Assembly (NCBI GenBank): GCA_008933805.1
Contig: WBUH01000018.1
Span: forward strand, 1-64,000
Direction: 5' to 3'
Source of the DNA: Bacteroidota bacterium
GTDB lineage: Bacteria; Bacteroidota; Bacteroidia; UBA8524
DNA: 64,000 bases
Every line of letters begins with the position of its first letter. Position 1 is the stretch's first letter. The notes under the pieces are model-generated. The model was not told where the DNA came from. It made no database searches and was given only the letters and a program-made list of their open reading frames with translations. Position numbers and translations under genes: made by a program. Shown piece after piece: positions 1 through 64,000 of the stretch.

Positions 1-92
1 ACTTAATACATTATATTTAAACAACAAACGAGCTTGCTGAAGCACTTCGGAAAAAATCAGTTCTGATAAACATAATTCTATGCATTAGTGCT

Positions 93-875
93 ATGCAAAC
101 GGTTTCGTTAATCACAAACATGTTTGTTCAGCCTCATAACACTTCTCGTTATTTTTTAATTTTGCTATCAATTTACGCTTCCGGTTTTTTGGCCTATCAA
201 CCGGCAAGAAGAGGGTATATTTACCTTAGCTCATTAGTTTATGTGGTTTTTCTGTTGCTTCTAATTTTTGGGTCTTCGTGGACGGGTGGCGGTATGCGTG
301 CACACGGAATGATAATACTACCTGTTGTGGTAATGGTTGCCGGATTAACATTGGGTCGCAAAGCAGTATGGTTTTTCGGGATAACCTCCACATTGGGCGG
401 TTTGGGCTTAGTGTTTGCTGAATATTATTCACTGTTGCCGCTTACAGAACCTATTGGCAAAACACCGATGATTTACTGGATATTTAACACCATCAATGTA
501 ATCCTGATTTGTTTTTTACAGTATTTGGCCGTTAAGGAATTGGTGAAGGCACTAAATGAAGCTAAAACAGAACTTGAACTTCGTAAAAAATCGGAAGAGC
601 AATTGCGCCTTAAAAATGAACAACTTACCGAAATTGCCTTTCTGCAATCGCACATAGTAAGAAAACCCATTGCAAACATACTTGGGGTAGTTAATTTAAT
701 TAACAAAGACAACCCGCAAGACCCTGACAATATAGAACTGATTTTACAGCTTGATTTTGTTGTGAGCGAGTTAGACGCAGCGGTTTGCGAGATAGTAAAA
801 AATACATCAACGTTAACACAAGAACATATTTTTAGCAATGAAAAAGAAAGCTATTTCCGTGGCACATTTCGTTGA
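93..875 (+). CDS. Membrane protein with a HisKA-like dimerisation domain and no ATPase domain
   Basis: About five hydrophobic segments fill residues 15-155. A charged, probably coiled-coil linker follows (about 155-185), then a histidine-kinase dimerisation-like segment with the H-box sequence SHIVRKPIANILG near residue 190. The protein ends about 70 residues later, with no N, G or F box of an HATPase domain. Bacteroidota genomes carry other sensor proteins that stop after such a HisKA-like module, so this may be a natural form rather than a broken kinase. It could act as a dimerising sensor that works through a partner; that is inference. The frame is open from base 21, and the extra upstream residues look protein-like, so the true start may lie before the first ATG. 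The 3' end overlaps the DUF4256 gene by 38 bp. Confidence 0.7.
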   Translation: MQTVSLITNMFVQPHNTSRYFLILLSIYASGFLAYQPARRGYIYLSSLVYVVFLLLLIFGSSWTGGGMRAHGMIILPVVVMVAGLTLGRKAVWFFGITSTLGGLGLVFAEYYSLLPLTEPIGKTPMIYWIFNTINVILICFLQYLAVKELVKALNEAKTELELRKKSEEQLRLKNEQLTEIAFLQSHIVRKPIANILGVVNLINKDNPQDPDNIELILQLDFVVSELDAAVCEIVKNTSTLTQEHIFSNEKESYFRGTFR

Positions 876-1398
876 TTTATTGGAAGTTTTGAAGCTTCGC
901 TTCGATAAAAACATGAATAGACATAAAGGGCTTTCATGGGCGAATATCCACGCAAAATTGGAGGCTAATGTAGAGAAGTTGTGGTCGTTGAATGAAATGG
1001 AAATCAGCGGTGGAGAACCCGACGTGGTAGATTATGTTAAACAGACCAACGAGTACATTTTTATGGATTGCTCGGCCGAAAGTCCCAAGGGACGTAGAAG
1101 TATTTGCTACGATCATGAAGCGTTAAACGCACGTAAGGAGCACAAGCCCGGCAACAGTGCTATAAACATGGCCGCCGAAATGGGTATAGAAGTACTTACC
1201 GAAGAACAATACAAACAATTGCAGCAGTTGGGCAAGTTTGATTTAAAAACATCCAGCTGGGTACAAACTCCGGCTGCAATCCGTAAACTTGGCGGAGCAA
1301 TTTTTTGCGATTGCAGATACAACCATGTTTTTACGTATCACAACGGTGCCGAATCGTATTACGCAGCCCGTGGATTTCGTGGAATGCTAAAAGTGTAA
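838..1398 (+). CDS. DUF4256 family protein
   Basis: The 186-residue protein matches the DUF4256 family over its whole length. It has the family's conserved NMNRHKGLSW segment near residue 26, GGEPDVV near 59, CSAESPKGRRS near 79 and a C-terminal NGAESYYAARGFRG. No biochemical function is established for the family. It is a soluble single-domain protein with no signal peptide. The start lies inside the preceding gene in another frame; it is the first ATG and gives the normal family length. The 38-bp overlap suggests translational coupling with the upstream membrane sensor fragment, although no functional link is known. Confidence 0.85.
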   Translation: MKKKAISVAHFVDLLEVLKLRFDKNMNRHKGLSWANIHAKLEANVEKLWSLNEMEISGGEPDVVDYVKQTNEYIFMDCSAESPKGRRSICYDHEALNARKEHKPGNSAINMAAEMGIEVLTEEQYKQLQQLGKFDLKTSSWVQTPAAIRKLGGAIFCDCRYNHVFTYHNGAESYYAARGFRGMLKV

Positions 1399-1465
1399 AT
1401 CTCTACACGTACAGTTTAAAATTTTCAATATTCCGCATCAACTTCAAGTTCGCTTCCAAATATTG

Positions 1466-1485
1466 AAGTATATGTCGTTATACTT
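1466..1485. repeat. Inverted repeat with 7-bp arms
   Basis: The arms AAGTATA and TATACTT flank a 6-nt loop and touch the stop codon of the convergent Reg_prop gene. It could form a hairpin at the 3' end of that mRNA, but no clear T-run follows, so I do not call it a terminator. Confidence 0.4.
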
Positions 1486-2561
1486 TAATGCCACTTATCA
1501 AACGATTTTCCGTTAAATTTATAAACGCCACCTTCAGCCATCCCAAAAAGTAAGTTTTTGTTTTGGTCTTCGTAAATGCACCAAATCATTTGCGAGTTTA
1601 ATTTTCTGTCAATACTATAGTTTGTTAGTGTTTTGCCGTCATATTTCCATGCTCCAGAATCTCTATCTCCAAACCAAATATTTCCTTGACTATCTTCCAT
1701 AATGGCAAAAACAGCTTGTAGTACTGTGTTTTTAACAAACTGCTTACTTTGAGCGTTCGCTTTAAACTCATCCATTGGAATTAGTTTCCCTTGTTCTTTC
1801 GAGAAGTGAGTTATAGAATCTCCTTTTTTAAGTAGTACCCCAATTCCGTTGTTTCCTATCCAAAGTCGACCTTTTGAATCTGCTAATACGCTTCTTATGT
1901 GTAAAACCTCATCGTCTTTAAGTTTCAGATTTTTATTGTCTAGCACATTTATCATTTTACCATCGTAATTAAACAATGCTGAATAAGTTGCAATCCAAAC
2001 TTTACCGTCTTTATCTTTTGAGATACCCGTAACACCATAAGATTTATCAGGACTAGGAATTTTAGGTTTTGGGAAAATTAGATAGTTCATATTCATTCCG
2101 TCAAAACGGTTTATTCCATCTTCTGCACTTGCATAAAACCATAAATCCCCATTGGTTTTATTCCAATCAAATACTGGCTCGTTGGTTATTGTCGTATAAT
2201 TAGTAAACTTTCCCTTGTCGTACACGCTTACGCCTTTTGCCGTTCCAAACCAAATTTTCCCATTCTTGTCTTCTTGAATTGAACGGATTTGATTGTCGGA
2301 TAAACCTTCATTGGTTGTAAAGTATTCAAAAGATTTCCCATTGTAAAAGCTTACGCCTTCATTATGACTGCCAAGCCAATAATTGCCTTTGCTGTCTTGA
2401 AAGATAGCACGTATTCCCGAAGTAAATTTCAAGGTGTCGGTTTTTGAAGTCGTTGCCGATTCTAGCTTGTTTGTTTCTTTTGCTGTTGACTTCTTTTCAA
2501 AACATGAAAAGTTCAGTGTCAATATGAGTAGTAAGAAAATCAATTTTATTCTTTTGTTCAT
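1485..2561 (-). CDS. Reg_prop beta-propeller lipoprotein
   Basis: The chosen start MNKRIKLIFLL gives a lipoprotein signal with lipobox LNFSC (Cys at about residue 20); a GTG 24 bp upstream would add eight residues before a normal signal peptide. The rest is about seven Reg_prop (two-component regulator propeller) repeats of the form ED..G.IWFGT..G...Y.GK, spanning roughly residues 50-355. In Bacteroidota these propellers are usually the periplasmic sensor part of hybrid two-component systems. Here there is no transmembrane helix, kinase or DNA-binding part, so this is a stand-alone membrane-anchored propeller of unknown ligand. The gene stands alone and is visibly richer in A+T than gyrA. Function beyond a periplasmic binding or scaffold role is not known. 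Confidence 0.8.
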   Translation of the reverse strand: MNKRIKLIFLLLILTLNFSCFEKKSTAKETNKLESATTSKTDTLKFTSGIRAIFQDSKGNYWLGSHNEGVSFYNGKSFEYFTTNEGLSDNQIRSIQEDKNGKIWFGTAKGVSVYDKGKFTNYTTITNEPVFDWNKTNGDLWFYASAEDGINRFDGMNMNYLIFPKPKIPSPDKSYGVTGISKDKDGKVWIATYSALFNYDGKMINVLDNKNLKLKDDEVLHIRSVLADSKGRLWIGNNGIGVLLKKGDSITHFSKEQGKLIPMDEFKANAQSKQFVKNTVLQAVFAIMEDSQGNIWFGDRDSGAWKYDGKTLTNYSIDRKLNSQMIWCIYEDQNKNLLFGMAEGGVYKFNGKSFDKWH

Positions 2562-2580
2562 TTCGGGTTTTGTAATATGG

Positions 2581-2603
2581 CGCACAACACATGTATGTGT
2601 GCG
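2581..2603. repeat. Imperfect palindrome upstream of the Reg_prop gene
   Basis: The arms CGCACA and TGTGCG surround an ACATGT core, about 20 bp upstream of the ATG of the Reg_prop lipoprotein. It could be an operator or a remnant of a mobile-element border; the sequence alone does not decide. Confidence 0.35.
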
Positions 2604-2700
2604 ATAAAATTAAGCAAATATTTCAAGCATAGGTTGGCTTTGTATGTGCGGCTGTATTTATATTCTATAATTTATATTATGTTAAATAGTTGTTTCAAAT

Positions 2701-2722
2701 AAAAAGGGCACGAAGCCCTTTT
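2701..2722 (-). terminator. Intrinsic terminator of the gyrA-TPR unit
   Basis: An A-rich hairpin with stem AAAAGGGC/GCCCTTTT and a 5-nt loop lies 15 bp past the stop codon of the TPR gene. On the minus strand it ends in a T-run. Confidence 0.75.
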
Positions 2723-2736
2723 CAATATATTTAGGA

Positions 2737-4086
2737 TTACTCTCCTGTTCTTAGTTTACGGAACTCTTCTGAACGCTCTTTGTTACCCAGCTGTGAGTAA
2801 GTTTGTTGCAAAGCAAGCAATACGCCTTGGTCGGTACTTTGAACTTCATAAGCTTTAAGCAATTGCTCAAGAGCTTTTTCGTAACCGGCTTTCATGGCGT
2901 CTTCCAACTTTTTAGATTCTTCGTTTGCACCGGGTGTGTTCAAATCCAAGTAGTTGTATTTGTCAACTAGCACTTTGTTTTTGTTAAAGTGCAATACACC
3001 AAGGTTAAACAACGCATCAAAATAGTTAGGATCAATCAACAAAGCTTCGTTAAAGTCTTTCTCTGCCAAGTCAAATTGAGCCATTGCTAGTGTATAGATG
3101 CTATCCCTTGTTTTAATAAAGGCATCCATTTCAGTTTGATACTTCTTCTTATCGGCAGGCGTTTTAGATAAACGTAATTTACGCCGTGAAGCACTGGCAG
3201 AATCAGAAAAAGCAGGACCACCCTCCATAATTTTAGAAGCCATATCGCTAACAATGGTACCCCTGTAGTAGCGGTACAAAATGTTGTTAGGCTCTGCTTC
3301 TATCACTTCTGATAGTTTTTCAACCAATATGTTGGTTTTACCCAATTGTGAGTAAATAGCAATCTCTTGGTTAAAAAGGTCTTTGTTATCGGGTATTTTC
3401 TTACGGCCTTTGTCAACAATAGCCAACGCACCGGTGGTATCTCCGTCTTCCATCATCATACTTGACATTTGAAGGTATGCATTGGCACTAAGGTACTTAG
3501 GATCATCAATCATCATGTTCAAAAACTTCTTAGCTTGTACCTTGTCATTCATTTTAATAGCAAGGTTTGCACAGTATTGAACGATATCGTTTTTGGCTTG
3601 TTGCAATGTTTTGGCTACACCTCCTTCAGCATCGGTATCATAAGCTTTAAGCAATAGCTCATAATATTCAAGTGCTTTGTTAAAATTGCTTTCTTGATAG
3701 TGTGCGTATGCCCTGTAATATGCAGAAACACTGGCTTGACGAAGCCCTTTAAGGGCATCTTCAGTGTATTTTTGTTTTTTCTCTAATTTATCGGCTTCAA
3801 CACTGCTGATATAGCTTTGAAGTGAAACAGAAGCTGCTTCTGGAGCCAAATGGGTATATAAAGAATCTACCGAAATGTTGTAATAAACATCCCCTCTCAC
3901 TTTCCACATCCATGGACTGTTTGCTGTTTTGGGGTTTGAAGCTGCCACGTCAATATCTTCTTTCGCGGTTTCAAGGTTACCGTTAGTTAAAGATATTTCT
4001 GCATCTGTAATTTTATAATTCTGAGCAAAAGCCCCTACTGATATCAGCGCGGTAACAAGTGTTAGAACTACTCTTTTTTTCATCAT
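2737..4086 (-). CDS. Secreted TPR-repeat protein downstream of gyrA
   Basis: A signal peptide (MMKKRVVLTLVTALISVGAFAQ; the first or second Met could be used) is followed by about 425 residues of helical repeats. Clear TPR units occur near residues 130-150, 190-235, 330-375 (DFNEALLIDPNYFDALFNLG) and 395-440. Such proteins are periplasmic or outer-membrane scaffolds. The gene lies 49 bp downstream of gyrA on the same strand with no terminator between, so it is probably co-transcribed. A TPR gene directly after gyrA is a familiar arrangement in Bacteroidota, but I know of no tested role. A terminator follows. Confidence 0.8.
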   Translation of the reverse strand: MMKKRVVLTLVTALISVGAFAQNYKITDAEISLTNGNLETAKEDIDVAASNPKTANSPWMWKVRGDVYYNISVDSLYTHLAPEAASVSLQSYISSVEADKLEKKQKYTEDALKGLRQASVSAYYRAYAHYQESNFNKALEYYELLLKAYDTDAEGGVAKTLQQAKNDIVQYCANLAIKMNDKVQAKKFLNMMIDDPKYLSANAYLQMSSMMMEDGDTTGALAIVDKGRKKIPDNKDLFNQEIAIYSQLGKTNILVEKLSEVIEAEPNNILYRYYRGTIVSDMASKIMEGGPAFSDSASASRRKLRLSKTPADKKKYQTEMDAFIKTRDSIYTLAMAQFDLAEKDFNEALLIDPNYFDALFNLGVLHFNKNKVLVDKYNYLDLNTPGANEESKKLEDAMKAGYEKALEQLLKAYEVQSTDQGVLLALQQTYSQLGNKERSEEFRKLRTGE

Positions 4087-4135
4087 AAATTATTAGTGTG
4101 TGTTGAAACTATATCAAAAAACTGCCCGCAATATA

Positions 4136-6700
4136 CTATTCGGGGGTATTTTCAGTGTTATCTGTATTATCGGTTGGTGTACTATTTTCTCCGTTCATTC
4201 CTTCTTCGCCGTTCAATTCTTCTTCGTCCTCATCCCTTTCTACTTTGGCTATCGAAGCAATTTCGTCTTTATCACTCATCTTAATCAACCTCACCCCTTG
4301 TGTGGCGCGGCCCATTACCCTTAAATCTGCAACGTGCATACGAATTGCCATGCCCGATTTTAGAATAATCATTAAGTCGTTTTCATCAGTAACGTCTTTT
4401 ATACCGATAAGGTTGCCTGTTTTTTCAGTGATGTTAAGAGTTTTTACACCCTTTCCCCCCCTTCCTGTAATACGGTAATCCTCTAAGTCGGTACGTTTTC
4501 CGTAACCTTTTTCAGATACCACCATTATTGTAGTGTCTGTATTAGTAGGATTTACACTTATCATGCCAATCACTTCATCGTTGGCGTTCTCAAGTTTCAC
4601 ACCGGTAACACCGCTGGCAGTACGACCCATAGGGCGCACAAGACTCTCGTTGAAACGGATTGCCTTACCGCTGTGTTTAGCCATAATTATCTCTGATTTA
4701 CCATCAGTCAACAGGGCTTCAAGCAGTATATCTCCTTCTCTAACGGTAATAGCGTTAATACCGTTTTGGCGTGGGCGTGAATATGCCTCAAGGGTGGTTT
4801 TTTTGATAATACCTTTTTGGGTGCACATGATGATGAAGTTGTTTTGCAAATACTCTTCATCTTTCAGGTTCTCTACCGTTATAAAGGCTTTTACCTTATC
4901 ATCGGGTTCAATGTTAATAAGGTTTTGTATTGCACGGCCTTTTGCAGCACGGCCTGCTTCGGGTATTTCATACACTTTCAGCCAGTAGCACTTACCTTTT
5001 TCGGTGAAGAACAACATATAGTTGTGCGTAGTTGCTACAAACAAATGCTCAATGAAATCCTCGTCGCGGTTGGCAGCGCCTTTATTACCGCGCCCTCCCC
5101 TGTTTTGTACCCTAAACTCAGTAAGCACTGTACGTTTAATGTAACCCATGTGGCTAATGGTTAGTACCACCTGCTCATTAGGTATCATATCTTCAATGCT
5201 TATATCATCAGATGCGGGTACAATATCTGTACGGCGTTCATCGCCATACTTATCGCGCATTTCAGTCAATTCATCTTTAATGATTTGCATACGCAAACCT
5301 TCATCGGCCAATATGCTGTTTAAATAATCAATCAACTTCATTATTTCAGCATATTCTTCGCGTATTTTATCACGCTCAAGACCTGTCAAACGTTGCAAAC
5401 GCATATCCAAAATGGCACGCGATTGTATTTCGCTCAACTGGAATTTTTCCATCAATCCCTCACGGGCTTCATCGGGCGTTTTAGAACCGCGAATCAACGC
5501 AATTACCTCGTCCAAGTGGTCAAGAGCAATCAACAAGCCTTCTAAAATATGGGCACGTTTTCTTGCTTCATCCAACTCATACTGAGTACGACGAACAACT
5601 ACCTCGTGGCGGTGTTCAACGTAATGCTTAATAAGGTCTTTCAGGTTCAGCAACATCGGGCGACCTTTTACAAGGGCAATGTTGTTTACGCTAAATGAGC
5701 TTTGAAGTTGTGTGTATTTATAAAGTTGGTTTAGGATGATATTAGGAATAGCATCTTTTTTTAAGTCAAAAACGATGCGCAAACCGTCACGGTCACTCTC
5801 ATCCCTTACATCCGATATGCCTTCTATTACCTTTTCATTTACCAAATCCACCGCTTTTACAATAAGCTGGTTGGGTTGGGTCATAAAAGGTATTTCTGTA
5901 ATTACAATCTGGTCTTTACCGGTTCTGGTAGTATCAAAGTGGGCTTTACCACGGATAACAATACGTCCGCGACCTGTTTCAAAGGCATCTTTAATACCGT
6001 TCATACCATATATAGTACCCCCGGTTGGAAAATCGGGACCTTTAATATGGGTCATCAGTTCGCTTATCTCAATGTCGCGGTTATCTATGTAAGCTATAGT
6101 AGCATTAATAGCCTCAGTAAGGTTGTGAGGAGCCATGTTTGTGGCCATACCTACTGCAATACCGCTTGCACCGTTCACCAAAAGGTTAGGGATTTTAGCG
6201 GGCATCACTGATGGCTCTTCCAAAGAGTCGTCAAAGTTGGGAGTAAAGTCAACGGTATTTTTATCAATATCCGTCATCATTTCCTCTGCCAGTTTTCTCA
6301 AACGCGCTTCGGTATAACGCATTGCTGCCGGTGGGTCACCGTCAATAGAACCAAAGTTACCCTGTCCGTCAACCAACATATAGCGCATGCTCCAAGGCTG
6401 GGCCATACGCACCATTGCATCGTAAACGCTACCGTCTCCGTGCGGGTGATACTTACCCAATACCTCTCCTACTATACGTGCTGATTTTTTATACGGACGG
6501 CCACTACCTAAGCCAAGCTCGGTCATACCGTACAATACCCTGCGGTGTACGGGCTTTAAACCGTCGCGCACATCAGGTAGTGCGCGTGAAACAATTACCG
6601 ACATCGAATAATCGATGTATGCGGTCTTCATTTCATCTTCAATGTTAATGGGGATTATTTTTTCTCCCAACTCGTCGTTCAGGTTGTTCTCCTCTGCCAT
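4136..6700 (-). CDS. gyrA: DNA gyrase subunit A
   Basis: The 854-residue protein is the A subunit of the type II topoisomerase that introduces negative supercoils using ATP hydrolysed by GyrB. The breakage-reunion domain holds the catalytic tyrosine in AAMRYTEAR (Tyr129). The C-terminal pinwheel contains a GyrA-box-like [11 protein letters not shown] near residue 535, which marks gyrase rather than topoisomerase IV. The last 35 residues form an acidic tail rich in E, D, N and T. In the quinolone-resistance region the motif reads [12 protein letters not shown], so the position equal to E. coli Ser83 is glycine (residue 90) while Asp87 (residue 94) is kept. It is followed by a TPR gene on the same strand. 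Confidence 0.97.
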
Positions 6701-6858
6701 AATACTTTAACGAAGCCGCTAAAATAGTTCATTTTACCTTTTGTTAACGCAAAAGAATGCCCACAAGTGATGTGGAAAACACTAACACTGCAAGAATGGG
6801 TTGTATTGGTGCTAAAGATTGCCTGCTTAAGTGGTTGCTGTACAATTTTACAGGAGTG

Positions 6859-6888
6859 TTGCCCGCACTTAAAAAAGTGGTAGTTTTG
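6859..6888 (+). promoter_or_regulatory. Promoter of the hydroxybutyryl-CoA dehydrogenase gene
   Basis: TTG at 6859-6861, a 19-bp spacer and TAGTTTTG at 6881-6888 match the Bacteroidota promoter consensus. The spacer holds a short palindrome, CACTT-N4-AAGTG (6866-6879), which could be an operator. The predicted transcript would start roughly 20-25 bp before the ATG. Confidence 0.6.
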
Positions 6889-6916
6889 CGCAAAATCATC
6901 ATACTATATTATATAT

Positions 6917-7825
6917 ATGAAAAATATTACCGTAATAGGTTCGGGCACAATGGGCAATGGTATTGCACACGTTTTTGCCCAAAACAACTTTAATGTATCA
7001 CTTGTAGATGTTAACGAAGCTGCATTGCAACGTGCAACTGCAACTATAGGCAAGAATCTTGACAGGCAGGTTGCCAAAGGCTTGATAACTGAAGAACAAA
7101 AAGCTGCAACATTAGCCAATATAACCACGCATACCCAACTTTCATCAGGTGCAGCCAATGCTGATTTGGTAGTTGAGGCTGCTTCTGAAAACTTTGATAT
7201 CAAAACGTCAATCTTTAAAGAGCTAGATAAAGTAGCCCCTGCAAATGCTATTCTTGCCAGCAATACATCTTCAATTTCAATTACCCGTATAGCAGCCGTT
7301 ACCACCCGCCCCGGTAAAGTAATCGGTATGCACTTTATGAATCCGGTACCTGTGATGAAGCTTGTTGAAGTAATAGCAGGTTACGATACTGAAAAAGAAG
7401 TTACCAATACCATTATGTCTCTATCAAAAGAGATTGGTAAAATACCTACGTTGGTAAACGACTATCCCGGGTTTATTGCAAACCGTATTTTGATGCCGAT
7501 GATAAACGAGGCTATCTATTCATTATATGAAGGTGTTGCAGGGGTTGAAGAGATAGACACTGTAATGAAACTGGGTATGGCACATCCAATGGGACCATTG
7601 CAGTTGGCTGATTTTATTGGTTTGGATGTTTGCAAAGCAATACTTGAGGTAATGTACGAAGGTTTTGGAAATCCTAAATATGCACCTTGCCCATTGTTGG
7701 TGAACATGGTAACAGCTAAGAACCTTGGCGTAAAATCGGGTCGCGGCTTTTATGATTACAGCCACGGAGGTAAAGAGTTGGTCGTAGCACCTCGTTTTGC
7801 TGTAAACCAAACACAAACAGCTTAA
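6917..7825 (+). CDS. hbd: 3-hydroxybutyryl-CoA dehydrogenase
   Basis: This NAD(P)-dependent enzyme interconverts acetoacetyl-CoA and 3-hydroxybutyryl-CoA in fatty-acid or butyrate metabolism. The N-terminal Rossmann fold starts with VIGSGTMGNGIAHVF (residues 5-19). The catalytic segment GMHFMNPVPVMKLVEVI lies near residue 137 and contains the family histidine. The C-terminal 3HCDH domain (from about residue 185) includes NDYPGFIANRILMPMINEA and GPLQLADFIGLD. The 302-residue length is slightly longer than the usual 280-290. It is a single gene with its own promoter and terminator. The product could equally be named PaaH-like 3-hydroxyacyl-CoA dehydrogenase; chain-length preference cannot be read from sequence. 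Confidence 0.92.
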   Translation: MKNITVIGSGTMGNGIAHVFAQNNFNVSLVDVNEAALQRATATIGKNLDRQVAKGLITEEQKAATLANITTHTQLSSGAANADLVVEAASENFDIKTSIFKELDKVAPANAILASNTSSISITRIAAVTTRPGKVIGMHFMNPVPVMKLVEVIAGYDTEKEVTNTIMSLSKEIGKIPTLVNDYPGFIANRILMPMINEAIYSLYEGVAGVEEIDTVMKLGMAHPMGPLQLADFIGLDVCKAILEVMYEGFGNPKYAPCPLLVNMVTAKNLGVKSGRGFYDYSHGGKELVVAPRFAVNQTQTA

Positions 7826-7848
7826 AACAATACTCTGGTATGATATAA

Positions 7849-7878
7849 GCCGTCTTGTTAACTCAAGGCGGCTTTTTT
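7849..7878 (+). terminator. Intrinsic terminator after hbd
   Basis: The stem GCCGtCTTG/CAAGgCGGC with a 6-nt loop is followed directly by TTTTTTG. It begins 24 bp after the stop codon. Confidence 0.85.
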
Positions 7879-8184
7879 GTTTGTATAGCTTCAGTAAACA
7901 CTCTATACAAGTGCTTTCAATCGCTACTCCCCTATCCGCAATAGTAACTCGTTGATTTATTACTGATTGCAACTTCTCTGCTACATCCAACTCCCACGGA
8001 TTGTTATAAATATAACTTAAATAAACGAGGTTTTTTTGAATAGAGGTGTCTTTAACTTTCTTTTTTTGTTGTTTAGAATGATTTTGTATTTAGTATTATA
8101 TACATTGTTAATCAATGAATTATGTTTTTATAAAAAATAAATGTCATTTTATTGTATGTATTGTTAATTTTTTTTGTAATTTGG

Positions 8185-8274
8185 CTGTAGAAAAAGGAAA
8201 GAGAGTTTAATATCCCATCAATCCTACCTTAAGCCTATAGCCGCTCCAATTACTCCGGGAGCGGCTTGTTTTTT
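8185..8274 (+). ncRNA. Candidate small RNA ending in an orphan terminator
   Basis: No gene on the plus strand leads into the strong terminator at 8240-8274, because hbd already has its own terminator 365 bp earlier. An A+T-rich stretch with a weak promoter-like TAATTTGG (8177-8184) lies about 60 bp upstream of the hairpin. A transcript of roughly 90 nt is therefore possible. There is no convincing reading frame in it. I do not recognise the RNA family. Confidence 0.35.
8240..8274 (+). terminator. Orphan intrinsic terminator
   Basis: Perfect 8-bp arms GCCGCTCC/GGAGCGGC with a 10-nt loop are followed by TTGTTTTTTG. No open frame ends just before it. Confidence 0.8.
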
Positions 8275-8592
8275 GTATATCAGTCAGTTACGATTTAATC
8301 CTTTCATCCCCTACGGTTAATTCTATAGTCAGTGATGCTTGCTTTGTTACATTGTAAAAAATTGTAGAGGCTGGCAAAGTTTAGAGGCATTTAGTACTGT
8401 TTTTACAACATAAAAAACATGATTTTCATCAATTATGATGTGTTTTTTTCTATTTTAAGCAGAGGTTAACGCACGTGAAATGCCCGTAGTTATTGTAACA
8501 AAGGTTATAAACCTCGTATTTATTGGGCATGAGAACATAACCCCTTGTGAACAGCGGCGTTTAGAGTATCTTAAAAAGAATTGAGCTTGCTG
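8275..8592. other. Non-coding stretch before the beta-lactamase gene
   Basis: I see no reading frame, tRNA or strong promoter here. A weak hairpin CATCA-N4-TGATG followed by T's occurs at about 8433-8453, and a short palindrome AGGTTATAAACCT near 8502. The stretch is the downstream region of the convergent beta-lactamase gene. Confidence 0.4.
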
Positions 8593-9420
8593 CTATTTTA
8601 TGATGCCTTCGGCACGAAGTATTGCCAGGCTGATTTCAATTCGTGAATGAACAAGATTGTCTTTGCTAAACTCAATGTTGTTGGCAAAAAAGTAGGGCTT
8701 TCCGTCTTTCTCTACCCAGCCTACATACCATCCGGTGCTGTTTTCTACCCGCAACCCCCAACCGGTTTTTGCGCGCATTGTATAAGGAACGTTTTGTACC
8801 AACATCACTTCTTTAACCGTGTTCATTGTTTTGCTACTAAACGGCAAAGCATTGTTATACAATCGTTCTAAAAAAGCAATTTGTTCATAGGGGCTGATTT
8901 CTAGTCCTTTTTCTAACCAAAAATCATCAATATTCGGGGTTGTTACCTTGTTGCCATAGCCTACAGTGTCAAGCCAATGTTGCATACGGGTCTGCCCTGC
9001 TCTTCGGGCCAACTCTTGGTAACAGGGCACACACGAAACCCTAAAGGCTTCTTTCAAGTTCATGTCTTTGTTCCAGTTTTCATTCCCTCGCTTTTCACCG
9101 TCCCACTTAATAATTTCATTTGTATCTTTTATCACACCGGTTTCCAGTGCTACCAGTGAGTTGAAAATCTTAAAGGTTGATGCCGGTGTGTATCTTGTCG
9201 CGGCTCTCTCCGGGTTAAAAACCCTAACGGTACTATCAGTTGGGCTGTACAACACAAAACAACCTTGTATGCCTATACTGTCGTAAAACTTCTTCCACGA
9301 GTCAACAATTACCGTATCAATAGTTTTTGATGCAACCGGGGTTTGGTTTTGTATACCAGAGTTGGGTTTACAGGCTGCAAATAGTAGTGCCGAAACAAAT
9401 AGTAAACAGTAAGGTTTCAT
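8593..9420 (-). CDS. Class D (OXA-type) beta-lactamase, lipoprotein
   Basis: This is a serine beta-lactamase of class D, which hydrolyses penicillins and sometimes other beta-lactams. All diagnostic motifs are present, counted from the chosen start MKPYCLLF: STFK (Ser81 nucleophile, Lys84 to be carbamylated), SCV (129-131), YGN (155-157), Trp168 in FWLEKG, and KTG (218-220). The signal sequence ends in lipobox LLFAAC (Cys17), so the enzyme is probably anchored in a membrane. The frame extends 36 codons upstream, but those residues precede the lipoprotein signal and overlap the neighbouring promoter, so I start at 9420. It is divergent from a MerR-family gene 107 bp away. The spectrum, including any carbapenemase activity, cannot be predicted. 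Confidence 0.93.
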   Translation of the reverse strand: MKPYCLLFVSALLFAACKPNSGIQNQTPVASKTIDTVIVDSWKKFYDSIGIQGCFVLYSPTDSTVRVFNPERAATRYTPASTFKIFNSLVALETGVIKDTNEIIKWDGEKRGNENWNKDMNLKEAFRVSCVPCYQELARRAGQTRMQHWLDTVGYGNKVTTPNIDDFWLEKGLEISPYEQIAFLERLYNNALPFSSKTMNTVKEVMLVQNVPYTMRAKTGWGLRVENSTGWYVGWVEKDGKPYFFANNIEFSKDNLVHSRIEISLAILRAEGIIK

Positions 9421-9473
9421 ACTATAAATATAGTTCACGGGAGTATTTGATTTAAAAAAACTAAAAATTTTTC

Positions 9474-9506
9474 TTGACTCTAACGTTACGTGGTGGTCTA
9501 AGTTTG
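9474..9506 (+). promoter_or_regulatory. MerR-type promoter with operator
   Basis: TTGACT (9474-9479) and the Bacteroidota -7 element TAAGTTTG (9499-9506) are separated by 19 bp, the long spacing typical of MerR-controlled promoters. The spacer contains the perfect 9-bp dyad ACGTTACGT (9484-9492), like the core of known TipA-type operators. It directs transcription of the MerR gene beginning 22 bp downstream, so autoregulation is likely. Confidence 0.7.
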
Positions 9507-9527
9507 TGATTGAATTACGGCAACACA

Positions 9528-10292
9528 ATGGAACGGTACTCGGTTAAACAACTTTCAAAAATGGCAGGGGTAAGTGTGCGCACGCTTCACCACTACGATG
9601 AATTGGGACTTCTTACGCCCAAAGAACGTACCGACGCGGGGTACAGGGTTTACGGGCAAAAAGAGTTGATACGGTTGCAACAGATACTCTTTTATAAGGA
9701 GCTTGATTTTCCGTTGCGGGATGTAAAGGAGTTATTAGACGATCCAACGTTTGATTACCTGACGGCATTGCAAGGCCACCGCAAAGCTATTATGGAACGA
9801 AAGACCCGACTGGACATTTTGTTGACCACCATTGACAAAACCATTTTAACATTAAAAGGAGAACAAACTATGAGGACAAATGAGGAGCTATATGCAGGCT
9901 TTACCAAAGAACAGGCTGAAAGTATGAGATTGGAGGCTATGGATAAATACGGGAAAGAAACCGTTGAGACCTCGGAAAATAACCTGCGTAAATTGAGTAA
10001 AGAGCAGTTGAAAGCACTAAAAGCGGAAGGCGAAGAGATTGCATTGTCAATTGCAAAGTTGATGCACCTTACCCCCAATGAAGATGCCGTGCAACAGCAA
10101 ATAGACCGACACTACGAACACATTTTGCAAATGTGGGGCGGAGCTGTTGCTAAAGAAAACATACCACAAGCATATAAAGGTCTTGCCGCATTGTATGTTG
10201 AAGATAGCAGGTTTTACGCAGGGATTGCCGAGGGTTTTAACCAATTCTTAAGTGATGCAATCAGTTACTATGCTGATACCAGACTTGCATAA
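9528..10292 (+). CDS. MerR family regulator with TipAS domain
   Basis: The N-terminal winged helix (MERYSVKQLSKMAGVSVRTLHHYDELGLL) and a long dimerisation helix to about residue 110 are typical of MerR activators. The C-terminal half (about 120-250, with YAGFTKEQAE and a late EGFNQFLSDAISYYA) is a TipAS domain. In Streptomyces TipA, TipAS binds thiopeptide antibiotics and switches the protein to an activator. The ligand here is unknown. ATG at 9528 is preferred over an upstream codon at 9510, because the MerR-type promoter ends at 9506 and transcription should start near 9513. A class D beta-lactamage gene lies divergently; whether it is controlled by this protein is open. A bidirectional terminator follows. 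Confidence 0.88.
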   Translation: MERYSVKQLSKMAGVSVRTLHHYDELGLLTPKERTDAGYRVYGQKELIRLQQILFYKELDFPLRDVKELLDDPTFDYLTALQGHRKAIMERKTRLDILLTTIDKTILTLKGEQTMRTNEELYAGFTKEQAESMRLEAMDKYGKETVETSENNLRKLSKEQLKALKAEGEEIALSIAKLMHLTPNEDAVQQQIDRHYEHILQMWGGAVAKENIPQAYKGLAALYVEDSRFYAGIAEGFNQFLSDAISYYADTRLA

Positions 10293-10300
10293 ATAGCAAT

Positions 10301-10327
10301 AAAAAAGCCCGCTTTTGCGGGCTTTTT
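10301..10327. terminator. Bidirectional intrinsic terminator
   Basis: The stem AAAAAGCCCGC/GCGGGCTTTTT with a TTTT loop lies between two convergent genes and has an A-run on one side and a T-run on the other, so it can serve both. Confidence 0.85.
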
Positions 10328-10351
10328 AAATCTCTTTTACACCAAATATAA

Positions 10352-10906
10352 TTAAGCTGTTTGCAGCTTTAATGCAGGTACGTATTGTTTAGCAAGTGCA
10401 TATCCGCCAAACAAAACACCGTTGTAAATCAAATCAGAATAGAGCCCGTTAGTAGCAAACGATACAGGACCGGGTAAAATTTGGTTAGCAGCAAAAGGCA
10501 AAGCCGCAGTGTAGCTGGCTATTAAGCCGCTGAAATCATCGGCATACAAACCGTAAGCGTCAGCAGCCCAGCTGCCAAAGTTAGTAACGATGAAAAACAA
10601 TACTGAACTTGCTACCGATGCAAGCAATACGTTGCCTACAGCAGGTTTCTTAATCATAGTGCCCATCCATACGATAATTGCCATTGATACATATACAAAC
10701 AGCATGGTGGGGTGAAAACCTAAAAATAAGTCGCTGATAATCATGGTAGCCACAGGCACCAAAAACGCCCATTTTTTATCTTTGATATAAACACCCGAGA
10801 ATAAAGCGGCTGCCAACACAGGAGTAAAATTAGGCCAATGTGGTATTAAGCGGCCAAGTACGCCGGCTACTACAAGTGCTATTACAACAGTAAGGTTCTT
10901 TTTCAT
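10352..10906 (-). CDS. DUF6580 family membrane protein
   Basis: The 184-residue protein (start MKKNLTVVIALV) has about five transmembrane helices: residues 4-20, 30-45, 48-70, 75-92 and 95-120, with a more polar region before the last hydrophobic stretch (155-175). The conserved motifs RLIPHWPNFTPVLAAALF and SDLFLGFHPTMLFVY are typical of the DUF6580 family, which resembles small substrate-capture components of vitamin transporters; that comparison is inference. No transporter ATPase is adjacent and I see no riboswitch upstream. It is divergent from the subtilase gene and ends at a terminator shared with the MerR gene. Confidence 0.75.
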   Translation of the reverse strand: MKKNLTVVIALVVAGVLGRLIPHWPNFTPVLAAALFSGVYIKDKKWAFLVPVATMIISDLFLGFHPTMLFVYVSMAIIVWMGTMIKKPAVGNVLLASVASSVLFFIVTNFGSWAADAYGLYADDFSGLIASYTAALPFAANQILPGPVSFATNGLYSDLIYNGVLFGGYALAKQYVPALKLQTA

Positions 10907-11092
10907 AAGTATAGAATACGATTGCAAAATAAACCATTTGCGGGCAAAGGTGCAAATGGCAATACAAATAGGCTGTTCATTTTTGTTTACGTTACCATCT
11001 GTCGATTAAGATTGTACCCTCTACCTTCTTTTTTCTTAACATTGCAATTGTTCATTCTCACCAATTTAGTATTACATCCGTCTACCTATTAT

Positions 11093-13048
11093 ATGAAAAC
11101 CACCCAAAAAGCCTTTTTGCTTTTACTGTCCGTTTTTAGCGCAACACTAGCCATTGCCCAGCCAAAACGGGTTACCGATTCGTTATCGCTAAAAGTTAAT
11201 AGGGTTTCGCCCCTGCACAACGATTATACAACCTACGGTTTTCAGCAGGCGGTTACGGGTAAAGGGGTAATTGTGGGTATTGTTGATGTGGGTTTTCAGC
11301 TAAATCATCCCGCGTTTTTAGATAAAATGGGTACTAAAAACCGTGTTGTTCGTTTTTGGGATCAAACAATAAGTTTGGGCACACCGCCACAGGGCTATTC
11401 ATACGGAACTTTATATACCGATGTTACCAAAATAGATTATAAAAACTACGATGGCACCCACGGCACCCATGTGGCAGGTATTGCGGCTGGTTCTGGTTAC
11501 GGCACGCCCAACTACAACCAAGCTGGCAATGCTCCCGATGCAGAGTTGGTATTTGTACAGATTAAGTATAGTAACGACACCATCCCTTCAGGAGCAAGGG
11601 GAGATTATTTAGTAGCTAACCCTGCTATTATTGATGCTTTTGAATACATTTTTAAGTATGCAGATTCGGTTGGAAAACCTGCGGTGATTAACCTTAGTTG
11701 GGGAATGCACACGGGTCCGCACGACGGAACTTCGTTGTTTGACCAAGCTGTTGATGGGTTGATAGGCAAAGGCAAAGTAATTGTGGGTGCAGCCGGTAAC
11801 GAAAGAGGTCGCAATATGCACTTTGGACATACTTTTACAGGCGATACTGTATCTGCTTGGATAGGTGAAGCCATTAAACGCGATGCAACCTACGAAAGTA
11901 TTTACGCTGATTTTTGGGCGAATGCCGGCAGCGAGTTTTCAATTCAATTAAACCTGTTTGATACCTTGGGTAACTTATTAGGCTATTTACCCTTTGTGAG
12001 CAGCAGTTCTAATAGCTATTCAGAAGCAATGTTTACAAACGGAACCGATACATTGTCAGCAATTTTTGAATGTATCGCTGCATCACCGTTAAACGGAAAA
12101 TCAAACATACTTGTTAAAGCATACAACAACCACCCTAATACTAATTATGTGGTAGCTCGTTTCACTTCGGCCAATGCAGTTTTACACGGTTGGAATTCAG
12201 GAGGGGTTGATAGGTGGACTTCAGGAGAGTTTGATAGTATGGTTAGAGGCTACCAACCATTCTCAAACATGAAAATGGGTGATAATGATTATATAGTAGG
12301 TGAAAACGGAGGAACTGCAAAAGGAATTATTAGTGTGGGGGCGTATGCTACCTCGTTTATATGGACGGATGCCTGGGCCAATATTCACTCTACCTATGCC
12401 CTGCCCGGTTATTTGGCAAACTTTTCAAGTCAAGGCCCTACTGTAGATGGCCGCATAAAGCCTGATGTGGTTGCACCCGGTATTATGATTTCATCAGCGC
12501 TAAACCGCTATGCGTTTGATACCACCAGCAGCACTTACATTAGCATTATTGGCAACGATACTAACTATTACGGTGGTATGGGGGGCACTTCAATGGCCGC
12601 ACCACAGGTTGCCGGTATTGTAGCACTAATGCTGCAAATAAACCCATCACTTACTAACGAACAAATACGAACCATTTTGCACAATACGGCAGCAAGTGAT
12701 ACCGCCACCGGAACTACCCCTAACAATGTTTACGGCTGGGGCAAAGTAGATGCATTGTCGGCTTTACAAGCGGTGAAAGGGACTACATCAACAGGTAAAG
12801 TTTTAGCAAGCAATGGGGTATTGGTGTACCCTAATCCTACAAAAAACAAGTTTTACATTGATTTTAAAAACACTGATAATCAAATAGTTAATTGCGAAAT
12901 AACAACTATTGAAGGTAGAAAGATTTTTGAAAAGCGTACTACAGATACGCAATTACAAATTGATGCGGAAGGATGGGCTACAGGTGTATATTTGCTGAAA
13001 ATTGAAAGCCTGCAAGGCACCACTACCCTTAAAATTTGTAAGAATTGA
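11093..13048 (+). CDS. Subtilisin-like serine protease secreted by T9SS
   Basis: A signal peptide (MKTTQKAFLLLLSVFSATLAIAQ) precedes an S8 peptidase domain with the full triad: Asp65 in VGIVDVGF, His123 in GTHGTHVAG, and Ser500 in GGTSMAAPQV. An insertion of about 250 residues lies between His and Ser, as in large Bacteroidota subtilases. The last 75 residues are a type A T9SS sorting domain (VYPNPTKNKFYIDF ... GVYLLKIESL), so the enzyme should be exported across the outer membrane and then released or anchored. ATG at 11093 is chosen because a signal peptide starts there; the frame extends 57 codons further up without sense. The stop overlaps the bshB1 start (TGATG). Confidence 0.92.
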   Translation: MKTTQKAFLLLLSVFSATLAIAQPKRVTDSLSLKVNRVSPLHNDYTTYGFQQAVTGKGVIVGIVDVGFQLNHPAFLDKMGTKNRVVRFWDQTISLGTPPQGYSYGTLYTDVTKIDYKNYDGTHGTHVAGIAAGSGYGTPNYNQAGNAPDAELVFVQIKYSNDTIPSGARGDYLVANPAIIDAFEYIFKYADSVGKPAVINLSWGMHTGPHDGTSLFDQAVDGLIGKGKVIVGAAGNERGRNMHFGHTFTGDTVSAWIGEAIKRDATYESIYADFWANAGSEFSIQLNLFDTLGNLLGYLPFVSSSSNSYSEAMFTNGTDTLSAIFECIAASPLNGKSNILVKAYNNHPNTNYVVARFTSANAVLHGWNSGGVDRWTSGEFDSMVRGYQPFSNMKMGDNDYIVGENGGTAKGIISVGAYATSFIWTDAWANIHSTYALPGYLANFSSQGPTVDGRIKPDVVAPGIMISSALNRYAFDTTSSTYISIIGNDTNYYGGMGGTSMAAPQVAGIVALMLQINPSLTNEQIRTILHNTAASDTATGTTPNNVYGWGKVDALSALQAVKGTTSTGKVLASNGVLVYPNPTKNKFYIDFKNTDNQIVNCEITTIEGRKIFEKRTTDTQLQIDAEGWATGVYLLKIESLQGTTTLKICKN

Positions 13049-13764
13049 TGAAAGTTGATATTCTGGCCTTTGCCGCACACCCTGATGATGTTGAGCTCGC
13101 CTGTTCGGGCACGGTTGCAAAACACGTAGCAATGGGCAAAAAAGTTGCAATAGTTGATCTTACTAAAGGAGAGTTAGGCACGCGAGGAACCCCTGAAGGA
13201 AGGCTGCAAGAGGCTGCTGAATCAGCAAAAATACTGGGAGTTGTTGCCCGTGAAAATTTGGGCATGAAGGACGGCTTTTTTGCCAACGATGGCGAACATC
13301 AATTAAAGATTGTAGAGATGTTGCGCAAATACCGCCCTGATATTGTTTTGTGCAATGCTGTGAGCGACCGTCATACCGACCATGGACGCGGCGGGGACTT
13401 GGTGGTTTCGTCGTGTTTTATCTCAGGGTTGGCAAAAATTGAAACCGTTAATAATGGCGAAAAGCAAGCCCCTTGGAGACCTAAAACAGTATTACGCTAC
13501 ATACAAGACTTTTTATATAAACCGGATGTAGTGGTGGACATTACCCCGTATTACGAAACCAAAGTAGCTTCGATAAAAGCATTTAAGACACAGTTTTTCG
13601 ATCCCGAATCTACTGAACCTCAAACACCAATTTCTGTCCCTCATTTTCTGGATTCAATTGAAGGCCGTTGCTTAGATATGGGCAGGTTTATAGGCGTGCG
13701 ATATGCCGAAGGCTTTACGGTAACCAAACCTTTGGGAGTTGAGGATATTACTAGTCTATACTAA
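13048..13764 (+). CDS. bshB1: N-acetylglucosaminyl-malate deacetylase (bacillithiol synthesis)
   Basis: This zinc enzyme of the LmbE/PIG-L fold removes the acetyl group from GlcNAc-malate, the second step of bacillithiol synthesis. The metal site is visible as AHPDDVE (His11, Asp13, Asp14) and the later HTDHGRGG near residue 112. The closing sequence SVPHFLDSIEGRCLDMGRFIGVRYAEGF is typical of BshB1 rather than of other LmbE proteins. The length of 238 residues is normal. The start codon overlaps the stop of the subtilase gene by one base. The pairing with a secreted protease seems accidental; bshA and bshC are not in this window. Confidence 0.93.
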   Translation: MKVDILAFAAHPDDVELACSGTVAKHVAMGKKVAIVDLTKGELGTRGTPEGRLQEAAESAKILGVVARENLGMKDGFFANDGEHQLKIVEMLRKYRPDIVLCNAVSDRHTDHGRGGDLVVSSCFISGLAKIETVNNGEKQAPWRPKTVLRYIQDFLYKPDVVVDITPYYETKVASIKAFKTQFFDPESTEPQTPISVPHFLDSIEGRCLDMGRFIGVRYAEGFTVTKPLGVEDITSLY

Positions 13765-13791
13765 AACTGTACTTCAGGTTTATCTTAAAAA

Positions 13792-14766
13792 TTAAGACGC
13801 TGAAATTAATGAATACAGGGTATTAACTAATACTCCAAGGCTAAAGATAAAACAGTATAAAACACTTAGCAGCAGTGTTTTTAAAGAGGTGTAGAACCAA
13901 TTTTGTTTGTAAACCCGTTTAACGGCAATAAACACATACACTACTAATATCAACAAAAACAGTATGGCCATGAATGTGCTTTCTTCCAAACCGAAGATAA
14001 TGCTCACCAATATCATAAATGTAAACGATAAGAATACAAAAGCGTGTATGTTTAGTGAAAAGGTAATATGATCAACCAGGTAAATTTTCTTTCGCAGGTA
14101 TAGCAATTTTAAGATTAAGGCTACAATAGGAACAAGAACAAAAACTAATTGCGGCAGATTATTATTAAACTGTTTATTGACGCTTTTTTCTAATGCTGTA
14201 GGATCATTCTGCATTTTTTCTATCGCCTTTATTGCCTTGGTATTATACCAGCGTTTAATTGCACCGTCTCTTTTGTCTTCGGGAAGAGAGTTTTGAACAC
14301 TATCATACTTATGAATAGTTGTAATGGAATCGGTTGTGATGGCTAATAGTTTATGTTCAGCCTTAGCCTCTTTGGAAGCACTGTCAGTGTTTGATGAGCT
14401 ACTAACAGCAACAATTTCAGCTTCTTGCGTAGACTCTATACTAAAGAGTATCAGAAAGAAGATAAAACTCAGGAAAAAATAAGTTTTAGCAGGTGTTAGG
14501 TATTGAGTGCGTTTCCCGCTGTTATGTTCATTTACTAAGAAACCCGGCTTGATAATAAGCGGGATAAATGTTTTAAAGAACTTAGAATCGTAAAAAGTAA
14601 ATGCATTTAAGAACTCTAACAGTGCAGTGCCAATCGGAATTTTTTGTTCAATATTTTCCTGACCGCACTCTTGACAAAACCTACCGAATAAAGATGCGTT
14701 GCAATTAAGACACACTTTTTCTTCACGTTCTTTAAGTCGACTGTGGTTGTGGTTAGTTTCTGACAT
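13792..14766 (-). CDS. DUF3667 family membrane protein
   Basis: The N-terminal zinc-ribbon CLNCNASLFGRFCQECGQ (residues 19-36) is followed by the conserved FLNAFTFYDSKFFKTFIPLIIKPGFLVNEH and YLTPAKTYFFLSFIFFLILF. Four further hydrophobic helices fill residues 205-320. This is the standard DUF3667 layout, common in Bacteroidota and without a known function. The middle (residues 115-190) is polar and probably lies outside the membrane. The gene lies 42 bp downstream of the CPBP protease gene on the same strand and may share its transcript. Confidence 0.88.
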   Translation of the reverse strand: MSETNHNHSRLKEREEKVCLNCNASLFGRFCQECGQENIEQKIPIGTALLEFLNAFTFYDSKFFKTFIPLIIKPGFLVNEHNSGKRTQYLTPAKTYFFLSFIFFLILFSIESTQEAEIVAVSSSSNTDSASKEAKAEHKLLAITTDSITTIHKYDSVQNSLPEDKRDGAIKRWYNTKAIKAIEKMQNDPTALEKSVNKQFNNNLPQLVFVLVPIVALILKLLYLRKKIYLVDHITFSLNIHAFVFLSFTFMILVSIIFGLEESTFMAILFLLILVVYVFIAVKRVYKQNWFYTSLKTLLLSVLYCFIFSLGVLVNTLYSLISAS

Positions 14767-14808
14767 TTAACGCAATATCAAACACAAATAGCAAAATTCA
14801 ATGCGCGG

Positions 14809-15612
14809 TTACAAAATATTTTTCTCTTGTTTCGATAGCTTTTTGTAGCCGAATATTACAAGGGTTGCAATTCCCCAAAAAGTAATAAGCATTCCCATCA
14901 TATTAGTAATGTTTGCATTAACTGCACCACTGGTAAATGCAATATCAATGGTTGAGTGAAAAATAGCACAAGCCAACAGCCTGCCTTTTGTAGAGTTATA
15001 TAACCACGACAACAGGACGCTACCTGTAAACAAACTAAGCACCCAACCTATAATTCCGGCCATGCCCATTTCGGTATAACCGGGACGGTATAAAAATGCC
15101 GGCCAATGCCAAACAGCCCAAAACAATGTAAGTATGGTGGCAGAAACAAGGGCGTTGTATTTTTGCTGAAACCTTGGCAGGGCGAAACCCCTCCATCCTA
15201 TTTCTTCTCCAAAACCAAAAAACAAAAGATTATAGGCTAAAAAAGTAAAGAGGTTCAGTTCAGGAAACTCTTTGTTTTTACCTACTTGAGAAAAATCAAC
15301 CAGATTACCTGTTTGCAAATAGTCGATACCTGCTGCTAGGCAAAACAATACAAACGGGGCAAACAAGGCTACTATTATATAAGGCCATTTTTGGACTGAA
15401 AACATTCTGTTTACCAGTTCCTTAACGCCTTGTTGTTTGTTAAAGTAATACGTACATATAAATGCTGCTAAAAGAGGCCCTAAGCCGCCAATACCGTGAT
15501 GGTAAGGCAAAACGGGTAAACCCGTTATTCCGAATGCCGGCAAATAAAGTGGCAGCCAAATTATCCATGATAGCAAATAAGCGAGTGCAAAAAATAAAGG
15601 AAGTTGTTTCAT
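14809..15612 (-). CDS. CPBP family intramembrane metalloprotease
   Basis: The protein has about seven to eight transmembrane helices. It carries the CPBP/Abi (CAAX prenyl-protease-like) motifs: EEIGWRGFALPRFQ near residue 137 with the catalytic Glu-Glu-x3-Arg, and FWAVWHWPAFLY near 165 with a metal-ligand histidine. A third conserved histidine is in CAIFHSTIDIA near 217. Known relatives cleave membrane peptides or confer bacteriocin immunity; the substrate here is unknown. It sits between an AraC gene (10 bp upstream) and DUF3667 (42 bp downstream) on the same strand, which suggests one transcript. Confidence 0.88.
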   Translation of the reverse strand: MKQLPLFFALAYLLSWIIWLPLYLPAFGITGLPVLPYHHGIGGLGPLLAAFICTYYFNKQQGVKELVNRMFSVQKWPYIIVALFAPFVLFCLAAGIDYLQTGNLVDFSQVGKNKEFPELNLFTFLAYNLLFFGFGEEIGWRGFALPRFQQKYNALVSATILTLFWAVWHWPAFLYRPGYTEMGMAGIIGWVLSLFTGSVLLSWLYNSTKGRLLACAIFHSTIDIAFTSGAVNANITNMMGMLITFWGIATLVIFGYKKLSKQEKNIL

Positions 15613-15622
15613 TAGTATTGAG

Positions 15623-16603
15623 TTAATGTTTGGCGTTCCATCGTTTGTAAGCTCTTCTAAACACCGAAGAATCCGTATAGCCTACCATGTAGGCCACCTC
15701 GTTCACAGTATATTTACGGGTATCTATTAATCGTTGTGCAAGTTCTTTACGGTGTCCTTCAGCAATTTTCAAAAACCCGGTACCCTCGGCCTGCAATTTC
15801 CGTTGCAATGTGCGTGGTGATACATTCATATAAGCCGAAACCTCTTCAAGTGTTGGCAGTTGATTATAAAACTGGCCTGTTATGGTTTTTTGTACCAAGT
15901 GGGTAAAACTGGGGCTGTTTTGAGCCTTTTCAAGTGCTTCGTCAGCAAGGTTTATGAGCAATTGCTGTAAATCATGGTTATAACTTAAGACAGGCCATTT
16001 CGCTATTGCAGCATCAAAAACTATTTTGTTTTGAGATTGTAAAAACCGCACAGGGGCAGCCAGTAAACGTTCGTATGTTGCTGCCTCGTCTTTCTGCGCA
16101 GTCAATTCAATCCATAATGGCTTCATTGATTTACCGGTTAACAAACGGCAAACGTTTAAGCCACCCGCCACTGCTTGGTCGGCAGCTTGTCGCGCAGTAT
16201 CAGGGTAATGCTCTGTCCAATAAGGTATCGGGTTCAGGTAAATGATAAAATACTCTTGAGTAAGTTCGGTGCGGTATTCAAACATCTCAGTAAATACCGT
16301 AGTGTATTGGCACAAATGATTAAAGGCGTCTATCAAAGTACGGTCGGTTTGCATTAAGTGCCCCACCATGCCCACTACACTGGTAGTGGTTTCAATACCT
16401 ATTTTCAGCCCCAAAAGCGTATCTCCCGATTCTGCCACTGCCACCTGCCATACTTTTTGGGCTTGTTCAAAATCAATAATAGCGGTAGCATCGTCAAGCA
16501 AAGCTTTATCAATATCTGCTTGCTCACAAATGGTGTTTATGGCGGCACCGAATCGTGCCGAACCATAAATAATATCACGTATCACACTGGTACTAACCCA
16601 CAT
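15623..16603 (-). CDS. AraC family regulator with arabinose-binding-like N-terminal domain
   Basis: Residues 15-200 form the PF12625-type ligand domain found in OruR/ArgR-like regulators (GLKIGIETTTSVVGMVGHLMQTDRTLIDAF). The C-terminal 90 residues are an AraC double helix-turn-helix (LEEVSAYMNVSPRTLQRKLQAEG and EVAYMVGYTDSSVFRRAYKRW). The second helix-turn-helix is complete. The gene heads a likely operon with the CPBP protease 10 bp downstream and is divergent from DUF4345, with a 92-bp gap. It may control either neighbour; the inducer is unknown. Confidence 0.9.
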   Translation of the reverse strand: MWVSTSVIRDIIYGSARFGAAINTICEQADIDKALLDDATAIIDFEQAQKVWQVAVAESGDTLLGLKIGIETTTSVVGMVGHLMQTDRTLIDAFNHLCQYTTVFTEMFEYRTELTQEYFIIYLNPIPYWTEHYPDTARQAADQAVAGGLNVCRLLTGKSMKPLWIELTAQKDEAATYERLLAAPVRFLQSQNKIVFDAAIAKWPVLSYNHDLQQLLINLADEALEKAQNSPSFTHLVQKTITGQFYNQLPTLEEVSAYMNVSPRTLQRKLQAEGTGFLKIAEGHRKELAQRLIDTRKYTVNEVAYMVGYTDSSVFRRAYKRWNAKH

Positions 16604-16695
16604 GTATGCTGGCGTAAATGGTTTGTTTTTTGGCGTAATTTACCACAAGCCGCCTGTTTTTGCCACGGTAGTTTTGCTAAATAATTATAAACATT

Positions 16696-17088
16696 ATGAA
16701 AGCGATAAAAATTTCAGCTACCGTTTTTTTGGCATTAATGGGATTGGCTTTTGCCAAGGTGGGGATTGAAGCCCTTACCAATCCCCAAGCAGTATTAGCT
16801 AATGTAGGGATTGAATTGAATAATAGCAGCGCACTTAGCTCAATGCGTGCTGTGTATGGTGGTATGCACCTTGTTTTTGGGTTGTTTTGTTTTTGGGGAG
16901 CCTATAAAATGAGGCGTGAAGCATTGGGACTAGTTACTTTGTACACCATTGGCTTTGTGGTAGGCCGTTTATCAGGCGTTGTGGCCGATGGTGCTCCTAA
17001 TGCTTTTGTATCACAATGGTTGGTTACAGAAAGTATTAGCCTTGCTATTGCAGCCTTTTTACTGTTTAAACTAAGAAAACAAGAATAA
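16696..17088 (+). CDS. DUF4345 family small membrane protein
   Basis: The 130-residue protein has four hydrophobic helices (about 5-20, 50-67, 75-92 and 103-122) and the family's conserved MRAVYGGMHLVFGLFCFWGA and GFVVGRLSGVVADG. The family has no known function. A -7 element TAGTTTTG lies at 16669-16676, with no good -33 element. It is divergent from the AraC gene, a layout that often means the regulator controls this gene. Confidence 0.82.
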   Translation: MKAIKISATVFLALMGLAFAKVGIEALTNPQAVLANVGIELNNSSALSSMRAVYGGMHLVFGLFCFWGAYKMRREALGLVTLYTIGFVVGRLSGVVADGAPNAFVSQWLVTESISLAIAAFLLFKLRKQE

Positions 17089-17102
17089 ATATGTAGTTGT
17101 TG

Positions 17103-17138
17103 GTTAGCGGTTTGGGGTATTCCCCGGCCGCTAACTGT
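17103..17138. terminator. Hairpin between convergent genes
   Basis: The arms GTTAGCGG and CCGCTAAC enclose a GGGG/CCCC inner stem. The right arm overlaps the stop codon of the antiporter gene. A short TGTTTT follows on the plus strand, so it most likely ends the DUF4345 transcript. Confidence 0.55.
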
Positions 17139-19332
17139 TTTCGTTGATTATTACTTGCAAACGCCTTGCATCGCCTACCATCCAAACAATATCACCTTCT
17201 TTAAACACAAAATGCGATTCGGGGTTTAAGCTTCTCAAGCCATCACGCTCCACTCCTACTACCAAACCCTTGGTAAGTTCGCGGATGCCTGAATCACGAA
17301 TAGTTTGACCTATCAACTCCGACTCTTTACTGATTAGTACCTGTTTTAGCGTAATTTGCTGTTTAGCTGCTAAAAAGTCATTAATGATACCGTCTTTAGG
17401 CTCAATGGCGGCTTTAAAATCCTGTAACTGTTCATCCGTACCTATTACAGAAATATGATCGTTGGGATATAGTTTTTCATCACGACTAGGCGCTACTATT
17501 ATAAACACGTCGCGCTCAATTTTTGCAATATTTACCCCAAAACGTTCCCGCAACGAAAGTTCTTGCAAGCTTTTACCCACACCCTCATACCCTGCCGGAA
17601 TCACAAAATCAGCAAGGTGAGTGTCCCACGGGGCAAGTGCGGGTTTATTACGTTCGCGTTCGTTCAGGTTGTTTAAAAACCGTAACTCTATCTTACCGTA
17701 AAAGGCTTCTATCTTTTTTGACATTAATAATAATACTATCACAATAATGGCTCCCGCAACCAGCGCAGTAGTGGGCGAAAACAACCTATCCAGCAAAAAA
17801 CCGATAAAGAACACCGATAGCGCTATCCTGAATAGTTGCAAAACGACCAATGGCCCTTTGTTTTGTATCCATACACGTGCGTATGCCTCATGTAGAGTGC
17901 GGCGCAATGATAATGCCCATAAAAATGGCGCAAGAACTAATAACGTAAGGGCAGCTGTTATTGCCATTCCCCATTTATAGCCTTCAAAAATTACAACTAC
18001 GTATTGTATAGATAGTAATATGATAGTGGTAATAACCACTGAAAATATTATAATGTTTAAGATTGAGGCTCTAAGTATTTTTCGCCAATCGCTTACAGCA
18101 GTTACTGTTCGGGTTTGGGCACCGTATTTCTCAAGACTGTCTTTCCAACGTTTAGGCAGTAGTTTTTCAAAAAACTCATACACCGGTGAAGACAGCTTTA
18201 TCATGTAGGGTGTAGTAAAGGCAGTGATAACAGAGACGGCTACTGCAACAGGGTATAAAAAACCGCTGGTTACTTTTAGCGAAACACCCAAGGTGGCTAT
18301 AATAAATGAGAACTCGCCGATTTGCGACAAGCTCATGCCTGCTTGCAACGATGTTTTTAGCGGCTGACCGGTAATAAGTGCCCCAATGCTTACAAACAAA
18401 GGTTTACCAATAATTAACACTAAAGTGGCTGCCGCAATGGGTAATGCATATTGCACTAATATTTGAGGGTCGATAAGCATACCTACTGACACAAAGAACA
18501 CTGCCCCGAACAAGTCTTTTACGGGTTTCACCAAATGTTCAATCTTTTCTGCATGAACCGTTTCGGCTAAGATAGAACCCATGATAAATGCGCCCAATGC
18601 TGATGAAAAGCCTACTGCGGTAGCTAATACCACCATCAACAAACACAAGGCTAATGATACAATCAGCATGGTTTCATCGTTCATCAGTCTTTTGGCTTTT
18701 TTAAGGAATGTGGGTATAAAGAAGATACCTGCCAAAAACCAAATGGTTAGAAAAAATACCAGTTTTACTAATGAGGCCACCATTTCACCGCCTGCAAAAG
18801 TTTGGCTGATAGCTACGGTAGAGAGTATTACCATAAGCACTACAGCCACCAAATCTTCAACCACTAATACACCAAGTACGATACCTGTAAAGTTTTGACT
18901 TTTTACACCCAACTCGTCAAAAGCTCTGATAATGATAGTAGTGGAAGCTATGGCCAGTATCCCGCCTAAAAACAAACTGTCCATGCCGCTCCATCCTAAT
19001 AAGTTGCCCAGCAAATATCCCATCAGCATAGTAGCCCCTACCTCAATAAAGGCGGTAATAGCTGAAACCCCTCCTACTTTAATCAGTTTTTTAAAACTAA
19101 ACTCAAGGCCAAGGCTAAACAATAAGAACACAACACCGATATCGGCCCATGTTCTAATGTTGTCAATTTCAATTACAGTTGGGAAAAGCGAGAAGTTGGG
19201 ACCTATTAAAAACCCCGCAATAATGTACCCAAGAACCAGCGGTTGTTTAAGTCGTTTAAAGATAAGACTTATTGCACCGGCTGCTCCCAGTATAAGGGCA
19301 AGATCGGTTATTAAGTTTGGCAGATGTAGCAT
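17131..19332 (-). CDS. CPA2-type cation:proton antiporter with TrkA_C domain
   Basis: About twelve to thirteen transmembrane helices occupy residues 5-385 and match the Kef/CPA2 exchanger fold (IFKRLKQPLVLGYIIAGFLIGP, GVVFLLFSLGLEFSFKKL, GFSSALGAFIMGSILAET). Further helices run to about residue 535. The C-terminal 170 residues are soluble. They include a TrkA_C-like module (VGKSLQELSLRERFGVNIAKIERD) and a second similar half ending in a GDIVWMVGD segment. No nucleotide-binding RCK_N domain is obvious, unlike E. coli KefC. The protein probably exchanges K+ or Na+ for H+ across the inner membrane. It is a single gene. Confidence 0.88.
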   Translation of the reverse strand: MLHLPNLITDLALILGAAGAISLIFKRLKQPLVLGYIIAGFLIGPNFSLFPTVIEIDNIRTWADIGVVFLLFSLGLEFSFKKLIKVGGVSAITAFIEVGATMLMGYLLGNLLGWSGMDSLFLGGILAIASTTIIIRAFDELGVKSQNFTGIVLGVLVVEDLVAVVLMVILSTVAISQTFAGGEMVASLVKLVFFLTIWFLAGIFFIPTFLKKAKRLMNDETMLIVSLALCLLMVVLATAVGFSSALGAFIMGSILAETVHAEKIEHLVKPVKDLFGAVFFVSVGMLIDPQILVQYALPIAAATLVLIIGKPLFVSIGALITGQPLKTSLQAGMSLSQIGEFSFIIATLGVSLKVTSGFLYPVAVAVSVITAFTTPYMIKLSSPVYEFFEKLLPKRWKDSLEKYGAQTRTVTAVSDWRKILRASILNIIIFSVVITTIILLSIQYVVVIFEGYKWGMAITAALTLLVLAPFLWALSLRRTLHEAYARVWIQNKGPLVVLQLFRIALSVFFIGFLLDRLFSPTTALVAGAIIVIVLLLMSKKIEAFYGKIELRFLNNLNERERNKPALAPWDTHLADFVIPAGYEGVGKSLQELSLRERFGVNIAKIERDVFIIVAPSRDEKLYPNDHISVIGTDEQLQDFKAAIEPKDGIINDFLAAKQQITLKQVLISKESELIGQTIRDSGIRELTKGLVVGVERDGLRSLNPESHFVFKEGDIVWMVGDARRLQVIINENS

Positions 19333-19492
19333 GAACTACCTGCAATATACCAAAAACGGTAATGTTTCCCCTGCCCTGTTTATTAACAATCAGTTGTAAG
19401 CCGCGCTTTAATTATTGATAATTAATAGTTTACTTAAGTATAATGTGTATGTTAAAACCGGCTTAAACCTAAAAAACCTCACTTATAACCAT

Positions 19493-19518
19493 AAAAAAGG
19501 GCGGCAATGTGCCGCCCT
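19493..19518 (-). terminator. Intrinsic terminator of the T9SS cargo gene
   Basis: On the minus strand the stem AGGGCGGC/GCCGCCCT is followed by a T-run. It lies about 30 bp past the stop codon at 19548. Confidence 0.8.
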
Positions 19519-19547
19519 AATTAGAAAAAGGAAAAACAGTAGAGAGT

Positions 19548-21347
19548 TTATTTTACAATAAGTGTTACCGTTTTATTTTGTTGTTGGCCAAGTACTTTCA
19601 CACTGTACATGCCGGCAGCCATGTTTGTGCTGCTAATATCAACAGGCAGTTTATTGATACCTTTTGATAGCGTGTGTTTGTTGCTGTAATACAATTTGCC
19701 AAGCAAGTCATAAATTTCAATTGTAGCATCGCCTGTTACGTCGCTATCAATTTGCAGTGTTACTTCTTTAGAGCCTGCTGCAGTTGGATTAGGCATAATT
19801 AACATAGCATCATCGGCAGTTTTGTCTTCTTTAGGTGCAACACGGGCATTACTACCGCCGCCTATTACAGGTGCAAAACATAGCGGTTGATCCTTCATGT
19901 TAAAATGGAAGGCAGTAATGTTCATATTAGGGTTAAGATTAATAATCGGGTTCACAGGCATTTGAGGCATTGGAGGCAAACCGCCAAGTTGAAGAGGATT
20001 AAAGAAAGCCTCGTTACAGCCTGATATACCATTATAATAAGCCCTAATCATGTACATATCTGCTCCGCCAAAAACTGCGAAACTGTTGTTTGTAGAACCA
20101 AAGATTGATAAACCGTCAAAATTTGGAGGAGGAGGGCCGCAAGGCACCAAATTGCGTTGGTCTAAATTATTACCAAAATCATCACCGCCTCCGCCGTATA
20201 TAAATTCGCCACCGGGTACACCGTTACCCCATGGATCCATTTTCACCACCATTACGTCGGCATTACCAAAAATGCTATTGCGTGCATTACCTACCGCATA
20301 GTATTCATACTGGCAAGCAGAGTTAAGGCGCTCCATAACATCGTAGCAATAGTTGTCATTTCCGGGGGCAAAACTTACATCAAAAATATTTAAGAACAGC
20401 GGCCCAATAAGCGGATCCATACGAGTAATCAAGAAATCATAATTACCGTTTATATTGGTATAACCACCCAAAATAAAGCCCGGAGGCCATATACCTGCTT
20501 GAGCAGTTTTAATACTTCTCCACTCTTCGTTTGAGTTAGGGAAACCGGTAATAATTACAGGGTGTGGTGCTGGAAAGCCATTGTTGGCATCAATATGAAA
20601 TAAAAAGGCATCGTCATCACCATTCACTGTATTTATTTTACCCACAATAGCTGCTCCCGGAGGGCCAAAAACAGGAATTAAGTTTTCAGCAATATCACGT
20701 CCGTAGGCATGCACAGCTGGAGGTAAAATATCATAAATCTGTCCCCATACCATTGCTCCTGTACATTCATTAAACCTGATAGCAAATACTTTTGAGTTTC
20801 CTCCAGGGTCTAAGCATGAACCTGTTACAAACCAATCGCCGGGGAAATTAATCGACCTTTCGATTCCTTGTACGTCAGTGATAATGAAGCCTGAACCAGC
20901 AATAGGGGTAAAGGTAAATATAGCCCCTACACCACCGCCCGGTGCTAAATGCATAAAAAACACACCGTTTTCAGGAATAGAAGGGTGATTGCTAAAACCG
21001 CCTACAATACCCAATCTACCTGCGCAGGTTTGCAGCTCTAAGGGTTGCGGAAATCCAATGGTATTTAACATTACACCGGTTCCGGGGTCGGTAAGCACAT
21101 AGTTTTCATTAAAGAACGGACCACCCGGAACATTACCGTTAATATCGGTATAGGTTGCAGGAATGGATCTTACCGGCAAACACGACAGTGTTAAGCCTGT
21201 CATAAACTGACCGATGGGCATGGGGCCGGTTGTATTAACACCGGTTAATCCGTACTCATCATTGTTTAGGCCGTAAACGTGTTGGAAGTACTGTGCTTTG
21301 GCAGTTAACCCTGTTAACACCAATGCAATTAAGATTAGTTTTTTCAT
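19548..21347 (-). CDS. Secreted protein with type A T9SS sorting domain
   Basis: A signal peptide (MKKLILIALVLTGLTAKAQ) is followed by about 490 residues of beta-rich, Gly/Pro/Asn-rich sequence with repeated phrases of the type G.TNINGNYDFLITRMDP, which resemble propeller-like SBBP or delta-60 repeats. I cannot assign a family with confidence. The C-terminal 80 residues, beginning MLIMPNPTAAGSKEVTLQI and ending GMYSVKVLGQQQNKTVTLIVK, are a type A sorting domain. The product is therefore a cargo of the type IX secretion system and ends up outside the cell or on its surface. It is a single gene with a clear terminator. Confidence 0.82.
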   Translation of the reverse strand: MKKLILIALVLTGLTAKAQYFQHVYGLNNDEYGLTGVNTTGPMPIGQFMTGLTLSCLPVRSIPATYTDINGNVPGGPFFNENYVLTDPGTGVMLNTIGFPQPLELQTCAGRLGIVGGFSNHPSIPENGVFFMHLAPGGGVGAIFTFTPIAGSGFIITDVQGIERSINFPGDWFVTGSCLDPGGNSKVFAIRFNECTGAMVWGQIYDILPPAVHAYGRDIAENLIPVFGPPGAAIVGKINTVNGDDDAFLFHIDANNGFPAPHPVIITGFPNSNEEWRSIKTAQAGIWPPGFILGGYTNINGNYDFLITRMDPLIGPLFLNIFDVSFAPGNDNYCYDVMERLNSACQYEYYAVGNARNSIFGNADVMVVKMDPWGNGVPGGEFIYGGGGDDFGNNLDQRNLVPCGPPPPNFDGLSIFGSTNNSFAVFGGADMYMIRAYYNGISGCNEAFFNPLQLGGLPPMPQMPVNPIINLNPNMNITAFHFNMKDQPLCFAPVIGGGSNARVAPKEDKTADDAMLIMPNPTAAGSKEVTLQIDSDVTGDATIEIYDLLGKLYYSNKHTLSKGINKLPVDISSTNMAAGMYSVKVLGQQQNKTVTLIVK

Positions 21348-21637
21348 TGATTGATAGAATTGATTGATAGTGGTTTGAAAAGCAATTGCTATACAATGTT
21401 AAGAAAAGTAAAACAAAACCAAAAGAATATCTGCTGTTTTTTTAATTGATTTTCAAACGCTTATACAAAATAATAATCAACGGTCATCAATATACTATTG
21501 GGTAGTATTCAGCGCTATTAATGGCTTATTTTTGGGTTAAGCAATCGTTTGGCAGTAACTCCTGTTAAAAAATTGACGGCTGTTTGGCACTTAGCCACAA
21601 CAAGCCATATCTTAGCCGAAATTTAAGATTAGACAAC

Positions 21638-22843
21638 GTGTACCCTAATTTATATTTTCTCGTAAAAGACTGGTTTGGGATAGAAATACCCCTTTTCAAA
21701 ATCATTCAAATGTTCGGGCTTTTCATGGCCTTCTCATTTCTTGCGGCTTACTGGGTAATGACCAAAGAACTGAAACGACTGGAAGCAAACGGAACTTTAC
21801 GCTCATTTACCCGCAAAGTATGGGTAGATAAAGCCCCCGGAACCTACGATTATGCAATGAATTTTATTTTTTACTTCATTGCCGGTTTTAAGATTGTTGA
21901 GGGTATTTTTTCATTCGACCGATTAACCTCAAACCCTCAGGCGTTTTTACTGTCTACCGAGGGTAATTTATTGGGTGGTTTGGCTGCCGGAGCGTTGGGC
22001 GCCTATTTTGTGTACCGCGAGGGACAGAAAATGAAAGGCAAAACTGCCCGCCAAGTTGAAGAGACTCTTCTACCCCATCAAATGATGGGTAATATTACGT
22101 TTGTGGCCGCCATCACAGGTTTACCGGGTGCAAAACTGTTTCACATCTTTGAAAACATGAGCGAGTTTTACGCCGACCCTATGGGCGCGATACTCTCTTT
22201 TAGCGGCCTTACTTACTACGGAAGTTTGATAACCGGTGCCATTGGCGTTTTGTGGTACGTACGCAGGTTTGATATTCACTGGAGACACATGATTGATGCG
22301 GGTGGCGCGGCTATGATGCTAGCCTATGCAATGGGCAGAATGGGCTGCCATGTATCAGGCGACGGCGATTGGGGTATTGTAAACAAAGCCCCAAAACCGG
22401 GTTGGATGAGTGCTTTACCCGATTGGCTGTGGGCATATAACTATCCTAACAACGTAAACCGTGAGTGCAACCCCTACCCTAATTTGGATAACAGCATGGG
22501 GCAGGTATGTGATTTTAGTAATACTCCTTACTTGATAGACCCTGTATACCCAACACCTTTGTATGAAGTAGCCATGGGCTTAGTATTGTTTGGTATTATT
22601 TGGGCCTTACGTAAACGTTTGAAAGCGCCCGGACTCATCTTTTGTTTGTACATGGTGTTTGCAGGTATAGAGCGTTTTACAATTGAGCAGATACGTGTGA
22701 ACAACGTTATTGATTTTATGGGCATGCAAGCCACTCAAGCCGAATTTATTTCTATCGGAATGATAATTATCGGTATAGGTGCTGCGTTTTATTTCATAAA
22801 AACTCCTGTGAAGCCAAAAACTGCTGGCACACAAATTGAATAG
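21638..22843 (+). CDS. lgt: Prolipoprotein diacylglyceryl transferase family protein
   Basis: Lgt transfers diacylglycerol from phosphatidylglycerol to the lipobox cysteine of prolipoproteins in the inner membrane. The helices, the GRMGCHVSGDGDWG segment (residues about 233-246) and YPTPLYEVAMG near 307 match the Lgt signature and its HPTQLYE-like second motif. Compared with E. coli Lgt, the Asn after GR(L/M)G is Cys and the Glu is Asp, with one inserted residue; the catalytic Arg is kept. At about 401 residues it is longer than E. coli Lgt (291). GTG at 21638 is preferred because the protein then begins MYPNLYFLVKDWFG; an upstream TTG adds unrelated residues. It could be the main Lgt or a paralogue. 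Confidence 0.82.
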   Translation: MYPNLYFLVKDWFGIEIPLFKIIQMFGLFMAFSFLAAYWVMTKELKRLEANGTLRSFTRKVWVDKAPGTYDYAMNFIFYFIAGFKIVEGIFSFDRLTSNPQAFLLSTEGNLLGGLAAGALGAYFVYREGQKMKGKTARQVEETLLPHQMMGNITFVAAITGLPGAKLFHIFENMSEFYADPMGAILSFSGLTYYGSLITGAIGVLWYVRRFDIHWRHMIDAGGAAMMLAYAMGRMGCHVSGDGDWGIVNKAPKPGWMSALPDWLWAYNYPNNVNRECNPYPNLDNSMGQVCDFSNTPYLIDPVYPTPLYEVAMGLVLFGIIWALRKRLKAPGLIFCLYMVFAGIERFTIEQIRVNNVIDFMGMQATQAEFISIGMIIIGIGAAFYFIKTPVKPKTAGTQIE

Positions 22844-22872
22844 GTGTAATACACAGGCCAATACCTACCACT

Positions 22873-23436
22873 ATGAAAAAACATATCGCACTGTTTATAG
22901 CCGCTTTTGCTTTGCTTATGTTAAGCAACAAAGATGCTGATGCACAAAAGATAATCCGTTATGAATATGTTGACGGAGATTCTATACCCGTATATGAGTT
23001 TTCAGAAGTAACGTATAGCGAGTTGGATGACGCTGAAACCAAGAAAAAATACTTGCTGCTGATATACAATATCAAGATAGTATTCCCGTATGCAAAAATG
23101 GCTGCCTTCCGCCTGCAATTGATGGAAGACAACCTGCGCCAGTTAAAGGGCAAAGAGCGTAAAGAGTACCTAAAAGCATCAGAAAAAGCTTTTAAAGAAG
23201 AGTTTACAGGCTTCTTAAAGAATATGCCCCGCTCACGAGGTGTTTTGCTTACCAAGCTACTGTATCGCGAGACAGGTAAAACTGCTTACGAAATATTGGA
23301 TGCTTTTACCAACGGGTTTGAAACCTTTTTATGGAGCACTACAGCACAGGTTTTTGGCGGTGATTTGAAAGACACCTTCGACCCGATGGAAGATTATCAG
23401 ATAGAACATATCATCAAAGGGTTGCAATTAGAGTAG
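22873..23436 (+). CDS. DUF4294 family protein
   Basis: A signal peptide (about residues 1-24, ending DADA) precedes a 160-residue alpha-helical domain with the DUF4294 hallmarks: YEYVDGDSIPVYEFSEV, LIYNIKIVFPYAKMAAF, GFLKNMPRSRGVLLTKLLYRETGKTAYEI and DPMEDYQIEHII. The family is nearly restricted to Bacteroidota and has no known function; the protein should be periplasmic. It starts 29 bp after lgt and may be co-transcribed with it. Confidence 0.88.
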   Translation: MKKHIALFIAAFALLMLSNKDADAQKIIRYEYVDGDSIPVYEFSEVTYSELDDAETKKKYLLLIYNIKIVFPYAKMAAFRLQLMEDNLRQLKGKERKEYLKASEKAFKEEFTGFLKNMPRSRGVLLTKLLYRETGKTAYEILDAFTNGFETFLWSTTAQVFGGDLKDTFDPMEDYQIEHIIKGLQLE

Positions 23437-23548
23437 TCCTCTCCCGTTCACCTTTACCCATTACTTTGTATTCATTCGCAGCACAAGCCCATTTTGTGTG
23501 GTAAAATATTGTGTACTTAAAATTCGTTAAAATTTTAAATTGCCATCT

Positions 23549-24412
23549 ATGAAAAGAGCTGCCCTATACACAATAGCCCTGCTATTAAGCATTGGTGCAT
23601 TTGCACAGCGCAGTGCTGAGGACTATTATAACGACGGAATGAAATACGCACAACGGGGTAACTATAAAGAGGCCATCGGGTATTTTGATATGGCCATCCG
23701 CCTGAAAGCCGACGATTACTTTAGTATGTTTAACCGTGGCATTGCAAAATCTAAACTGGGTAACTATAACGAAGCCTTGGCCGATTTTAAATTGGTGCTT
23801 ACGTTTAAACCTGATTATGTAAAAGCCTATAACGCCATCGGAAGCTGTTACAAACGTCTTACCCACTACGACACCGCCGTAAACTATTACAGTAATGCGC
23901 TTGAGTTTGAAGCCAGCAATTCTGAAGCTTTATACCACCGAGCGCACATGTATGAAAGCATGAATATGTTTGACAGTGCCGCCAGCGACTTTTTAGAATT
24001 GGTTGAAATGGGCGTAGACGTGGGTGACAAAGGAAAATACTACAGCGATACCGCTAAAAACCGCCCTAAGCTAAACACTATTACCAAACTTACCCAAACC
24101 AGTACCGATGCTACGTATGGTTTTACGGCTAAAAACCCTATAAAAGTGGGCACAGGAAAAAAGGGAGGTTTTGGCAATGTGCGTGATTATCTGAATCTTT
24201 TGCGCGACAGTAAGAAAAAACCGATTAAATATAGCCGTGTACAAGCTTGCTGCCCCTACAAGCCAAAAGGTTTTGCAGGAAACGTATTTGACGAGGAGTA
24301 TAACATCACTTATGTTGATGAAACAGGTATTGAGGTAACCAAAAAACTATACCTTACTTATTACGAATACGAAGAGCCTAAAATCCCTATGGGATTAGCC
24401 ACAGGTAAATAA
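23549..24412 (+). CDS. Secreted TPR-repeat protein
   Basis: A signal peptide (MKRAALYTIALLLSIGAFAQ) is followed by four TPR units over residues 22-155 (YYNDGMKYAQRGNYKEAIGY, GIAKSKLGNYNEALADF, IGSCYKRLTHYDTAVNYY, YHRAHMYESMNMFDSAASDF). The C-terminal 110 residues are a non-repeat domain with a CCPYKPKGFAG segment that I do not recognise. ATG at 23549 is used because the earlier TTG in the same frame precedes the signal peptide by only three codons. The protein is likely a periplasmic scaffold. Confidence 0.8.
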   Translation: MKRAALYTIALLLSIGAFAQRSAEDYYNDGMKYAQRGNYKEAIGYFDMAIRLKADDYFSMFNRGIAKSKLGNYNEALADFKLVLTFKPDYVKAYNAIGSCYKRLTHYDTAVNYYSNALEFEASNSEALYHRAHMYESMNMFDSAASDFLELVEMGVDVGDKGKYYSDTAKNRPKLNTITKLTQTSTDATYGFTAKNPIKVGTGKKGGFGNVRDYLNLLRDSKKKPIKYSRVQACCPYKPKGFAGNVFDEEYNITYVDETGIEVTKKLYLTYYEYEEPKIPMGLATGK

Positions 24413-24414
24413 CA

Positions 24415-25230
24415 CTACCCTTTTTTATTCTCTTTTTGGGCAAAGGCTTTGTAATCCTTTATAAAATGGGAGAAATCGGTATAACCCAATTCTTCATAAG
24501 GATAGGCCGACCCATACGCCACATAATACGGCAATGCTTTTCTGAAACGGATGATACGGGCACTTACTTTCGGGGTAAGCCCTACGCTATGTACGAAATA
24601 ACGGGTAAGTGTTTTAGGTGTGAGGCTTAATACATTTGCCAGTTGATTTACATTATATGCCCCTTGCGCCTGCTGAAAATGGTTGATTGCCTTGTGCAGG
24701 TAATGATGACGGTAATTCTTCGCCTCGTTTTTGGCCAATAACGCGGTTAAAAACACTTCTAACCGTTGCGTGCGTTGTTCAAAAAGAGTGTCGTTAGCCA
24801 GTTTTTCTTCCAACTCGGCAGTTTTGGCAAGCTCTTCAATCAATACAAACCCGTTGTTTAGTTCCTGAGCATCAACAGCAAGCAATGAGCTAAGTCCGGC
24901 AGGCTTAAACTTAATGCCCAACAAAAAATTACCCTCGGCATGGTGGTACATTACCGGTTGGTTACGCTGCCCTACCACAATACTCTTTGCAAAACTCCAT
25001 TCATCCGTGCCTTCTTGTTTCTTTATACCAAAAGGGCTACCCAAATTAAACACCAACGAAGCATTTAAATTGGCAAATATTTGCTCCCAATAATCGTTTT
25101 CAGGTGCTCCGTTTCTTAAGTCCAACTGCCAGTAGCACTCCACATACGGCTGCAATAACAGGCCGGGTACAGCAAAACAATATTGCTTTGCAAAGTACTC
25201 AGCGTCCATTATTTCGGCTCGTATGCTCAT
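24415..25230 (-). CDS. AraC family transcriptional regulator (DUF6597-type N-terminus)
   Basis: The N-terminal 110 residues (PGLLLQPYVECYWQLDL ... LLGIKFKPAGLSSLL) match the DUF6597 sensor module seen in many Bacteroidota AraC proteins. The C-terminal 80 residues form the AraC helix-turn-helix pair (VNQLANVLSLTPKTLTRYFVHSVGLTPK and YEELGYTDFSHFIKDYKAFA). The start codon shares one base with the stop of the upstream small membrane protein gene (TAATG), so the two are translationally coupled, and the regulator may respond to that protein or control it. Confidence 0.87.
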   Translation of the reverse strand: MSIRAEIMDAEYFAKQYCFAVPGLLLQPYVECYWQLDLRNGAPENDYWEQIFANLNASLVFNLGSPFGIKKQEGTDEWSFAKSIVVGQRNQPVMYHHAEGNFLLGIKFKPAGLSSLLAVDAQELNNGFVLIEELAKTAELEEKLANDTLFEQRTQRLEVFLTALLAKNEAKNYRHHYLHKAINHFQQAQGAYNVNQLANVLSLTPKTLTRYFVHSVGLTPKVSARIIRFRKALPYYVAYGSAYPYEELGYTDFSHFIKDYKAFAQKENKKG

Positions 25231-25685
25231 TATTTATTAGCGGATTCCTTAGGGCTGGCAACATCAATTTGCCAAACCTCTTTCAGCACTCTTTTCAGTT
25301 GTTTACGTCCCCAAAACTTAGTATTCATTACATAAACAGTACCATCAGCAGTTATCAAAGTCACCTCCAGAGGTTGTGCAAAACTTTTGGGATAATCATG
25401 GAAATTTATCCTCAGTTGGTCTTTAGAAATTGTAACGGTCTTTCTTATAAACAGGTATTTTGAGATTGATAATGTAAGTGTATCATCGGTTTGGTCATAC
25501 ACTAATTTTAATACTTGCGGATAAAGGTTATTGATAAACAAACCTACCAAAGGTATCAAGTTAGCTAGAAATACTGCACGCATTTCCCTAATACCAAAAT
25601 AGAAACCTATAACACCCGTTACAAGTAATAAAGCAAAATACAAATTAGGGTTTGACAAAAAGCTTGAACGATATATTTTACTCAT
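25230..25685 (-). CDS. Small membrane protein of unknown function
   Basis: Two hydrophobic helices (about residues 15-33 and 37-53) are followed by a 90-residue soluble, beta-rich part (LVYDQTDDTLTLSISKYLFIRKTVTISKDQLRINF). The arrangement resembles PH-like membrane proteins, but I cannot assign a family. It is co-transcribed with the downstream AraC gene, whose start overlaps its stop by one base. Confidence 0.65.
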   Translation of the reverse strand: MSKIYRSSFLSNPNLYFALLLVTGVIGFYFGIREMRAVFLANLIPLVGLFINNLYPQVLKLVYDQTDDTLTLSISKYLFIRKTVTISKDQLRINFHDYPKSFAQPLEVTLITADGTVYVMNTKFWGRKQLKRVLKEVWQIDVASPKESANK

Positions 25686-25746
25686 TTATTAGGTGTTATA
25701 ATGACTTTGCTAAAGTTTTACTAAATGTATTTTATGAAAGAATTTA

Positions 25747-27720
25747 CTACAATCCTTTGAGGCTTTCCAGCATTTGTTTCACCCGCTGGTTGTTGGGGTT
25801 GCGTTTAAGAATACGTTGTAAAATCTGTCGGGCTTTGTTGTATTCTTTCAGGTAATTATAAAGTCCGGCCTTGTTTAATAGCGCAGGCTCGTAGTCAGGG
25901 TCAAGAGTAACGGCTTTATCGTAATGTTCATTGGCTTTAGCGATGTTTCCCTGCAAGAAATACAAATACCCAAGATTGGTATGGCTTTGCGTATGTTTAG
26001 GATAGGCTTTCAGCAACTCTTCAAACAACTTCTTAGCTTCATCGGTTTTGTTCAGTTCAAGTTTTACTGTCCCCAACTTGGCTGTAAACTCAATATTTTG
26101 CGGGGCTTTTGCCACAGCAATGGCAAAGTATTTCTCAGCCTCTTTGCTGTTTGCAGTGCTGTAATAGGCTTGCCCGATTCGGTAGGCCGTCCAAGCATCG
26201 GGGTTTTCTGCTTTCGGGACGTATTTCAACAACTGGGTATAATCTATCTTTAAAAAGGCATGATGTATAAACTCTTTGGCGGGTGCATTGGCTTTTTGCA
26301 GATAAAACAATGCCGAATCTAATAACTCATATTTTGAGGGCTCAAACTTCTCAAAATAGCTTAAATACGCCCTCCCTTTGGTCAATGCATCGGTATTTGG
26401 GTTATTTACCGAGTAAATGCCTATAAAACGGGCTACTTTGTTAGCTTGTTCAGCACTTAATGTTTTCTTTTCAGGTTTACGGATGTAGTGGTCGTGCACA
26501 GTAACGTGCGGAATATCAATAGTTCCCGTACTGGGCATATGGCAACTGCTGCAATCGTTGTTTGCCTTTTTGCGTATCGCTTCTGTTTCGGTACAAGTTT
26601 GCTGTTGGTGGCAGTTGATGCAAGCATCATTAAACACTTGTTTGCCCGTTACCTTAACCGATACGTGCGGGTTATGGCAAGTAATACACGTTAACTGCAT
26701 TTTACCCTGCGCCGCATTTTTATTGCTGTTTATAAAGCAGTTACTCATTTGCAATCTTTCAGCATGAGAGGCCATTATAAAGGCTGTATCGCTGCCTTCG
26801 TAGCGGGGCATAAACACTTCAAAGTAATCGCTAAGCACCATACCGGGTCTAAAATCGGTAAACTCCTTCCCTTCTTTCAATACTGCATTGCCCTGCAAAT
26901 GGCAGCGTTGGCAAAGGTCAATCTGGCGTTGCCAGCTTAGCTTGCGGGGGTTTACTATTGTGTAATCTATTTCTTTGGCGGTATCCACCAACTTGCCTGC
27001 TTGTATTTGTGCTACGTGCAATTGGCCGGGTCCGTGGCAACGCTCACAGTCGATACCACCGGGTATTTTGGTAAAACGGTTTTCTGAACCTTGTACAAAA
27101 CCGGGCAACCCGTTGTGGCAACTCATACACTCCAAGCCTATTATCCGGCTAAACCGGGTATTATGGCCGTCTTCGAAACCGGGGGGTAAATCCCATTTGC
27201 CTTGCTGGGCATACCATGTAAGCGGGGCTTGGTTTAAATACCCGTTGGTTTCAATAATGTGTGAGTTGGTGTGTTGCCCTGAGCCAACAATGTAGCTGAT
27301 ACGCTCTACCCGTTTGTGTACGGTATCTTTCCCCTCAAGCCTATATTCTTTAATGTAAAATTCATCTCCTGCCCAATAAGGTTGGTAGTAAAAATCACGG
27401 TATTTATCATACACAGCCCCGTGTTTAAAGTTAGCCGAGCTTTTTTCTGGAGTAGCCTTATCAAACGATAAGCCCATGCCCGTATGGACAAACGTACTGT
27501 GTTTATCAGCGTGGCAAGCTCGGCAGGTGTTCATGCCTACATACTTTACGGTATCGTGGTGATTGAGGTAGGCCAATGCCACAGGGCTGCCTTCGCTGCT
27601 TTTGGGTTGGCAACAAAAATGGATGCACACCCCTGCAAAAGCAAAAAGGGCTATCAGCAACAGTATTATTTGCGGCCTGCGAAGCATTTGTTTTTTGTGG
27701 TAACGAAGTAATGGCTTCAA
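25747..27720 (-). CDS. Multihaem c-type cytochrome with C-terminal TPR repeats
   Basis: Seven CXXCH haem-binding motifs are present at about residues 66, 198, 225, 270, 345, 367 and 390 (CRACH, CMSCH, CERCH, CQRCH, CITCH, CINCH, CSSCH). They fit a cytochrome c554 / doubled-CXXCH type fold. The C-terminal 190 residues carry TPR units (AYRIGQAYYSTANSKEAEKYF, TNLGYLYFLQGNIAKANEHY, LNKAGLYNYLKEYNKARQIL). A single hydrophobic segment (about 15-33) exports the protein; cysteines at 32, 36 and 37 follow, so it could be a lipoprotein, but this is uncertain. The Met at residue 12 is an equally good start. It probably moves electrons in the periplasm. The partner is unknown and no other redox gene is adjacent. 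Confidence 0.85.
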   Translation of the reverse strand: MKPLLRYHKKQMLRRPQIILLLIALFAFAGVCIHFCCQPKSSEGSPVALAYLNHHDTVKYVGMNTCRACHADKHSTFVHTGMGLSFDKATPEKSSANFKHGAVYDKYRDFYYQPYWAGDEFYIKEYRLEGKDTVHKRVERISYIVGSGQHTNSHIIETNGYLNQAPLTWYAQQGKWDLPPGFEDGHNTRFSRIIGLECMSCHNGLPGFVQGSENRFTKIPGGIDCERCHGPGQLHVAQIQAGKLVDTAKEIDYTIVNPRKLSWQRQIDLCQRCHLQGNAVLKEGKEFTDFRPGMVLSDYFEVFMPRYEGSDTAFIMASHAERLQMSNCFINSNKNAAQGKMQLTCITCHNPHVSVKVTGKQVFNDACINCHQQQTCTETEAIRKKANNDCSSCHMPSTGTIDIPHVTVHDHYIRKPEKKTLSAEQANKVARFIGIYSVNNPNTDALTKGRAYLSYFEKFEPSKYELLDSALFYLQKANAPAKEFIHHAFLKIDYTQLLKYVPKAENPDAWTAYRIGQAYYSTANSKEAEKYFAIAVAKAPQNIEFTAKLGTVKLELNKTDEAKKLFEELLKAYPKHTQSHTNLGYLYFLQGNIAKANEHYDKAVTLDPDYEPALLNKAGLYNYLKEYNKARQILQRILKRNPNNQRVKQMLESLKGL

Positions 27721-27841
27721 AAGTTCAGATGCAAACTAATTTCGGGTATAAATAATTAGAGCAACGCAACCTTTAAAAACTTTTGCTTGTCTAAAACGTG
27801 TAAGGCACATAAAACTAATGCCTAACATTGTATAACCAACT

Positions 27842-29929
27842 ATGAAAAATTTAAAGGGCGGCTTTTTTCTGTTTTTTATATTAACGGCTGCCGTTGCATT
27901 GGCTCAACACGAGCGTGATAACTGGTACTTTGGCAATAACGCAGCGATAAAATTTGGCAGCACCAATCCAAAACCAACCGTTGCAAATGATTGTGCCATG
28001 AAAACTCGTGCATCAGCCACTATCTCTGATGAAGTTACGGGCCAGTTATTGTTTTATACCGACGGAGTGAGTGTTTGGAACAAATTTCATGCATTGATGC
28101 CCAACGGTAGTGGATTAATCAATGAAATTAACGCTCAGGGCACATTGATTGTCCCTTTTCCCGGCCAGAAGGGCAAATACTTTATCTTTACGGTTAATGC
28201 CACAAAAACGCTTAGCTACTCAATAGTAGATGTGACCGAAAACAGCGGGCAGGGAAATGTAATTTCTAAAAACAACATTGTAGCCCAAAAAATTTCCTAC
28301 AGTTTCACCGCAGTAAAGCAATCGGTAAATAACGGTTACTGGTTGGTTACCCATAGCAACGGAGATGTGGCAAACAACTCGTTCTTCTGTTTTCCTATTA
28401 CCGAAACAGGTATAAAGCCAATACCCACTGAAATCAAAATAGGCATTTTGGGCAGAAACTTTGGTGATTTAGTCAGCAATGCCAAAGGCGATAAGATTGT
28501 AATTACCCACTACGCCGATTCATTAAATGCTTTTGCACAAGTTTTTGATTTTGATAAGCTTTGCGGACAATTGAGCAATCCTATCACATTGCACAGAGAC
28601 GCCAAATGGGACTATGCATATGGTATAGCGTTCTCTCCCGATGATAGTAAATTATATGTTGCTTACTCGTATATGGAGAGCCAAGTGGTGCAATACAGCG
28701 GCACTAATTTTAGCAGCTGGGGCATTGCAGCCACCGATGCGCAAAACCTTAATAACTTAATGCTTGGCCCCGATGGTAAATTATACATTACCACTCACGA
28801 TAATTCAATCCCCTCACCTGTTATTGATGTGATTGAGTTTCCGAACAACCCCGCGGCTACCTGCGGCTATAAAAAAGATGCCCTGAATTTGGGTATCGGG
28901 CGCAATAGTAATTTTGAGTTCCCCAACTTTATCAACGATACCAGCAAACACTTTATTGATGCGCCTAACTACGGAATCACCTTTTCGTTTACAAACACTT
29001 GTTTGGGTGACAGCGTAAAGTTTACCATTCACAGTAATTTCACTGCCGACTCTGTTCGATGGAATTTTAGCGACTTCGCCTGTCCTCCCGAAGAAAACAC
29101 CTCATCATTATTAAGCCCGAAGCATAAATACAGCAGTATTAACAGCTATGTAGCCACCTTAGACTGGTACCGATGCGGTATTGAATTGTTTATGGCAAAA
29201 CGGGTAATCATTGTTATTGCCGATGAAGTTTCGCTGGGCAATGACACAATGGTATGCAAGGGAGATAGTATTGTGCTTACCCCCACCGGTAAAGGCCCAA
29301 AACAACTGTGGAGTACCGGTGAAACTACGCCTGAGATAACTGTGAAAAAGGGTGGCACGTATTGGGTAAAGGTAGATAACGGACTATGCAGCGGAGAAGA
29401 CAGTATTGTAGTAATTGAACACCCCAATCTGTTGGTGGATATTGGCAATGAATATTCTATTTGTGATGATAGCTCGGAATTGCTGAAACTGGATGCGGGC
29501 AAAGGACACAACTATTATAAATGGACACCTACGGGCGATACCACACAATGGATTATTGTGAGCAAAGCGGGAGATTATTTTGTGATGGTGGAAGATAACA
29601 ACGGTTGTAAGGCCGGAGATGGTGCAACCGTGAAACGGTTATGCGACTTTACTTTTTATATGCCCAATGCTTTTAGCCCGAACGGTGATGGGAAAAACGA
29701 TGTGTTTGCCCCTGTATTTTCAGACATTACTGATTACAAAATTGAAATATTTGACCGTTGGGGAGCAAAAATGTTTGAAAGCACCAACCCCGCCTACGGT
29801 TGGGACGGCACTTATAAACAGCAAGCAGCCACAAGCGGCACCTACGCTTGGCAATTATCGTTTAAAGGACTTCAAAACAAACAGTTGCGTAACTACAACC
29901 ACCGTGGAAACGTGATGTTGCTGCGCTAA
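27842..29929 (+). CDS. T9SS type B cargo with gliding-motility C-terminal domain
   Basis: A signal peptide (about residues 1-21) is followed by a propeller-like region (HERDNWYFGNNAAIKFG ... FSPDDSKLYVAYSYMESQVVQYS) to about residue 350. Next come Ig/PKD-like modules (GNDTMVCKGDSIVLTPTG..QLWSTGETTPEITVKKGGTYWV and a similar repeat near 530). From about residue 606 the sequence MPNAFSPNGDGKNDVFAP ... KIEIFDRWGAKMFES ... GTYAWQLSFKG is the CHU_C or gliding-motility-associated C-terminal domain, the type B signal for the type IX system. The product is expected on the cell surface, possibly as an adhesin. It is a single gene. Confidence 0.88.
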   Translation: MKNLKGGFFLFFILTAAVALAQHERDNWYFGNNAAIKFGSTNPKPTVANDCAMKTRASATISDEVTGQLLFYTDGVSVWNKFHALMPNGSGLINEINAQGTLIVPFPGQKGKYFIFTVNATKTLSYSIVDVTENSGQGNVISKNNIVAQKISYSFTAVKQSVNNGYWLVTHSNGDVANNSFFCFPITETGIKPIPTEIKIGILGRNFGDLVSNAKGDKIVITHYADSLNAFAQVFDFDKLCGQLSNPITLHRDAKWDYAYGIAFSPDDSKLYVAYSYMESQVVQYSGTNFSSWGIAATDAQNLNNLMLGPDGKLYITTHDNSIPSPVIDVIEFPNNPAATCGYKKDALNLGIGRNSNFEFPNFINDTSKHFIDAPNYGITFSFTNTCLGDSVKFTIHSNFTADSVRWNFSDFACPPEENTSSLLSPKHKYSSINSYVATLDWYRCGIELFMAKRVIIVIADEVSLGNDTMVCKGDSIVLTPTGKGPKQLWSTGETTPEITVKKGGTYWVKVDNGLCSGEDSIVVIEHPNLLVDIGNEYSICDDSSELLKLDAGKGHNYYKWTPTGDTTQWIIVSKAGDYFVMVEDNNGCKAGDGATVKRLCDFTFYMPNAFSPNGDGKNDVFAPVFSDITDYKIEIFDRWGAKMFESTNPAYGWDGTYKQQAATSGTYAWQLSFKGLQNKQLRNYNHRGNVMLLR

Positions 29930-29968
29930 ACTGCTTGGTAAATATTTTATCGGTGATTTGAGATAGGT

Positions 29969-29999
29969 TTTGGCATTTTTATTGAAACCTATATACTTG
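29969..29999 (+). promoter_or_regulatory. Promoter of the TlpA-like gene
   Basis: TTTG (29969-29972), a 19-bp spacer and TATACTTG (29992-29999, one mismatch to TAnnTTTG) lie 18 bp upstream of the ATG. Confidence 0.5.
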
Positions 30000-30017
30000 T
30001 ATAAAATTTAACACCGA

Positions 30018-30518
30018 ATGAAGAAACTGATAATACCCATTTTGGCCTTTTTGTTTGCCGTGCCTGCAATGGCTCAAAACCGTATCCCCGATATTACTTT
30101 GAAAGACCTTAATGGTAATGCTATTAAAGTATCAGAAGTGGCCGATAGCGGAAAAATTGTGGTGATTAATTTTTGGGCTACCTGGTGTGGGCCCTGCCTG
30201 AAAGAGCTTACCAATATTAACGATGTGATTGAAGAATGGAAAGAGAAATACAATATTGAGTTTATTGCTGTTTCTATCGACGATTCTCGTACTACGCAAA
30301 AAGTAAAACCCTTTGTTGAAGCTAAAAACTGGGTGGGCTACAAAATATTGTTAGATGTGGCATCAGACCTAAAACGTGCCATGAACGTTCTTGACCCTCC
30401 TTACACGTTTGTGTACGACCAAAAAGGTAATTTGTATTACAGCCACCCCGGCTACCAAGAAGGTGCCGAAATAGAACTAGAAGAAAAAATTGCTGAGCTT
30501 GCTAAGTTGAACAAGTAA
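30018..30518 (+). CDS. TlpA-family thiol:disulfide oxidoreductase
   Basis: A signal peptide (MKKLIIPILAFLFAVPAMAQ) precedes a thioredoxin fold of about 145 residues with the active site WATWCGPC (Cys57, Cys60). The cis-proline is in LDPPYTFVYD near residue 124. This is the AhpC/TSA-Redoxin branch of secreted thioredoxins (TlpA/ResA), which reduce or oxidise cysteines of periplasmic proteins and often serve cytochrome c maturation. The multihaem cytochrome lies 2.3 kb away on the other strand, so a link is only suggestive. A bidirectional terminator follows. Confidence 0.9.
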   Translation: MKKLIIPILAFLFAVPAMAQNRIPDITLKDLNGNAIKVSEVADSGKIVVINFWATWCGPCLKELTNINDVIEEWKEKYNIEFIAVSIDDSRTTQKVKPFVEAKNWVGYKILLDVASDLKRAMNVLDPPYTFVYDQKGNLYYSHPGYQEGAEIELEEKIAELAKLNK

Positions 30519-30535
30519 CAGCTTCCTACTAATAG

Positions 30536-30573
30536 TAAAAGTCCGTTGTGAAAGTATCGCAACGGACTTTTTT
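30536..30573. terminator. Bidirectional intrinsic terminator
   Basis: Perfect 12-bp arms AAAAGTCCGTTG/CAACGGACTTTT with an 11-nt loop sit between two convergent genes. Confidence 0.9.
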
Positions 30574-30574
30574 A

Positions 30575-31984
30575 CTATTCGATATAAACCAAGAATGATT
30601 GATTGCCGAAATCTTCACTTACTTCAACCTTTTGCATGCTTGATTTTTTATCTCTCTTGTTAAAAAAATAAATATCAAGGCTCTCTCTTTTTTCATTTGA
30701 TATTGTTAATGTGTTTAACCCTTTTTGAAACTTGAACTTGCATTTTTGTCGACTTCCTTTTAAATCAATTTTTTGCTGAGTCAAATGGTTTATTTCGAAA
30801 AAAATATCTTTCTGTTCGTTCGATTTCCTAATAATCTTAGCATAAACAATTGAATTATTAAATCTTAGCGTATCGATAACTCTATCAATATTTTCTGATC
30901 TTGATTGAAAACAGTTTGTTTTCAAATCAAATAAGTTTGCTTCAAGTTTTAAATGACTATTTCTTGATGAGTGAATGTAATAAACTTTAATTCTATAATC
31001 TGACTTGCTTGAAGAAAACACTTCCTCATTTGCCTGAAAAACAATAGTTGCAAAAGGGTTTGTTTTGACTATTGTCTCAAAGTAATAATCACCGGTGGCA
31101 CTTTTTATTAACGAAGCTCCATTTTCACTCTTTAAACCTGTGATCTTCTCGATTGCAACTTTAATTGGAATATCCATTTTCACAGGCCTATTAAGGCTGT
31201 CTTGGACTAAGATCCTAAATTCAATTCTCTTTTTATCATCTGAGATCGTTTGGCAACCATAAAAAGAGAATTTATAACTAAGTAAGTCTACTTTGTTATG
31301 TAGCATTTTCCTCTCATAATCAAGATCCCTAATCATTCTAAGATATTGCCCCGTGTCTGTTTTTAAAATACTATCAATGAATATTTGCCGCAAATATTTT
31401 TCTGTTAAGTACTGCATGTTTTCATTGCATTTTTCCAAGGGTTCTCTATAATTAAGCTGCTCGGCAAGTTTATCAACCTTTTCCCCTACATTCAGTATAG
31501 CCTCGAGTATACCTCTATTTCCAAAATTGATTATTTTCTCAAGCTTTCTTAATTGTATTGAATCCGCTTCCTCAATGAATTCAATGAATGAAACTTTCCT
31601 GTTTCCCTTTTGGATAACTTTCTCATTAAATATGGGAGCGTGATCAATCTCTAAAACTACCATTCCAACTTCCCTAAGGGTTTGTTTTGGTTCAGCAAGA
31701 ACAAACTCTTTATCTTTAATTTTAAATTTCAATAGATTAGGTAACCCAATAGTTTCATCGCTAAAGGCTCCTCCTGCTTTGGTAATGATTTCTTTAGTAA
31801 AAGTATTGTTACTTTTATCATTGTAAGTGACTTCAATTTTCAAATTACTTGGTATCTCATGCCCTTCCTTATTAATCAAAATACCTTTAAGGTATTTTGA
31901 TTTGGTTTTAGAATCATTATTTTGAGATTTAGAAAATTGACAAATGAAAATAAGTGATAGTAAGAGCAAAAATTTAATTTTCAT
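30575..31984 (-). CDS. Secreted protein of unknown function
   Basis: A signal peptide (MKIKFLLLLSLIFICQFSKSQ) precedes about 450 residues without a family I recognise. An early beta-rich part (KGILINKEGHEIPSNLKIEVTYNDKSNNTF) resembles a carboxypeptidase-regulatory-like or SpaA-like fold. A helical region follows at about 140-220, then more beta-rich sequence. It overlaps the upstream gene by 11 bp and uses A+T-rich codons unlike its neighbours. The pair looks like one accessory unit. A shared terminator lies just downstream. Confidence 0.65.
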   Translation of the reverse strand: MKIKFLLLLSLIFICQFSKSQNNDSKTKSKYLKGILINKEGHEIPSNLKIEVTYNDKSNNTFTKEIITKAGGAFSDETIGLPNLLKFKIKDKEFVLAEPKQTLREVGMVVLEIDHAPIFNEKVIQKGNRKVSFIEFIEEADSIQLRKLEKIINFGNRGILEAILNVGEKVDKLAEQLNYREPLEKCNENMQYLTEKYLRQIFIDSILKTDTGQYLRMIRDLDYERKMLHNKVDLLSYKFSFYGCQTISDDKKRIEFRILVQDSLNRPVKMDIPIKVAIEKITGLKSENGASLIKSATGDYYFETIVKTNPFATIVFQANEEVFSSSKSDYRIKVYYIHSSRNSHLKLEANLFDLKTNCFQSRSENIDRVIDTLRFNNSIVYAKIIRKSNEQKDIFFEINHLTQQKIDLKGSRQKCKFKFQKGLNTLTISNEKRESLDIYFFNKRDKKSSMQKVEVSEDFGNQSFLVYIE

Positions 31985-32432
31985 ATAAGGTTATGATAAA
32001 TGGTGTGGCAATGTTGTCAATTGTTAGATCTGCTGGAAACTTACCACTGTATTCTAGAGTATCATCGGGATTATTTATAATGTAAGTGAAAGTGTCAACT
32101 GTATTGCATTTTTCGCATTTAATAAGATTAAAGAAAGTTGTGCTACTTTCGCCCTCCATTGTGATGTATCCATTTTCATCACTTTCATATGTATCCTTGT
32201 TAAGGATATGAATCTTTTGTTGACGAAAAACATCAATACTACCGTCCTTCTTTTCAATTCTAAACATGAATTTATTTTGTGTACTTTTTCTGAAATGAGT
32301 ACAAAATGCGTCAACGATGAGCGGTTGTACAAAAATTCCGATTATTAAAGGGATTACGAAATACTTTACAGACAACTCAATATCTTTAATTCTTTTAATT
32401 GTTTTTGCAATTTTTTCTAGTATCATTTCCAA
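31974..32432 (-). CDS. Membrane-anchored protein of unknown function
   Basis: The 152-residue protein has one helix (about residues 22-42, VKYFVIPLIIGIFVQPLIVD) after a basic N-terminus, then a soluble beta-rich domain with a CEKC pair near residue 108. No family is recognised. A second Met at residue 3 could be the start. It is coupled to the downstream secreted protein by an 11-bp overlap and shares its A+T-rich composition. Confidence 0.6.
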   Translation of the reverse strand: MEMILEKIAKTIKRIKDIELSVKYFVIPLIIGIFVQPLIVDAFCTHFRKSTQNKFMFRIEKKDGSIDVFRQQKIHILNKDTYESDENGYITMEGESSTTFFNLIKCEKCNTVDTFTYIINNPDDTLEYSGKFPADLTIDNIATPFIITLYEN

Positions 32433-32566
32433 ATAGCAATTAGAATTTTAAAAGTATCATATAAATATATTATCAGCAACATTTTTTTGCTAATCAAATA
32501 CAAATCAACTAATTAAAATTATACAGCAATTTATATTTTCTAAATATGGTTTTAGTAAATAATAAC

Positions 32567-32595
32567 AAAAAAGCGCAACCCGTTTGGATTGCGCT
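32567..32595 (-). terminator. Intrinsic terminator of the choice-of-anchor I gene
   Basis: On the minus strand the stem AGCGCAA/TTGCGCT is followed by a T-run. It lies about 25 bp past the stop codon at 32618. Confidence 0.8.
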
Positions 32596-32617
32596 CATAC
32601 TAAAAGCTATTGATAGG

Positions 32618-35600
32618 TTATTTTACAATTACCAATTTCTCGGTAGAAAGTACTTGTTTATTGGCTACTATGCGGGCAAAGTAGATGCCGTTATCCAAAG
32701 TAGCTGTGCTTATTGAAACTGTATTAGCTCCTGCGGGCATTGTTTGGGCAAACACCATTTTGCCTGCCATATCAAACACCTCAAAAGATACTTCTTGAGC
32801 ATTTTCAACGGTGTAGTCAATGGTTACTTCATTGGCTGCTGGGTTAGGATATAACTTGCATTTGCTGTTCTCAACCTCTTGAACACCGTTTGGCAATACA
32901 GGCAAGTTGCTTTTTACTTCATATACTGAAATAGTACCGCTTATTTCGTTAGCCACAATTATATAGCCTTTACCAGTTGGGCTAGCTTTAGGGCTAACAT
33001 AAATAATACCCTCAGGACCATGGTCGCCGGTAAAACTGGTGGTGCTACGGTTGTTTTTATAATCGCTAAAAGTTGGAGACGTTGGGTCAGTAATGTTGTA
33101 CACCATCACTCCGCCAATACGCTCTAACGCTACAAAAGCAAAGGTTTTACCCGAAATTGAGGCCAAGGTTACGCCTTCTGGTTCAGGGCCTTTTGCACGA
33201 CTGCGGCCTTTTAGTCCGTTACCTTCGTTATCAGCATTAAACAATACACCGTAAGTGGCATCAGCAGCCGTAATGGTTTCAAAATCATCACCGCTGTCAA
33301 AAACCCTTGTATTGTTACTAGCATTAAAGATTGAGAAAGAGCGGGCGCCTACCATATATAATTCGTCAAAGTCACCGTCTTTGTCGGTGTCACCTTGCAG
33401 GTTAGTTACACGCAAACGACCTAAGTTATGCGCTTGTTGCAACATAGGTGCTTGCGGGAATTTGGTAGAATCTAATTTAATAGCACCTACGGTGGTACGT
33501 TCGTTCAAACCAGTGTATTCTTTCTCATCACCTTCGTTTGCTGTAACAAGGTAGGTGGTTCCGTTAACAGCGTAATTGGCAATACCGTCGGCCAAAAAGA
33601 AACTCTTTACAGGCCAGTTGCTATTAAGTATTGTACCATTATTGTCTGAAGCATCAAAACCATTACCCATTAAACTAAAATCTTTAGTACCGCAGCTCCA
33701 AACTGATGTCGCTGTGTTGTTAGTAAGGTCAATAACTGCAATAGCGTTGTTTTCTTGCAACGTAACCCAAGCCGTTTTAGAATCGGCTGAAACGGTAATG
33801 TATTCGGGTTCAAAATCCTGAGCAAGTGTACTTGTGGCTTTAAGCTTGCGAACACCTGATGCAATCAAGGCAGTTTCTTGGCTGTTAAAACCGGTAAACG
33901 AAACCGTGGTAACGTTAGCGTGGGTAAGATTGGTAATGCCTCCACTGATATCAATCACGCTAACAGAACCTTCGGGGTCAACGGTGTAAGAATCGTTAGG
34001 TTGGCCTTCGTTGGCCGTCATTACTTTAGAACCGTCTGGGCTAAAAGTAACCATATCAGGCAATGCACCTACAGTAACTTGCTTTTGAAAATCGCCATTG
34101 GTATTAAAAAACACCACTGAACCATCCGACTGCTCGTTTGCATTGGGGCTTGCAGCAGCTACGATACCGTTTTTAACAGCTACGCTGGTGATACCGCCGT
34201 AAGTGCTCATATCAATTGATTTAATCAACGTGATATTGGCAGGGTTACTGAAATCAGAAATATCCAATCGGTCTTGTACGGCACTGATTGAGAATAAACG
34301 TTTTGAAGCAGAATCAAACATTACAATTTCACAAGTGCTTGAACCGACAACGGGTTCGTAGCTGGTTACGTAGTTTAGTTCAACCTCTTTGCTGGCTGCT
34401 GGTGCTTTGTGGTCGTTATCTTTAATATATACGGTAAACAAATTGCTGCCAGTAATTGATAGTCCTACAGGGCTTTCAAGTGCCAATGTAAAGTACTCGT
34501 CCTGTTCGTTCAGATTATCATCAGCAATAGGGATATTGATAACATGCGATGTAGTAGTACCTATAATGGTAAGGGTTTGATTAACGAAATTAAAGTCAGT
34601 TGCTGAAGCGGTATTAAACGCAGCACCTTTTAACACAAGATTTACTGTTGAGTTTGAAGGGTTTTTAATGGTGACATTCACTACCGCTACACCGGCATTT
34701 TCATTAACCGATATAAACGATTTAGCAAAAGAAACCTCGGTGTTGTAAGTAAACGAAAACTTATACGGGCAAAGCATAATGTTTCCTTCGCTGTCTTTAA
34801 CATTAGTTACCGTGATAGAAAGTGTAGCCGAGGGAGTGAACGGAGTGTTATAAGTTAAGGTAAGCGTATCAGCCAATGTACCGTTGTTGGTTCTGCTGAT
34901 GCTAACCAAGCCGCTGATACCCGTAAAATTAGATGTATTGGTTGCTGTTGCATTGTCCAAATCGCTGCTAAAGAAAACCTGGACGGTAGTTTGGTTGATG
35001 ATTTTAGTGCCCAATACTGAAGGAGGTCCGGGGAAACTCCATGTAGGCCATGTTTGGGGCGCAGTACCCGAAGCCGCTCCTACCCAATTAGCAGGGTTTA
35101 GGATAGCTGCACGCAATTGAGATGCTGTACCTGTTTGGGTACCGTTGTAGTAAGCATTAGCTGTATTGCCGGTTACGTTACCTGTAATAGTGCTACCGTT
35201 AAGGGCGTTTTGACCATCGGTAAGAGTTGCAGGTATTTTTGAATTACTTCCTGAACATGAGGTGTTTGCAGTAAGCCATCCATTTGATGAAAGCGCAGTA
35301 ATGTATTTAGGATTAGCAGCGGTACCTGTATATACTATAAATTGGTCGCCACCTGAACTTAAACCAAAACCACCACCTGTAATAGTGCCTTTACTAGCTG
35401 AGGGAACATCGTTTTTGATGTTTATGATTGAGCCAGCAGGTATGCACTCATTTGCAGGGGCAGTCCAAACAAATCCTCCGGCACATTGTGCAGGTGTATT
35501 ATCAGTGTACTTTGCATCGGTGATGTTAATCATCGTTCCGGGTAAAATGTCTACAAAGGTTAGCAAGACTACTTCATCGTCTGTCGAAGTAGCATTCATA

Positions 35601-36601
35601 CGATAGGCTACAGGTACTAAATCACCTGCATTAAACTGGGTTTGAACCGCAATTGTAGTAAACGACATTGATTGTAACGCAACTACAGCATTGTCGCTCA
35701 TATCTTCCACACTATTAGCTTTTAACGCAACATAATACTTCTGACTATTAAGCAAATTTGCAGCAGGCGTGATAATAATCTCATTGCCGCTAACAGTAGC
35801 ATCAAACGCAACAGTTGCACCGCTTGCATTATCCAAACGCAACTCTACCAAAGCATCTACATTGGTATTGCTAAGGGCAGTGTTGTTAATCAAACGTACT
35901 GCCTCGTTGAATGAAATTTTAGGTTTTGTTGTAATATCTAAATGTAAAGCACCGTCCACTGGGATAAACGTAACTACAGGTGCAGTTACATCCGGACCTG
36001 AACCTGTGCCCTCGGCTGTGAAATTGTCAAAACGGTTATTACCTACAGTACCGCCGGGACCTTGTTCAAACGTAATGCGTATTTTAAAGTTAGCATTATT
36101 ATCCACCGCTATAATAGCAGAGAAATCTAACGTTTGCAGGGTTGGGTTACCGTCTACAGGATTAATATCGGTAAATGCGGTGTACGAAGAGCCATCAGTA
36201 CTGTACTCAATTTTTTGGGTACCGGCTCCCGAACCTGAGCGACGGGTGGCATATTTAACCACCACATCAGTATAACCTATAGTTGGCAATGAGAACACTA
36301 AGGTTCCGCCAATAGGGTTGTTAAAACGTAAATGCGACCCCGAAGAATCAGAATTACGCGTGTTTGGATTGGTTACTTCAAAACCCTGACCTGTATTGCT
36401 GGTTATTTGTATGGCACTTGTTCCGCCCTGAATGTGTTGAATGGATGCACCCGACACCAAGGATAGTTTAGCTGTTAACAAATCCGTCTCAGTTGACGAG
36501 TTGTTAAAATTCCAGTAATGAATATGTGTTTGTGAGTAGCCCGTATTGCTTATAAAAGCAAACAGTAACAAGCTAAAAATCAATGTTGTTTTCTTTCCCA
36601 T
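32618..36601 (-). CDS. Very large choice-of-anchor I family protein secreted by T9SS
   Basis: The 1327-residue multidomain protein starts with a signal peptide (ending GYSQ). In order it has a galactose-binding-like region (about 25-195), a bacterial Ig-like domain ([26 protein letters not shown], 205-315), a lamin-tail-like region (320-520), a further Ig-like part (530-620) and a Calx-beta domain ([21 protein letters not shown], about 630-740). The choice-of-anchor I propeller follows (about 750-1230, with [22 protein letters not shown] and [33 protein letters not shown]). A type A T9SS sorting domain closes it ([14 protein letters not shown] to the end). Related proteins are often annotated as phytase- or alkaline-phosphatase-like, but no catalytic site is proven. 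It is probably an extracellular enzyme or adhesin. It is a single gene. Confidence 0.88.
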   Translation of the reverse strand: [1327 protein letters not shown]

Positions 36602-36763
36602 ATATTTTTCTTTGTGGTTGCAATGCTATTATCACAACATCACCAAACGGTTATTCAAAAATTATGATACCATCACCCAAACATTACTAAAACATTTACT
36701 CCATCAACTGGCCTATCATTTTTATAGGAATCGGTTTAATTTTGCTTACTACTATTGATAACT

Positions 36764-37222
36764 ATGAATGCTCTACTAGAAACCTTTGCCATTAATAACC
36801 GTATCAACTTATATACCCTTGATGCAATTGAAGTGGAGGCTCTTAATGATAAGGCTTTGGGTAAAGGCCGCAGTGTGGGTGAGCAATGGGCACACCTGCA
36901 CAATGTGCGCTTGATGTGGATTGATGCTGCTTCTCCAAAATTGAAGGGTGAATTGACCAAAATTGAAAAGGAACAAGCTACCAATAAAGAATTGCTGAAA
37001 GCAGCTTTGGAAGCTTCGGGAAAGGTTATGGAGCAACTACTTGAAGAGGGTTTTGCAACGGGCAAGATAAAAGGGTTTAAGCCTCACCCCGAAGCATTTT
37101 TAGGGTATCTGATTGCTCACGAGGCGCATCATAGGGGACAAATAGCTCTTACTCTTAAGCAGTGCGGACACCCTTTGGACAAAAAAACGGGATTTGGAAT
37201 GTGGGAATGGGGTGTTAGATAA
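36764..37222 (+). CDS. DinB family protein
   Basis: The 152-residue protein has a four-helix bundle with the DinB/YfiT metal-binding histidines, in QWAHLHNVRLMW near residue 44 and in LIAHEAHHRGQIALTLKQCG near residue 120. DinB-like proteins are metal-dependent thiol transferases or hydrolases, often bacillithiol-dependent in organisms that make that thiol; bshB1 in this window shows that bacillithiol is made here. The exact substrate is unknown. ATG at 36764 is used rather than a TTG nine bases earlier. A -7 element TAATTTTG lies at 36737-36744. Confidence 0.85.
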   Translation: MNALLETFAINNRINLYTLDAIEVEALNDKALGKGRSVGEQWAHLHNVRLMWIDAASPKLKGELTKIEKEQATNKELLKAALEASGKVMEQLLEEGFATGKIKGFKPHPEAFLGYLIAHEAHHRGQIALTLKQCGHPLDKKTGFGMWEWGVR

Positions 37223-37343
37223 CACCGTCTTAACAGACTCATTTAAATAATTGGTATAAAGAGCATTACATTCTTAATGCACAACGAGTATTTATGTATT
37301 TAGGTGTGATTTTCATCGGGTATCGTGTAGCATTAAACGATAC

Positions 37344-37376
37344 TTTGCAGGCTTAATAGTTTAATATGTATTTTTG
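37344..37376 (+). promoter_or_regulatory. Promoter of the M16 protease gene
   Basis: TTTG (37344-37347), a 21-bp spacer and TATTTTTG (37369-37376) match the Bacteroidota consensus. The ATG is 52 bp downstream of the -7 element. Confidence 0.6.
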
Positions 37377-37428
37377 AAGCTTGAATAATACCTCTTGGTA
37401 ACCAAAATTCAGAAAAATTAAAGCTAAT

Positions 37429-40326
37429 ATGAAAAAAGTATCACTACTGTTTATGGCCCTTTTTGCCGGCATGGTGCTTAAGGCACAAGCTCCGGCAGGC
37501 TGGACATTAATTGAACGCTACACCCCTGCTCAAGGAGAATTGGGGATTGCTTATGAAAAATGGACGATGGCCAACGGGCTTACCGTTATTTTGCACGAAG
37601 ACCACAGCGACCCTATTGTTCATGTTGAAATGACCTACAAAGTAGGTAGTAACCGTGAAAGCATGGGTAAATCTGGTTTTGCTCACTTTTTTGAGCACAT
37701 GATGTTCCAAGGTTCTAAAAACGTTGGGGATGAGCAGCACTTTAAAATTGTGCAAGGTGCAGGTGGTGACATGAACGGTACAACTAACAGCGACCGTACC
37801 AACTATTTTGAGACCCTACCCAGTAACATGCTTGAAACCGCTTTGTGGTTAGAAGCTGACCGTATGGGCTTTTTGTTGGATAGCGTTACCCAAAAGAAAT
37901 TTGAAGTACAACGCGCTACCGTTAAAAACGAAAAATCTCAAAACATCGAAAACCAGCCTTACGCAATGGCTTATGTGGAAATTATGGGACAAACCCTTTA
38001 CCCACAAGGTCACCCCTACAGCTGGCCGATTATCGGTTATGTTGAAGATTTGAACAGCGTAACTGTTGATGACCTTAAAAACTTCTTCCTTCGCTGGTAC
38101 GGACCTAACAACGCTATATTGGTAATTGCTGGTGATATTAACCCTACCGAGGTTTACCCAATGGTAGAAAAATACTTCGCTCCAATTCCTAAAGGCAAAC
38201 CCGTATCAAAAATGAGGGTTGACAAAACAATATTGGGTTCAGAAAAACACGCAACTTACCTTGATAACGTGTTCTTCCCTCTTGATTTGGTAGCTTACCC
38301 TACAGTGCCCAACTATGATAAAGACGAGCCTGCGTTGGATATTCTTGCTGAGATTTTCGGTGGTAACAACAACTCGCCTTTGTACCAAAACTTCGTAAAA
38401 ACTGAAAAAGCAGTTCAAGCCAGTGCTTCACATCCTTGCCGCGAGTTGGGCGGTGAATTCACTATTGAAATCTTCTACTCACCTAAATATGAACAAAAAG
38501 AGATTGAAGATTTATTAAAGAAAACCATTGCTGAGTTTGACCCAACCAAAGTAACCGACGACGATTTGAATGCAGCCAAAACCAACATGGAAGCTACTCT
38601 TGTTCGTATTATGGAAAGCGTTGGCGGTAAAGCCGGTACTCTTACCCAATGGACTATGTTGTTGGGTAACAAATCATACAACATTAAAGATGATATTGCA
38701 CGCTACCGCGCTGTAACTAAAGAAGATATTGCCCGTGTTTACGAAAAATACATTAAGAGTCGTAACGCTTGCTATGTACACGTTAAACCACGTCCAATAG
38801 AACTTAAAGATTCATCGTTCAGCCGTAACCCATACCCGGGTGTAGTTGATGCTGCTAAAGAAGCTGAATACAAAGGTCTTACTTACACCCCTGTTAAAGA
38901 TAACTTCGATCGTAGCAAACGCCCTGTTGCAGGACCAACTAAAGCTGCTATCATTCCTCAATTCTACAAAGCTGAGTTCCCTAACGGTATCAAAGTAATT
39001 GGTACTAAAACTACTGAAGTTCCTACTGTTGACTTAGTAATCTCAATCAAAGGCGGTCACCAGTTGCAAGCCTTCAATACTAAAAAAATCGGTTTGGCAC
39101 GTTTAACTGCCGAAATGATGAATGAAGGAACTAAAAACTATACTCCTGAGCAACTTTCAAAAGAAATGAACAAGCTTGGTGCTTCTATATTTATTAGCGC
39201 CGGTCGTGATGCTACTGTTATCAACGTTAGCACTTTGGACAAAAACTTGGATCAAACTCTTAAACTGCTTGAAGAAATACTGTTTAACCCACGTTTTAAC
39301 GAAGAAGACTTTAAACGTGTTAAAAATCAAGCAATCGAAAACTACTTTACTGAAGAGAAAAATGCCAGCTTAACTGCTACTAAAGCATTTAACAAATTGA
39401 TTTACGGTGACGACCACATTTTTGGTGCTAGCCCTAATGGTACTGATAAAACCCTTAGCAAAATCACTTTGGAAGACGTAAAAGAGTTTTACAACAAATA
39501 CTACACTCCTACTCTTACTACTATTACCGCTGTAGGTAACATTGATAAAGACGGATTGTTGCCTAAACTAGAGTTCTTGAAAAAATGGGCTCCTAAAAAC
39601 GTTACTCTACCTGTATTAACTTTCAACCACAAACCTGAGAAAGCCATCTACGTAATTGATAAAATCAACGCTCCTCAATCACAAATCCGCATGGGTATGA
39701 TGGGCGATAAATACGATTACAAAGGTGATTTCTTCAAAAAACAAGTAATGAACTTCCCATTGGGTGGTAACTTTAACAGCCGTATCAATCTAAACCTACG
39801 TGAAGATAAAGGCTGGACTTACGGTGCCCGTACATCTATTATAGGTTCTGAGTATCCAGGTATGTTTGTATTTGGTGCCGGTATTAAAACTTCTGCTACT
39901 GATAGTGCCGTTCGTGAACTAATTGGCGAGATGGAAAAATACCGCAATACAGGTATAAACGAAGAAGAATTGGCTTATACTAAAAACGCACTTCAACAAG
40001 GTGATGCGCTTACTTACGAATCTTCGTTCCAAAAAGCACAGTTCCTTAACATGATTGAGCGCTATAACCTGCCTGAAAACTTTACTGCTGAGCAAACTGC
40101 AGTGTTGAACTCATTGACCAAAAAAGAAATTGATGAGTTGGCTAAGCAAGTTCTTGATTTAGACAAAATGGTGATTGTGGTTGTAGGTGACGAAGAGTTG
40201 ATTAAAGATGGTTTGAAGAAACTAAACTTTGGTAAACTTAAGACTGTTGACCCTGACCGTATCACAGTGAAAGAAATTGACGAAAACGCAAACCGTAAAG
40301 TAATTACTGAAACCGAAGTTAAATAA
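37429..40326 (+). CDS. Two-domain M16 family zinc peptidase
   Basis: A signal peptide (about residues 1-19) is followed by two complete M16 halves. The first has the inverted zinc motif HFFEH (His86, Glu89, His90) and the distal Glu168 in TVKNEKSQN, so it is catalytic. The second half, from about residue 515, lacks HxxEH but keeps the R/Y segment LREDKGWTYGARTSI near residue 790, which is the usual role split in pitrilysin-like proteins. It should degrade peptides in the periplasm. The gene favours codons such as GCT, ACT and AAA more than its neighbours do, which suggests strong expression. It has its own promoter and terminator. Confidence 0.93.
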   Translation: MKKVSLLFMALFAGMVLKAQAPAGWTLIERYTPAQGELGIAYEKWTMANGLTVILHEDHSDPIVHVEMTYKVGSNRESMGKSGFAHFFEHMMFQGSKNVGDEQHFKIVQGAGGDMNGTTNSDRTNYFETLPSNMLETALWLEADRMGFLLDSVTQKKFEVQRATVKNEKSQNIENQPYAMAYVEIMGQTLYPQGHPYSWPIIGYVEDLNSVTVDDLKNFFLRWYGPNNAILVIAGDINPTEVYPMVEKYFAPIPKGKPVSKMRVDKTILGSEKHATYLDNVFFPLDLVAYPTVPNYDKDEPALDILAEIFGGNNNSPLYQNFVKTEKAVQASASHPCRELGGEFTIEIFYSPKYEQKEIEDLLKKTIAEFDPTKVTDDDLNAAKTNMEATLVRIMESVGGKAGTLTQWTMLLGNKSYNIKDDIARYRAVTKEDIARVYEKYIKSRNACYVHVKPRPIELKDSSFSRNPYPGVVDAAKEAEYKGLTYTPVKDNFDRSKRPVAGPTKAAIIPQFYKAEFPNGIKVIGTKTTEVPTVDLVISIKGGHQLQAFNTKKIGLARLTAEMMNEGTKNYTPEQLSKEMNKLGASIFISAGRDATVINVSTLDKNLDQTLKLLEEILFNPRFNEEDFKRVKNQAIENYFTEEKNASLTATKAFNKLIYGDDHIFGASPNGTDKTLSKITLEDVKEFYNKYYTPTLTTITAVGNIDKDGLLPKLEFLKKWAPKNVTLPVLTFNHKPEKAIYVIDKINAPQSQIRMGMMGDKYDYKGDFFKKQVMNFPLGGNFNSRINLNLREDKGWTYGARTSIIGSEYPGMFVFGAGIKTSATDSAVRELIGEMEKYRNTGINEEELAYTKNALQQGDALTYESSFQKAQFLNMIERYNLPENFTAEQTAVLNSLTKKEIDELAKQVLDLDKMVIVVVGDEELIKDGLKKLNFGKLKTVDPDRITVKEIDENANRKVITETEVK

Positions 40327-40350
40327 TCAGGTTTCATAAACTCATAATAA

Positions 40351-40381
40351 AATCCCTGCCCCAAAGGCGGGGATTTTTTTT
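40351..40381 (+). terminator. Intrinsic terminator of the M16 gene
   Basis: The stem AATCCCtGCC/GGCgGGGATT is followed by a run of eight T's. Confidence 0.85.
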
Positions 40382-40439
40382 GCCCCAAACCCAAAAAACA
40401 GGTAAAAATACCCGTAATACAAAACAAGCAAAAATGCCC

Positions 40440-40655
40440 TTTTGCAGCAACAGCATAACCTGCACCTTTGTATTGGTTCTACTTCACGGCTAAGGAATAC
40501 GAAAGAATAATTGCTTGGGGGTTGGCAAAGCTAACAACTATATTACCTACAAGGGCAACACTTGCATAACCATTGCTTTTGTTGCTAAAAAATACCCAAC
40601 AGATTTAAACGCTCTTTTGGTATGCAGGTGGTGCTTATGCACTGCCTGCTTTTTA
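40440..40655 (+). ncRNA. Candidate small RNA ending in an orphan terminator
   Basis: Between the terminator of the M16 gene and the next gene there are about 270 bp without a reading frame. A second plus-strand terminator at 40624-40655 has no gene leading into it. A promoter somewhere near 40460 (ACCTTTGTATTGG) is possible but weak. The sequence does not match tmRNA, SRP RNA, 6S RNA or any riboswitch that I know. The 5' end is uncertain. Confidence 0.35.
40624..40655 (+). terminator. Orphan intrinsic terminator
   Basis: The stem GCAGGtgGTGC/GCACtGCCTGC has a small loop and is followed by TTTTTATTTT. It points on the plus strand, opposite to the adjacent RIC gene. Confidence 0.75.
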
Positions 40656-40657
40656 TT

Positions 40658-41368
40658 TTAAGCGCTTTTTAGTTTTTTACGCAATACGGCCTCCATTTGA
40701 GCGGCCTTCTTAAACAACACATTTTCCTCAATTTTGGCGTGTTGTCCCATATCGGTTTGTAATTGCAACAACTCGTGCATGGTAATCTGATAGTTTAAAT
40801 CATCCGTGCTCTTGTATCTGAAATTGTTTGTCAAAACACGTAACTCGTGCATTTCGTCTTCATCATGCTCGTGATTGTGACACAAAATCTCTGTGCTGTA
40901 TTTCCCTAGCAGTTCAACTACTCCTTCCCTGTCGTAGTTCTCATACAATGCCTGTAGTTTTAGAATGAAAGGAAACACGACCTCTTCCTCCAGTATTATG
41001 TGCTTACGCATTTGGTTACTGAATTTGCGGAAGGTTTTCTCCAATTCACGGTACCCTTCATCGTGTCGCGATAGCATTGCAACTACCTTACGTATGGCAG
41101 GCAGTTTGGTTTTGGCATAATCGTGATGCGTATTAATAAGATACTCTATAAGAAAAGGTATGGATACCAAATTGAAATCGATACTGTATACATGGCTGCC
41201 CAATGCACCTAAACTGGTTTGCAATTGATTACAATCCAGTTGCTTTTCAGTGCATATCTGTTCAAGGGTTTTGTCACCGTGTTCATGATGATTAATCCCG
41301 TATTCATCCAACACTAGCGCACACGAAGGATTTTGCCGTATTAAATCAAGTACAGTGGTGTGTTTCAT
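40658..41368 (-). CDS. ric: RIC/ScdA-type di-iron protein with altered N-terminal motif
   Basis: RIC (YtfE/ScdA) proteins repair Fe-S clusters damaged by nitric oxide or oxidants. The hemerythrin-like domain (about residues 75-232) has the expected metal ligands in NTHHDYAKTKLP, HDEGYRELE, KHIILEEEVVFPF, CHNHEHDEDEM and MGQHAKIEENVLF. The N-terminal DUF542 domain is present (TVLDLIRQNPSCALVLDEYGI), but where relatives have FCCGG this protein reads HHEHG (residues 27-31), so the conserved cysteine pair is missing. Cluster repair may thus work differently or be lost, while di-iron chemistry may remain. The length of 236 residues is normal. It is a single gene. Confidence 0.85.
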   Translation of the reverse strand: MKHTTVLDLIRQNPSCALVLDEYGINHHEHGDKTLEQICTEKQLDCNQLQTSLGALGSHVYSIDFNLVSIPFLIEYLINTHHDYAKTKLPAIRKVVAMLSRHDEGYRELEKTFRKFSNQMRKHIILEEEVVFPFILKLQALYENYDREGVVELLGKYSTEILCHNHEHDEDEMHELRVLTNNFRYKSTDDLNYQITMHELLQLQTDMGQHAKIEENVLFKKAAQMEAVLRKKLKSA

Positions 41369-41632
41369 TTATTCATTTTAACAATCCAATACAAACATAG
41401 CCAAGCTGCCGACATCAAAAAATGATTTTACTCACAGTATGCCGGGCTTCAAATTGTATAGACTGACCTGTTATGAATACAGTTGTTTTTATCTGAATTT
41501 TTAATCAGTCATTTATAGGCTGTTTTAACCTTTGCGCTCTTATCAAATTTGTCACGTTTTAATCTACCAACAGGGGGTGGATGGCAAAAAATCGGTAAAC
41601 AAAGCAGGCATATAAGAATAAGACTTTCCACT

Positions 41633-41971
41633 ATGAATCTTGAACCGGTTGGACAATTTACGCTACACCAACAAGGCAACTATGTGTGCCGCACAGAATT
41701 TGTTTACATGGACGATAACGGCCGATTGCAACAATCTAATCAAACAGGCAATGTATTTTTAGACCAAACTTACACTACTGACCCCGGTAGTTTGGGGGTG
41801 CCCGACGGTTCAATCCTTTGGATGAAAATATGGGTGATGTTAGGAAATGACAACCAAGATACGCAAGCCTTTATTTATCAAAAAGGCGCAAGCGCTACTG
41901 CCGTGTACACATGCTCAGGAACCACCTTGAACAACAATCTTGCACTGAATGGTGTAAACCAAACAGCATAA
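41633..41971 (+). CDS. Small protein of unknown function
   Basis: The 112-residue protein starting MNLEPVGQFTLHQQGNYVC is mostly beta-strand in character, with a central DGSILWMKIWVMLGNDNQD and a C-terminal TYTCSGTTLNNNLALNG. There is no signal peptide and no transmembrane helix. The general look, a short single beta-sandwich with few charges, is reminiscent of small lectin-like or toxin-like proteins, but I do not recognise a family. The frame is open 28 codons further upstream; that part looks random, so I choose the second Met. It is a single gene followed by a terminator. Confidence 0.6.
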   Translation: MNLEPVGQFTLHQQGNYVCRTEFVYMDDNGRLQQSNQTGNVFLDQTYTTDPGSLGVPDGSILWMKIWVMLGNDNQDTQAFIYQKGASATAVYTCSGTTLNNNLALNGVNQTA

Positions 41972-42003
41972 GTTGCTTGTTAAAATCAAAGTTAGTTAGC
42001 GTT

Positions 42004-42030
42004 AAGCCGGCCGATAGGTCGGCTTTTCTT
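42004..42030 (+). terminator. Intrinsic terminator of the small unknown gene
   Basis: The stem AAGCCGgCC/GGtCGGCTT with loop GATA is followed by TTCTTTTT. It lies between convergent genes. Confidence 0.75.
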
Positions 42031-42031
42031 T

Positions 42032-43558
42032 TTAATATGAACCAGCGTGTTTATAGGCTCTGCCTAAATAGGCAATAATGTCACCCGCAGCAAGACTTTC
42101 GGTACTTTCGGTTTGTAAGGCTAAATCGGCGGCTAATCCGTGCAGGTAAACACCAACAATACAAGCATCAATAGATTCATAGCCCTGTGCTCTTAGTGCT
42201 GTTATAATCCCCGTAAGCACATCGCCGCTGCCTCCCGTGGCCATGCCGGGGTTTCCGGTACTGTTAAAATATACCTCTCCATTAGGTGCGGCAATGGATG
42301 TATGTGTGCCTTTAAGTACAATTGTTACTTTGTGCTTCTGAGCTGCCTCAGTTTGTTTTTTCAAACGTTCCCATGCTGATTTACTTTCGCCAAACATACG
42401 GTCAAACTCTTTGGGATGCGGCGTGAGTATTGCCCCTTCGGGGAGCTTTACCTTTTTACGTTCGGCAAAATTGAGCGACAGGCAGTTAAGCGCGTCAGCA
42501 TCCAATACTAACTTCTTACTATCAACGGTAGCAAAAAAGTCATCCAAGGCATCGCGGGTAGTTATTTGTGTCCCCATACCCGGGCCTATTCCGATAGCGG
42601 TATAAGCATCGGTATTTGTGGGCATAAAATCCAGTAAGTCTTCTTTTTGAATGGTTTCTGTCATGGCTTCGGGCACGGCGGTTTGCATTGGAGTATACGC
42701 ACAACGTGGGACAAACGCAGTGGTAAGCCCCGCCCCTGCTTTAATGCAAGCTTTTGTTGCCAGTAGCATCGCACCTGCTTTGCCCATTGACCCACCGATT
42801 AACAATGCGTGTCCGTAGGTGCCCTTGTGTGAAAACCGATTACGTGTTTTTAGTAAGCGTAACACCAAAGTGCTATCTACCCAATAGTACTGACTTTGGG
42901 TGTTCACTGCATAGTCTTTAGATAAACCAATATCAGTAACTACAAGGCTGCCAACGTATTTACCCGTCTCGGGCAATAAAAATGACTGCTTGGGCACTTG
43001 AAAGGTAATCGTGTGATTTGCATGGATAACCTCTTTATAATCAGCAGTATTATCTACCCAATCAGCAGGCAGACCGCTAGGTAGATCAATCGCTACTTTA
43101 GTATTTGAAAAATTGTTGATGTGCCTTACTAGTTGAGCCGCGACTCCTTCTAATGGACGTTTAAGCCCCGTGCCGAAAAGCGCATCTATAATAATGCTTT
43201 CTGTTTGAATTTCAGGGAAATCTTTTTGTGCAGATACTTCAACAACAATTACTGTTGTTTCCTTTAAGCGTTTAAGATTGGTTTCAAAATCAGGAGAGCC
43301 TTTTTCAGTAGATTTTAATACGTAAACAGTGATGTTTTTACTCTCTTTGGATAACATCCGTGCAATGGCCAAGCCATCACCCCCATTATTGCCCATACCG
43401 CAAAACACCTCAAAGTGAGTATTTTGTGAAAAATGACCGATTAGCCACCTTACACATTTTACGGCTGCCCGTTCCATTAAATCAATAGAAGCAATGGGTT
43501 CATTGGTTATGGTGTATTCATCCCAAGCCCTGATTTGTTCTGCGGTATATAATTTCAT
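42032..43558 (-). CDS. nnr: Bifunctional NAD(P)H-hydrate epimerase / ADP-dependent dehydratase
   Basis: This enzyme repairs damaged NAD(P)H: the epimerase half interconverts R and S hydrates and the dehydratase half restores NAD(P)H using ADP. Residues 1-215 form the YjeF_N epimerase with CGMGNNGGDGLA (53-64). Residues 230-508 form the ribokinase-like dehydratase, with LIGGSMGKAGAMLLA near 252, LTPHPKEFDRM near 380 and NPGMATGGSGDVLTG near 437. The length of 508 is normal for the fused form. It is the last gene of an operon; its ATG shares one base with the stop of the unknown lipoprotein gene. Confidence 0.95.
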   Translation of the reverse strand: MKLYTAEQIRAWDEYTITNEPIASIDLMERAAVKCVRWLIGHFSQNTHFEVFCGMGNNGGDGLAIARMLSKESKNITVYVLKSTEKGSPDFETNLKRLKETTVIVVEVSAQKDFPEIQTESIIIDALFGTGLKRPLEGVAAQLVRHINNFSNTKVAIDLPSGLPADWVDNTADYKEVIHANHTITFQVPKQSFLLPETGKYVGSLVVTDIGLSKDYAVNTQSQYYWVDSTLVLRLLKTRNRFSHKGTYGHALLIGGSMGKAGAMLLATKACIKAGAGLTTAFVPRCAYTPMQTAVPEAMTETIQKEDLLDFMPTNTDAYTAIGIGPGMGTQITTRDALDDFFATVDSKKLVLDADALNCLSLNFAERKKVKLPEGAILTPHPKEFDRMFGESKSAWERLKKQTEAAQKHKVTIVLKGTHTSIAAPNGEVYFNSTGNPGMATGGSGDVLTGIITALRAQGYESIDACIVGVYLHGLAADLALQTESTESLAAGDIIAYLGRAYKHAGSY

Positions 43559-44355
43559 TAAAACATATTTAAAAGATAAAACCTAAAAGCCCCATCCGGT
43601 TTCATATAAACTTTACATCCTTCGCTATTGCTGTCTAAGCCTATCTCATATCCTAAAACTGTTTTCTTTAAACTACCGAATTTATTGAATGTAAAGGGGT
43701 TTTCTGTAAGGTTTATAAACCATTCAGGACTCACTTTTCCGGTCTTGGTAAAACCAATACCCGTACTTTTATTTAACTCATCGTAGTACAAAACAACTGT
43801 CCCGCCATCAATCAATAGCGAATCTTTTGAAGTAACTCTCTCATTTATTTCTACTTGAGCACCATAATAAGGACCGGCCATAAAGATCCCGACCGCTGAT
43901 GCAAATACACTATCTACCCTGCAAAGGCTTTTAAAATTCTCAGTAATACTGTCTATTACAATGTCTTTGCGGCTATATGCCGTGCTAAATTTTTGATTGA
44001 CGATTAGATTATAAGCCTCCACTAAAAGGGTATACTCCTCGTTGTCGTTAAGTCTACCACATCTTGAATGGAAGAATCTAATCTTGTTTACAAAAAATGG
44101 GACAACAAAGAATGTACTTCCTGATTCATCAGGAGGAAACTTTTCAATTTCCTGTTTAAAGTTTTTTAGTTTCTCTTTGTTTATCTCAGTTGTATCTAAT
44201 TTAAAATCACTACTATCACCAAAAGCAAACATCTCAGCAATAGGCATGCAATTATCCGCAACAATTTTGTTGGTAGTGCATGAGAAAAATGCAGGTACCA
44301 CTAATACAAGTAGTAGTAACCAAACACTATCAATTCTTCTTTTCAATATCAACAT
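43558..44355 (-). CDS. Lipoprotein of unknown function
   Basis: The signal (MLILKRRIDSVWLLLLVLVVPAFFSC) ends in lipobox AFFSC, so the 265-residue protein should be anchored in a membrane and face the periplasm or outside. I do not recognise a domain. The 5' end overlaps the upstream peptide-binding gene by 26 bp and the 3' end overlaps nnr by one base, so translation is probably coupled along the operon. Confidence 0.7.
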   Translation of the reverse strand: MLILKRRIDSVWLLLLVLVVPAFFSCTTNKIVADNCMPIAEMFAFGDSSDFKLDTTEINKEKLKNFKQEIEKFPPDESGSTFFVVPFFVNKIRFFHSRCGRLNDNEEYTLLVEAYNLIVNQKFSTAYSRKDIVIDSITENFKSLCRVDSVFASAVGIFMAGPYYGAQVEINERVTSKDSLLIDGGTVVLYYDELNKSTGIGFTKTGKVSPEWFINLTENPFTFNKFGSLKKTVLGYEIGLDSNSEGCKVYMKPDGAFRFYLLNMF

Positions 44356-46033
44356 TCTTAAGTATTAAACTGTTCATAGCGTTGTTTTTAAGCCCTTTAA
44401 CCCATGGTTGCACCAAGCGTAATGATTGAGCATAATACAACGGTAAAACAGGGCTGTAATGCTTTACAATGCTATCCATTGCCCTGTAGTTTTGCCAACG
44501 GAGCGTGTCGTTGGTTTGTGTAAGGCTCATTTCATAGAGTTTATCGTACTCCTGATTAACAAAACGGGTATAGTTAGGACCATTGGGGGCTTTGTTTTTG
44601 CTATAGAACAACGATAGGTAGTTTTCAGCATCGGGATAGTCGGCTATCCAACTGCCCCTGAAAAACTGTAACCTTCCTTTTGATACCGAACTGCGGTGCG
44701 AAGGACCGGGTGTAACCTCAATCTCGGCCTGTATTCCTATTTCCTTTAGCTGCTTTTGCATGAACGCGGCGATATCAGCAAAGTTTTTGTTGGTGTTGAT
44801 AACCAATACAGGTAATCCTTTACCATTGGGATATCCCGCTTTTGCAAGCAGCTCCCTTGCTTCGGTAAGGTTGTACTGAACGTTTTGGGTTTGCAGACTA
44901 CCCGCCAATGCAGGCGGAACACAACCACCGTTGGCCGGTAAACCGATGTTGTTACGCAAAAACATCATCATCTTTTCCCTATCAATGGCTTTACTGATGG
45001 CTTTGCGAACCAATATATTGTGCCAAGGCAAGTCCTCGCGAGCATTATCGATGGTATCCATCAAAAAGCCCATGTATTCTACATTCAAATAGGGGTTTAC
45101 CTCTAACCTGAAACGGTTTTGGTAATTGGGTTTCAGTTGACCGTTTTTAGTAAGCAATTCATCTTTATAACTACCTTCTAAACCGTCAAAAAAATCCAGC
45201 TTACCTTGCACAAACTCCATAAAGGCGGTTTGTTTGTTCTCAATAAAGTTCACTTCCACAGCATCCAAATAGGGTAATCGCTTGCCCTTATCCATTTCAA
45301 AGTAGTTAGGATTCTTCTCCAGCACCAGTTTCACACCCTCTTCCCATAGTTTAAACCGAAACGGCCCCGTTCCCACTGGGTTAGACCTAAACTCTTTGCC
45401 ATACATCTCTACAGCCTCTTTAGGCACAACGTAACAATAAGGCATTGAAAGCATGGTAATGAACGGCGGAAATGCTTTGGTTAACTTAATTATGAATACC
45501 GAGTCATTTTTGATTATAAAAGGTTGGTATTCATTATCAATAAACCGTTTTACATCAATCTTATTATTAAGTATCCAAGCACCTGTACTTGCGGTTTCAG
45601 GATTGATAATCCGGCCTAAGCTATAGGCAACATCATTGGCGGTAACTTTTCTGCCTTTTCCATTTGTAAAACATTTATTATCATGAAAATAAACATCAGT
45701 TCTTAAATAAAAAGTATAGGTTTTACCACTATCGCTTATCTCCCACCTTTTAGCAATGGCAGGCTGTACTTTTAAATCACTGTCAAGCTGCACCAATCCG
45801 TTGTACAACTGGCTCACTCCCCAAATAATGAATTCATCTCTGGCATAGGCCGGATCGAGTGTGGATAAACCCGTATCAACATTATACCTAAACACTTTCC
45901 GAGGCTGGTCCGACTGTCCACTTTTGCAGGCTATGAACAAAAAAAGTATGTGTATAAGTATTGAAAACTTGCCCTTTGCTGTGAATAAATAAGCATAGGG
46001 TAAGGCGTATTTTTGTAGTTCAGTAGCTTTCAT
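44330..46033 (-). CDS. Peptide/nickel ABC-type solute-binding lipoprotein
   Basis: The protein belongs to solute-binding family 5 (DppA/OppA-like). The fold is shown by YNVDTGLSTLDPAYARDEF, GVSQLYNGLVQLDSDLKVQPAIAKRWEISDSGKTYTFYLR near residue 75, KVTANDVAYSLGRI, and VRKAISKAIDREKMMMFLRNN near residue 330. A lipobox (LFIAC, Cys36) follows a longish N-terminal region, so it is a lipoprotein. No permease or ATPase genes are adjacent, so the partner transporter is elsewhere or absent. It is the first gene of a three-gene operon with an unknown lipoprotein and nnr. Confidence 0.88.
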   Translation of the reverse strand: MKATELQKYALPYAYLFTAKGKFSILIHILFLFIACKSGQSDQPRKVFRYNVDTGLSTLDPAYARDEFIIWGVSQLYNGLVQLDSDLKVQPAIAKRWEISDSGKTYTFYLRTDVYFHDNKCFTNGKGRKVTANDVAYSLGRIINPETASTGAWILNNKIDVKRFIDNEYQPFIIKNDSVFIIKLTKAFPPFITMLSMPYCYVVPKEAVEMYGKEFRSNPVGTGPFRFKLWEEGVKLVLEKNPNYFEMDKGKRLPYLDAVEVNFIENKQTAFMEFVQGKLDFFDGLEGSYKDELLTKNGQLKPNYQNRFRLEVNPYLNVEYMGFLMDTIDNAREDLPWHNILVRKAISKAIDREKMMMFLRNNIGLPANGGCVPPALAGSLQTQNVQYNLTEARELLAKAGYPNGKGLPVLVINTNKNFADIAAFMQKQLKEIGIQAEIEVTPGPSHRSSVSKGRLQFFRGSWIADYPDAENYLSLFYSKNKAPNGPNYTRFVNQEYDKLYEMSLTQTNDTLRWQNYRAMDSIVKHYSPVLPLYYAQSLRLVQPWVKGLKNNAMNSLILKNVDIEKKN

Positions 46034-46092
46034 AACTGTGGTGTTGCCACATTGCGAAGCTACTTTTTTAATCTAAAATAGGAACACACAGA

Positions 46093-46899
46093 ATGGCAAA
46101 AATTATTTCGATAGTGAACCAGAAAGGTGGTGTGGGCAAAACCACAACAGCTATTAACCTTTCGGCCAGTTTAGCTGCTTTGGAAAAGAAGGTATTGCTG
46201 GTGGACGGTGACCCTCAGGCCAACTCTACTTCAGGGCTTGGTTTTGACCCCACCATTATAAAAACAGGTTTGTACGAGTGCATTATCCACGATATGGCAC
46301 CTAAAGAGGTGATATTGAAAACGGATATTGACTACTTAGACCTGCTTCCGTCAAACATTGACCTTGTGGGTGCGGAGATTGAGATTGTTGATTTACCCAA
46401 CCGCGAGCGCATGATGAAGCGTGTTTTTGAGAAAATACGCCCCGATTATGATTTTATCATTATCGACTGTTCTCCTTCGCTGGGTTTGATTACCACCAAC
46501 TCGTTAACTGCCTCTGATTCGGTGATTATCCCCGTACAATGTGAGTTTTTTGCATTGGAAGGCTTGGGTAAATTGTTGAATACGATAAAAATTATCCAGA
46601 CACAACTAAACCCGAACCTTGAGATTGAAGGTATTTTGCTAACCATGTACGACAGCCGCTTACGTTTGAGCAATCAAGTGGTTGAAGAGGTGAAAATGCA
46701 CTTCCAACAATTGGTATTTGATACCATTATACAACGTAACGCCCGTGTAAGCGAGGCTCCGGGTCATGGCAAACCTGTTATCCATTACGACGCAGAGAGC
46801 AAGGGTAGTATCAATTATTTGAACCTTGCCCGTGAGATTATGCAAAAGAACGGGTTGACCCGTATAGCCGAAGAAGATAAAATACTGAGCAACGAATAA
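46093..46899 (+). CDS. parA: Chromosome-partitioning ATPase ParA (Soj)
   Basis: ParA is a Walker-type ATPase that moves ParB-parS complexes during chromosome segregation. The deviant Walker A KGGVGKTTT occupies residues 11-19, with the signature Lys at 11. DGDPQANSTSGLG (A' motif) lies at about 38-50 and FIIIDCSPSLGLIT (Walker B) near 122. The short N-terminus without a helix-turn-helix marks the chromosomal (type Ib-like) form. Its stop overlaps the parB start (TAATG), so the two form one operon. Confidence 0.95.
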   Translation: MAKIISIVNQKGGVGKTTTAINLSASLAALEKKVLLVDGDPQANSTSGLGFDPTIIKTGLYECIIHDMAPKEVILKTDIDYLDLLPSNIDLVGAEIEIVDLPNRERMMKRVFEKIRPDYDFIIIDCSPSLGLITTNSLTASDSVIIPVQCEFFALEGLGKLLNTIKIIQTQLNPNLEIEGILLTMYDSRLRLSNQVVEEVKMHFQQLVFDTIIQRNARVSEAPGHGKPVIHYDAESKGSINYLNLAREIMQKNGLTRIAEEDKILSNE

Positions 46900-47789
46900 T
46901 GAGTACACCGAAGCGAAACGCATTGGGTAAAGGTTTATCGGCATTGCTGAAAAGTGATGACGTAGCCGCAGCCCTTGCAAGCCCGCGCGCAGGCGGGGGA
47001 ATTTCAAATATTTTAATCAGCCAGATTGAGGCCAACCCTTTCCAGCCCCGTTTGCACTTTGACCAAGAGCAATTGGAAGAATTGGCCGAATCTATCAGGG
47101 TACACGGCGTAATACAGCCTATTACCGTTAGGCGCATCAACATTAACGAAGACCGCTATCAGATTATCAGCGGTGAACGCCGCACCAAGGCATCTATTTT
47201 GGCGGGCTTAACCAGCATACCTGCGTATGTAAGGGTGGCCAACGACCAAGAGATGTTGGAAATGGCTTTGATTGAAAATATTCAACGCCAAGACCTGAAC
47301 TCGATAGAAGTGGCATTGAGCTACCAACGCTTAATGGATGAGTGCAACTTGAAACTTGACGAGGTTGGTGAGCGTGTAGGAAAGCAACGCAGCACGGTAA
47401 ACAATTACCTGCGTTTGTTGCGCTTACCCGATGATATACAAGCCGGAATACGCGACAATAAGCTAAGCATGGGTCATGCCCGCGCTATTATAAACATTGA
47501 GGATGCCGACGAACAAATGCTGGTGTTTAACCGCATTATCGACGAGGGTTTATCAGTACGTGATACTGAGGAACTGGCAAGGCATACCAAAAATAACGCT
47601 GCACCTAAGACTACCGAAAAAGCGGCGCCTAAAAAAGTGGCTATTATGGGCTATGAAACCTACACCGGAAACCTAAGCGATAAGCTAAACGTGAAAGTGA
47701 AGCTGAAATCAAAAGGCAAAGGCAAAGGTGAACTGGTTATTCCGTTTGATAACGAAACAGAGCTTGCCCGTATTCTTGAATTACTATAA
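46899..47789 (+). CDS. parB: Chromosome-partitioning protein ParB (Spo0J)
   Basis: ParB binds parS sites and spreads along DNA as a CTP-dependent clamp. The CTPase motif region is IEANPFQPRLHFDQEQLEELAESIRVHGVIQPITVRR (about 44-80) with the GERRTKAS box near 93. The central helix-turn-helix is LDEVGERVGKQRSTVNNYLRLLRLP (about 155-180). The C-terminal dimerisation part ends in a basic KLKSKGKGKGELVIPF segment. The length of 296 is typical. It is followed by a bidirectional terminator shared with a convergent T9SS cargo gene. I found no parS consensus in this window. Confidence 0.95.
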   Translation: MSTPKRNALGKGLSALLKSDDVAAALASPRAGGGISNILISQIEANPFQPRLHFDQEQLEELAESIRVHGVIQPITVRRININEDRYQIISGERRTKASILAGLTSIPAYVRVANDQEMLEMALIENIQRQDLNSIEVALSYQRLMDECNLKLDEVGERVGKQRSTVNNYLRLLRLPDDIQAGIRDNKLSMGHARAIINIEDADEQMLVFNRIIDEGLSVRDTEELARHTKNNAAPKTTEKAAPKKVAIMGYETYTGNLSDKLNVKVKLKSKGKGKGELVIPFDNETELARILELL

Positions 47790-47810
47790 GTAACCTGTAA
47801 ACTAATAAAC

Positions 47811-47838
47811 AAAAAGGCGGGATCAACCCGCCTTTTTT
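47811..47838. terminator. Bidirectional intrinsic terminator
   Basis: The stem AAAAAGGCGGG/CCCGCCTTTTT has a 5-nt loop and lies between parB and a convergent gene. Confidence 0.9.
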
Positions 47839-47859
47839 ATTGCATGCCGGTAAAGATTG

Positions 47860-49821
47860 TTATTTGTAAATAACCCGCTCGCTAAGTATAGTAGCACTGC
47901 CCCTCAGCACTATTAAATACGTGCCCCATTGCAGGTTTAGCGACGAAGCATTGAGCGGATACTCATACGTGCCTTTTTCAAGTTTTTGTGCGTTTAATAA
48001 CGTGCCCAGCAGTTGGCCTTTCAGGTCAAATACCAATACGCTCACATTATCATCGTTGTAAGTAGTGCTTATTTTCACCGTAGCATCGGCACTAAAGGGG
48101 TTTGGGAACACGGTAAGTGTCCAAGGTCCGGGACTAACTGAACAGCCTGTTTGCCCTTTTATCGCGTCTCCTTGCACTTCGCGGTAGGCAAATAATACAT
48201 TGTCTTGCTTTTTGCTGCTATCAGAGGCAATAACGTTCGTGTCTAACTTGTTAACGTTGTTTTTTATTTTGGTGATGTAAGCCATGCTTCCATAGGCTTC
48301 GCCTTTCATAAAAGCGCCGTCAAGGTATTGGGTAGGTATTTTAAGTCCTGCAAATGCCGAACCGGCAACGAATAGGTTATTGCAACCATCGTTGAACAAA
48401 CGGTAGTAATGTGAGTTTTCAAACAACACCGATGTGGTACTCTTTACCCAACGGTAATTGCCTTTGGCATCGTAGCTGGCTACAATTAACGAGCTCCAAC
48501 GACTGCGCAAGGTGTCGGTATGAAAATACGCGGGTTTATCGTAAGGATAGCCGTAACGGTAGGCTTCGTACTTGCCTAAACCGTATACATTGCCTTGATT
48601 ATCGCTGGTTAGCGAAACAAAACCATTGCCGGTATTGCTTTGCAACCAAACCGTTTTGCCTGTTTTTGCCGCTAAAGCCATAATAAATGACCGCTTGGCC
48701 ACAGCGGTATCGGCTTTATTTTCAAACACTTCGGCTTTAGTACCAATAACACCGCTCACATACACATTATCGTTTGAAGCCAGTAATGCAGTGATGTGAC
48801 TGTTTCCGAACGACAGCTTGTGCCACAGGTATTTACCATCGGGGGCTAACGCCGTTATAAACGCAGCCGATGGCGGGTTGAATTGTGTATGCTCAGGTTT
48901 TGTCTCAAACTCTTCTTTTTTGCCGTTGGTAAACTCTATTCCGTAATTGCTTCTTCCCGCAAGAAAAATCGTACCGTTGGGAGCTTGCGTTAATTTAGAA
49001 TCGTATATGGTACAGCAGCCTTTTGCCAAGTATTTAATGGGTTGCACCCAACTTACCGTGCCCATGCTATCCGTTTTGATAATTACGGTCGCTCCGGCGG
49101 TAAGGCCGCTAATGGTTGTTTTACCGATTGTGATTGATTTTTCAGATACAAACCCGCTCAGTATATTTCCGCCTTTTGCATCGGCCACAACGTTTTGTAA
49201 CTCAACATCATTGTGAGAAAAAATGCGCGATAAACGTTTTAGTTTACCCGCTTTGGTAAAATCAACCTGAATAGTCCCTTCCCACTCTTCCCGCCACTGG
49301 TCCTGCAAAGCATCGTAATCTTTATCTGCATCATCACCAATTGTACTTGGTGTGGCTTCGTTTCGTTTGTAATCACCGTCCTCTAAAAACGACTCAAACG
49401 CCCAATCACTCACGTAATAATACCCTCCCGCATTCATAAAAAATGATACGTCGCCATTTTTGTTGCAGGTTAAAAAGGCTGTTTCGGCTACATAATCATT
49501 CCTTTGCCCAATAATAGACTTATGCCAATTAAGCTTCCCCTGCTTATTAAACTGAACGATTACCAACATAGCTGGGTTTCTTTTCTCTAAACGAAGCGTG
49601 TCGCCAAAGGCATCAAACACACAGTACATTTCTTCGTACTTCACGTGGTTTAATCCATTTGCCAGCCACGACAATGCCATTGTGATGTTTCCTTCGGCAT
49701 CAGTAACGGCTGATAATGTCTCGGTTTGGGCTTTCCCCATACTGGCAGCCCATTCGAAATGCTGCGATTTGGCCGATATAACAATAGAAAGAGTACACAG
49801 TAAGCACAATAGTTTTTTCAT
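47860..49821 (-). CDS. Secreted protein with type A T9SS sorting domain
   Basis: After a signal peptide (residues 1-19) come about 540 residues of repeated beta-rich units of the type GTIFLAGRSNYGIEF, SDNQGNVYGLGKYEA and DGCNNLFVAGSAFAG, which resemble SBBP-type or other propeller repeats. The C-terminal 85 residues (LTVFPNPFSADATVKIS ... GTYLIVLRGSATILSERVIYK) are the sorting domain. It is the last gene of an operon with two OmpA-type proteins, 40 bp after the second, which suggests that it acts at the cell surface with them. Confidence 0.83.
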   Translation of the reverse strand: MKKLLCLLCTLSIVISAKSQHFEWAASMGKAQTETLSAVTDAEGNITMALSWLANGLNHVKYEEMYCVFDAFGDTLRLEKRNPAMLVIVQFNKQGKLNWHKSIIGQRNDYVAETAFLTCNKNGDVSFFMNAGGYYYVSDWAFESFLEDGDYKRNEATPSTIGDDADKDYDALQDQWREEWEGTIQVDFTKAGKLKRLSRIFSHNDVELQNVVADAKGGNILSGFVSEKSITIGKTTISGLTAGATVIIKTDSMGTVSWVQPIKYLAKGCCTIYDSKLTQAPNGTIFLAGRSNYGIEFTNGKKEEFETKPEHTQFNPPSAAFITALAPDGKYLWHKLSFGNSHITALLASNDNVYVSGVIGTKAEVFENKADTAVAKRSFIMALAAKTGKTVWLQSNTGNGFVSLTSDNQGNVYGLGKYEAYRYGYPYDKPAYFHTDTLRSRWSSLIVASYDAKGNYRWVKSTTSVLFENSHYYRLFNDGCNNLFVAGSAFAGLKIPTQYLDGAFMKGEAYGSMAYITKIKNNVNKLDTNVIASDSSKKQDNVLFAYREVQGDAIKGQTGCSVSPGPWTLTVFPNPFSADATVKISTTYNDDNVSVLVFDLKGQLLGTLLNAQKLEKGTYEYPLNASSLNLQWGTYLIVLRGSATILSERVIYK

Positions 49822-49861
49822 GCAAAGTTGTTTTGGAGAGACTGTACACTCAAGTGAGTGA

Positions 49862-50950
49862 TTAGTTCAAAACTAACACTTCTACCCGCATATTTCGCAT
49901 GCTTTCTTCTAAGGTGCGGGCGTAGGGCATTACCATTTCGCTATTGCTCATGCCTCGGTAGCTCATACGTTCGGCTCTAATGCCGTTTGTAGTAAGATGA
50001 TTGTAAACCGCAATCGCCCTGCGTAAAGAAAGGTCGTAAAACAAGAATTCATCCAACGGGGTCATAGGGGTGCGGTTTTTAGGATAGTTAATATGTCCCC
50101 TAATCTCAATGTTTATGGTACTATCGTGCTGCATAAACTTCAGCAGCTTTTCAAGCTCGTCGGCAGCCGTCGGTAAAAACTCATCCTTATTAGGTACAAA
50201 GTAAATTTTCTCATAACTGAGCCTGCGCTTAATGGTAAGTTTTTTGAGGTACGCATCCTGAATTATCGTTCCGCTTTTTTGATTAGCAGGAATAGTAATA
50301 AAATAATTTTCAGCACGATACCCATCAGCAGTTACATATACACTATAAGTCCTTTCGGCAATAGCCACCTGCTCGTATTCATCGGCTTGTTTGTAGGTTT
50401 TAATCTTATCCCTGTCTACCTCTCTGGGATTTTTAATAGTTACTGATATTGTGGCTTTTATGAGTTTTTTAGTCTCAGCATCGTAAATATGACCACCTAG
50501 TTTTATTTCGGCAGTTTGGCCATTAGTGGTAGATGTTACGCCTTTTCCGGCATACAAAGCCATTTCAACTTTACGGTTGAGTGCCCTAATGGAATCAGTA
50601 ACCTTTGTTTGTTGGGCTAATTTCTCACCTTTTGATTCGATTTTAATAGTAGTAGCAGGTACGCCTTTGGTAATTAAGAACTCCTTAACAGCTTTGGCTC
50701 TATTAAACCCTAACTTTGAATTAAAGTTATCATTATCAATTAAATCAGTATGTCCTATTAATGTAATACTATACCCTTCTCCTTGGGCTTTTACAGCCTT
50801 GAGGAATGCCGTAAATGTTTTATTATCATCGGGACGTAAGTCGTATTTGCCGAATTCAAAATACACTTGCCGTGTGTACACAGGTTTGCCGTTCTGTGCC
50901 CAAAGCGGTACCCAAAGCAGTAACAGCATTATATGTACAACGATTCTCAA
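49862..50950 (-). CDS. Outer-membrane protein with two OmpA C-terminal-like domains (copy 2)
   Basis: A signal peptide (residues 1-18) is followed by an OmpA peptidoglycan-binding domain (KPVYTRQVYFEFGKYDLRPDD ... LIGHTDLIDNDNFNSKLGFNRAKAV). A middle module that looks like a carboxypeptidase-regulatory-like strand set comes next (about 150-235), then a second OmpA-like domain (KIYFVPNKDEFLP ... IRGHINYP ... SLRRAIAVYNHL). The first domain keeps the Asp and Arg that bind diaminopimelate; the second has GHIN instead of GHTD. The gene overlaps its paralogue upstream by 4 bp. Confidence 0.85.
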   Translation of the reverse strand: MRIVVHIMLLLLWVPLWAQNGKPVYTRQVYFEFGKYDLRPDDNKTFTAFLKAVKAQGEGYSITLIGHTDLIDNDNFNSKLGFNRAKAVKEFLITKGVPATTIKIESKGEKLAQQTKVTDSIRALNRKVEMALYAGKGVTSTTNGQTAEIKLGGHIYDAETKKLIKATISVTIKNPREVDRDKIKTYKQADEYEQVAIAERTYSVYVTADGYRAENYFITIPANQKSGTIIQDAYLKKLTIKRRLSYEKIYFVPNKDEFLPTAADELEKLLKFMQHDSTINIEIRGHINYPKNRTPMTPLDEFLFYDLSLRRAIAVYNHLTTNGIRAERMSYRGMSNSEMVMPYARTLEESMRNMRVEVLVLN

Positions 50951-52083
50951 TTCTTTTGTTCTTCTAATATCAATACCTCTACCCTTCGGTTTTGTTGCAT
51001 TTCGCTTTCTTCATACGTCATCGGGAATTTCATCTCGGTATTTCCCACTCCTTTGTACGTTATCACATTGGCCGGCACGCCGTTTTCAACCAAATAATCA
51101 TACACCGCCCGCGCCCTATCATACGATAGTTTGAAGTTGTGCTGCATCATCCCTGTATCGTTTTGGTTGTAATGATAAGGATAGTTTACGTGTCCGACTA
51201 TCTCGATTGCACTCACCCCTGCTGATTTTGACCATGCCAACAACCTTTTAAGCTCAGGGTCCGACGATGGTAAAAACCGCGCCTCGTTGCCGTAAAAATA
51301 TATCTTTTCAAAGCTTTTTTTGCTCTTTACCTTAGCTTTTTGAAGTTTAACAATGAAGACTTTTATGGCGTTTTTGTTCTGCTTTATAAAATCAGTGGTG
51401 AAGCTATAGGTGATGATGCGGGTGCGGTAGCCTTTTGCTGAGAATGATATTTCAAAGGCATCTCCACTCTTTATGAGTGTTCTGAAAGTAGAAGTATCCA
51501 TCAATACCTGAGATGCTGCACTTATTTTATTAGTTACTAATAACTGCCCTTTGATAGTGACTCTGGTAGCTGAATCTACCATTACCACTTGCATGGTAGC
51601 ACTTGCTGTGTCAGTTGTCGATGGCTTTTCTATTACAGTAGAAGTAATTTCAGTAGATTCTTTGAACAGCTGTATTTCAACCCTGCGGTTCAGCATTCGC
51701 AACGAGTCGGTTGAATTATCGTTTTTTACCGACTCCTCACCTTTGCTAAACAAGTGTATTTTAGTACTATCGGCACCGCGTTTTATCAAAAAGGCAGCTA
51801 CTTCGCGCGCACGTTTCAACCCCAACTCGTAGTTATACTTGTTGTTGTCAACATTGTCGGTATGGCCTGTAAGATTAATGTAATACGGCTCTTTCTGGGC
51901 TTTAATTGCCTTTACTACGGTAAGTAATGTCTTTTCATCTTCAGCACGGATATCCCATTTATTAAACTCAAAAAACACCTGCTTACTATACAGGGGCTTA
52001 GGATTGGGCTGTGCAACCGCTGCGGTGATATTCAGCAGAAATAATATGAGTACTAATTTTGACAAAAGCAGGTCGTTATTCAT
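50947..52083 (-). CDS. Outer-membrane protein with two OmpA C-terminal-like domains (copy 1)
   Basis: The architecture is the same as that of the gene immediately downstream: signal peptide, OmpA domain (YSKQVFFEFNKWDIRAEDEK ... LTGHTDNVDNNKYNYELGLKRAREV), middle module, and a second OmpA-like domain (KIYFYGNEARFLPSSDPEL ... IVGHVNYP ... SYDRARAVYDYL). Again the second motif reads GHVN. The start MNNDLLLSKLVLILFLL is used; a Met four codons earlier (52095) is possible, and the 52143 start adds a non-signal extension. The two genes are a tandem duplication. This is the first gene of an operon that ends with a T9SS cargo. Confidence 0.83.
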   Translation of the reverse strand: MNNDLLLSKLVLILFLLNITAAVAQPNPKPLYSKQVFFEFNKWDIRAEDEKTLLTVVKAIKAQKEPYYINLTGHTDNVDNNKYNYELGLKRAREVAAFLIKRGADSTKIHLFSKGEESVKNDNSTDSLRMLNRRVEIQLFKESTEITSTVIEKPSTTDTASATMQVVMVDSATRVTIKGQLLVTNKISAASQVLMDTSTFRTLIKSGDAFEISFSAKGYRTRIITYSFTTDFIKQNKNAIKVFIVKLQKAKVKSKKSFEKIYFYGNEARFLPSSDPELKRLLAWSKSAGVSAIEIVGHVNYPYHYNQNDTGMMQHNFKLSYDRARAVYDYLVENGVPANVITYKGVGNTEMKFPMTYEESEMQQNRRVEVLILEEQKN

Positions 52084-52215
52084 ACTAAAACGCATTAACG
52101 TATTGTTTAGTACTATAATCGTACTTGCATATATTTGATACAAAAAAATTAACAGGCATGGTTCCTTAGCTTCAAAATGTAGAAAATCTGCTTTTGTAAG
52201 TACCTAATTTATTGA

Positions 52216-52745
52216 TTAGTACCCTATCAATGTGGTGATACTGGGTGTATATGCCGACAGTTTGTTTCTGCCGCCTAAAAATTCAAGCTCAATTAAAAAG
52301 CTAAACCCTGCTACAGTACCCCCCAGTTTGTGTATCAATTCGGCAGCAGCACCTGCTGTGCCTCCGGTAGCCATAAATCATCGTGAATCAATACCCTCGC
52401 TCCCGCTTCTATGGCATCTGTATGAGCTTCTATGGAAGCCGTGCCGTACTCAAGCGTATAATCATGACTTACAACATCATAAGGTAATTTCCCCTTCTTG
52501 CGAATGGGTATAAACGGAACGCCTAAACGCAAGGCCAACGGAAACCCGAACATAAATCCCCTGCTTTCAATAGCAGCTACCGCATCCACATTAAGTTTTG
52601 CACATTGCTCTGCCAAATAATCAAGCATTTCGCTACACAACTGTGGTTTTTGTAAAACGGGGGTAATGTCTTTAAATAGTATCCCAACTTCGGGAAAATC
52701 AGGCACATCCCTGATTACCGATTTGATTTGTTCCTGTAGTTCCAT
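52216..52745 (-). pseudogene. apt: Adenine phosphoribosyltransferase with a single-base frameshift
   Basis: APRT salvages adenine with PRPP to give AMP. The frame from ATG at 52745 reads as a normal APRT (KSVIRDVPDFPEVGILFKDITP ... VAAIESRGFMFGFPLALRLGVPFIPIRKKGKLP) as far as VLIHDDL. It then leaves the family frame and stops after 136 residues at 52335. Near 52371-52377 one base is missing. Shifting one frame restores the PRPP loop ATGGTAGAAAEL and the usual end FSFLIELEFLGGRNKL, closing at TAA 52216-52218. The restored length would be 176 residues, the normal size. The cause may be a real mutation, a sequencing or assembly error, or less likely a programmed shift. The translation beyond the shift is otherwise intact, which suggests a recent event or an error. 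Confidence 0.88.
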
Positions 52746-52867
52746 TGCGCTTTATTCGGGCTTTTCCAAAAATACACAATAGGTGGTATACCCTCCAAAC
52801 CAAGATTGTGGAAAGCCGTATCAGATGGGTTCATATTTTCGCCGCGCTTTTTTTTAAAACACACATA

Positions 52868-54667
52868 ATGAAAAAAACAACTCTCTTAGTGGGTACTTTG
52901 TGCTGCTTTAGCAGCCTTTTTGCCCAAAAAGACACTACTGTTTCAGTAGCAGAGGTAACGGTATCCGCCGCCCGCATTCAAGTCCCCTTGTCGCAGGCAG
53001 CGCACAGCATATCAGTTATCAGTGCGAAAGAAATCAGCAATCTGCCTGTTCAATCAGTAAGCGGATTGCTAAGCTATGTTGGCGGTATTGATGTTCGCCA
53101 ACGAGGCCCCAACGGCTCACAAGCCGATATTGGTATGCGCGGCGGCAACTTTGACCAAACCCTTGTTTTGATTGACGGGGTGAAGGTGATTGACCCTCAA
53201 ACCGGCCACCATTTGATGAACCTTCCGTTGAATGTGGACTACATTGAACGTATTGAGGTGATACGCAGCGGTGGTGCTAAAATTTACGGTGCTAATGCGT
53301 TTGGTGGAGTAATTAACATTGTAACTAAGAAAACTGAGGGCAAATCGGTTTCAGCAAAACTATTCGGGGGCGATTACGGTTTTGGCGGAGCGGATGTAAG
53401 CCTTGCTATGGGAAACTCGAAAACGCATCAAATGCTTACCGGTGGCTACACCCTTTCATCGGGCTACAGGCCGGGCAATGATTTTGGCAATGCCAGTTTG
53501 TTGTACAAACTATCTCACCAACTGAACGACAAAACAACTTTTGACTTTATGGCCAACGGCTCACAACGCAACATGGGTGCAGCCGGCTACTACGTTTTAA
53601 ACTCAACCGAGTACGAAAAAACCAACACCTTGCTCACCTACGCAAAAGTGGGGTACAAACATAAAAACCTTACCCTAAACGGGTCGGTAAGCTGGCGTTA
53701 TAACAACGACCATTACATCTACATTCGTCTAAAGCCCGAAACGTTTCAAAACCGCCACCATACCCACGTGCTAAATGCAGAAGTGCAAGGCACGTATCAA
53801 TCAAAGCTGGGTATCACAGGTTTTGGAGTAGATGCCCGACAAGATGAAATATACAGCACCAATTTAGGCCAGCGTAAACGCAATTTCTACAACCTGCACC
53901 TTGAACACCACTTTAATGTGTACGGGTTTATTATCAATCCCGGTGTAAACGTTAACTACGTAAGCACCTACAACTGGCAGGCATTCCCCGGTATCGACGT
54001 ATCAAAACAGTTTTTGCGCTACTTTACGGCTTACGCCAACACCAACAAAAGCTACCGCGTACCTACCTATACCGATTTGTACTACAAAGGCCCCAGCAAC
54101 ATCGGCAACCCCGATTTGAAGCCCGAACAAGCTTGGAACAGCGAAGCGGGCGTTAAATACGGTAAAGGTCGTTGGTTTGCACAAGCAGGTGTTTTTCACC
54201 GTCAATCGGACAACTTGATTGATTGGGTAAAAGAAACCCCGACAGCCGCCTACCAGCCCCAAAACTTCCACAAAGTTGTTTTTGAGGGAATAGAAGCCGA
54301 AGCATCGGTACAAAATGTCGGGCCTATAAAACAAATTACCATCAACTATACCGCCATTGAAGCCTCGCTGAAATTACCCGCGGGATATATCAGCCGTTAC
54401 GCATTTAACTACATTAAAAATCAGTTACAAGCACGCTTTACAGTATCGCCTGTAAAAAATCTGTTTATTACCCCCGGCTACCGCTATACCGAACGTTTGA
54501 ACATGGGTGCCTACCACTTGTTGGATGCCCGTGCCGAATACAAAATGGGTAAACACAGCGTGTTTGTTGATGTAAACAACATCACAGCAACTAAATACAC
54601 CGAAGCGGGCTTTGTGCCCATGCCCGGCCGTTGGGTTTGGGGCGGTGTAAAGATTAATTTGATGTAA
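52868..54667 (+). CDS. TonB-dependent outer-membrane receptor (BtuB-like)
   Basis: A signal peptide (MKKTTLLVGTLCCFSSLFAQ) is followed by a TonB-box-like start, a plug domain (about 50-160: AHSISVISAKEISNLPVQSVSGLLSYVGGIDVRQRGPNGSQADIGMRGGNFDQTLVLIDGVKV) and a 22-strand barrel ending W-WGGVKINLM. The plug resembles BtuB-type cobalamin or siderophore receptors. I see no cobalamin riboswitch upstream, so the substrate is open. ATG at 52868 is used because the signal peptide begins there; the 41 codons upstream lie in the apt promoter region. It is divergent from apt. Three palindromes follow the stop. Confidence 0.9.
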   Translation: MKKTTLLVGTLCCFSSLFAQKDTTVSVAEVTVSAARIQVPLSQAAHSISVISAKEISNLPVQSVSGLLSYVGGIDVRQRGPNGSQADIGMRGGNFDQTLVLIDGVKVIDPQTGHHLMNLPLNVDYIERIEVIRSGGAKIYGANAFGGVINIVTKKTEGKSVSAKLFGGDYGFGGADVSLAMGNSKTHQMLTGGYTLSSGYRPGNDFGNASLLYKLSHQLNDKTTFDFMANGSQRNMGAAGYYVLNSTEYEKTNTLLTYAKVGYKHKNLTLNGSVSWRYNNDHYIYIRLKPETFQNRHHTHVLNAEVQGTYQSKLGITGFGVDARQDEIYSTNLGQRKRNFYNLHLEHHFNVYGFIINPGVNVNYVSTYNWQAFPGIDVSKQFLRYFTAYANTNKSYRVPTYTDLYYKGPSNIGNPDLKPEQAWNSEAGVKYGKGRWFAQAGVFHRQSDNLIDWVKETPTAAYQPQNFHKVVFEGIEAEASVQNVGPIKQITINYTAIEASLKLPAGYISRYAFNYIKNQLQARFTVSPVKNLFITPGYRYTERLNMGAYHLLDARAEYKMGKHSVFVDVNNITATKYTEAGFVPMPGRWVWGGVKINLM

Positions 54668-54670
54668 TAA

Positions 54671-54686
54671 GGGGTTTGAAAACCCC
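54671..54686. repeat. Palindrome GGGGTTT-N2-AAACCCC
   Basis: Perfect 7-bp arms lie three bases after the TonB receptor stop codon. No T-run follows; it may protect the mRNA 3' end. Confidence 0.6.
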
Positions 54687-54696
54687 CGCTCTTACA

Positions 54697-54739
54697 ATTA
54701 CCATCTTGTGAAGGACTTAAGTCCTTCACAAGAGGTAAT
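54697..54739. repeat. Long palindrome with 14-bp perfect arms
   Basis: The inner arms CTTGTGAAGGACTT/AAGTCCTTCACAAG (54705-54732) are perfect and have no loop. Outer arms ATTACC/GGTAAT extend the symmetry to 43 bp. It could be a REP-like intergenic element. Confidence 0.8.
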
Positions 54740-54747
54740 CACAAAAG

Positions 54748-54767
54748 CGACAGGTTTTAACCTGTCG
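54748..54767. repeat. Palindrome CGACAGGTT-N2-AACCTGTCG
   Basis: The 9-bp arms are perfect with a 2-nt loop, the third palindrome within 100 bp. It resembles a short intergenic repeat seen in other Bacteroidota genomes; that comparison is from memory. Confidence 0.7.
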
Positions 54768-54893
54768 TGGCAAAACAATAAAACTCACTTCCGAGGCAGC
54801 AACAAATTGTGTCTTAATGCCTTTGCTGCTTTTATCGCATTCTAATACGTTGTATAAGTTGAGTTAGTTCCATTAAATTCTTAACATTGCATT

Positions 54894-56996
54894 GTGCCGC
54901 AGTTTTTAGACACTTCTATTGAATACCTTAAAGGCATCGGGCCTCAAAAAGCCGATACCCTAAAGAAAGAACTGGGCATATTTACCTACGGCGATTTATT
55001 AAACCACTTCCCCTTCCGTTATGTCGACCGCAGCCACATCTATAAAATCGGTGAGCTGAAAGGCGATTTTGCCCACATACAGGTAAAAGGCAGGTTTTCA
55101 TCCTTTACTACTGAAGGTGAGAAACAAGCCAAGCGATTGAAAGCCTTGTTTACGGACGGTACGGGCTTTATGGAAGTAGTATGGTTTAAAGGCATTAACT
55201 GGATTGAAAAATACGTGCGACCCGGCAAGGAGTACGTGTTGTTTGGCAAACCCAACGAGTTTATGGGCAAGCTAAACATCGTTCACCCCGAACTGGAAGA
55301 CGCTTCGGAGTTTTTGGCCGAAGGGAACGCAGGATTTCAGCCGGTGTACAGCACTACCGAGATACTTAAACGGAAGGGATTGGACAGCAGGGGGCTTATG
55401 AAGGCCATTAAAGTACTGATGAATGACCGTGCGTTTAAAATGGAGGAAATATTGCCGCCCGATATTCTCTCTGAATTCAGGCTAATTGACCGACATACGG
55501 CGTTTCAAAACATCCACTTCCCCACTAACGATAACGACCAACGGAAAGCCCAATTCAGGCTGAAATTTGAAGAGCTTTTCTTTTTACAACTGAAAATGCT
55601 GCGCATACGCGGAATGCGTCGTAAAGATGTGCCCGGTATTGTGTTTAGCAAGGTGGGGCATTATTTTAATACGTTTTATAACGAAGTATTGCCGTTTGAC
55701 CTTACCAATGCCCAAAAACGGGTAGTAAAAGAAATACGGCAGGATATGGGCAGCGGCAAGCAAATGAACCGACTGCTGCAAGGCGATGTAGGCAGCGGCA
55801 AAACCGTAGTTGGGTTTATGTGCATGCTGATAGCCATTGATAACGGCACACAAGCCTGCATGATGGCACCTACTGAAATATTAGCGCAGCAGCATTATAA
55901 CAACATCCGCAAGTTTGCCGAAGATTTGGGACTGAATACCGCCCTGCTAACGGGCAGTACACCACAAAAAGCCCGCAAAGAGATGCTGGCCGCCCTTGAA
56001 AACGGCACCCTGCACATATTGGTAGGTACCCACGCTTTGATTGAAGACAAAGTGAAGTTTAACAACTTAGGTCTTACCATTATTGATGAGCAACACCGTT
56101 TTGGCGTGCAGCAACGTGCAAAATTGTGGAACAAAAGCCTCAGTATGCCCCACGTATTGGTAATGACAGCAACACCCATTCCCCGAACGCTGGCTATGAC
56201 TGTCTACGGTGATTTGGACACCAGTATTATTGATGAAATGCCCGTGGGGCGTAAGCCCATTAACACTGCCCACCGATACGACAACAACCGTTTGCGGGTG
56301 TTTGGGTTTATTGAAGAAGAAATTGCCAAAGGCCGCCAAGCCTACATTGTATACCCCTTGATCGAAGAAAGCGAAAAGCTGGATTATAAAAACCTGATGG
56401 ACGGTTTTGAATCGGTTACAAGGGCGTTTCCGGCACCAAAATACCAAGTGAGCATTGTACACGGGCAAATGAAACCCGATGCCAAAGAGTTTGAAATGCA
56501 GCGGTTTAAGCGCGGCGAAACTCAAATAATGGTTGCCACTACTGTTATTGAAGTGGGTGTAGACGTACCCAACGCCAGCGTGATGGTAATTGAAAGTGCC
56601 GAACGTTTCGGGCTAAGTCAGTTGCACCAGTTACGCGGACGTGTGGGGCGCGGTGCAGAACAAAGCTATTGCATTTTGATGACCAGTCACAAACTTAGTC
56701 ACGATGCCCGTAAACGCTTAGAAACCATGGTACGCACTACCAATGGTTTTGAGATTGCCGAAGTGGATTTGCAACTGCGCGGCCCCGGTGACATTGAAGG
56801 TGTGCGCCAAAGCGGTATTGCCGATTTGAAACTTACCGACCTGAGTACTGATAAAGAGCTGGTAACCATTACTCGCCACTCAGCCGAAAAGCTGATAGAA
56901 GCCGATATGCACCTGCAACTACCCCAACACCGCCCCTTGCTTCATTTCTTGCAAAGCCGCCGCAAAGACGGGGTGAATTGGAGCAGGGTGAGTTAA
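54894..56996 (+). CDS. recG: ATP-dependent DNA helicase RecG
   Basis: RecG unwinds and reverses stalled replication forks and Holliday junctions. The N-terminal wedge domain begins IEYLKGIGPQKADTLKKELGIFTYGDLLNHFPFRYVDR. The helicase motifs follow in order: Walker A GDVGSGKT (about 297-304), IIDEQHRFGVQQR (about 396-408), VMTATPIPRTLAMTVYGDLD (about 420-440) and the C-terminal helicase part with ATTVIEVGVDVPNASVMVIE and QLHQLRGRVGRG. The length of 700 is normal. GTG at 54894 is the only plausible start and gives the expected MPQFLDTSIEYL. It is a single gene with a noncoding 230-bp upstream region full of palindromes. Confidence 0.96.
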   Translation: MPQFLDTSIEYLKGIGPQKADTLKKELGIFTYGDLLNHFPFRYVDRSHIYKIGELKGDFAHIQVKGRFSSFTTEGEKQAKRLKALFTDGTGFMEVVWFKGINWIEKYVRPGKEYVLFGKPNEFMGKLNIVHPELEDASEFLAEGNAGFQPVYSTTEILKRKGLDSRGLMKAIKVLMNDRAFKMEEILPPDILSEFRLIDRHTAFQNIHFPTNDNDQRKAQFRLKFEELFFLQLKMLRIRGMRRKDVPGIVFSKVGHYFNTFYNEVLPFDLTNAQKRVVKEIRQDMGSGKQMNRLLQGDVGSGKTVVGFMCMLIAIDNGTQACMMAPTEILAQQHYNNIRKFAEDLGLNTALLTGSTPQKARKEMLAALENGTLHILVGTHALIEDKVKFNNLGLTIIDEQHRFGVQQRAKLWNKSLSMPHVLVMTATPIPRTLAMTVYGDLDTSIIDEMPVGRKPINTAHRYDNNRLRVFGFIEEEIAKGRQAYIVYPLIEESEKLDYKNLMDGFESVTRAFPAPKYQVSIVHGQMKPDAKEFEMQRFKRGETQIMVATTVIEVGVDVPNASVMVIESAERFGLSQLHQLRGRVGRGAEQSYCILMTSHKLSHDARKRLETMVRTTNGFEIAEVDLQLRGPGDIEGVRQSGIADLKLTDLSTDKELVTITRHSAEKLIEADMHLQLPQHRPLLHFLQSRRKDGVNWSRVS

Positions 56997-57085
56997 TCCT
57001 ACTAAGTCGATTAATGTTGACATCTTGAATTCTTGTTATTTCTACTGCGCTTATTATTAGTTATTTTTATCCAAAAATTGCTTTC

Positions 57086-58462
57086 ATGCGCAAAGAAATT
57101 GATTTATACAAAAGTGATGCTATTAGTATCATTGATGAAGACAAACTCGGACGAACGTCATTTATAAATGTTGTTGCTGACTTTATTAATAGCCAAGCAA
57201 CCGAAGTAAACAAGGACGGTAAAATTGAATATCGTAATTTAAAAGACCCTCTAACAATAGGCATTTATGGAAAATGGGGATATGGTAAAACGAGCATTAT
57301 CCGTTGTGTAGAAAATAAACTAAAACACTCTTTTTATACAGCCCAGTTCAATCCTTGGATGTATAACAATGAGGATGATTTGGTTAAGCATTTGTTTGAG
57401 ACTCTTGTCGCATCTATAAGCGGAACCAGTGATGCAAGGAAAAGAAAAAAATTGGTTAAGGGGATTGCAAAATACCTTCTTCATTTTACTAAAGGCATTA
57501 AGGCTGATATAAAGTTGGGAGGTTTTTTATCGCATATACAAACAACACTTGGTGTTAATTTACAAAGCATTAGTGAAGCTGCGTTAAAAGACATTGACAA
57601 AAAAGAAACCGTATACCACGTTAAAGAACAAATAAATGATGTTTTAAGGTCTTTAGCGAATCCAATTGTAGTGTTTATTGACGATATCGATAGATTAAGT
57701 AAAAGCGAAGTGTATATGCTTTTCAAAACTGTTCGGCTAATTGCGGATTTCAAAAACATCATTTACGTGCTATCCTTTGATGATGAAATGGTGGCAAAAT
57801 CTATTAAAGATAACTTCGCGGGAGGCTCTGATTATGATGGGTTTCATTACATAGAAAAAATCATCGATGTACCCTTGCGTGTTCCACAAATTGACGGTCA
57901 TTTGATGGATAACTATTTCAGAGAAAAATTAGGAATATCAAGCAATGTACTTATAACAAATTTCCATAGACAATTAAACATCATTACCCATTATTTATTC
58001 GATTGTCCACGTGATTGCATTAGGGTTGCAAATTCAGTTAATCTTATGAAATCTTTTCTTAAAGACAATATTGACTATGAGGATTTAATTCTAATTGAGT
58101 CCATTAGACTTAAAGCTCCACACCTTTTCTATTATCTAACAAGATATTATAACGACATCATCGTCAATAATGACCCTTTGTATTATGGAAACACGTATAA
58201 TGTCCCAAAACAATTGGAATTAAAACTTGGCGTTGGGGGCATCACCAATAGAGCGATTTCAATGTGGCAATTCTTTTTCCGTCATTTATTACGAGTTGAT
58301 ATTATTAATAGCCTTAAAATTGAGATTCTGGATGATAATGGCCGCATATTGAAAGTTGAAGAATTTGATCAAAACTCCACACTACTTAATGATGGTAGCA
58401 ACAGGCTATACAACCCCAAGGTACTTGAGCAATATCTAAAAACGACTCTATTTTTAGATTAG
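57086..58462 (+). CDS. KAP family P-loop NTPase
   Basis: The 458-residue protein has a KAP-type NTPase core: Walker A GIYGKWGYGKTS (59-70), the family motif QFNPWMY (87-93), Walker B VVFIDDIDR (195-203) and the downstream YIEKIIDVPLRVP near 255. Unlike many KAP proteins it has no transmembrane helix inserted between the Walker motifs, so it should be cytosolic. KAP NTPases include PifA of the F plasmid, which excludes phage T7, and other members are found in defence islands. Codons are clearly richer in A+T than in recG before it and mntR after it. The stop codon lies inside the palindrome that precedes mntR. No partner gene is adjacent. Confidence 0.85.
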   Translation: MRKEIDLYKSDAISIIDEDKLGRTSFINVVADFINSQATEVNKDGKIEYRNLKDPLTIGIYGKWGYGKTSIIRCVENKLKHSFYTAQFNPWMYNNEDDLVKHLFETLVASISGTSDARKRKKLVKGIAKYLLHFTKGIKADIKLGGFLSHIQTTLGVNLQSISEAALKDIDKKETVYHVKEQINDVLRSLANPIVVFIDDIDRLSKSEVYMLFKTVRLIADFKNIIYVLSFDDEMVAKSIKDNFAGGSDYDGFHYIEKIIDVPLRVPQIDGHLMDNYFREKLGISSNVLITNFHRQLNIITHYLFDCPRDCIRVANSVNLMKSFLKDNIDYEDLILIESIRLKAPHLFYYLTRYYNDIIVNNDPLYYGNTYNVPKQLELKLGVGGITNRAISMWQFFFRHLLRVDIINSLKIEILDDNGRILKVEEFDQNSTLLNDGSNRLYNPKVLEQYLKTTLFLD

Positions 58463-58469
58463 TCTAAAA
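58452..58469. promoter_or_regulatory. DtxR/MntR-type operator
   Basis: Perfect 7-bp arms TTTTAGA and TCTAAAA surround TTAG. The core resembles the DtxR/IdeR box (TTAGG..AG.CTAA). It lies at the -33 region of the mntR promoter and includes the stop codon of the KAP gene. MntR probably represses its own operon here when Mn(II) is ample. Confidence 0.7.
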
Positions 58470-58476
58470 TTTATTT

Positions 58477-58484
58477 TATATTTG
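58477..58484 (+). promoter_or_regulatory. -7 promoter element of mntR-mntH
   Basis: TATATTTG matches TAnnTTTG exactly and ends only 4 bp before the ATG, so the transcript would begin at or next to the start codon. The mRNA is then leaderless or nearly so. Confidence 0.6.
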
Positions 58485-58488
58485 CCGC

Positions 58489-59151
58489 ATGTTTAGTTTT
58501 ACCGAAGAAAACTACCTGAAGGCAATCTTTAAACTTTCGCAGCGCGACGGTGGCAGCGAAGTTAGTACCAACGGTATTGCCGAAGAGCTTGAAACCAAAG
58601 CAGCATCGGTTACCGATATGTTGCGCAAACTATCGGAAAAAGGATTGGTGAACTACGAAAAGTACAAAGGCGTAACCCTCACCCCTGCCGGCAGGTACGT
58701 AGCGGTTACCATTATCCGTAAACACCGCTTGTGGGAAGTGTTTTTATGCAACAAACTAAAATTCAGGTGGGACGAAGTGCACGATGTAGCCGAACAACTG
58801 GAGCATATACAAAGCGATTTATTGATTGACCGCTTGGACGACTTTTTAGGTTACCCACAAAACGACCCGCACGGCGACCCTATCCCCAATAAAAAAGGAG
58901 AATTTCCTAAAGAAATGCAGATATGTGTGGCCGATGCAAAAGTGGGTACAAAATACACTATCAGCGGTGCCAGCGACGAAGACACCAGCTTTTTGAAATA
59001 CTTGGATAAACTTGAAATTACCTTAGGACTGCCGTTTGAAGTAGAAGAACGTTTTGAGTTCGACGGTTCAATGTCGGTGAAAATATCGGGCAAACGCAGC
59101 CTGCAAATCAGCAAAGAAGTAGCACAACATCTTTTTGTAACCAAGGTATGA
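58489..59151 (+). CDS. mntR: MntR/DtxR-family metal-dependent repressor
   Basis: The regulator binds Mn(II) or Fe(II) and then its operator. Residues 1-65 are the winged helix (EENYLKAIFKLSQRDGGSEVSTNGIAEELETKAASVTDMLRKLSEKGLVNYE). About 66-140 is the metal-binding and dimerisation domain (HRLWEVFLCNKLKFRWDEVHDVAEQLEHIQSDLLIDRLDDFLGYPQNDPHGDPIP). The rest (about 145-220) is the SH3-like/FeoA domain. The start at 58489 gives the standard N-terminus MFSFTEENYL. The stop overlaps the mntH start by four bases (ATGA), so the transporter is in the same operon, and the palindrome upstream is the likely operator. Confidence 0.93.
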   Translation: MFSFTEENYLKAIFKLSQRDGGSEVSTNGIAEELETKAASVTDMLRKLSEKGLVNYEKYKGVTLTPAGRYVAVTIIRKHRLWEVFLCNKLKFRWDEVHDVAEQLEHIQSDLLIDRLDDFLGYPQNDPHGDPIPNKKGEFPKEMQICVADAKVGTKYTISGASDEDTSFLKYLDKLEITLGLPFEVEERFEFDGSMSVKISGKRSLQISKEVAQHLFVTKV

Positions 59152-61031
59152 CACAGCATACTACCTCAAAATCACTCAGCGAAGTACACGGAAGTGTGGC
59201 CGTGCCTCATAAACGCGGATTTTGGAAAACCCTATTGGCATTTTTAGGCCCCGCCTACTTGGTAAGCGTAGGCTATATGGATCCCGGCAACTGGGCCACT
59301 GATTTGGCAGGCGGCAGTCAGTTTGGCTACGCCCTAATTTGGGTGCTGCTGATGAGCAACCTGATGGCTATACTATTGCAAAGCCTTAGTGCCCGTTTGG
59401 GATTAGTAAGAGGGCTTGATTTGGCGCAGGCCAGCAGGCATACGTACCCCAAATTCATCAACATCCCCCTGTATATATTGGCCGAGGTAGCCATTGCCGC
59501 CTGTGATTTAGCCGAAGTAATCGGGATGGCCATAGGATTACAACTCTTGTTTAAAATCGACTTGCTTACAGGGGTAATTATCACCCTTGCCGATACCTTC
59601 TTACTGTTATTCCTCATTAACAAAGGCATACGCAAAATGGAAGCCTTTATCGTGAGCATGATTGCCATTATCGGGGTTTCGTTTTTTATCGAGATGCTGA
59701 TAGTGAAACCCAACGCCTCCGAATTGGTACGCGGGTTTATCCCCTCATTGCCCAACAGCAGCGCATTGTACATTGCCATTGGTATTATAGGAGCTACGGT
59801 GATGCCGCACAACCTGTACCTACACTCATCGTTAGTACAAACCCGCAGGTTTAACCGTGCCGATGGCGGACTGAAAAAAGCCATACGTTTCAATTTTATT
59901 GATTCGGCGGTAGCCCTTAACCTTGCACTGTTTGTCAATGCGGCCATTCTTATTTTAGCAGCTGCGGCCTTTTACAAACGAGGCCTGCACGATGTAGCCG
60001 AGATACAAGACGCTCACTTACTGCTTACCAATATCTTCGGGACGGCTGCCCCTGCCCTGTTTGCCATTGCACTGATTGCCGCCGGACAAAGCAGTACCAT
60101 TACAGGCACACTGGCCGGACAAATTGTAATGGAAGGATATTTGAACCTGCGCATCCGTCCTTGGTTGCGCCGAATACTTACCCGCTTAATCGCCATTATC
60201 CCCGCTGTTTTTACTATTGTATATTTTGGTGAAGCAGAGTTGGGTAAATTATTGATATTAAGTCAGGTAATACTAAGTTTACAATTAGGATTTGCCATCA
60301 TTCCCCTTATCCATTTTGTGAGCGATAAAACCAAAATGGGCGAGTTTGTAATTAAGCCTTGGGTAAAAATTTCGGCATGGGTGGCAGCCGCCATTATCGT
60401 AGGATTGAACGTTAAACTGGTAATTAACGAACTAAACGGCTGGATAGAAAGCGCAGGCAGCAATGCTGTTTACATTTATTTATTTGTGCTGCCCTTAGTA
60501 ATTGCAGCGGGTATTTTGCTGCTGTATATCACCTTTAGCCCGTTGTTTAAAACCGCTAAAACACTCAAAGCCACCGTACCGCACGGAAAAGCCCTTGAAT
60601 TGGGTGATTTGCAACTGAAAACCTACAAGAACATTGCCGTTACCATTGATTTCTCAGACATGGATAAAGTGGCGATTGAAAACGCTATTTCGCAAGGCGG
60701 AAAAACAGCGGCTTACACCCTGATACACATTGTAGAAAGTGCGGGAGCCAGCGTAATGGGCGAAGACATTGAAGATTTGGAAACGGGCGAGGATATTAAT
60801 AACCTGAACAGCTATTGCGCCCACCTGCAATCGCTGGGGTATAGTGCCGAAGTAAGCATTGGATATGGTAATCCAGCCAAAGCAATCTCAGAGATTGTAA
60901 ACAACTCTGCCGCCGATTTAATTGTTATGGGCGGACACGGCCATAAAACGTTTAAAGACATTTTGTTTGGGGCTACCGTAGATACAGTGCGCCACAACGT
61001 TAAAATCCCCGTGTTGGTGGTAAGGAAGTAA
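59148..61031 (+). CDS. mntH: Nramp divalent-metal transporter fused to a UspA domain
   Basis: The protein imports Mn(II) or Fe(II) with protons. The first 460 residues have eleven or so transmembrane helices with the metal-site motifs DPGN (45-48) and MPH (219-221) of the Nramp family. From about residue 485 to 627 a universal-stress-protein domain is fused (KNIAVTIDFSDMDKVAIENAI ... IVMGGHGHKTFKDILFGATVDTVRHNVKIPVLVVRK), with the G-x-G...FGAT ATP-binding-type motif. The normal Nramp length is about 420-450, so the UspA tail is an extra regulatory module. It overlaps mntR by four bases and should be under its control. Confidence 0.93.
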   Translation: MTQHTTSKSLSEVHGSVAVPHKRGFWKTLLAFLGPAYLVSVGYMDPGNWATDLAGGSQFGYALIWVLLMSNLMAILLQSLSARLGLVRGLDLAQASRHTYPKFINIPLYILAEVAIAACDLAEVIGMAIGLQLLFKIDLLTGVIITLADTFLLLFLINKGIRKMEAFIVSMIAIIGVSFFIEMLIVKPNASELVRGFIPSLPNSSALYIAIGIIGATVMPHNLYLHSSLVQTRRFNRADGGLKKAIRFNFIDSAVALNLALFVNAAILILAAAAFYKRGLHDVAEIQDAHLLLTNIFGTAAPALFAIALIAAGQSSTITGTLAGQIVMEGYLNLRIRPWLRRILTRLIAIIPAVFTIVYFGEAELGKLLILSQVILSLQLGFAIIPLIHFVSDKTKMGEFVIKPWVKISAWVAAAIIVGLNVKLVINELNGWIESAGSNAVYIYLFVLPLVIAAGILLLYITFSPLFKTAKTLKATVPHGKALELGDLQLKTYKNIAVTIDFSDMDKVAIENAISQGGKTAAYTLIHIVESAGASVMGEDIEDLETGEDINNLNSYCAHLQSLGYSAEVSIGYGNPAKAISEIVNNSAADLIVMGGHGHKTFKDILFGATVDTVRHNVKIPVLVVRK

Positions 61032-61398
61032 TCTCACCCCTAAATCCCCTAAAGGGGACTTTACGAACGACGAGCGTGTGCTGAGGTTTCCCTCCTTCGC
61101 TATAGCTTGTGAGGTTAGTAAAGAGGGGTGTTCAAACGGATTGCTTCAAAACCCAAAAGCGGTTTTTCGCAATGACGATAGGAGCGCAAGTGCGGTTGCC
61201 CTGAGCCTGTCGAAGGGTGCGGCTGCAATAGCTAAATTCTAAAAAAGAAAGCCCCCTCATCATTGCGAGGTCTCCCGAAGCAATCTTACCCCTAAATCTC
61301 CTAAAGGGGACTTTCCCCAACGACGGGTAAGTGCGGCGGTTCCCTCCTAGGGTAGGCTTGCGGGTTGGTAAGGAGAGACTAAGGGAGGTGTCAAACGG

Positions 61399-61433
61399 AT
61401 TGCTTCAAAACCCAAAAGCGGTTTTGAAGCAAT
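61399..61433. repeat. Hairpin inside the second repeat copy
   Basis: Perfect 14-bp arms ATTGCTTCAAAACC/GGTTTTGAAGCAAT enclose a 7-nt loop. In the first copy (about 61139-61174) the right arm is decayed to a TCGCAAT end. Confidence 0.75.
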
Positions 61434-61519
61434 GACGATAGACGATCGTATGTGCTGTTGCCCATCCTGAGCCTGTCGAAGGAGTGCAGTTGGCTATTGC
61501 TATTCGAGATGACTACCTA

Positions 61520-61548
61520 TGTGATGCTGAACGTGTTTCAGCATCACA
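61520..61548. repeat. Palindrome next to the alaS stop
   Basis: Perfect 12-bp arms TGTGATGCTGAA/TTCAGCATCACA enclose a 5-nt loop, 5 bp from the alaS stop codon. There is no T-run on the minus strand, so termination by it is uncertain. Confidence 0.75.
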
Positions 61549-61553
61549 ATAGA

Positions 61554-64000
61554 TTATGCAGTTGCTGTACTTGCGTGGTTTTTGGCTGCATCAAGTACTG
61601 CGCCTAAGCCGCTTACATCGCTGCCGCCTGCGGTAGCATAGAAAGGCTGTCCGCCACCGCCGCCTTTTACCAGCTTGGCTAGTTCACGGATTATTTTACC
61701 GGCATCAAACCCTTTATCTTTTACCAAATTATCGCTAATCATCACGGTAATATTGGGTTTACCGCCAATTTCAGCAGTAAGTACCAAAAACAGGTTGTCT
61801 ATCTCACCGCGAAGGGCAAACGCAAGGTTTTTAATGGCCTCTGCGCTGCCAATGCTAACGCGTTGGGCTATGAAGTTAAGACCGTTTACAGCTTCAACTT
61901 TTTGCTTCAACTCGGCTTTTACCTGTTGTACTTGGGCATTTTCAAGAGCCTCTAAACGTTTTTGTAACTCGGCTTTTTCGTTCAGTAGGGTTTCTATGCC
62001 TTTTTTAAGGTCTTTGGCATTGTTCAACAAGGCTTTGGCTTCTTCAACCAGAGTAACTTGTTGGTTAATAAACTCCTCGGCTTTATTGGCCGTAATGGCC
62101 TCTATACGGCGTACACCCGCAGCCACCGAAGTTTCAGCAGTAATTTTAAAGTACCCTATTTGTCCTGTGGCAGGTACGTGGGTACCACCACACAACTCCA
62201 TGCTATAGTTTTTATCAAAGGTGATAACACGCACGGTATCGCCGTATTTTTCGCCAAACAAAGCAGTAGCACCTTGTGCTTGTGCCTCAGCAATGGGGAT
62301 ATTGCGTTGCTCGTTCAATACAATGTTTTCACGTATTTTTTGGTTCACCATACGTTCAACCGAAGCCACTTCCTCATCGGTCATTTTCGCAAAATGAGAG
62401 AAGTCAAAACGCAGGTAATCAGGGCCTACCAAGCTACCTTTTTGGTTCACATGGTCGCCCAAAACACGTTTTAAAGCCGCGTGTAACAAATGCGTAGCAC
62501 TGTGATTATCAGCTATTAAAACGCGACGATTAGCATCTACTTTTGCCTCAAACACCGCTTCGGGGTTTTCGGGCAAACGGTCGGTGATGTGTATGATTAA
62601 GTTGTTTTCTTTTTGCGTATCAACGATGTTTATTTTCTCGTTGGCACTTTGCAGGTAACCGGTATCACCCACCTGTCCGCCGCTTTCAGCATAGAAGGGA
62701 GTTTTATCCAACACTAACTGGAAAAACTCCTTGTTTTTGGCTGATACCTTGCGGTAACGGGCTATTTTAGCTTCGCTCATCAATTCATCATATCCAACAA
62801 AAACGGGTTCCACATTAGGTATTAGCTCAACCCAGTCGTCTTTGGTAGTTTCGGCAGCTTTACGAGAACGGTCTTTTTGTTGTTGGAGAAGTGTTTCAAA
62901 ACCAACAATATCTACCGCCCAACCATTTTCTTTAGCGATAAGTTGGGTTAAGTCTATTGGAAAACCATACGTATCATAAAGTTTGAAGGCACTATCACTA
63001 GAAATTATATTGCTAATGTTTTGTAAGTTTAAATCAGCATCAGCGGATTCCTTTACATTAATAATAATATTTATCAACTTCAACCCATTCTCCAAGGTCC
63101 TCAAAAAGCTGATTTCTTCTTCCAACACAACTTTTTGCACAAATTCTTGTTGCTGGCGTATTTCGGGGAATATACCGCCGAATTCCTGCGCCAGTACGGG
63201 TACTAATTGGTTAAAGAAGGGTTCTTTAAGGTTAAGGAAACTAAAGCCATAACGCACGGCACGGCGCAAAATGCGGCGTATTACATAGCCTGCGCCGCCG
63301 CTGCTCGGTAGTTGACCGTCGGCAATGGTAAAAGCCACAGCACGTATATGGTCAACAATAACACGGATGGCAATATCGGTTTTGGGGCTTCCGCCGGGTA
63401 TGGCAGCAGGGTCGCCGCCAACGTATTTTATTCCGCTAAGTGCTTCAACCTTGTTTATCAAGGGCATAAACACTGTGCTGTCGTAGTTGCTGGTTTTACC
63501 TTCAATAGCGCGCACCAAACGCTCAAAGCCCATCCCTGTGTCAACGTGTTTATCGGGCAGAGGTTGCAGGCTGCTATCGGCCATGCGGTTGTACTGCATA
63601 AACACGTTGTTCCAAATTTCAATCACCTGCGGGTGGTCGTTATTCACCAGTGTTTTACCGTCAACGGTTTGACGTTCGCTATCGGGGCGCAAATCAACAT
63701 GTATCTCGCTACACGGACCACAAGGACCTGTATCGCCCATTTCCCAAAAGTTATCTTTTTTGTTACCGTGTAAAATACGGTCTTCGGCAATGTATTTTTT
63801 CCAACAATCGTAAGCCTCTTGGTCAAAAGCAAGGTTTTCTTTTGCATCACCTTCAAATACGGTTACGTACAAGCGGTCTTTGTCCAGTTTGTACACTTCG
63901 GTAAGCAGTTCCCACGCCCACGCAATGGCCTCTTCTTTAAAATAATCACCAAAACTCCAGTTGCCCAGCATTTCAAACATGGTGTGGTGGTAGGTATCGT
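61554..64000 (-). CDS. alaS: Alanyl-tRNA synthetase, 3' part (start beyond window)
   Basis: The frame runs to the window end with DTYHHTMFEMLGNWSFGDYFK, the class II catalytic-domain segment that lies about 60-70 residues from the N-terminus in AlaRS, so a little of the 5' end is missing. Further marks are CGPCSEIHVDL, DTGMGFERL and the editing-site zinc motifs HSATHLLHAAL and CGGTHVPATGQIG. The C-terminal DHHA1 domain ends with KGGGGGQPFYATAGGSDVSGL. Everything expected for a full AlaRS after the first part is present. It charges tRNA-Ala and is essential. A palindrome lies just past the stop. Confidence 0.96.
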   Translation of the reverse strand, partial: DTYHHTMFEMLGNWSFGDYFKEEAIAWAWELLTEVYKLDKDRLYVTVFEGDAKENLAFDQEAYDCWKKYIAEDRILHGNKKDNFWEMGDTGPCGPCSEIHVDLRPDSERQTVDGKTLVNNDHPQVIEIWNNVFMQYNRMADSSLQPLPDKHVDTGMGFERLVRAIEGKTSNYDSTVFMPLINKVEALSGIKYVGGDPAAIPGGSPKTDIAIRVIVDHIRAVAFTIADGQLPSSGGAGYVIRRILRRAVRYGFSFLNLKEPFFNQLVPVLAQEFGGIFPEIRQQQEFVQKVVLEEEISFLRTLENGLKLINIIINVKESADADLNLQNISNIISSDSAFKLYDTYGFPIDLTQLIAKENGWAVDIVGFETLLQQQKDRSRKAAETTKDDWVELIPNVEPVFVGYDELMSEAKIARYRKVSAKNKEFFQLVLDKTPFYAESGGQVGDTGYLQSANEKINIVDTQKENNLIIHITDRLPENPEAVFEAKVDANRRVLIADNHSATHLLHAALKRVLGDHVNQKGSLVGPDYLRFDFSHFAKMTDEEVASVERMVNQKIRENIVLNEQRNIPIAEAQAQGATALFGEKYGDTVRVITFDKNYSMELCGGTHVPATGQIGYFKITAETSVAAGVRRIEAITANKAEEFINQQVTLVEEAKALLNNAKDLKKGIETLLNEKAELQKRLEALENAQVQQVKAELKQKVEAVNGLNFIAQRVSIGSAEAIKNLAFALRGEIDNLFLVLTAEIGGKPNITVMISDNLVKDKGFDAGKIIRELAKLVKGGGGGQPFYATAGGSDVSGLGAVLDAAKNHASTATA

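Follow-up and report, generated by a model that had tools for sequence, protein, structure and literature searches.

The window analysed here, a 64,000-nucleotide stretch of a Bacteroidota contig, carries on its forward strand, at positions 57086 to 58462, a gene for a short, PifA-like KAP P-loop ATPase, an open reading frame of 458 amino acids running from ATG to TAG. Upstream lies recG (54894 to 56996, forward strand), 89 nt away. Downstream follow mntR (58489 to 59151, forward strand), which encodes a DtxR/MntR-type repressor with a FeoA domain, and, at 59148-61031, the gene for an Nramp manganese transporter (mntH) with a universal stress protein domain fused at its C-terminus; all three neighbours were assigned with Pfam. 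The KAP gene, mntR and mntH are co-directional. A preliminary description of this DNA had placed the gene alone between housekeeping genes, and that is its setting. Between 56800 and 58700 neither a promoter nor a terminator of the gene's own stood out (6 promoter-like matches where 6.7 were expected, and 1 terminator-like match where 1.5 were expected), and no RNA families or tRNAs were found in the window. Further downstream, at 61025-61425, two direct-repeat pairs, one of 38 nt (92%) and one of 35 nt (100%), with a spacing of about 255 nt, sit between mntH and the next, opposite-strand gene, read by eye as alaS.

The protein matches PF07693 (KAP_NTPase) with an E-value of 3.8e-47 and 161.4 bits against the Pfam cut-off of 20, and its motifs are intact, in agreement with the earlier reading of a complete KAP P-loop ATPase. 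In the protein alignment, Walker A, GIYGKWGYGKTS, occupies codons 59-70 (57260 to 57295) and Walker B, IVVFIDDIDRL, codons 194-204 (57665 to 57697), both on the forward strand, as are the features that follow. G62, G65, G67, K68, D199 and D200 are invariant in nine of nine aligned proteins, as are D202 and R203. An Asp at codon 232 (57779 to 57781) and an Arg at codon 309 (58010 to 58012), likewise invariant in 9/9, are candidates for sensor 1 and sensor 2, named by analogy with D253 and R377 of RdrA, which serve as reference residues in an excerpt of PMC9994260. Ahead of Walker A, codons 39-52 (57200 to 57241) hold an insert (T-E-V-N...E) that the alignment assigns to a short clade of these proteins, and that is modelled as a beta-hairpin of two short strands, 39-41 and 47-49, with a pLDDT of 82-90 over the block. 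Codons 361-458 (58166 to 58459) form a C-terminal tail with no confident fold; the structure model, which covers the KAP monomer, has a mean pLDDT of 68.7 and falls below 50 over residues 359-458. The highest 19-residue Kyte-Doolittle mean is 1.12, where the usual limit for a membrane helix is 1.6, and therefore no membrane helix is predicted, as the preliminary description had stated. Among solved folds, the best match of residues 5-365 is RdrA of RADAR (8hr8, 8fnt; Z 17.5 over 314 residues, rmsd 5.7, 12% identity), followed by the ORC family at Z 13.7. Plain Foldseek also ranks RdrA first (2.9e-7), with HslU nearly tied (7.8e-7), and a search for solved structures by the KAP sequence found none. 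As modelled, the RdrA match reflects a common AAA+-like core and not a function.

The gene differs in composition from its flanks. Its GC content is 0.334 and its GC3 0.305, compared with 0.474 and 0.529 for recG and 0.445 and 0.489 for mntR, and the 60-base G+C counts given earlier (21 at 57361, 34 at 56761) are exact. The value is low but not unique in the window: 3.0% of stretches of the same length have a GC content as low, and among the 44 window ORFs of at least 150 aa that remain once overlapping ones are discarded, the KAP gene is the second most deviant in codon usage (z = -3.9), with two ORFs, 30575-31984 and 31974-32432, below it in GC. Because these two are even more A+T-rich, composition alone is no proof of recent transfer. 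They are adjacent, have a GC content of about 0.30 and no Pfam or PADLOC match, and form another candidate acquired stretch. Across loci, the GC content of the KAP gene is lower than that of the rest of its own locus in 13 of 14, the window included.

The end of the gene runs into a palindrome, TTTTAGATTAGTCTAAAA, at 58452 to 58469 (unstranded), which is a candidate operator of mntR; the KAP stop codon TAG (58460-58462) lies in its centre. A little further on, TATATTTG (58477 to 58484, forward strand) is a candidate -7 element of the mntR promoter, so named from TAnnTTTG, which we take to be the Bacteroidota -7 consensus, and it is the sole match to this pattern in 56851-58500. The comparison covered the 150 bases preceding mntR in 30 relatives, namely three from the family and the best 27 others of a class sample in which 130 of 149 genomes had a matching mntR. 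Sites with at least 14 of 18 palindrome matches occur in 22 of the 30, compared with 22 of 1500 single-base shuffles, and sites with at least 13 of 18 in 27 of the 30, compared with 108 of 1500. Two of the family relatives score 18/18 and 17/18; the third (L005), whose mntR is more distant, scores 11/18. At L003, L004 and L076-L102, mntR is preceded by recurrences of an 18-base palindrome whose type, TTTTAGAYTARTCTAAAA, is likely to be an MntR box of Bacteroidota. Such recurrence makes it probable that the candidate operator is genuine and predates the KAP gene at this place; the palindrome would supply the last codons of that gene. The earlier claim that the gene reaches into the mntR operator stands to this extent: the stop lies inside a recurrent palindrome to which MntR would presumably bind. 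The gene itself ends at 58462, however, and position 58469 is the end of the palindrome.

The distribution of the gene suggests that it does not belong to the core of its lineage. No KAP homologue was found at E<=1e-3 in any of the four other genomes of the family, one of which is 80% complete; a search at the level of the order returned the same genomes as the family, and the genus consists of the window genome alone. Of 395 genomes sampled from the class, 52 (counting that of the window) hold any homologue at E<=1e-3. The preliminary description had named retention of the gene at one place with normal codon use in all relatives as the observation that would count against its proposal. What we find is absence from 4/4 family genomes and the deviant codon usage given above. 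Neither a recG-mntR adjacency nor an empty site appeared in four family recG loci, covered for 0.5-1.5 kb beyond recG, or in the mntR loci of 30 relatives, covered for about 1.5 kb to either side, and no convincing terminal repeats or target duplication surround the window gene. Since the adjacency is absent from these loci, we infer rather than observe insertion at this exact spot, and the recG-mntR adjacency may itself be young. Taken with the patchy spread in the class and the closest homologue described below, an insertion with empty sites, the gene is best classed as accessory, and it was probably acquired horizontally.

This closest homologue, L036, comes from a genome of another family (G013), shares 41% identity and has 469 aa. 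Its flanks are dtd and a large gene that has a CHU_C-type end, two genes that converge on it. All eight other genomes of its genus, three of them 70-83% complete, lack a KAP gene at E<=1e-20; one congener, G211, has a distant KAP match (6.9e-9). Three of the eight present an empty site, with the flanking genes 5 (G155), 0 (G238) and 89 nt (G184) apart, where the gap in G013 measures about 2.5 kb. The same gap holds another small ORF in G263 and other ORFs, including a DUF433 gene, in G057, and in G211, G093 and G125 the upstream gene was unmatched within the stretch examined. Two duplicated pieces lie within the G013 gap: 295 nt from the end of the upstream gene (94%) and 39 nt of dtd-end DNA (97%), the latter copy encoding the last residues of L036 and its stop and being followed by a DUF433 gene. 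No integrase was recognised among the ORFs listed at this locus. Because congeners lack the gene, with flanks 0-89 nt apart or other ORFs in the gap, L036 can be regarded as an accessory insertion in a variable spot. The gap between the CHU_C-type gene and dtd (L036:8321-11207 and L105-L112) can be described more broadly as a variable insertion spot of this genus, marked by partial copies of neighbouring gene ends and by DUF433 genes.

The company kept by homologues was proposed earlier as a check on a role in defence. Of 13 relatives with listed surroundings, 6 have defence-type genes nearby, an uncontrolled count over those of their neighbours that were scanned; the 13 are L036, L048, L038-L041, L049-L051, L053, L064, L052 and L065, and their neighbours were scanned in part against PADLOC, first those promising by eye and then others for balance, with Pfam used for some. 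The six are L040 (IetS, 6.3e-249, and a zeta toxin), L048 (SoFic, 2.5e-41, and a Gp49-like and HTH pair), L050 (Dsr2/SIR2, 5.2e-40, and a NucC-like nuclease), L051 (Vsr, 1.7e-16), L052 (HmaC, 2.9e-131) and L053 (type I restriction, 2.9e-36). The other seven have no such match or only weak or generic ones. Weak matches at L039 (1.8e-6) and L049 (MTase_I, 2.1e-8) were left uncounted, and the scanned neighbours of L038, L064 and L065 gave no defence-type match. An exonuclease beside dtd at L036 (PDC-S48/DEDDh), present as the same gene in the congeners, was set aside as generic, as was a HemW-like housekeeping match at L041. In the window, neither flank of the KAP gene is known to hold a defence gene. 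As a rough yardstick, PADLOC matched one of 10 other window ORFs, with a generic OmpA/MotB-type hit. At L050, in Pedobacter chitinilyticus (5593-12172 and 12267-13703), a long PifA-like ATPase is flanked on one side by a SIR2/Dsr2-like protein of 1340 aa and on the other by a NucC/PD-DExK-like nuclease, and the three may constitute a defence cluster.

We propose that the window gene encodes a lone, short, PifA-like anti-phage ATPase that was acquired by its present host, a reading to which we give a probability of about 0.55. The phage-defence idea of the preliminary description retains its footing in kinship, PifA being the best PADLOC match and RdrA the nearest fold, and in the company found at six relatives; it gained no support beyond these. 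Under this proposal, a horizontally acquired single-gene accessory locus would supply a soluble KAP ATPase whose catalytic motifs are intact and which acts as a stand-alone anti-phage protein. The ATPase would oligomerise through its AAA+-like KAP core, would assemble as a ring, and would sense a phage product or a phage-induced state. ATP hydrolysis would then shut the cell down, an abortive outcome like that proposed for PifA. The short form would have to do so either without the C-terminal part of PifA or with a cell factor replacing that part. Membrane depolarisation has been proposed for PifA in the available portion of the BASEL study (PMC8594841), and PifA-type depolarisation is not known to be tied to any part conserved in the window protein. 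Our literature searches found no phage data or experiment on the short clade, and no paper joining 'KAP ATPase' with 'anti-phage' or 'KAP P-loop' with 'PifA'.

An alternative that we consider unlikely is decay or truncation: the gene would descend from a long PifA-like ATPase, would have lost the C-terminal part and would be non-functional. In a tree of 26 KAP proteins, the window protein, L036 and L048 (443 aa, from Bacteroidetes bacterium GWF2_33_38) form one clade (100/99), whose neighbours are the long forms of Desfum bin_9 and Pedobacter chitinilyticus (95/95). In favour of decay, long relatives measure 616-1089 aa, against 443-469 aa for the short-clade proteins. The 98-residue window tail, with its low pLDDT, does not significantly resemble the tails of L036 and L048 (scores as high arise in 146 and 204 of 500 shuffles), and the KAP stop codon falls in DNA shared with the mntR palindrome. 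However, the two nearest homologues are short as well, and their tails are alike (0/500 shuffles score as high); the grouping of all three short proteins in one clade argues further against decay, and the window frame is open, with catalytic residues intact at about 40% identity. Among the 26 aligned proteins, the insert before Walker A, 12-13 residues long, is present in these three only (0/23 other rows); the class sample also contains other KAP frames of 437-518 aa, at 21-29% identity. Members of the short clade were found in G000, the window genome, and G013 in the class sample of 395 genomes, and in G000 only in an overlapping phylum sample (395 genomes, E<=1e-30). L048 came from a pattern search of genome contigs that used two short patterns only and returned six loci. 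Another short row of the tree, L051 (9902-11988, from Pseudozobellia sp. WGM2), is a PifA-like ORF of 461 aa with one of 197 aa directly after it, and the pair is probably a split long form.

Slightly less probable is a role in the service of a mobile element or in another conflict, such as plasmid exclusion or replication control, in place of phage defence. Distant homologues at E<=1e-5 occur in 1150 plasmid records, and phage records gave weak matches in 2 of 50,697. IMG/VR yielded two loci from one scan and none from three others; one relative, L064, sits on an IMG/VR contig whose other genes were read by eye as phage terminase and portal. Such a role also finds an echo in the excerpted BASEL study (PMC8594841), where PifA is suggested possibly to serve primarily a non-immunity function, because only T7 and one close relative were sensitive among the phages tested, and where it is asked whether PifA evolved as immunity at all. 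Against this, recG, mntR and mntH, the neighbours of the window gene, include no replication, transfer or integrase gene, and the defence-type genes near six relatives point the other way. A housekeeping partnership with mntR and mntH in manganese control is very improbable: the gene is co-directional with both and overlaps the palindrome, but among the mntR loci of 30 relatives, covered for about 1.5 kb to either side, 0 have a KAP match at E<=1e-5, mntR and the KAP gene of G013 lie on different contigs (C10 and C30), and inspection of the L048 surroundings by eye showed no mntR.

Beyond the proposal of a lone anti-phage ATPase, a bolder extension can be offered, though we hold it to be improbable. 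For two of the three short-clade genes, those of the window and L036, the stop codon lies in a neighbour's DNA. The short clade might form a minimal class of its own within PifA-type immunity: having lost the C-terminal part and acquired a hairpin for sensing ahead of Walker A, it would spread as a naked frame that lacks a stop and takes its last codons from the landing site, from the mntR palindrome in the window and from the 39-nt dtd-end copy at L036. In the window, this landing could couple expression to binding by the manganese repressor. More generally, a naturally shortened relative in which the ATPase core is kept and the C-terminal part is absent would reveal where in PifA phage sensing resides and whether the core is able to act by itself. 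The locus also illustrates, in the sequence itself, how a lone accessory gene can sit next to housekeeping genes with its stop codon in a neighbour's DNA.

Several known systems share the KAP domain or its fold with the window protein. Tmn, an anti-phage KAP-family NTPase, is described in the part of PMC11846954 available to us as having two transmembrane domains, whereas none is predicted in the window protein. QatA matches through its KAP domain (PADLOC, E 2.5e-24), but the NCBIfam score of 81.1 bits falls far below the cut-off of 600 and no qatB, qatC or qatD is among the named window neighbours; in an excerpt of a preprint (PMC12424860), mutation or deletion of QatA did not fully disrupt defence by its operon, a finding that counts against our proposal. 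PDC-S20, a PADLOC candidate under whose name our literature search found no paper, resembles the window protein in length (models of 446-464 aa), and its match (E 4.1e-21; residues 14-288 of 458, model positions 14-280 of 464) is partial and weaker than that to PifA. RdrA, described in the excerpted PMC9994260 as a heptameric AAA+ ring, offers the best solved fold; unlike RADAR, the window has no rdrB-like gene among its named neighbours, and identity to RdrA is only the 12% noted above.

PifA has long been known, and it is the closest of these systems. The best PADLOC match of the window protein is PifA (PDLC02361, E 5.9e-51, model positions 37-353 of 720). BLAST aligns it with PifA of the F plasmid at 24% identity over 326 columns (residues 58-357), and a profile comparison gives a probability of 99.0 and an E-value of 7.8e-18 over 277 columns. 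The two proteins have in common the KAP core with its Walker motifs, and neither contains a strongly hydrophobic helix. They differ in length, 741 aa for PifA against 458, and the window protein is without the C-terminal part of PifA and carries the insert before Walker A. Their settings differ as well, pifC lying beside pifA on F where the window has recG and mntR. By its length and the part of the PifA model that it matches, the window protein is not a full PifA; it is ordinary as a candidate defence gene, and slightly unusual as a member of a short clade.
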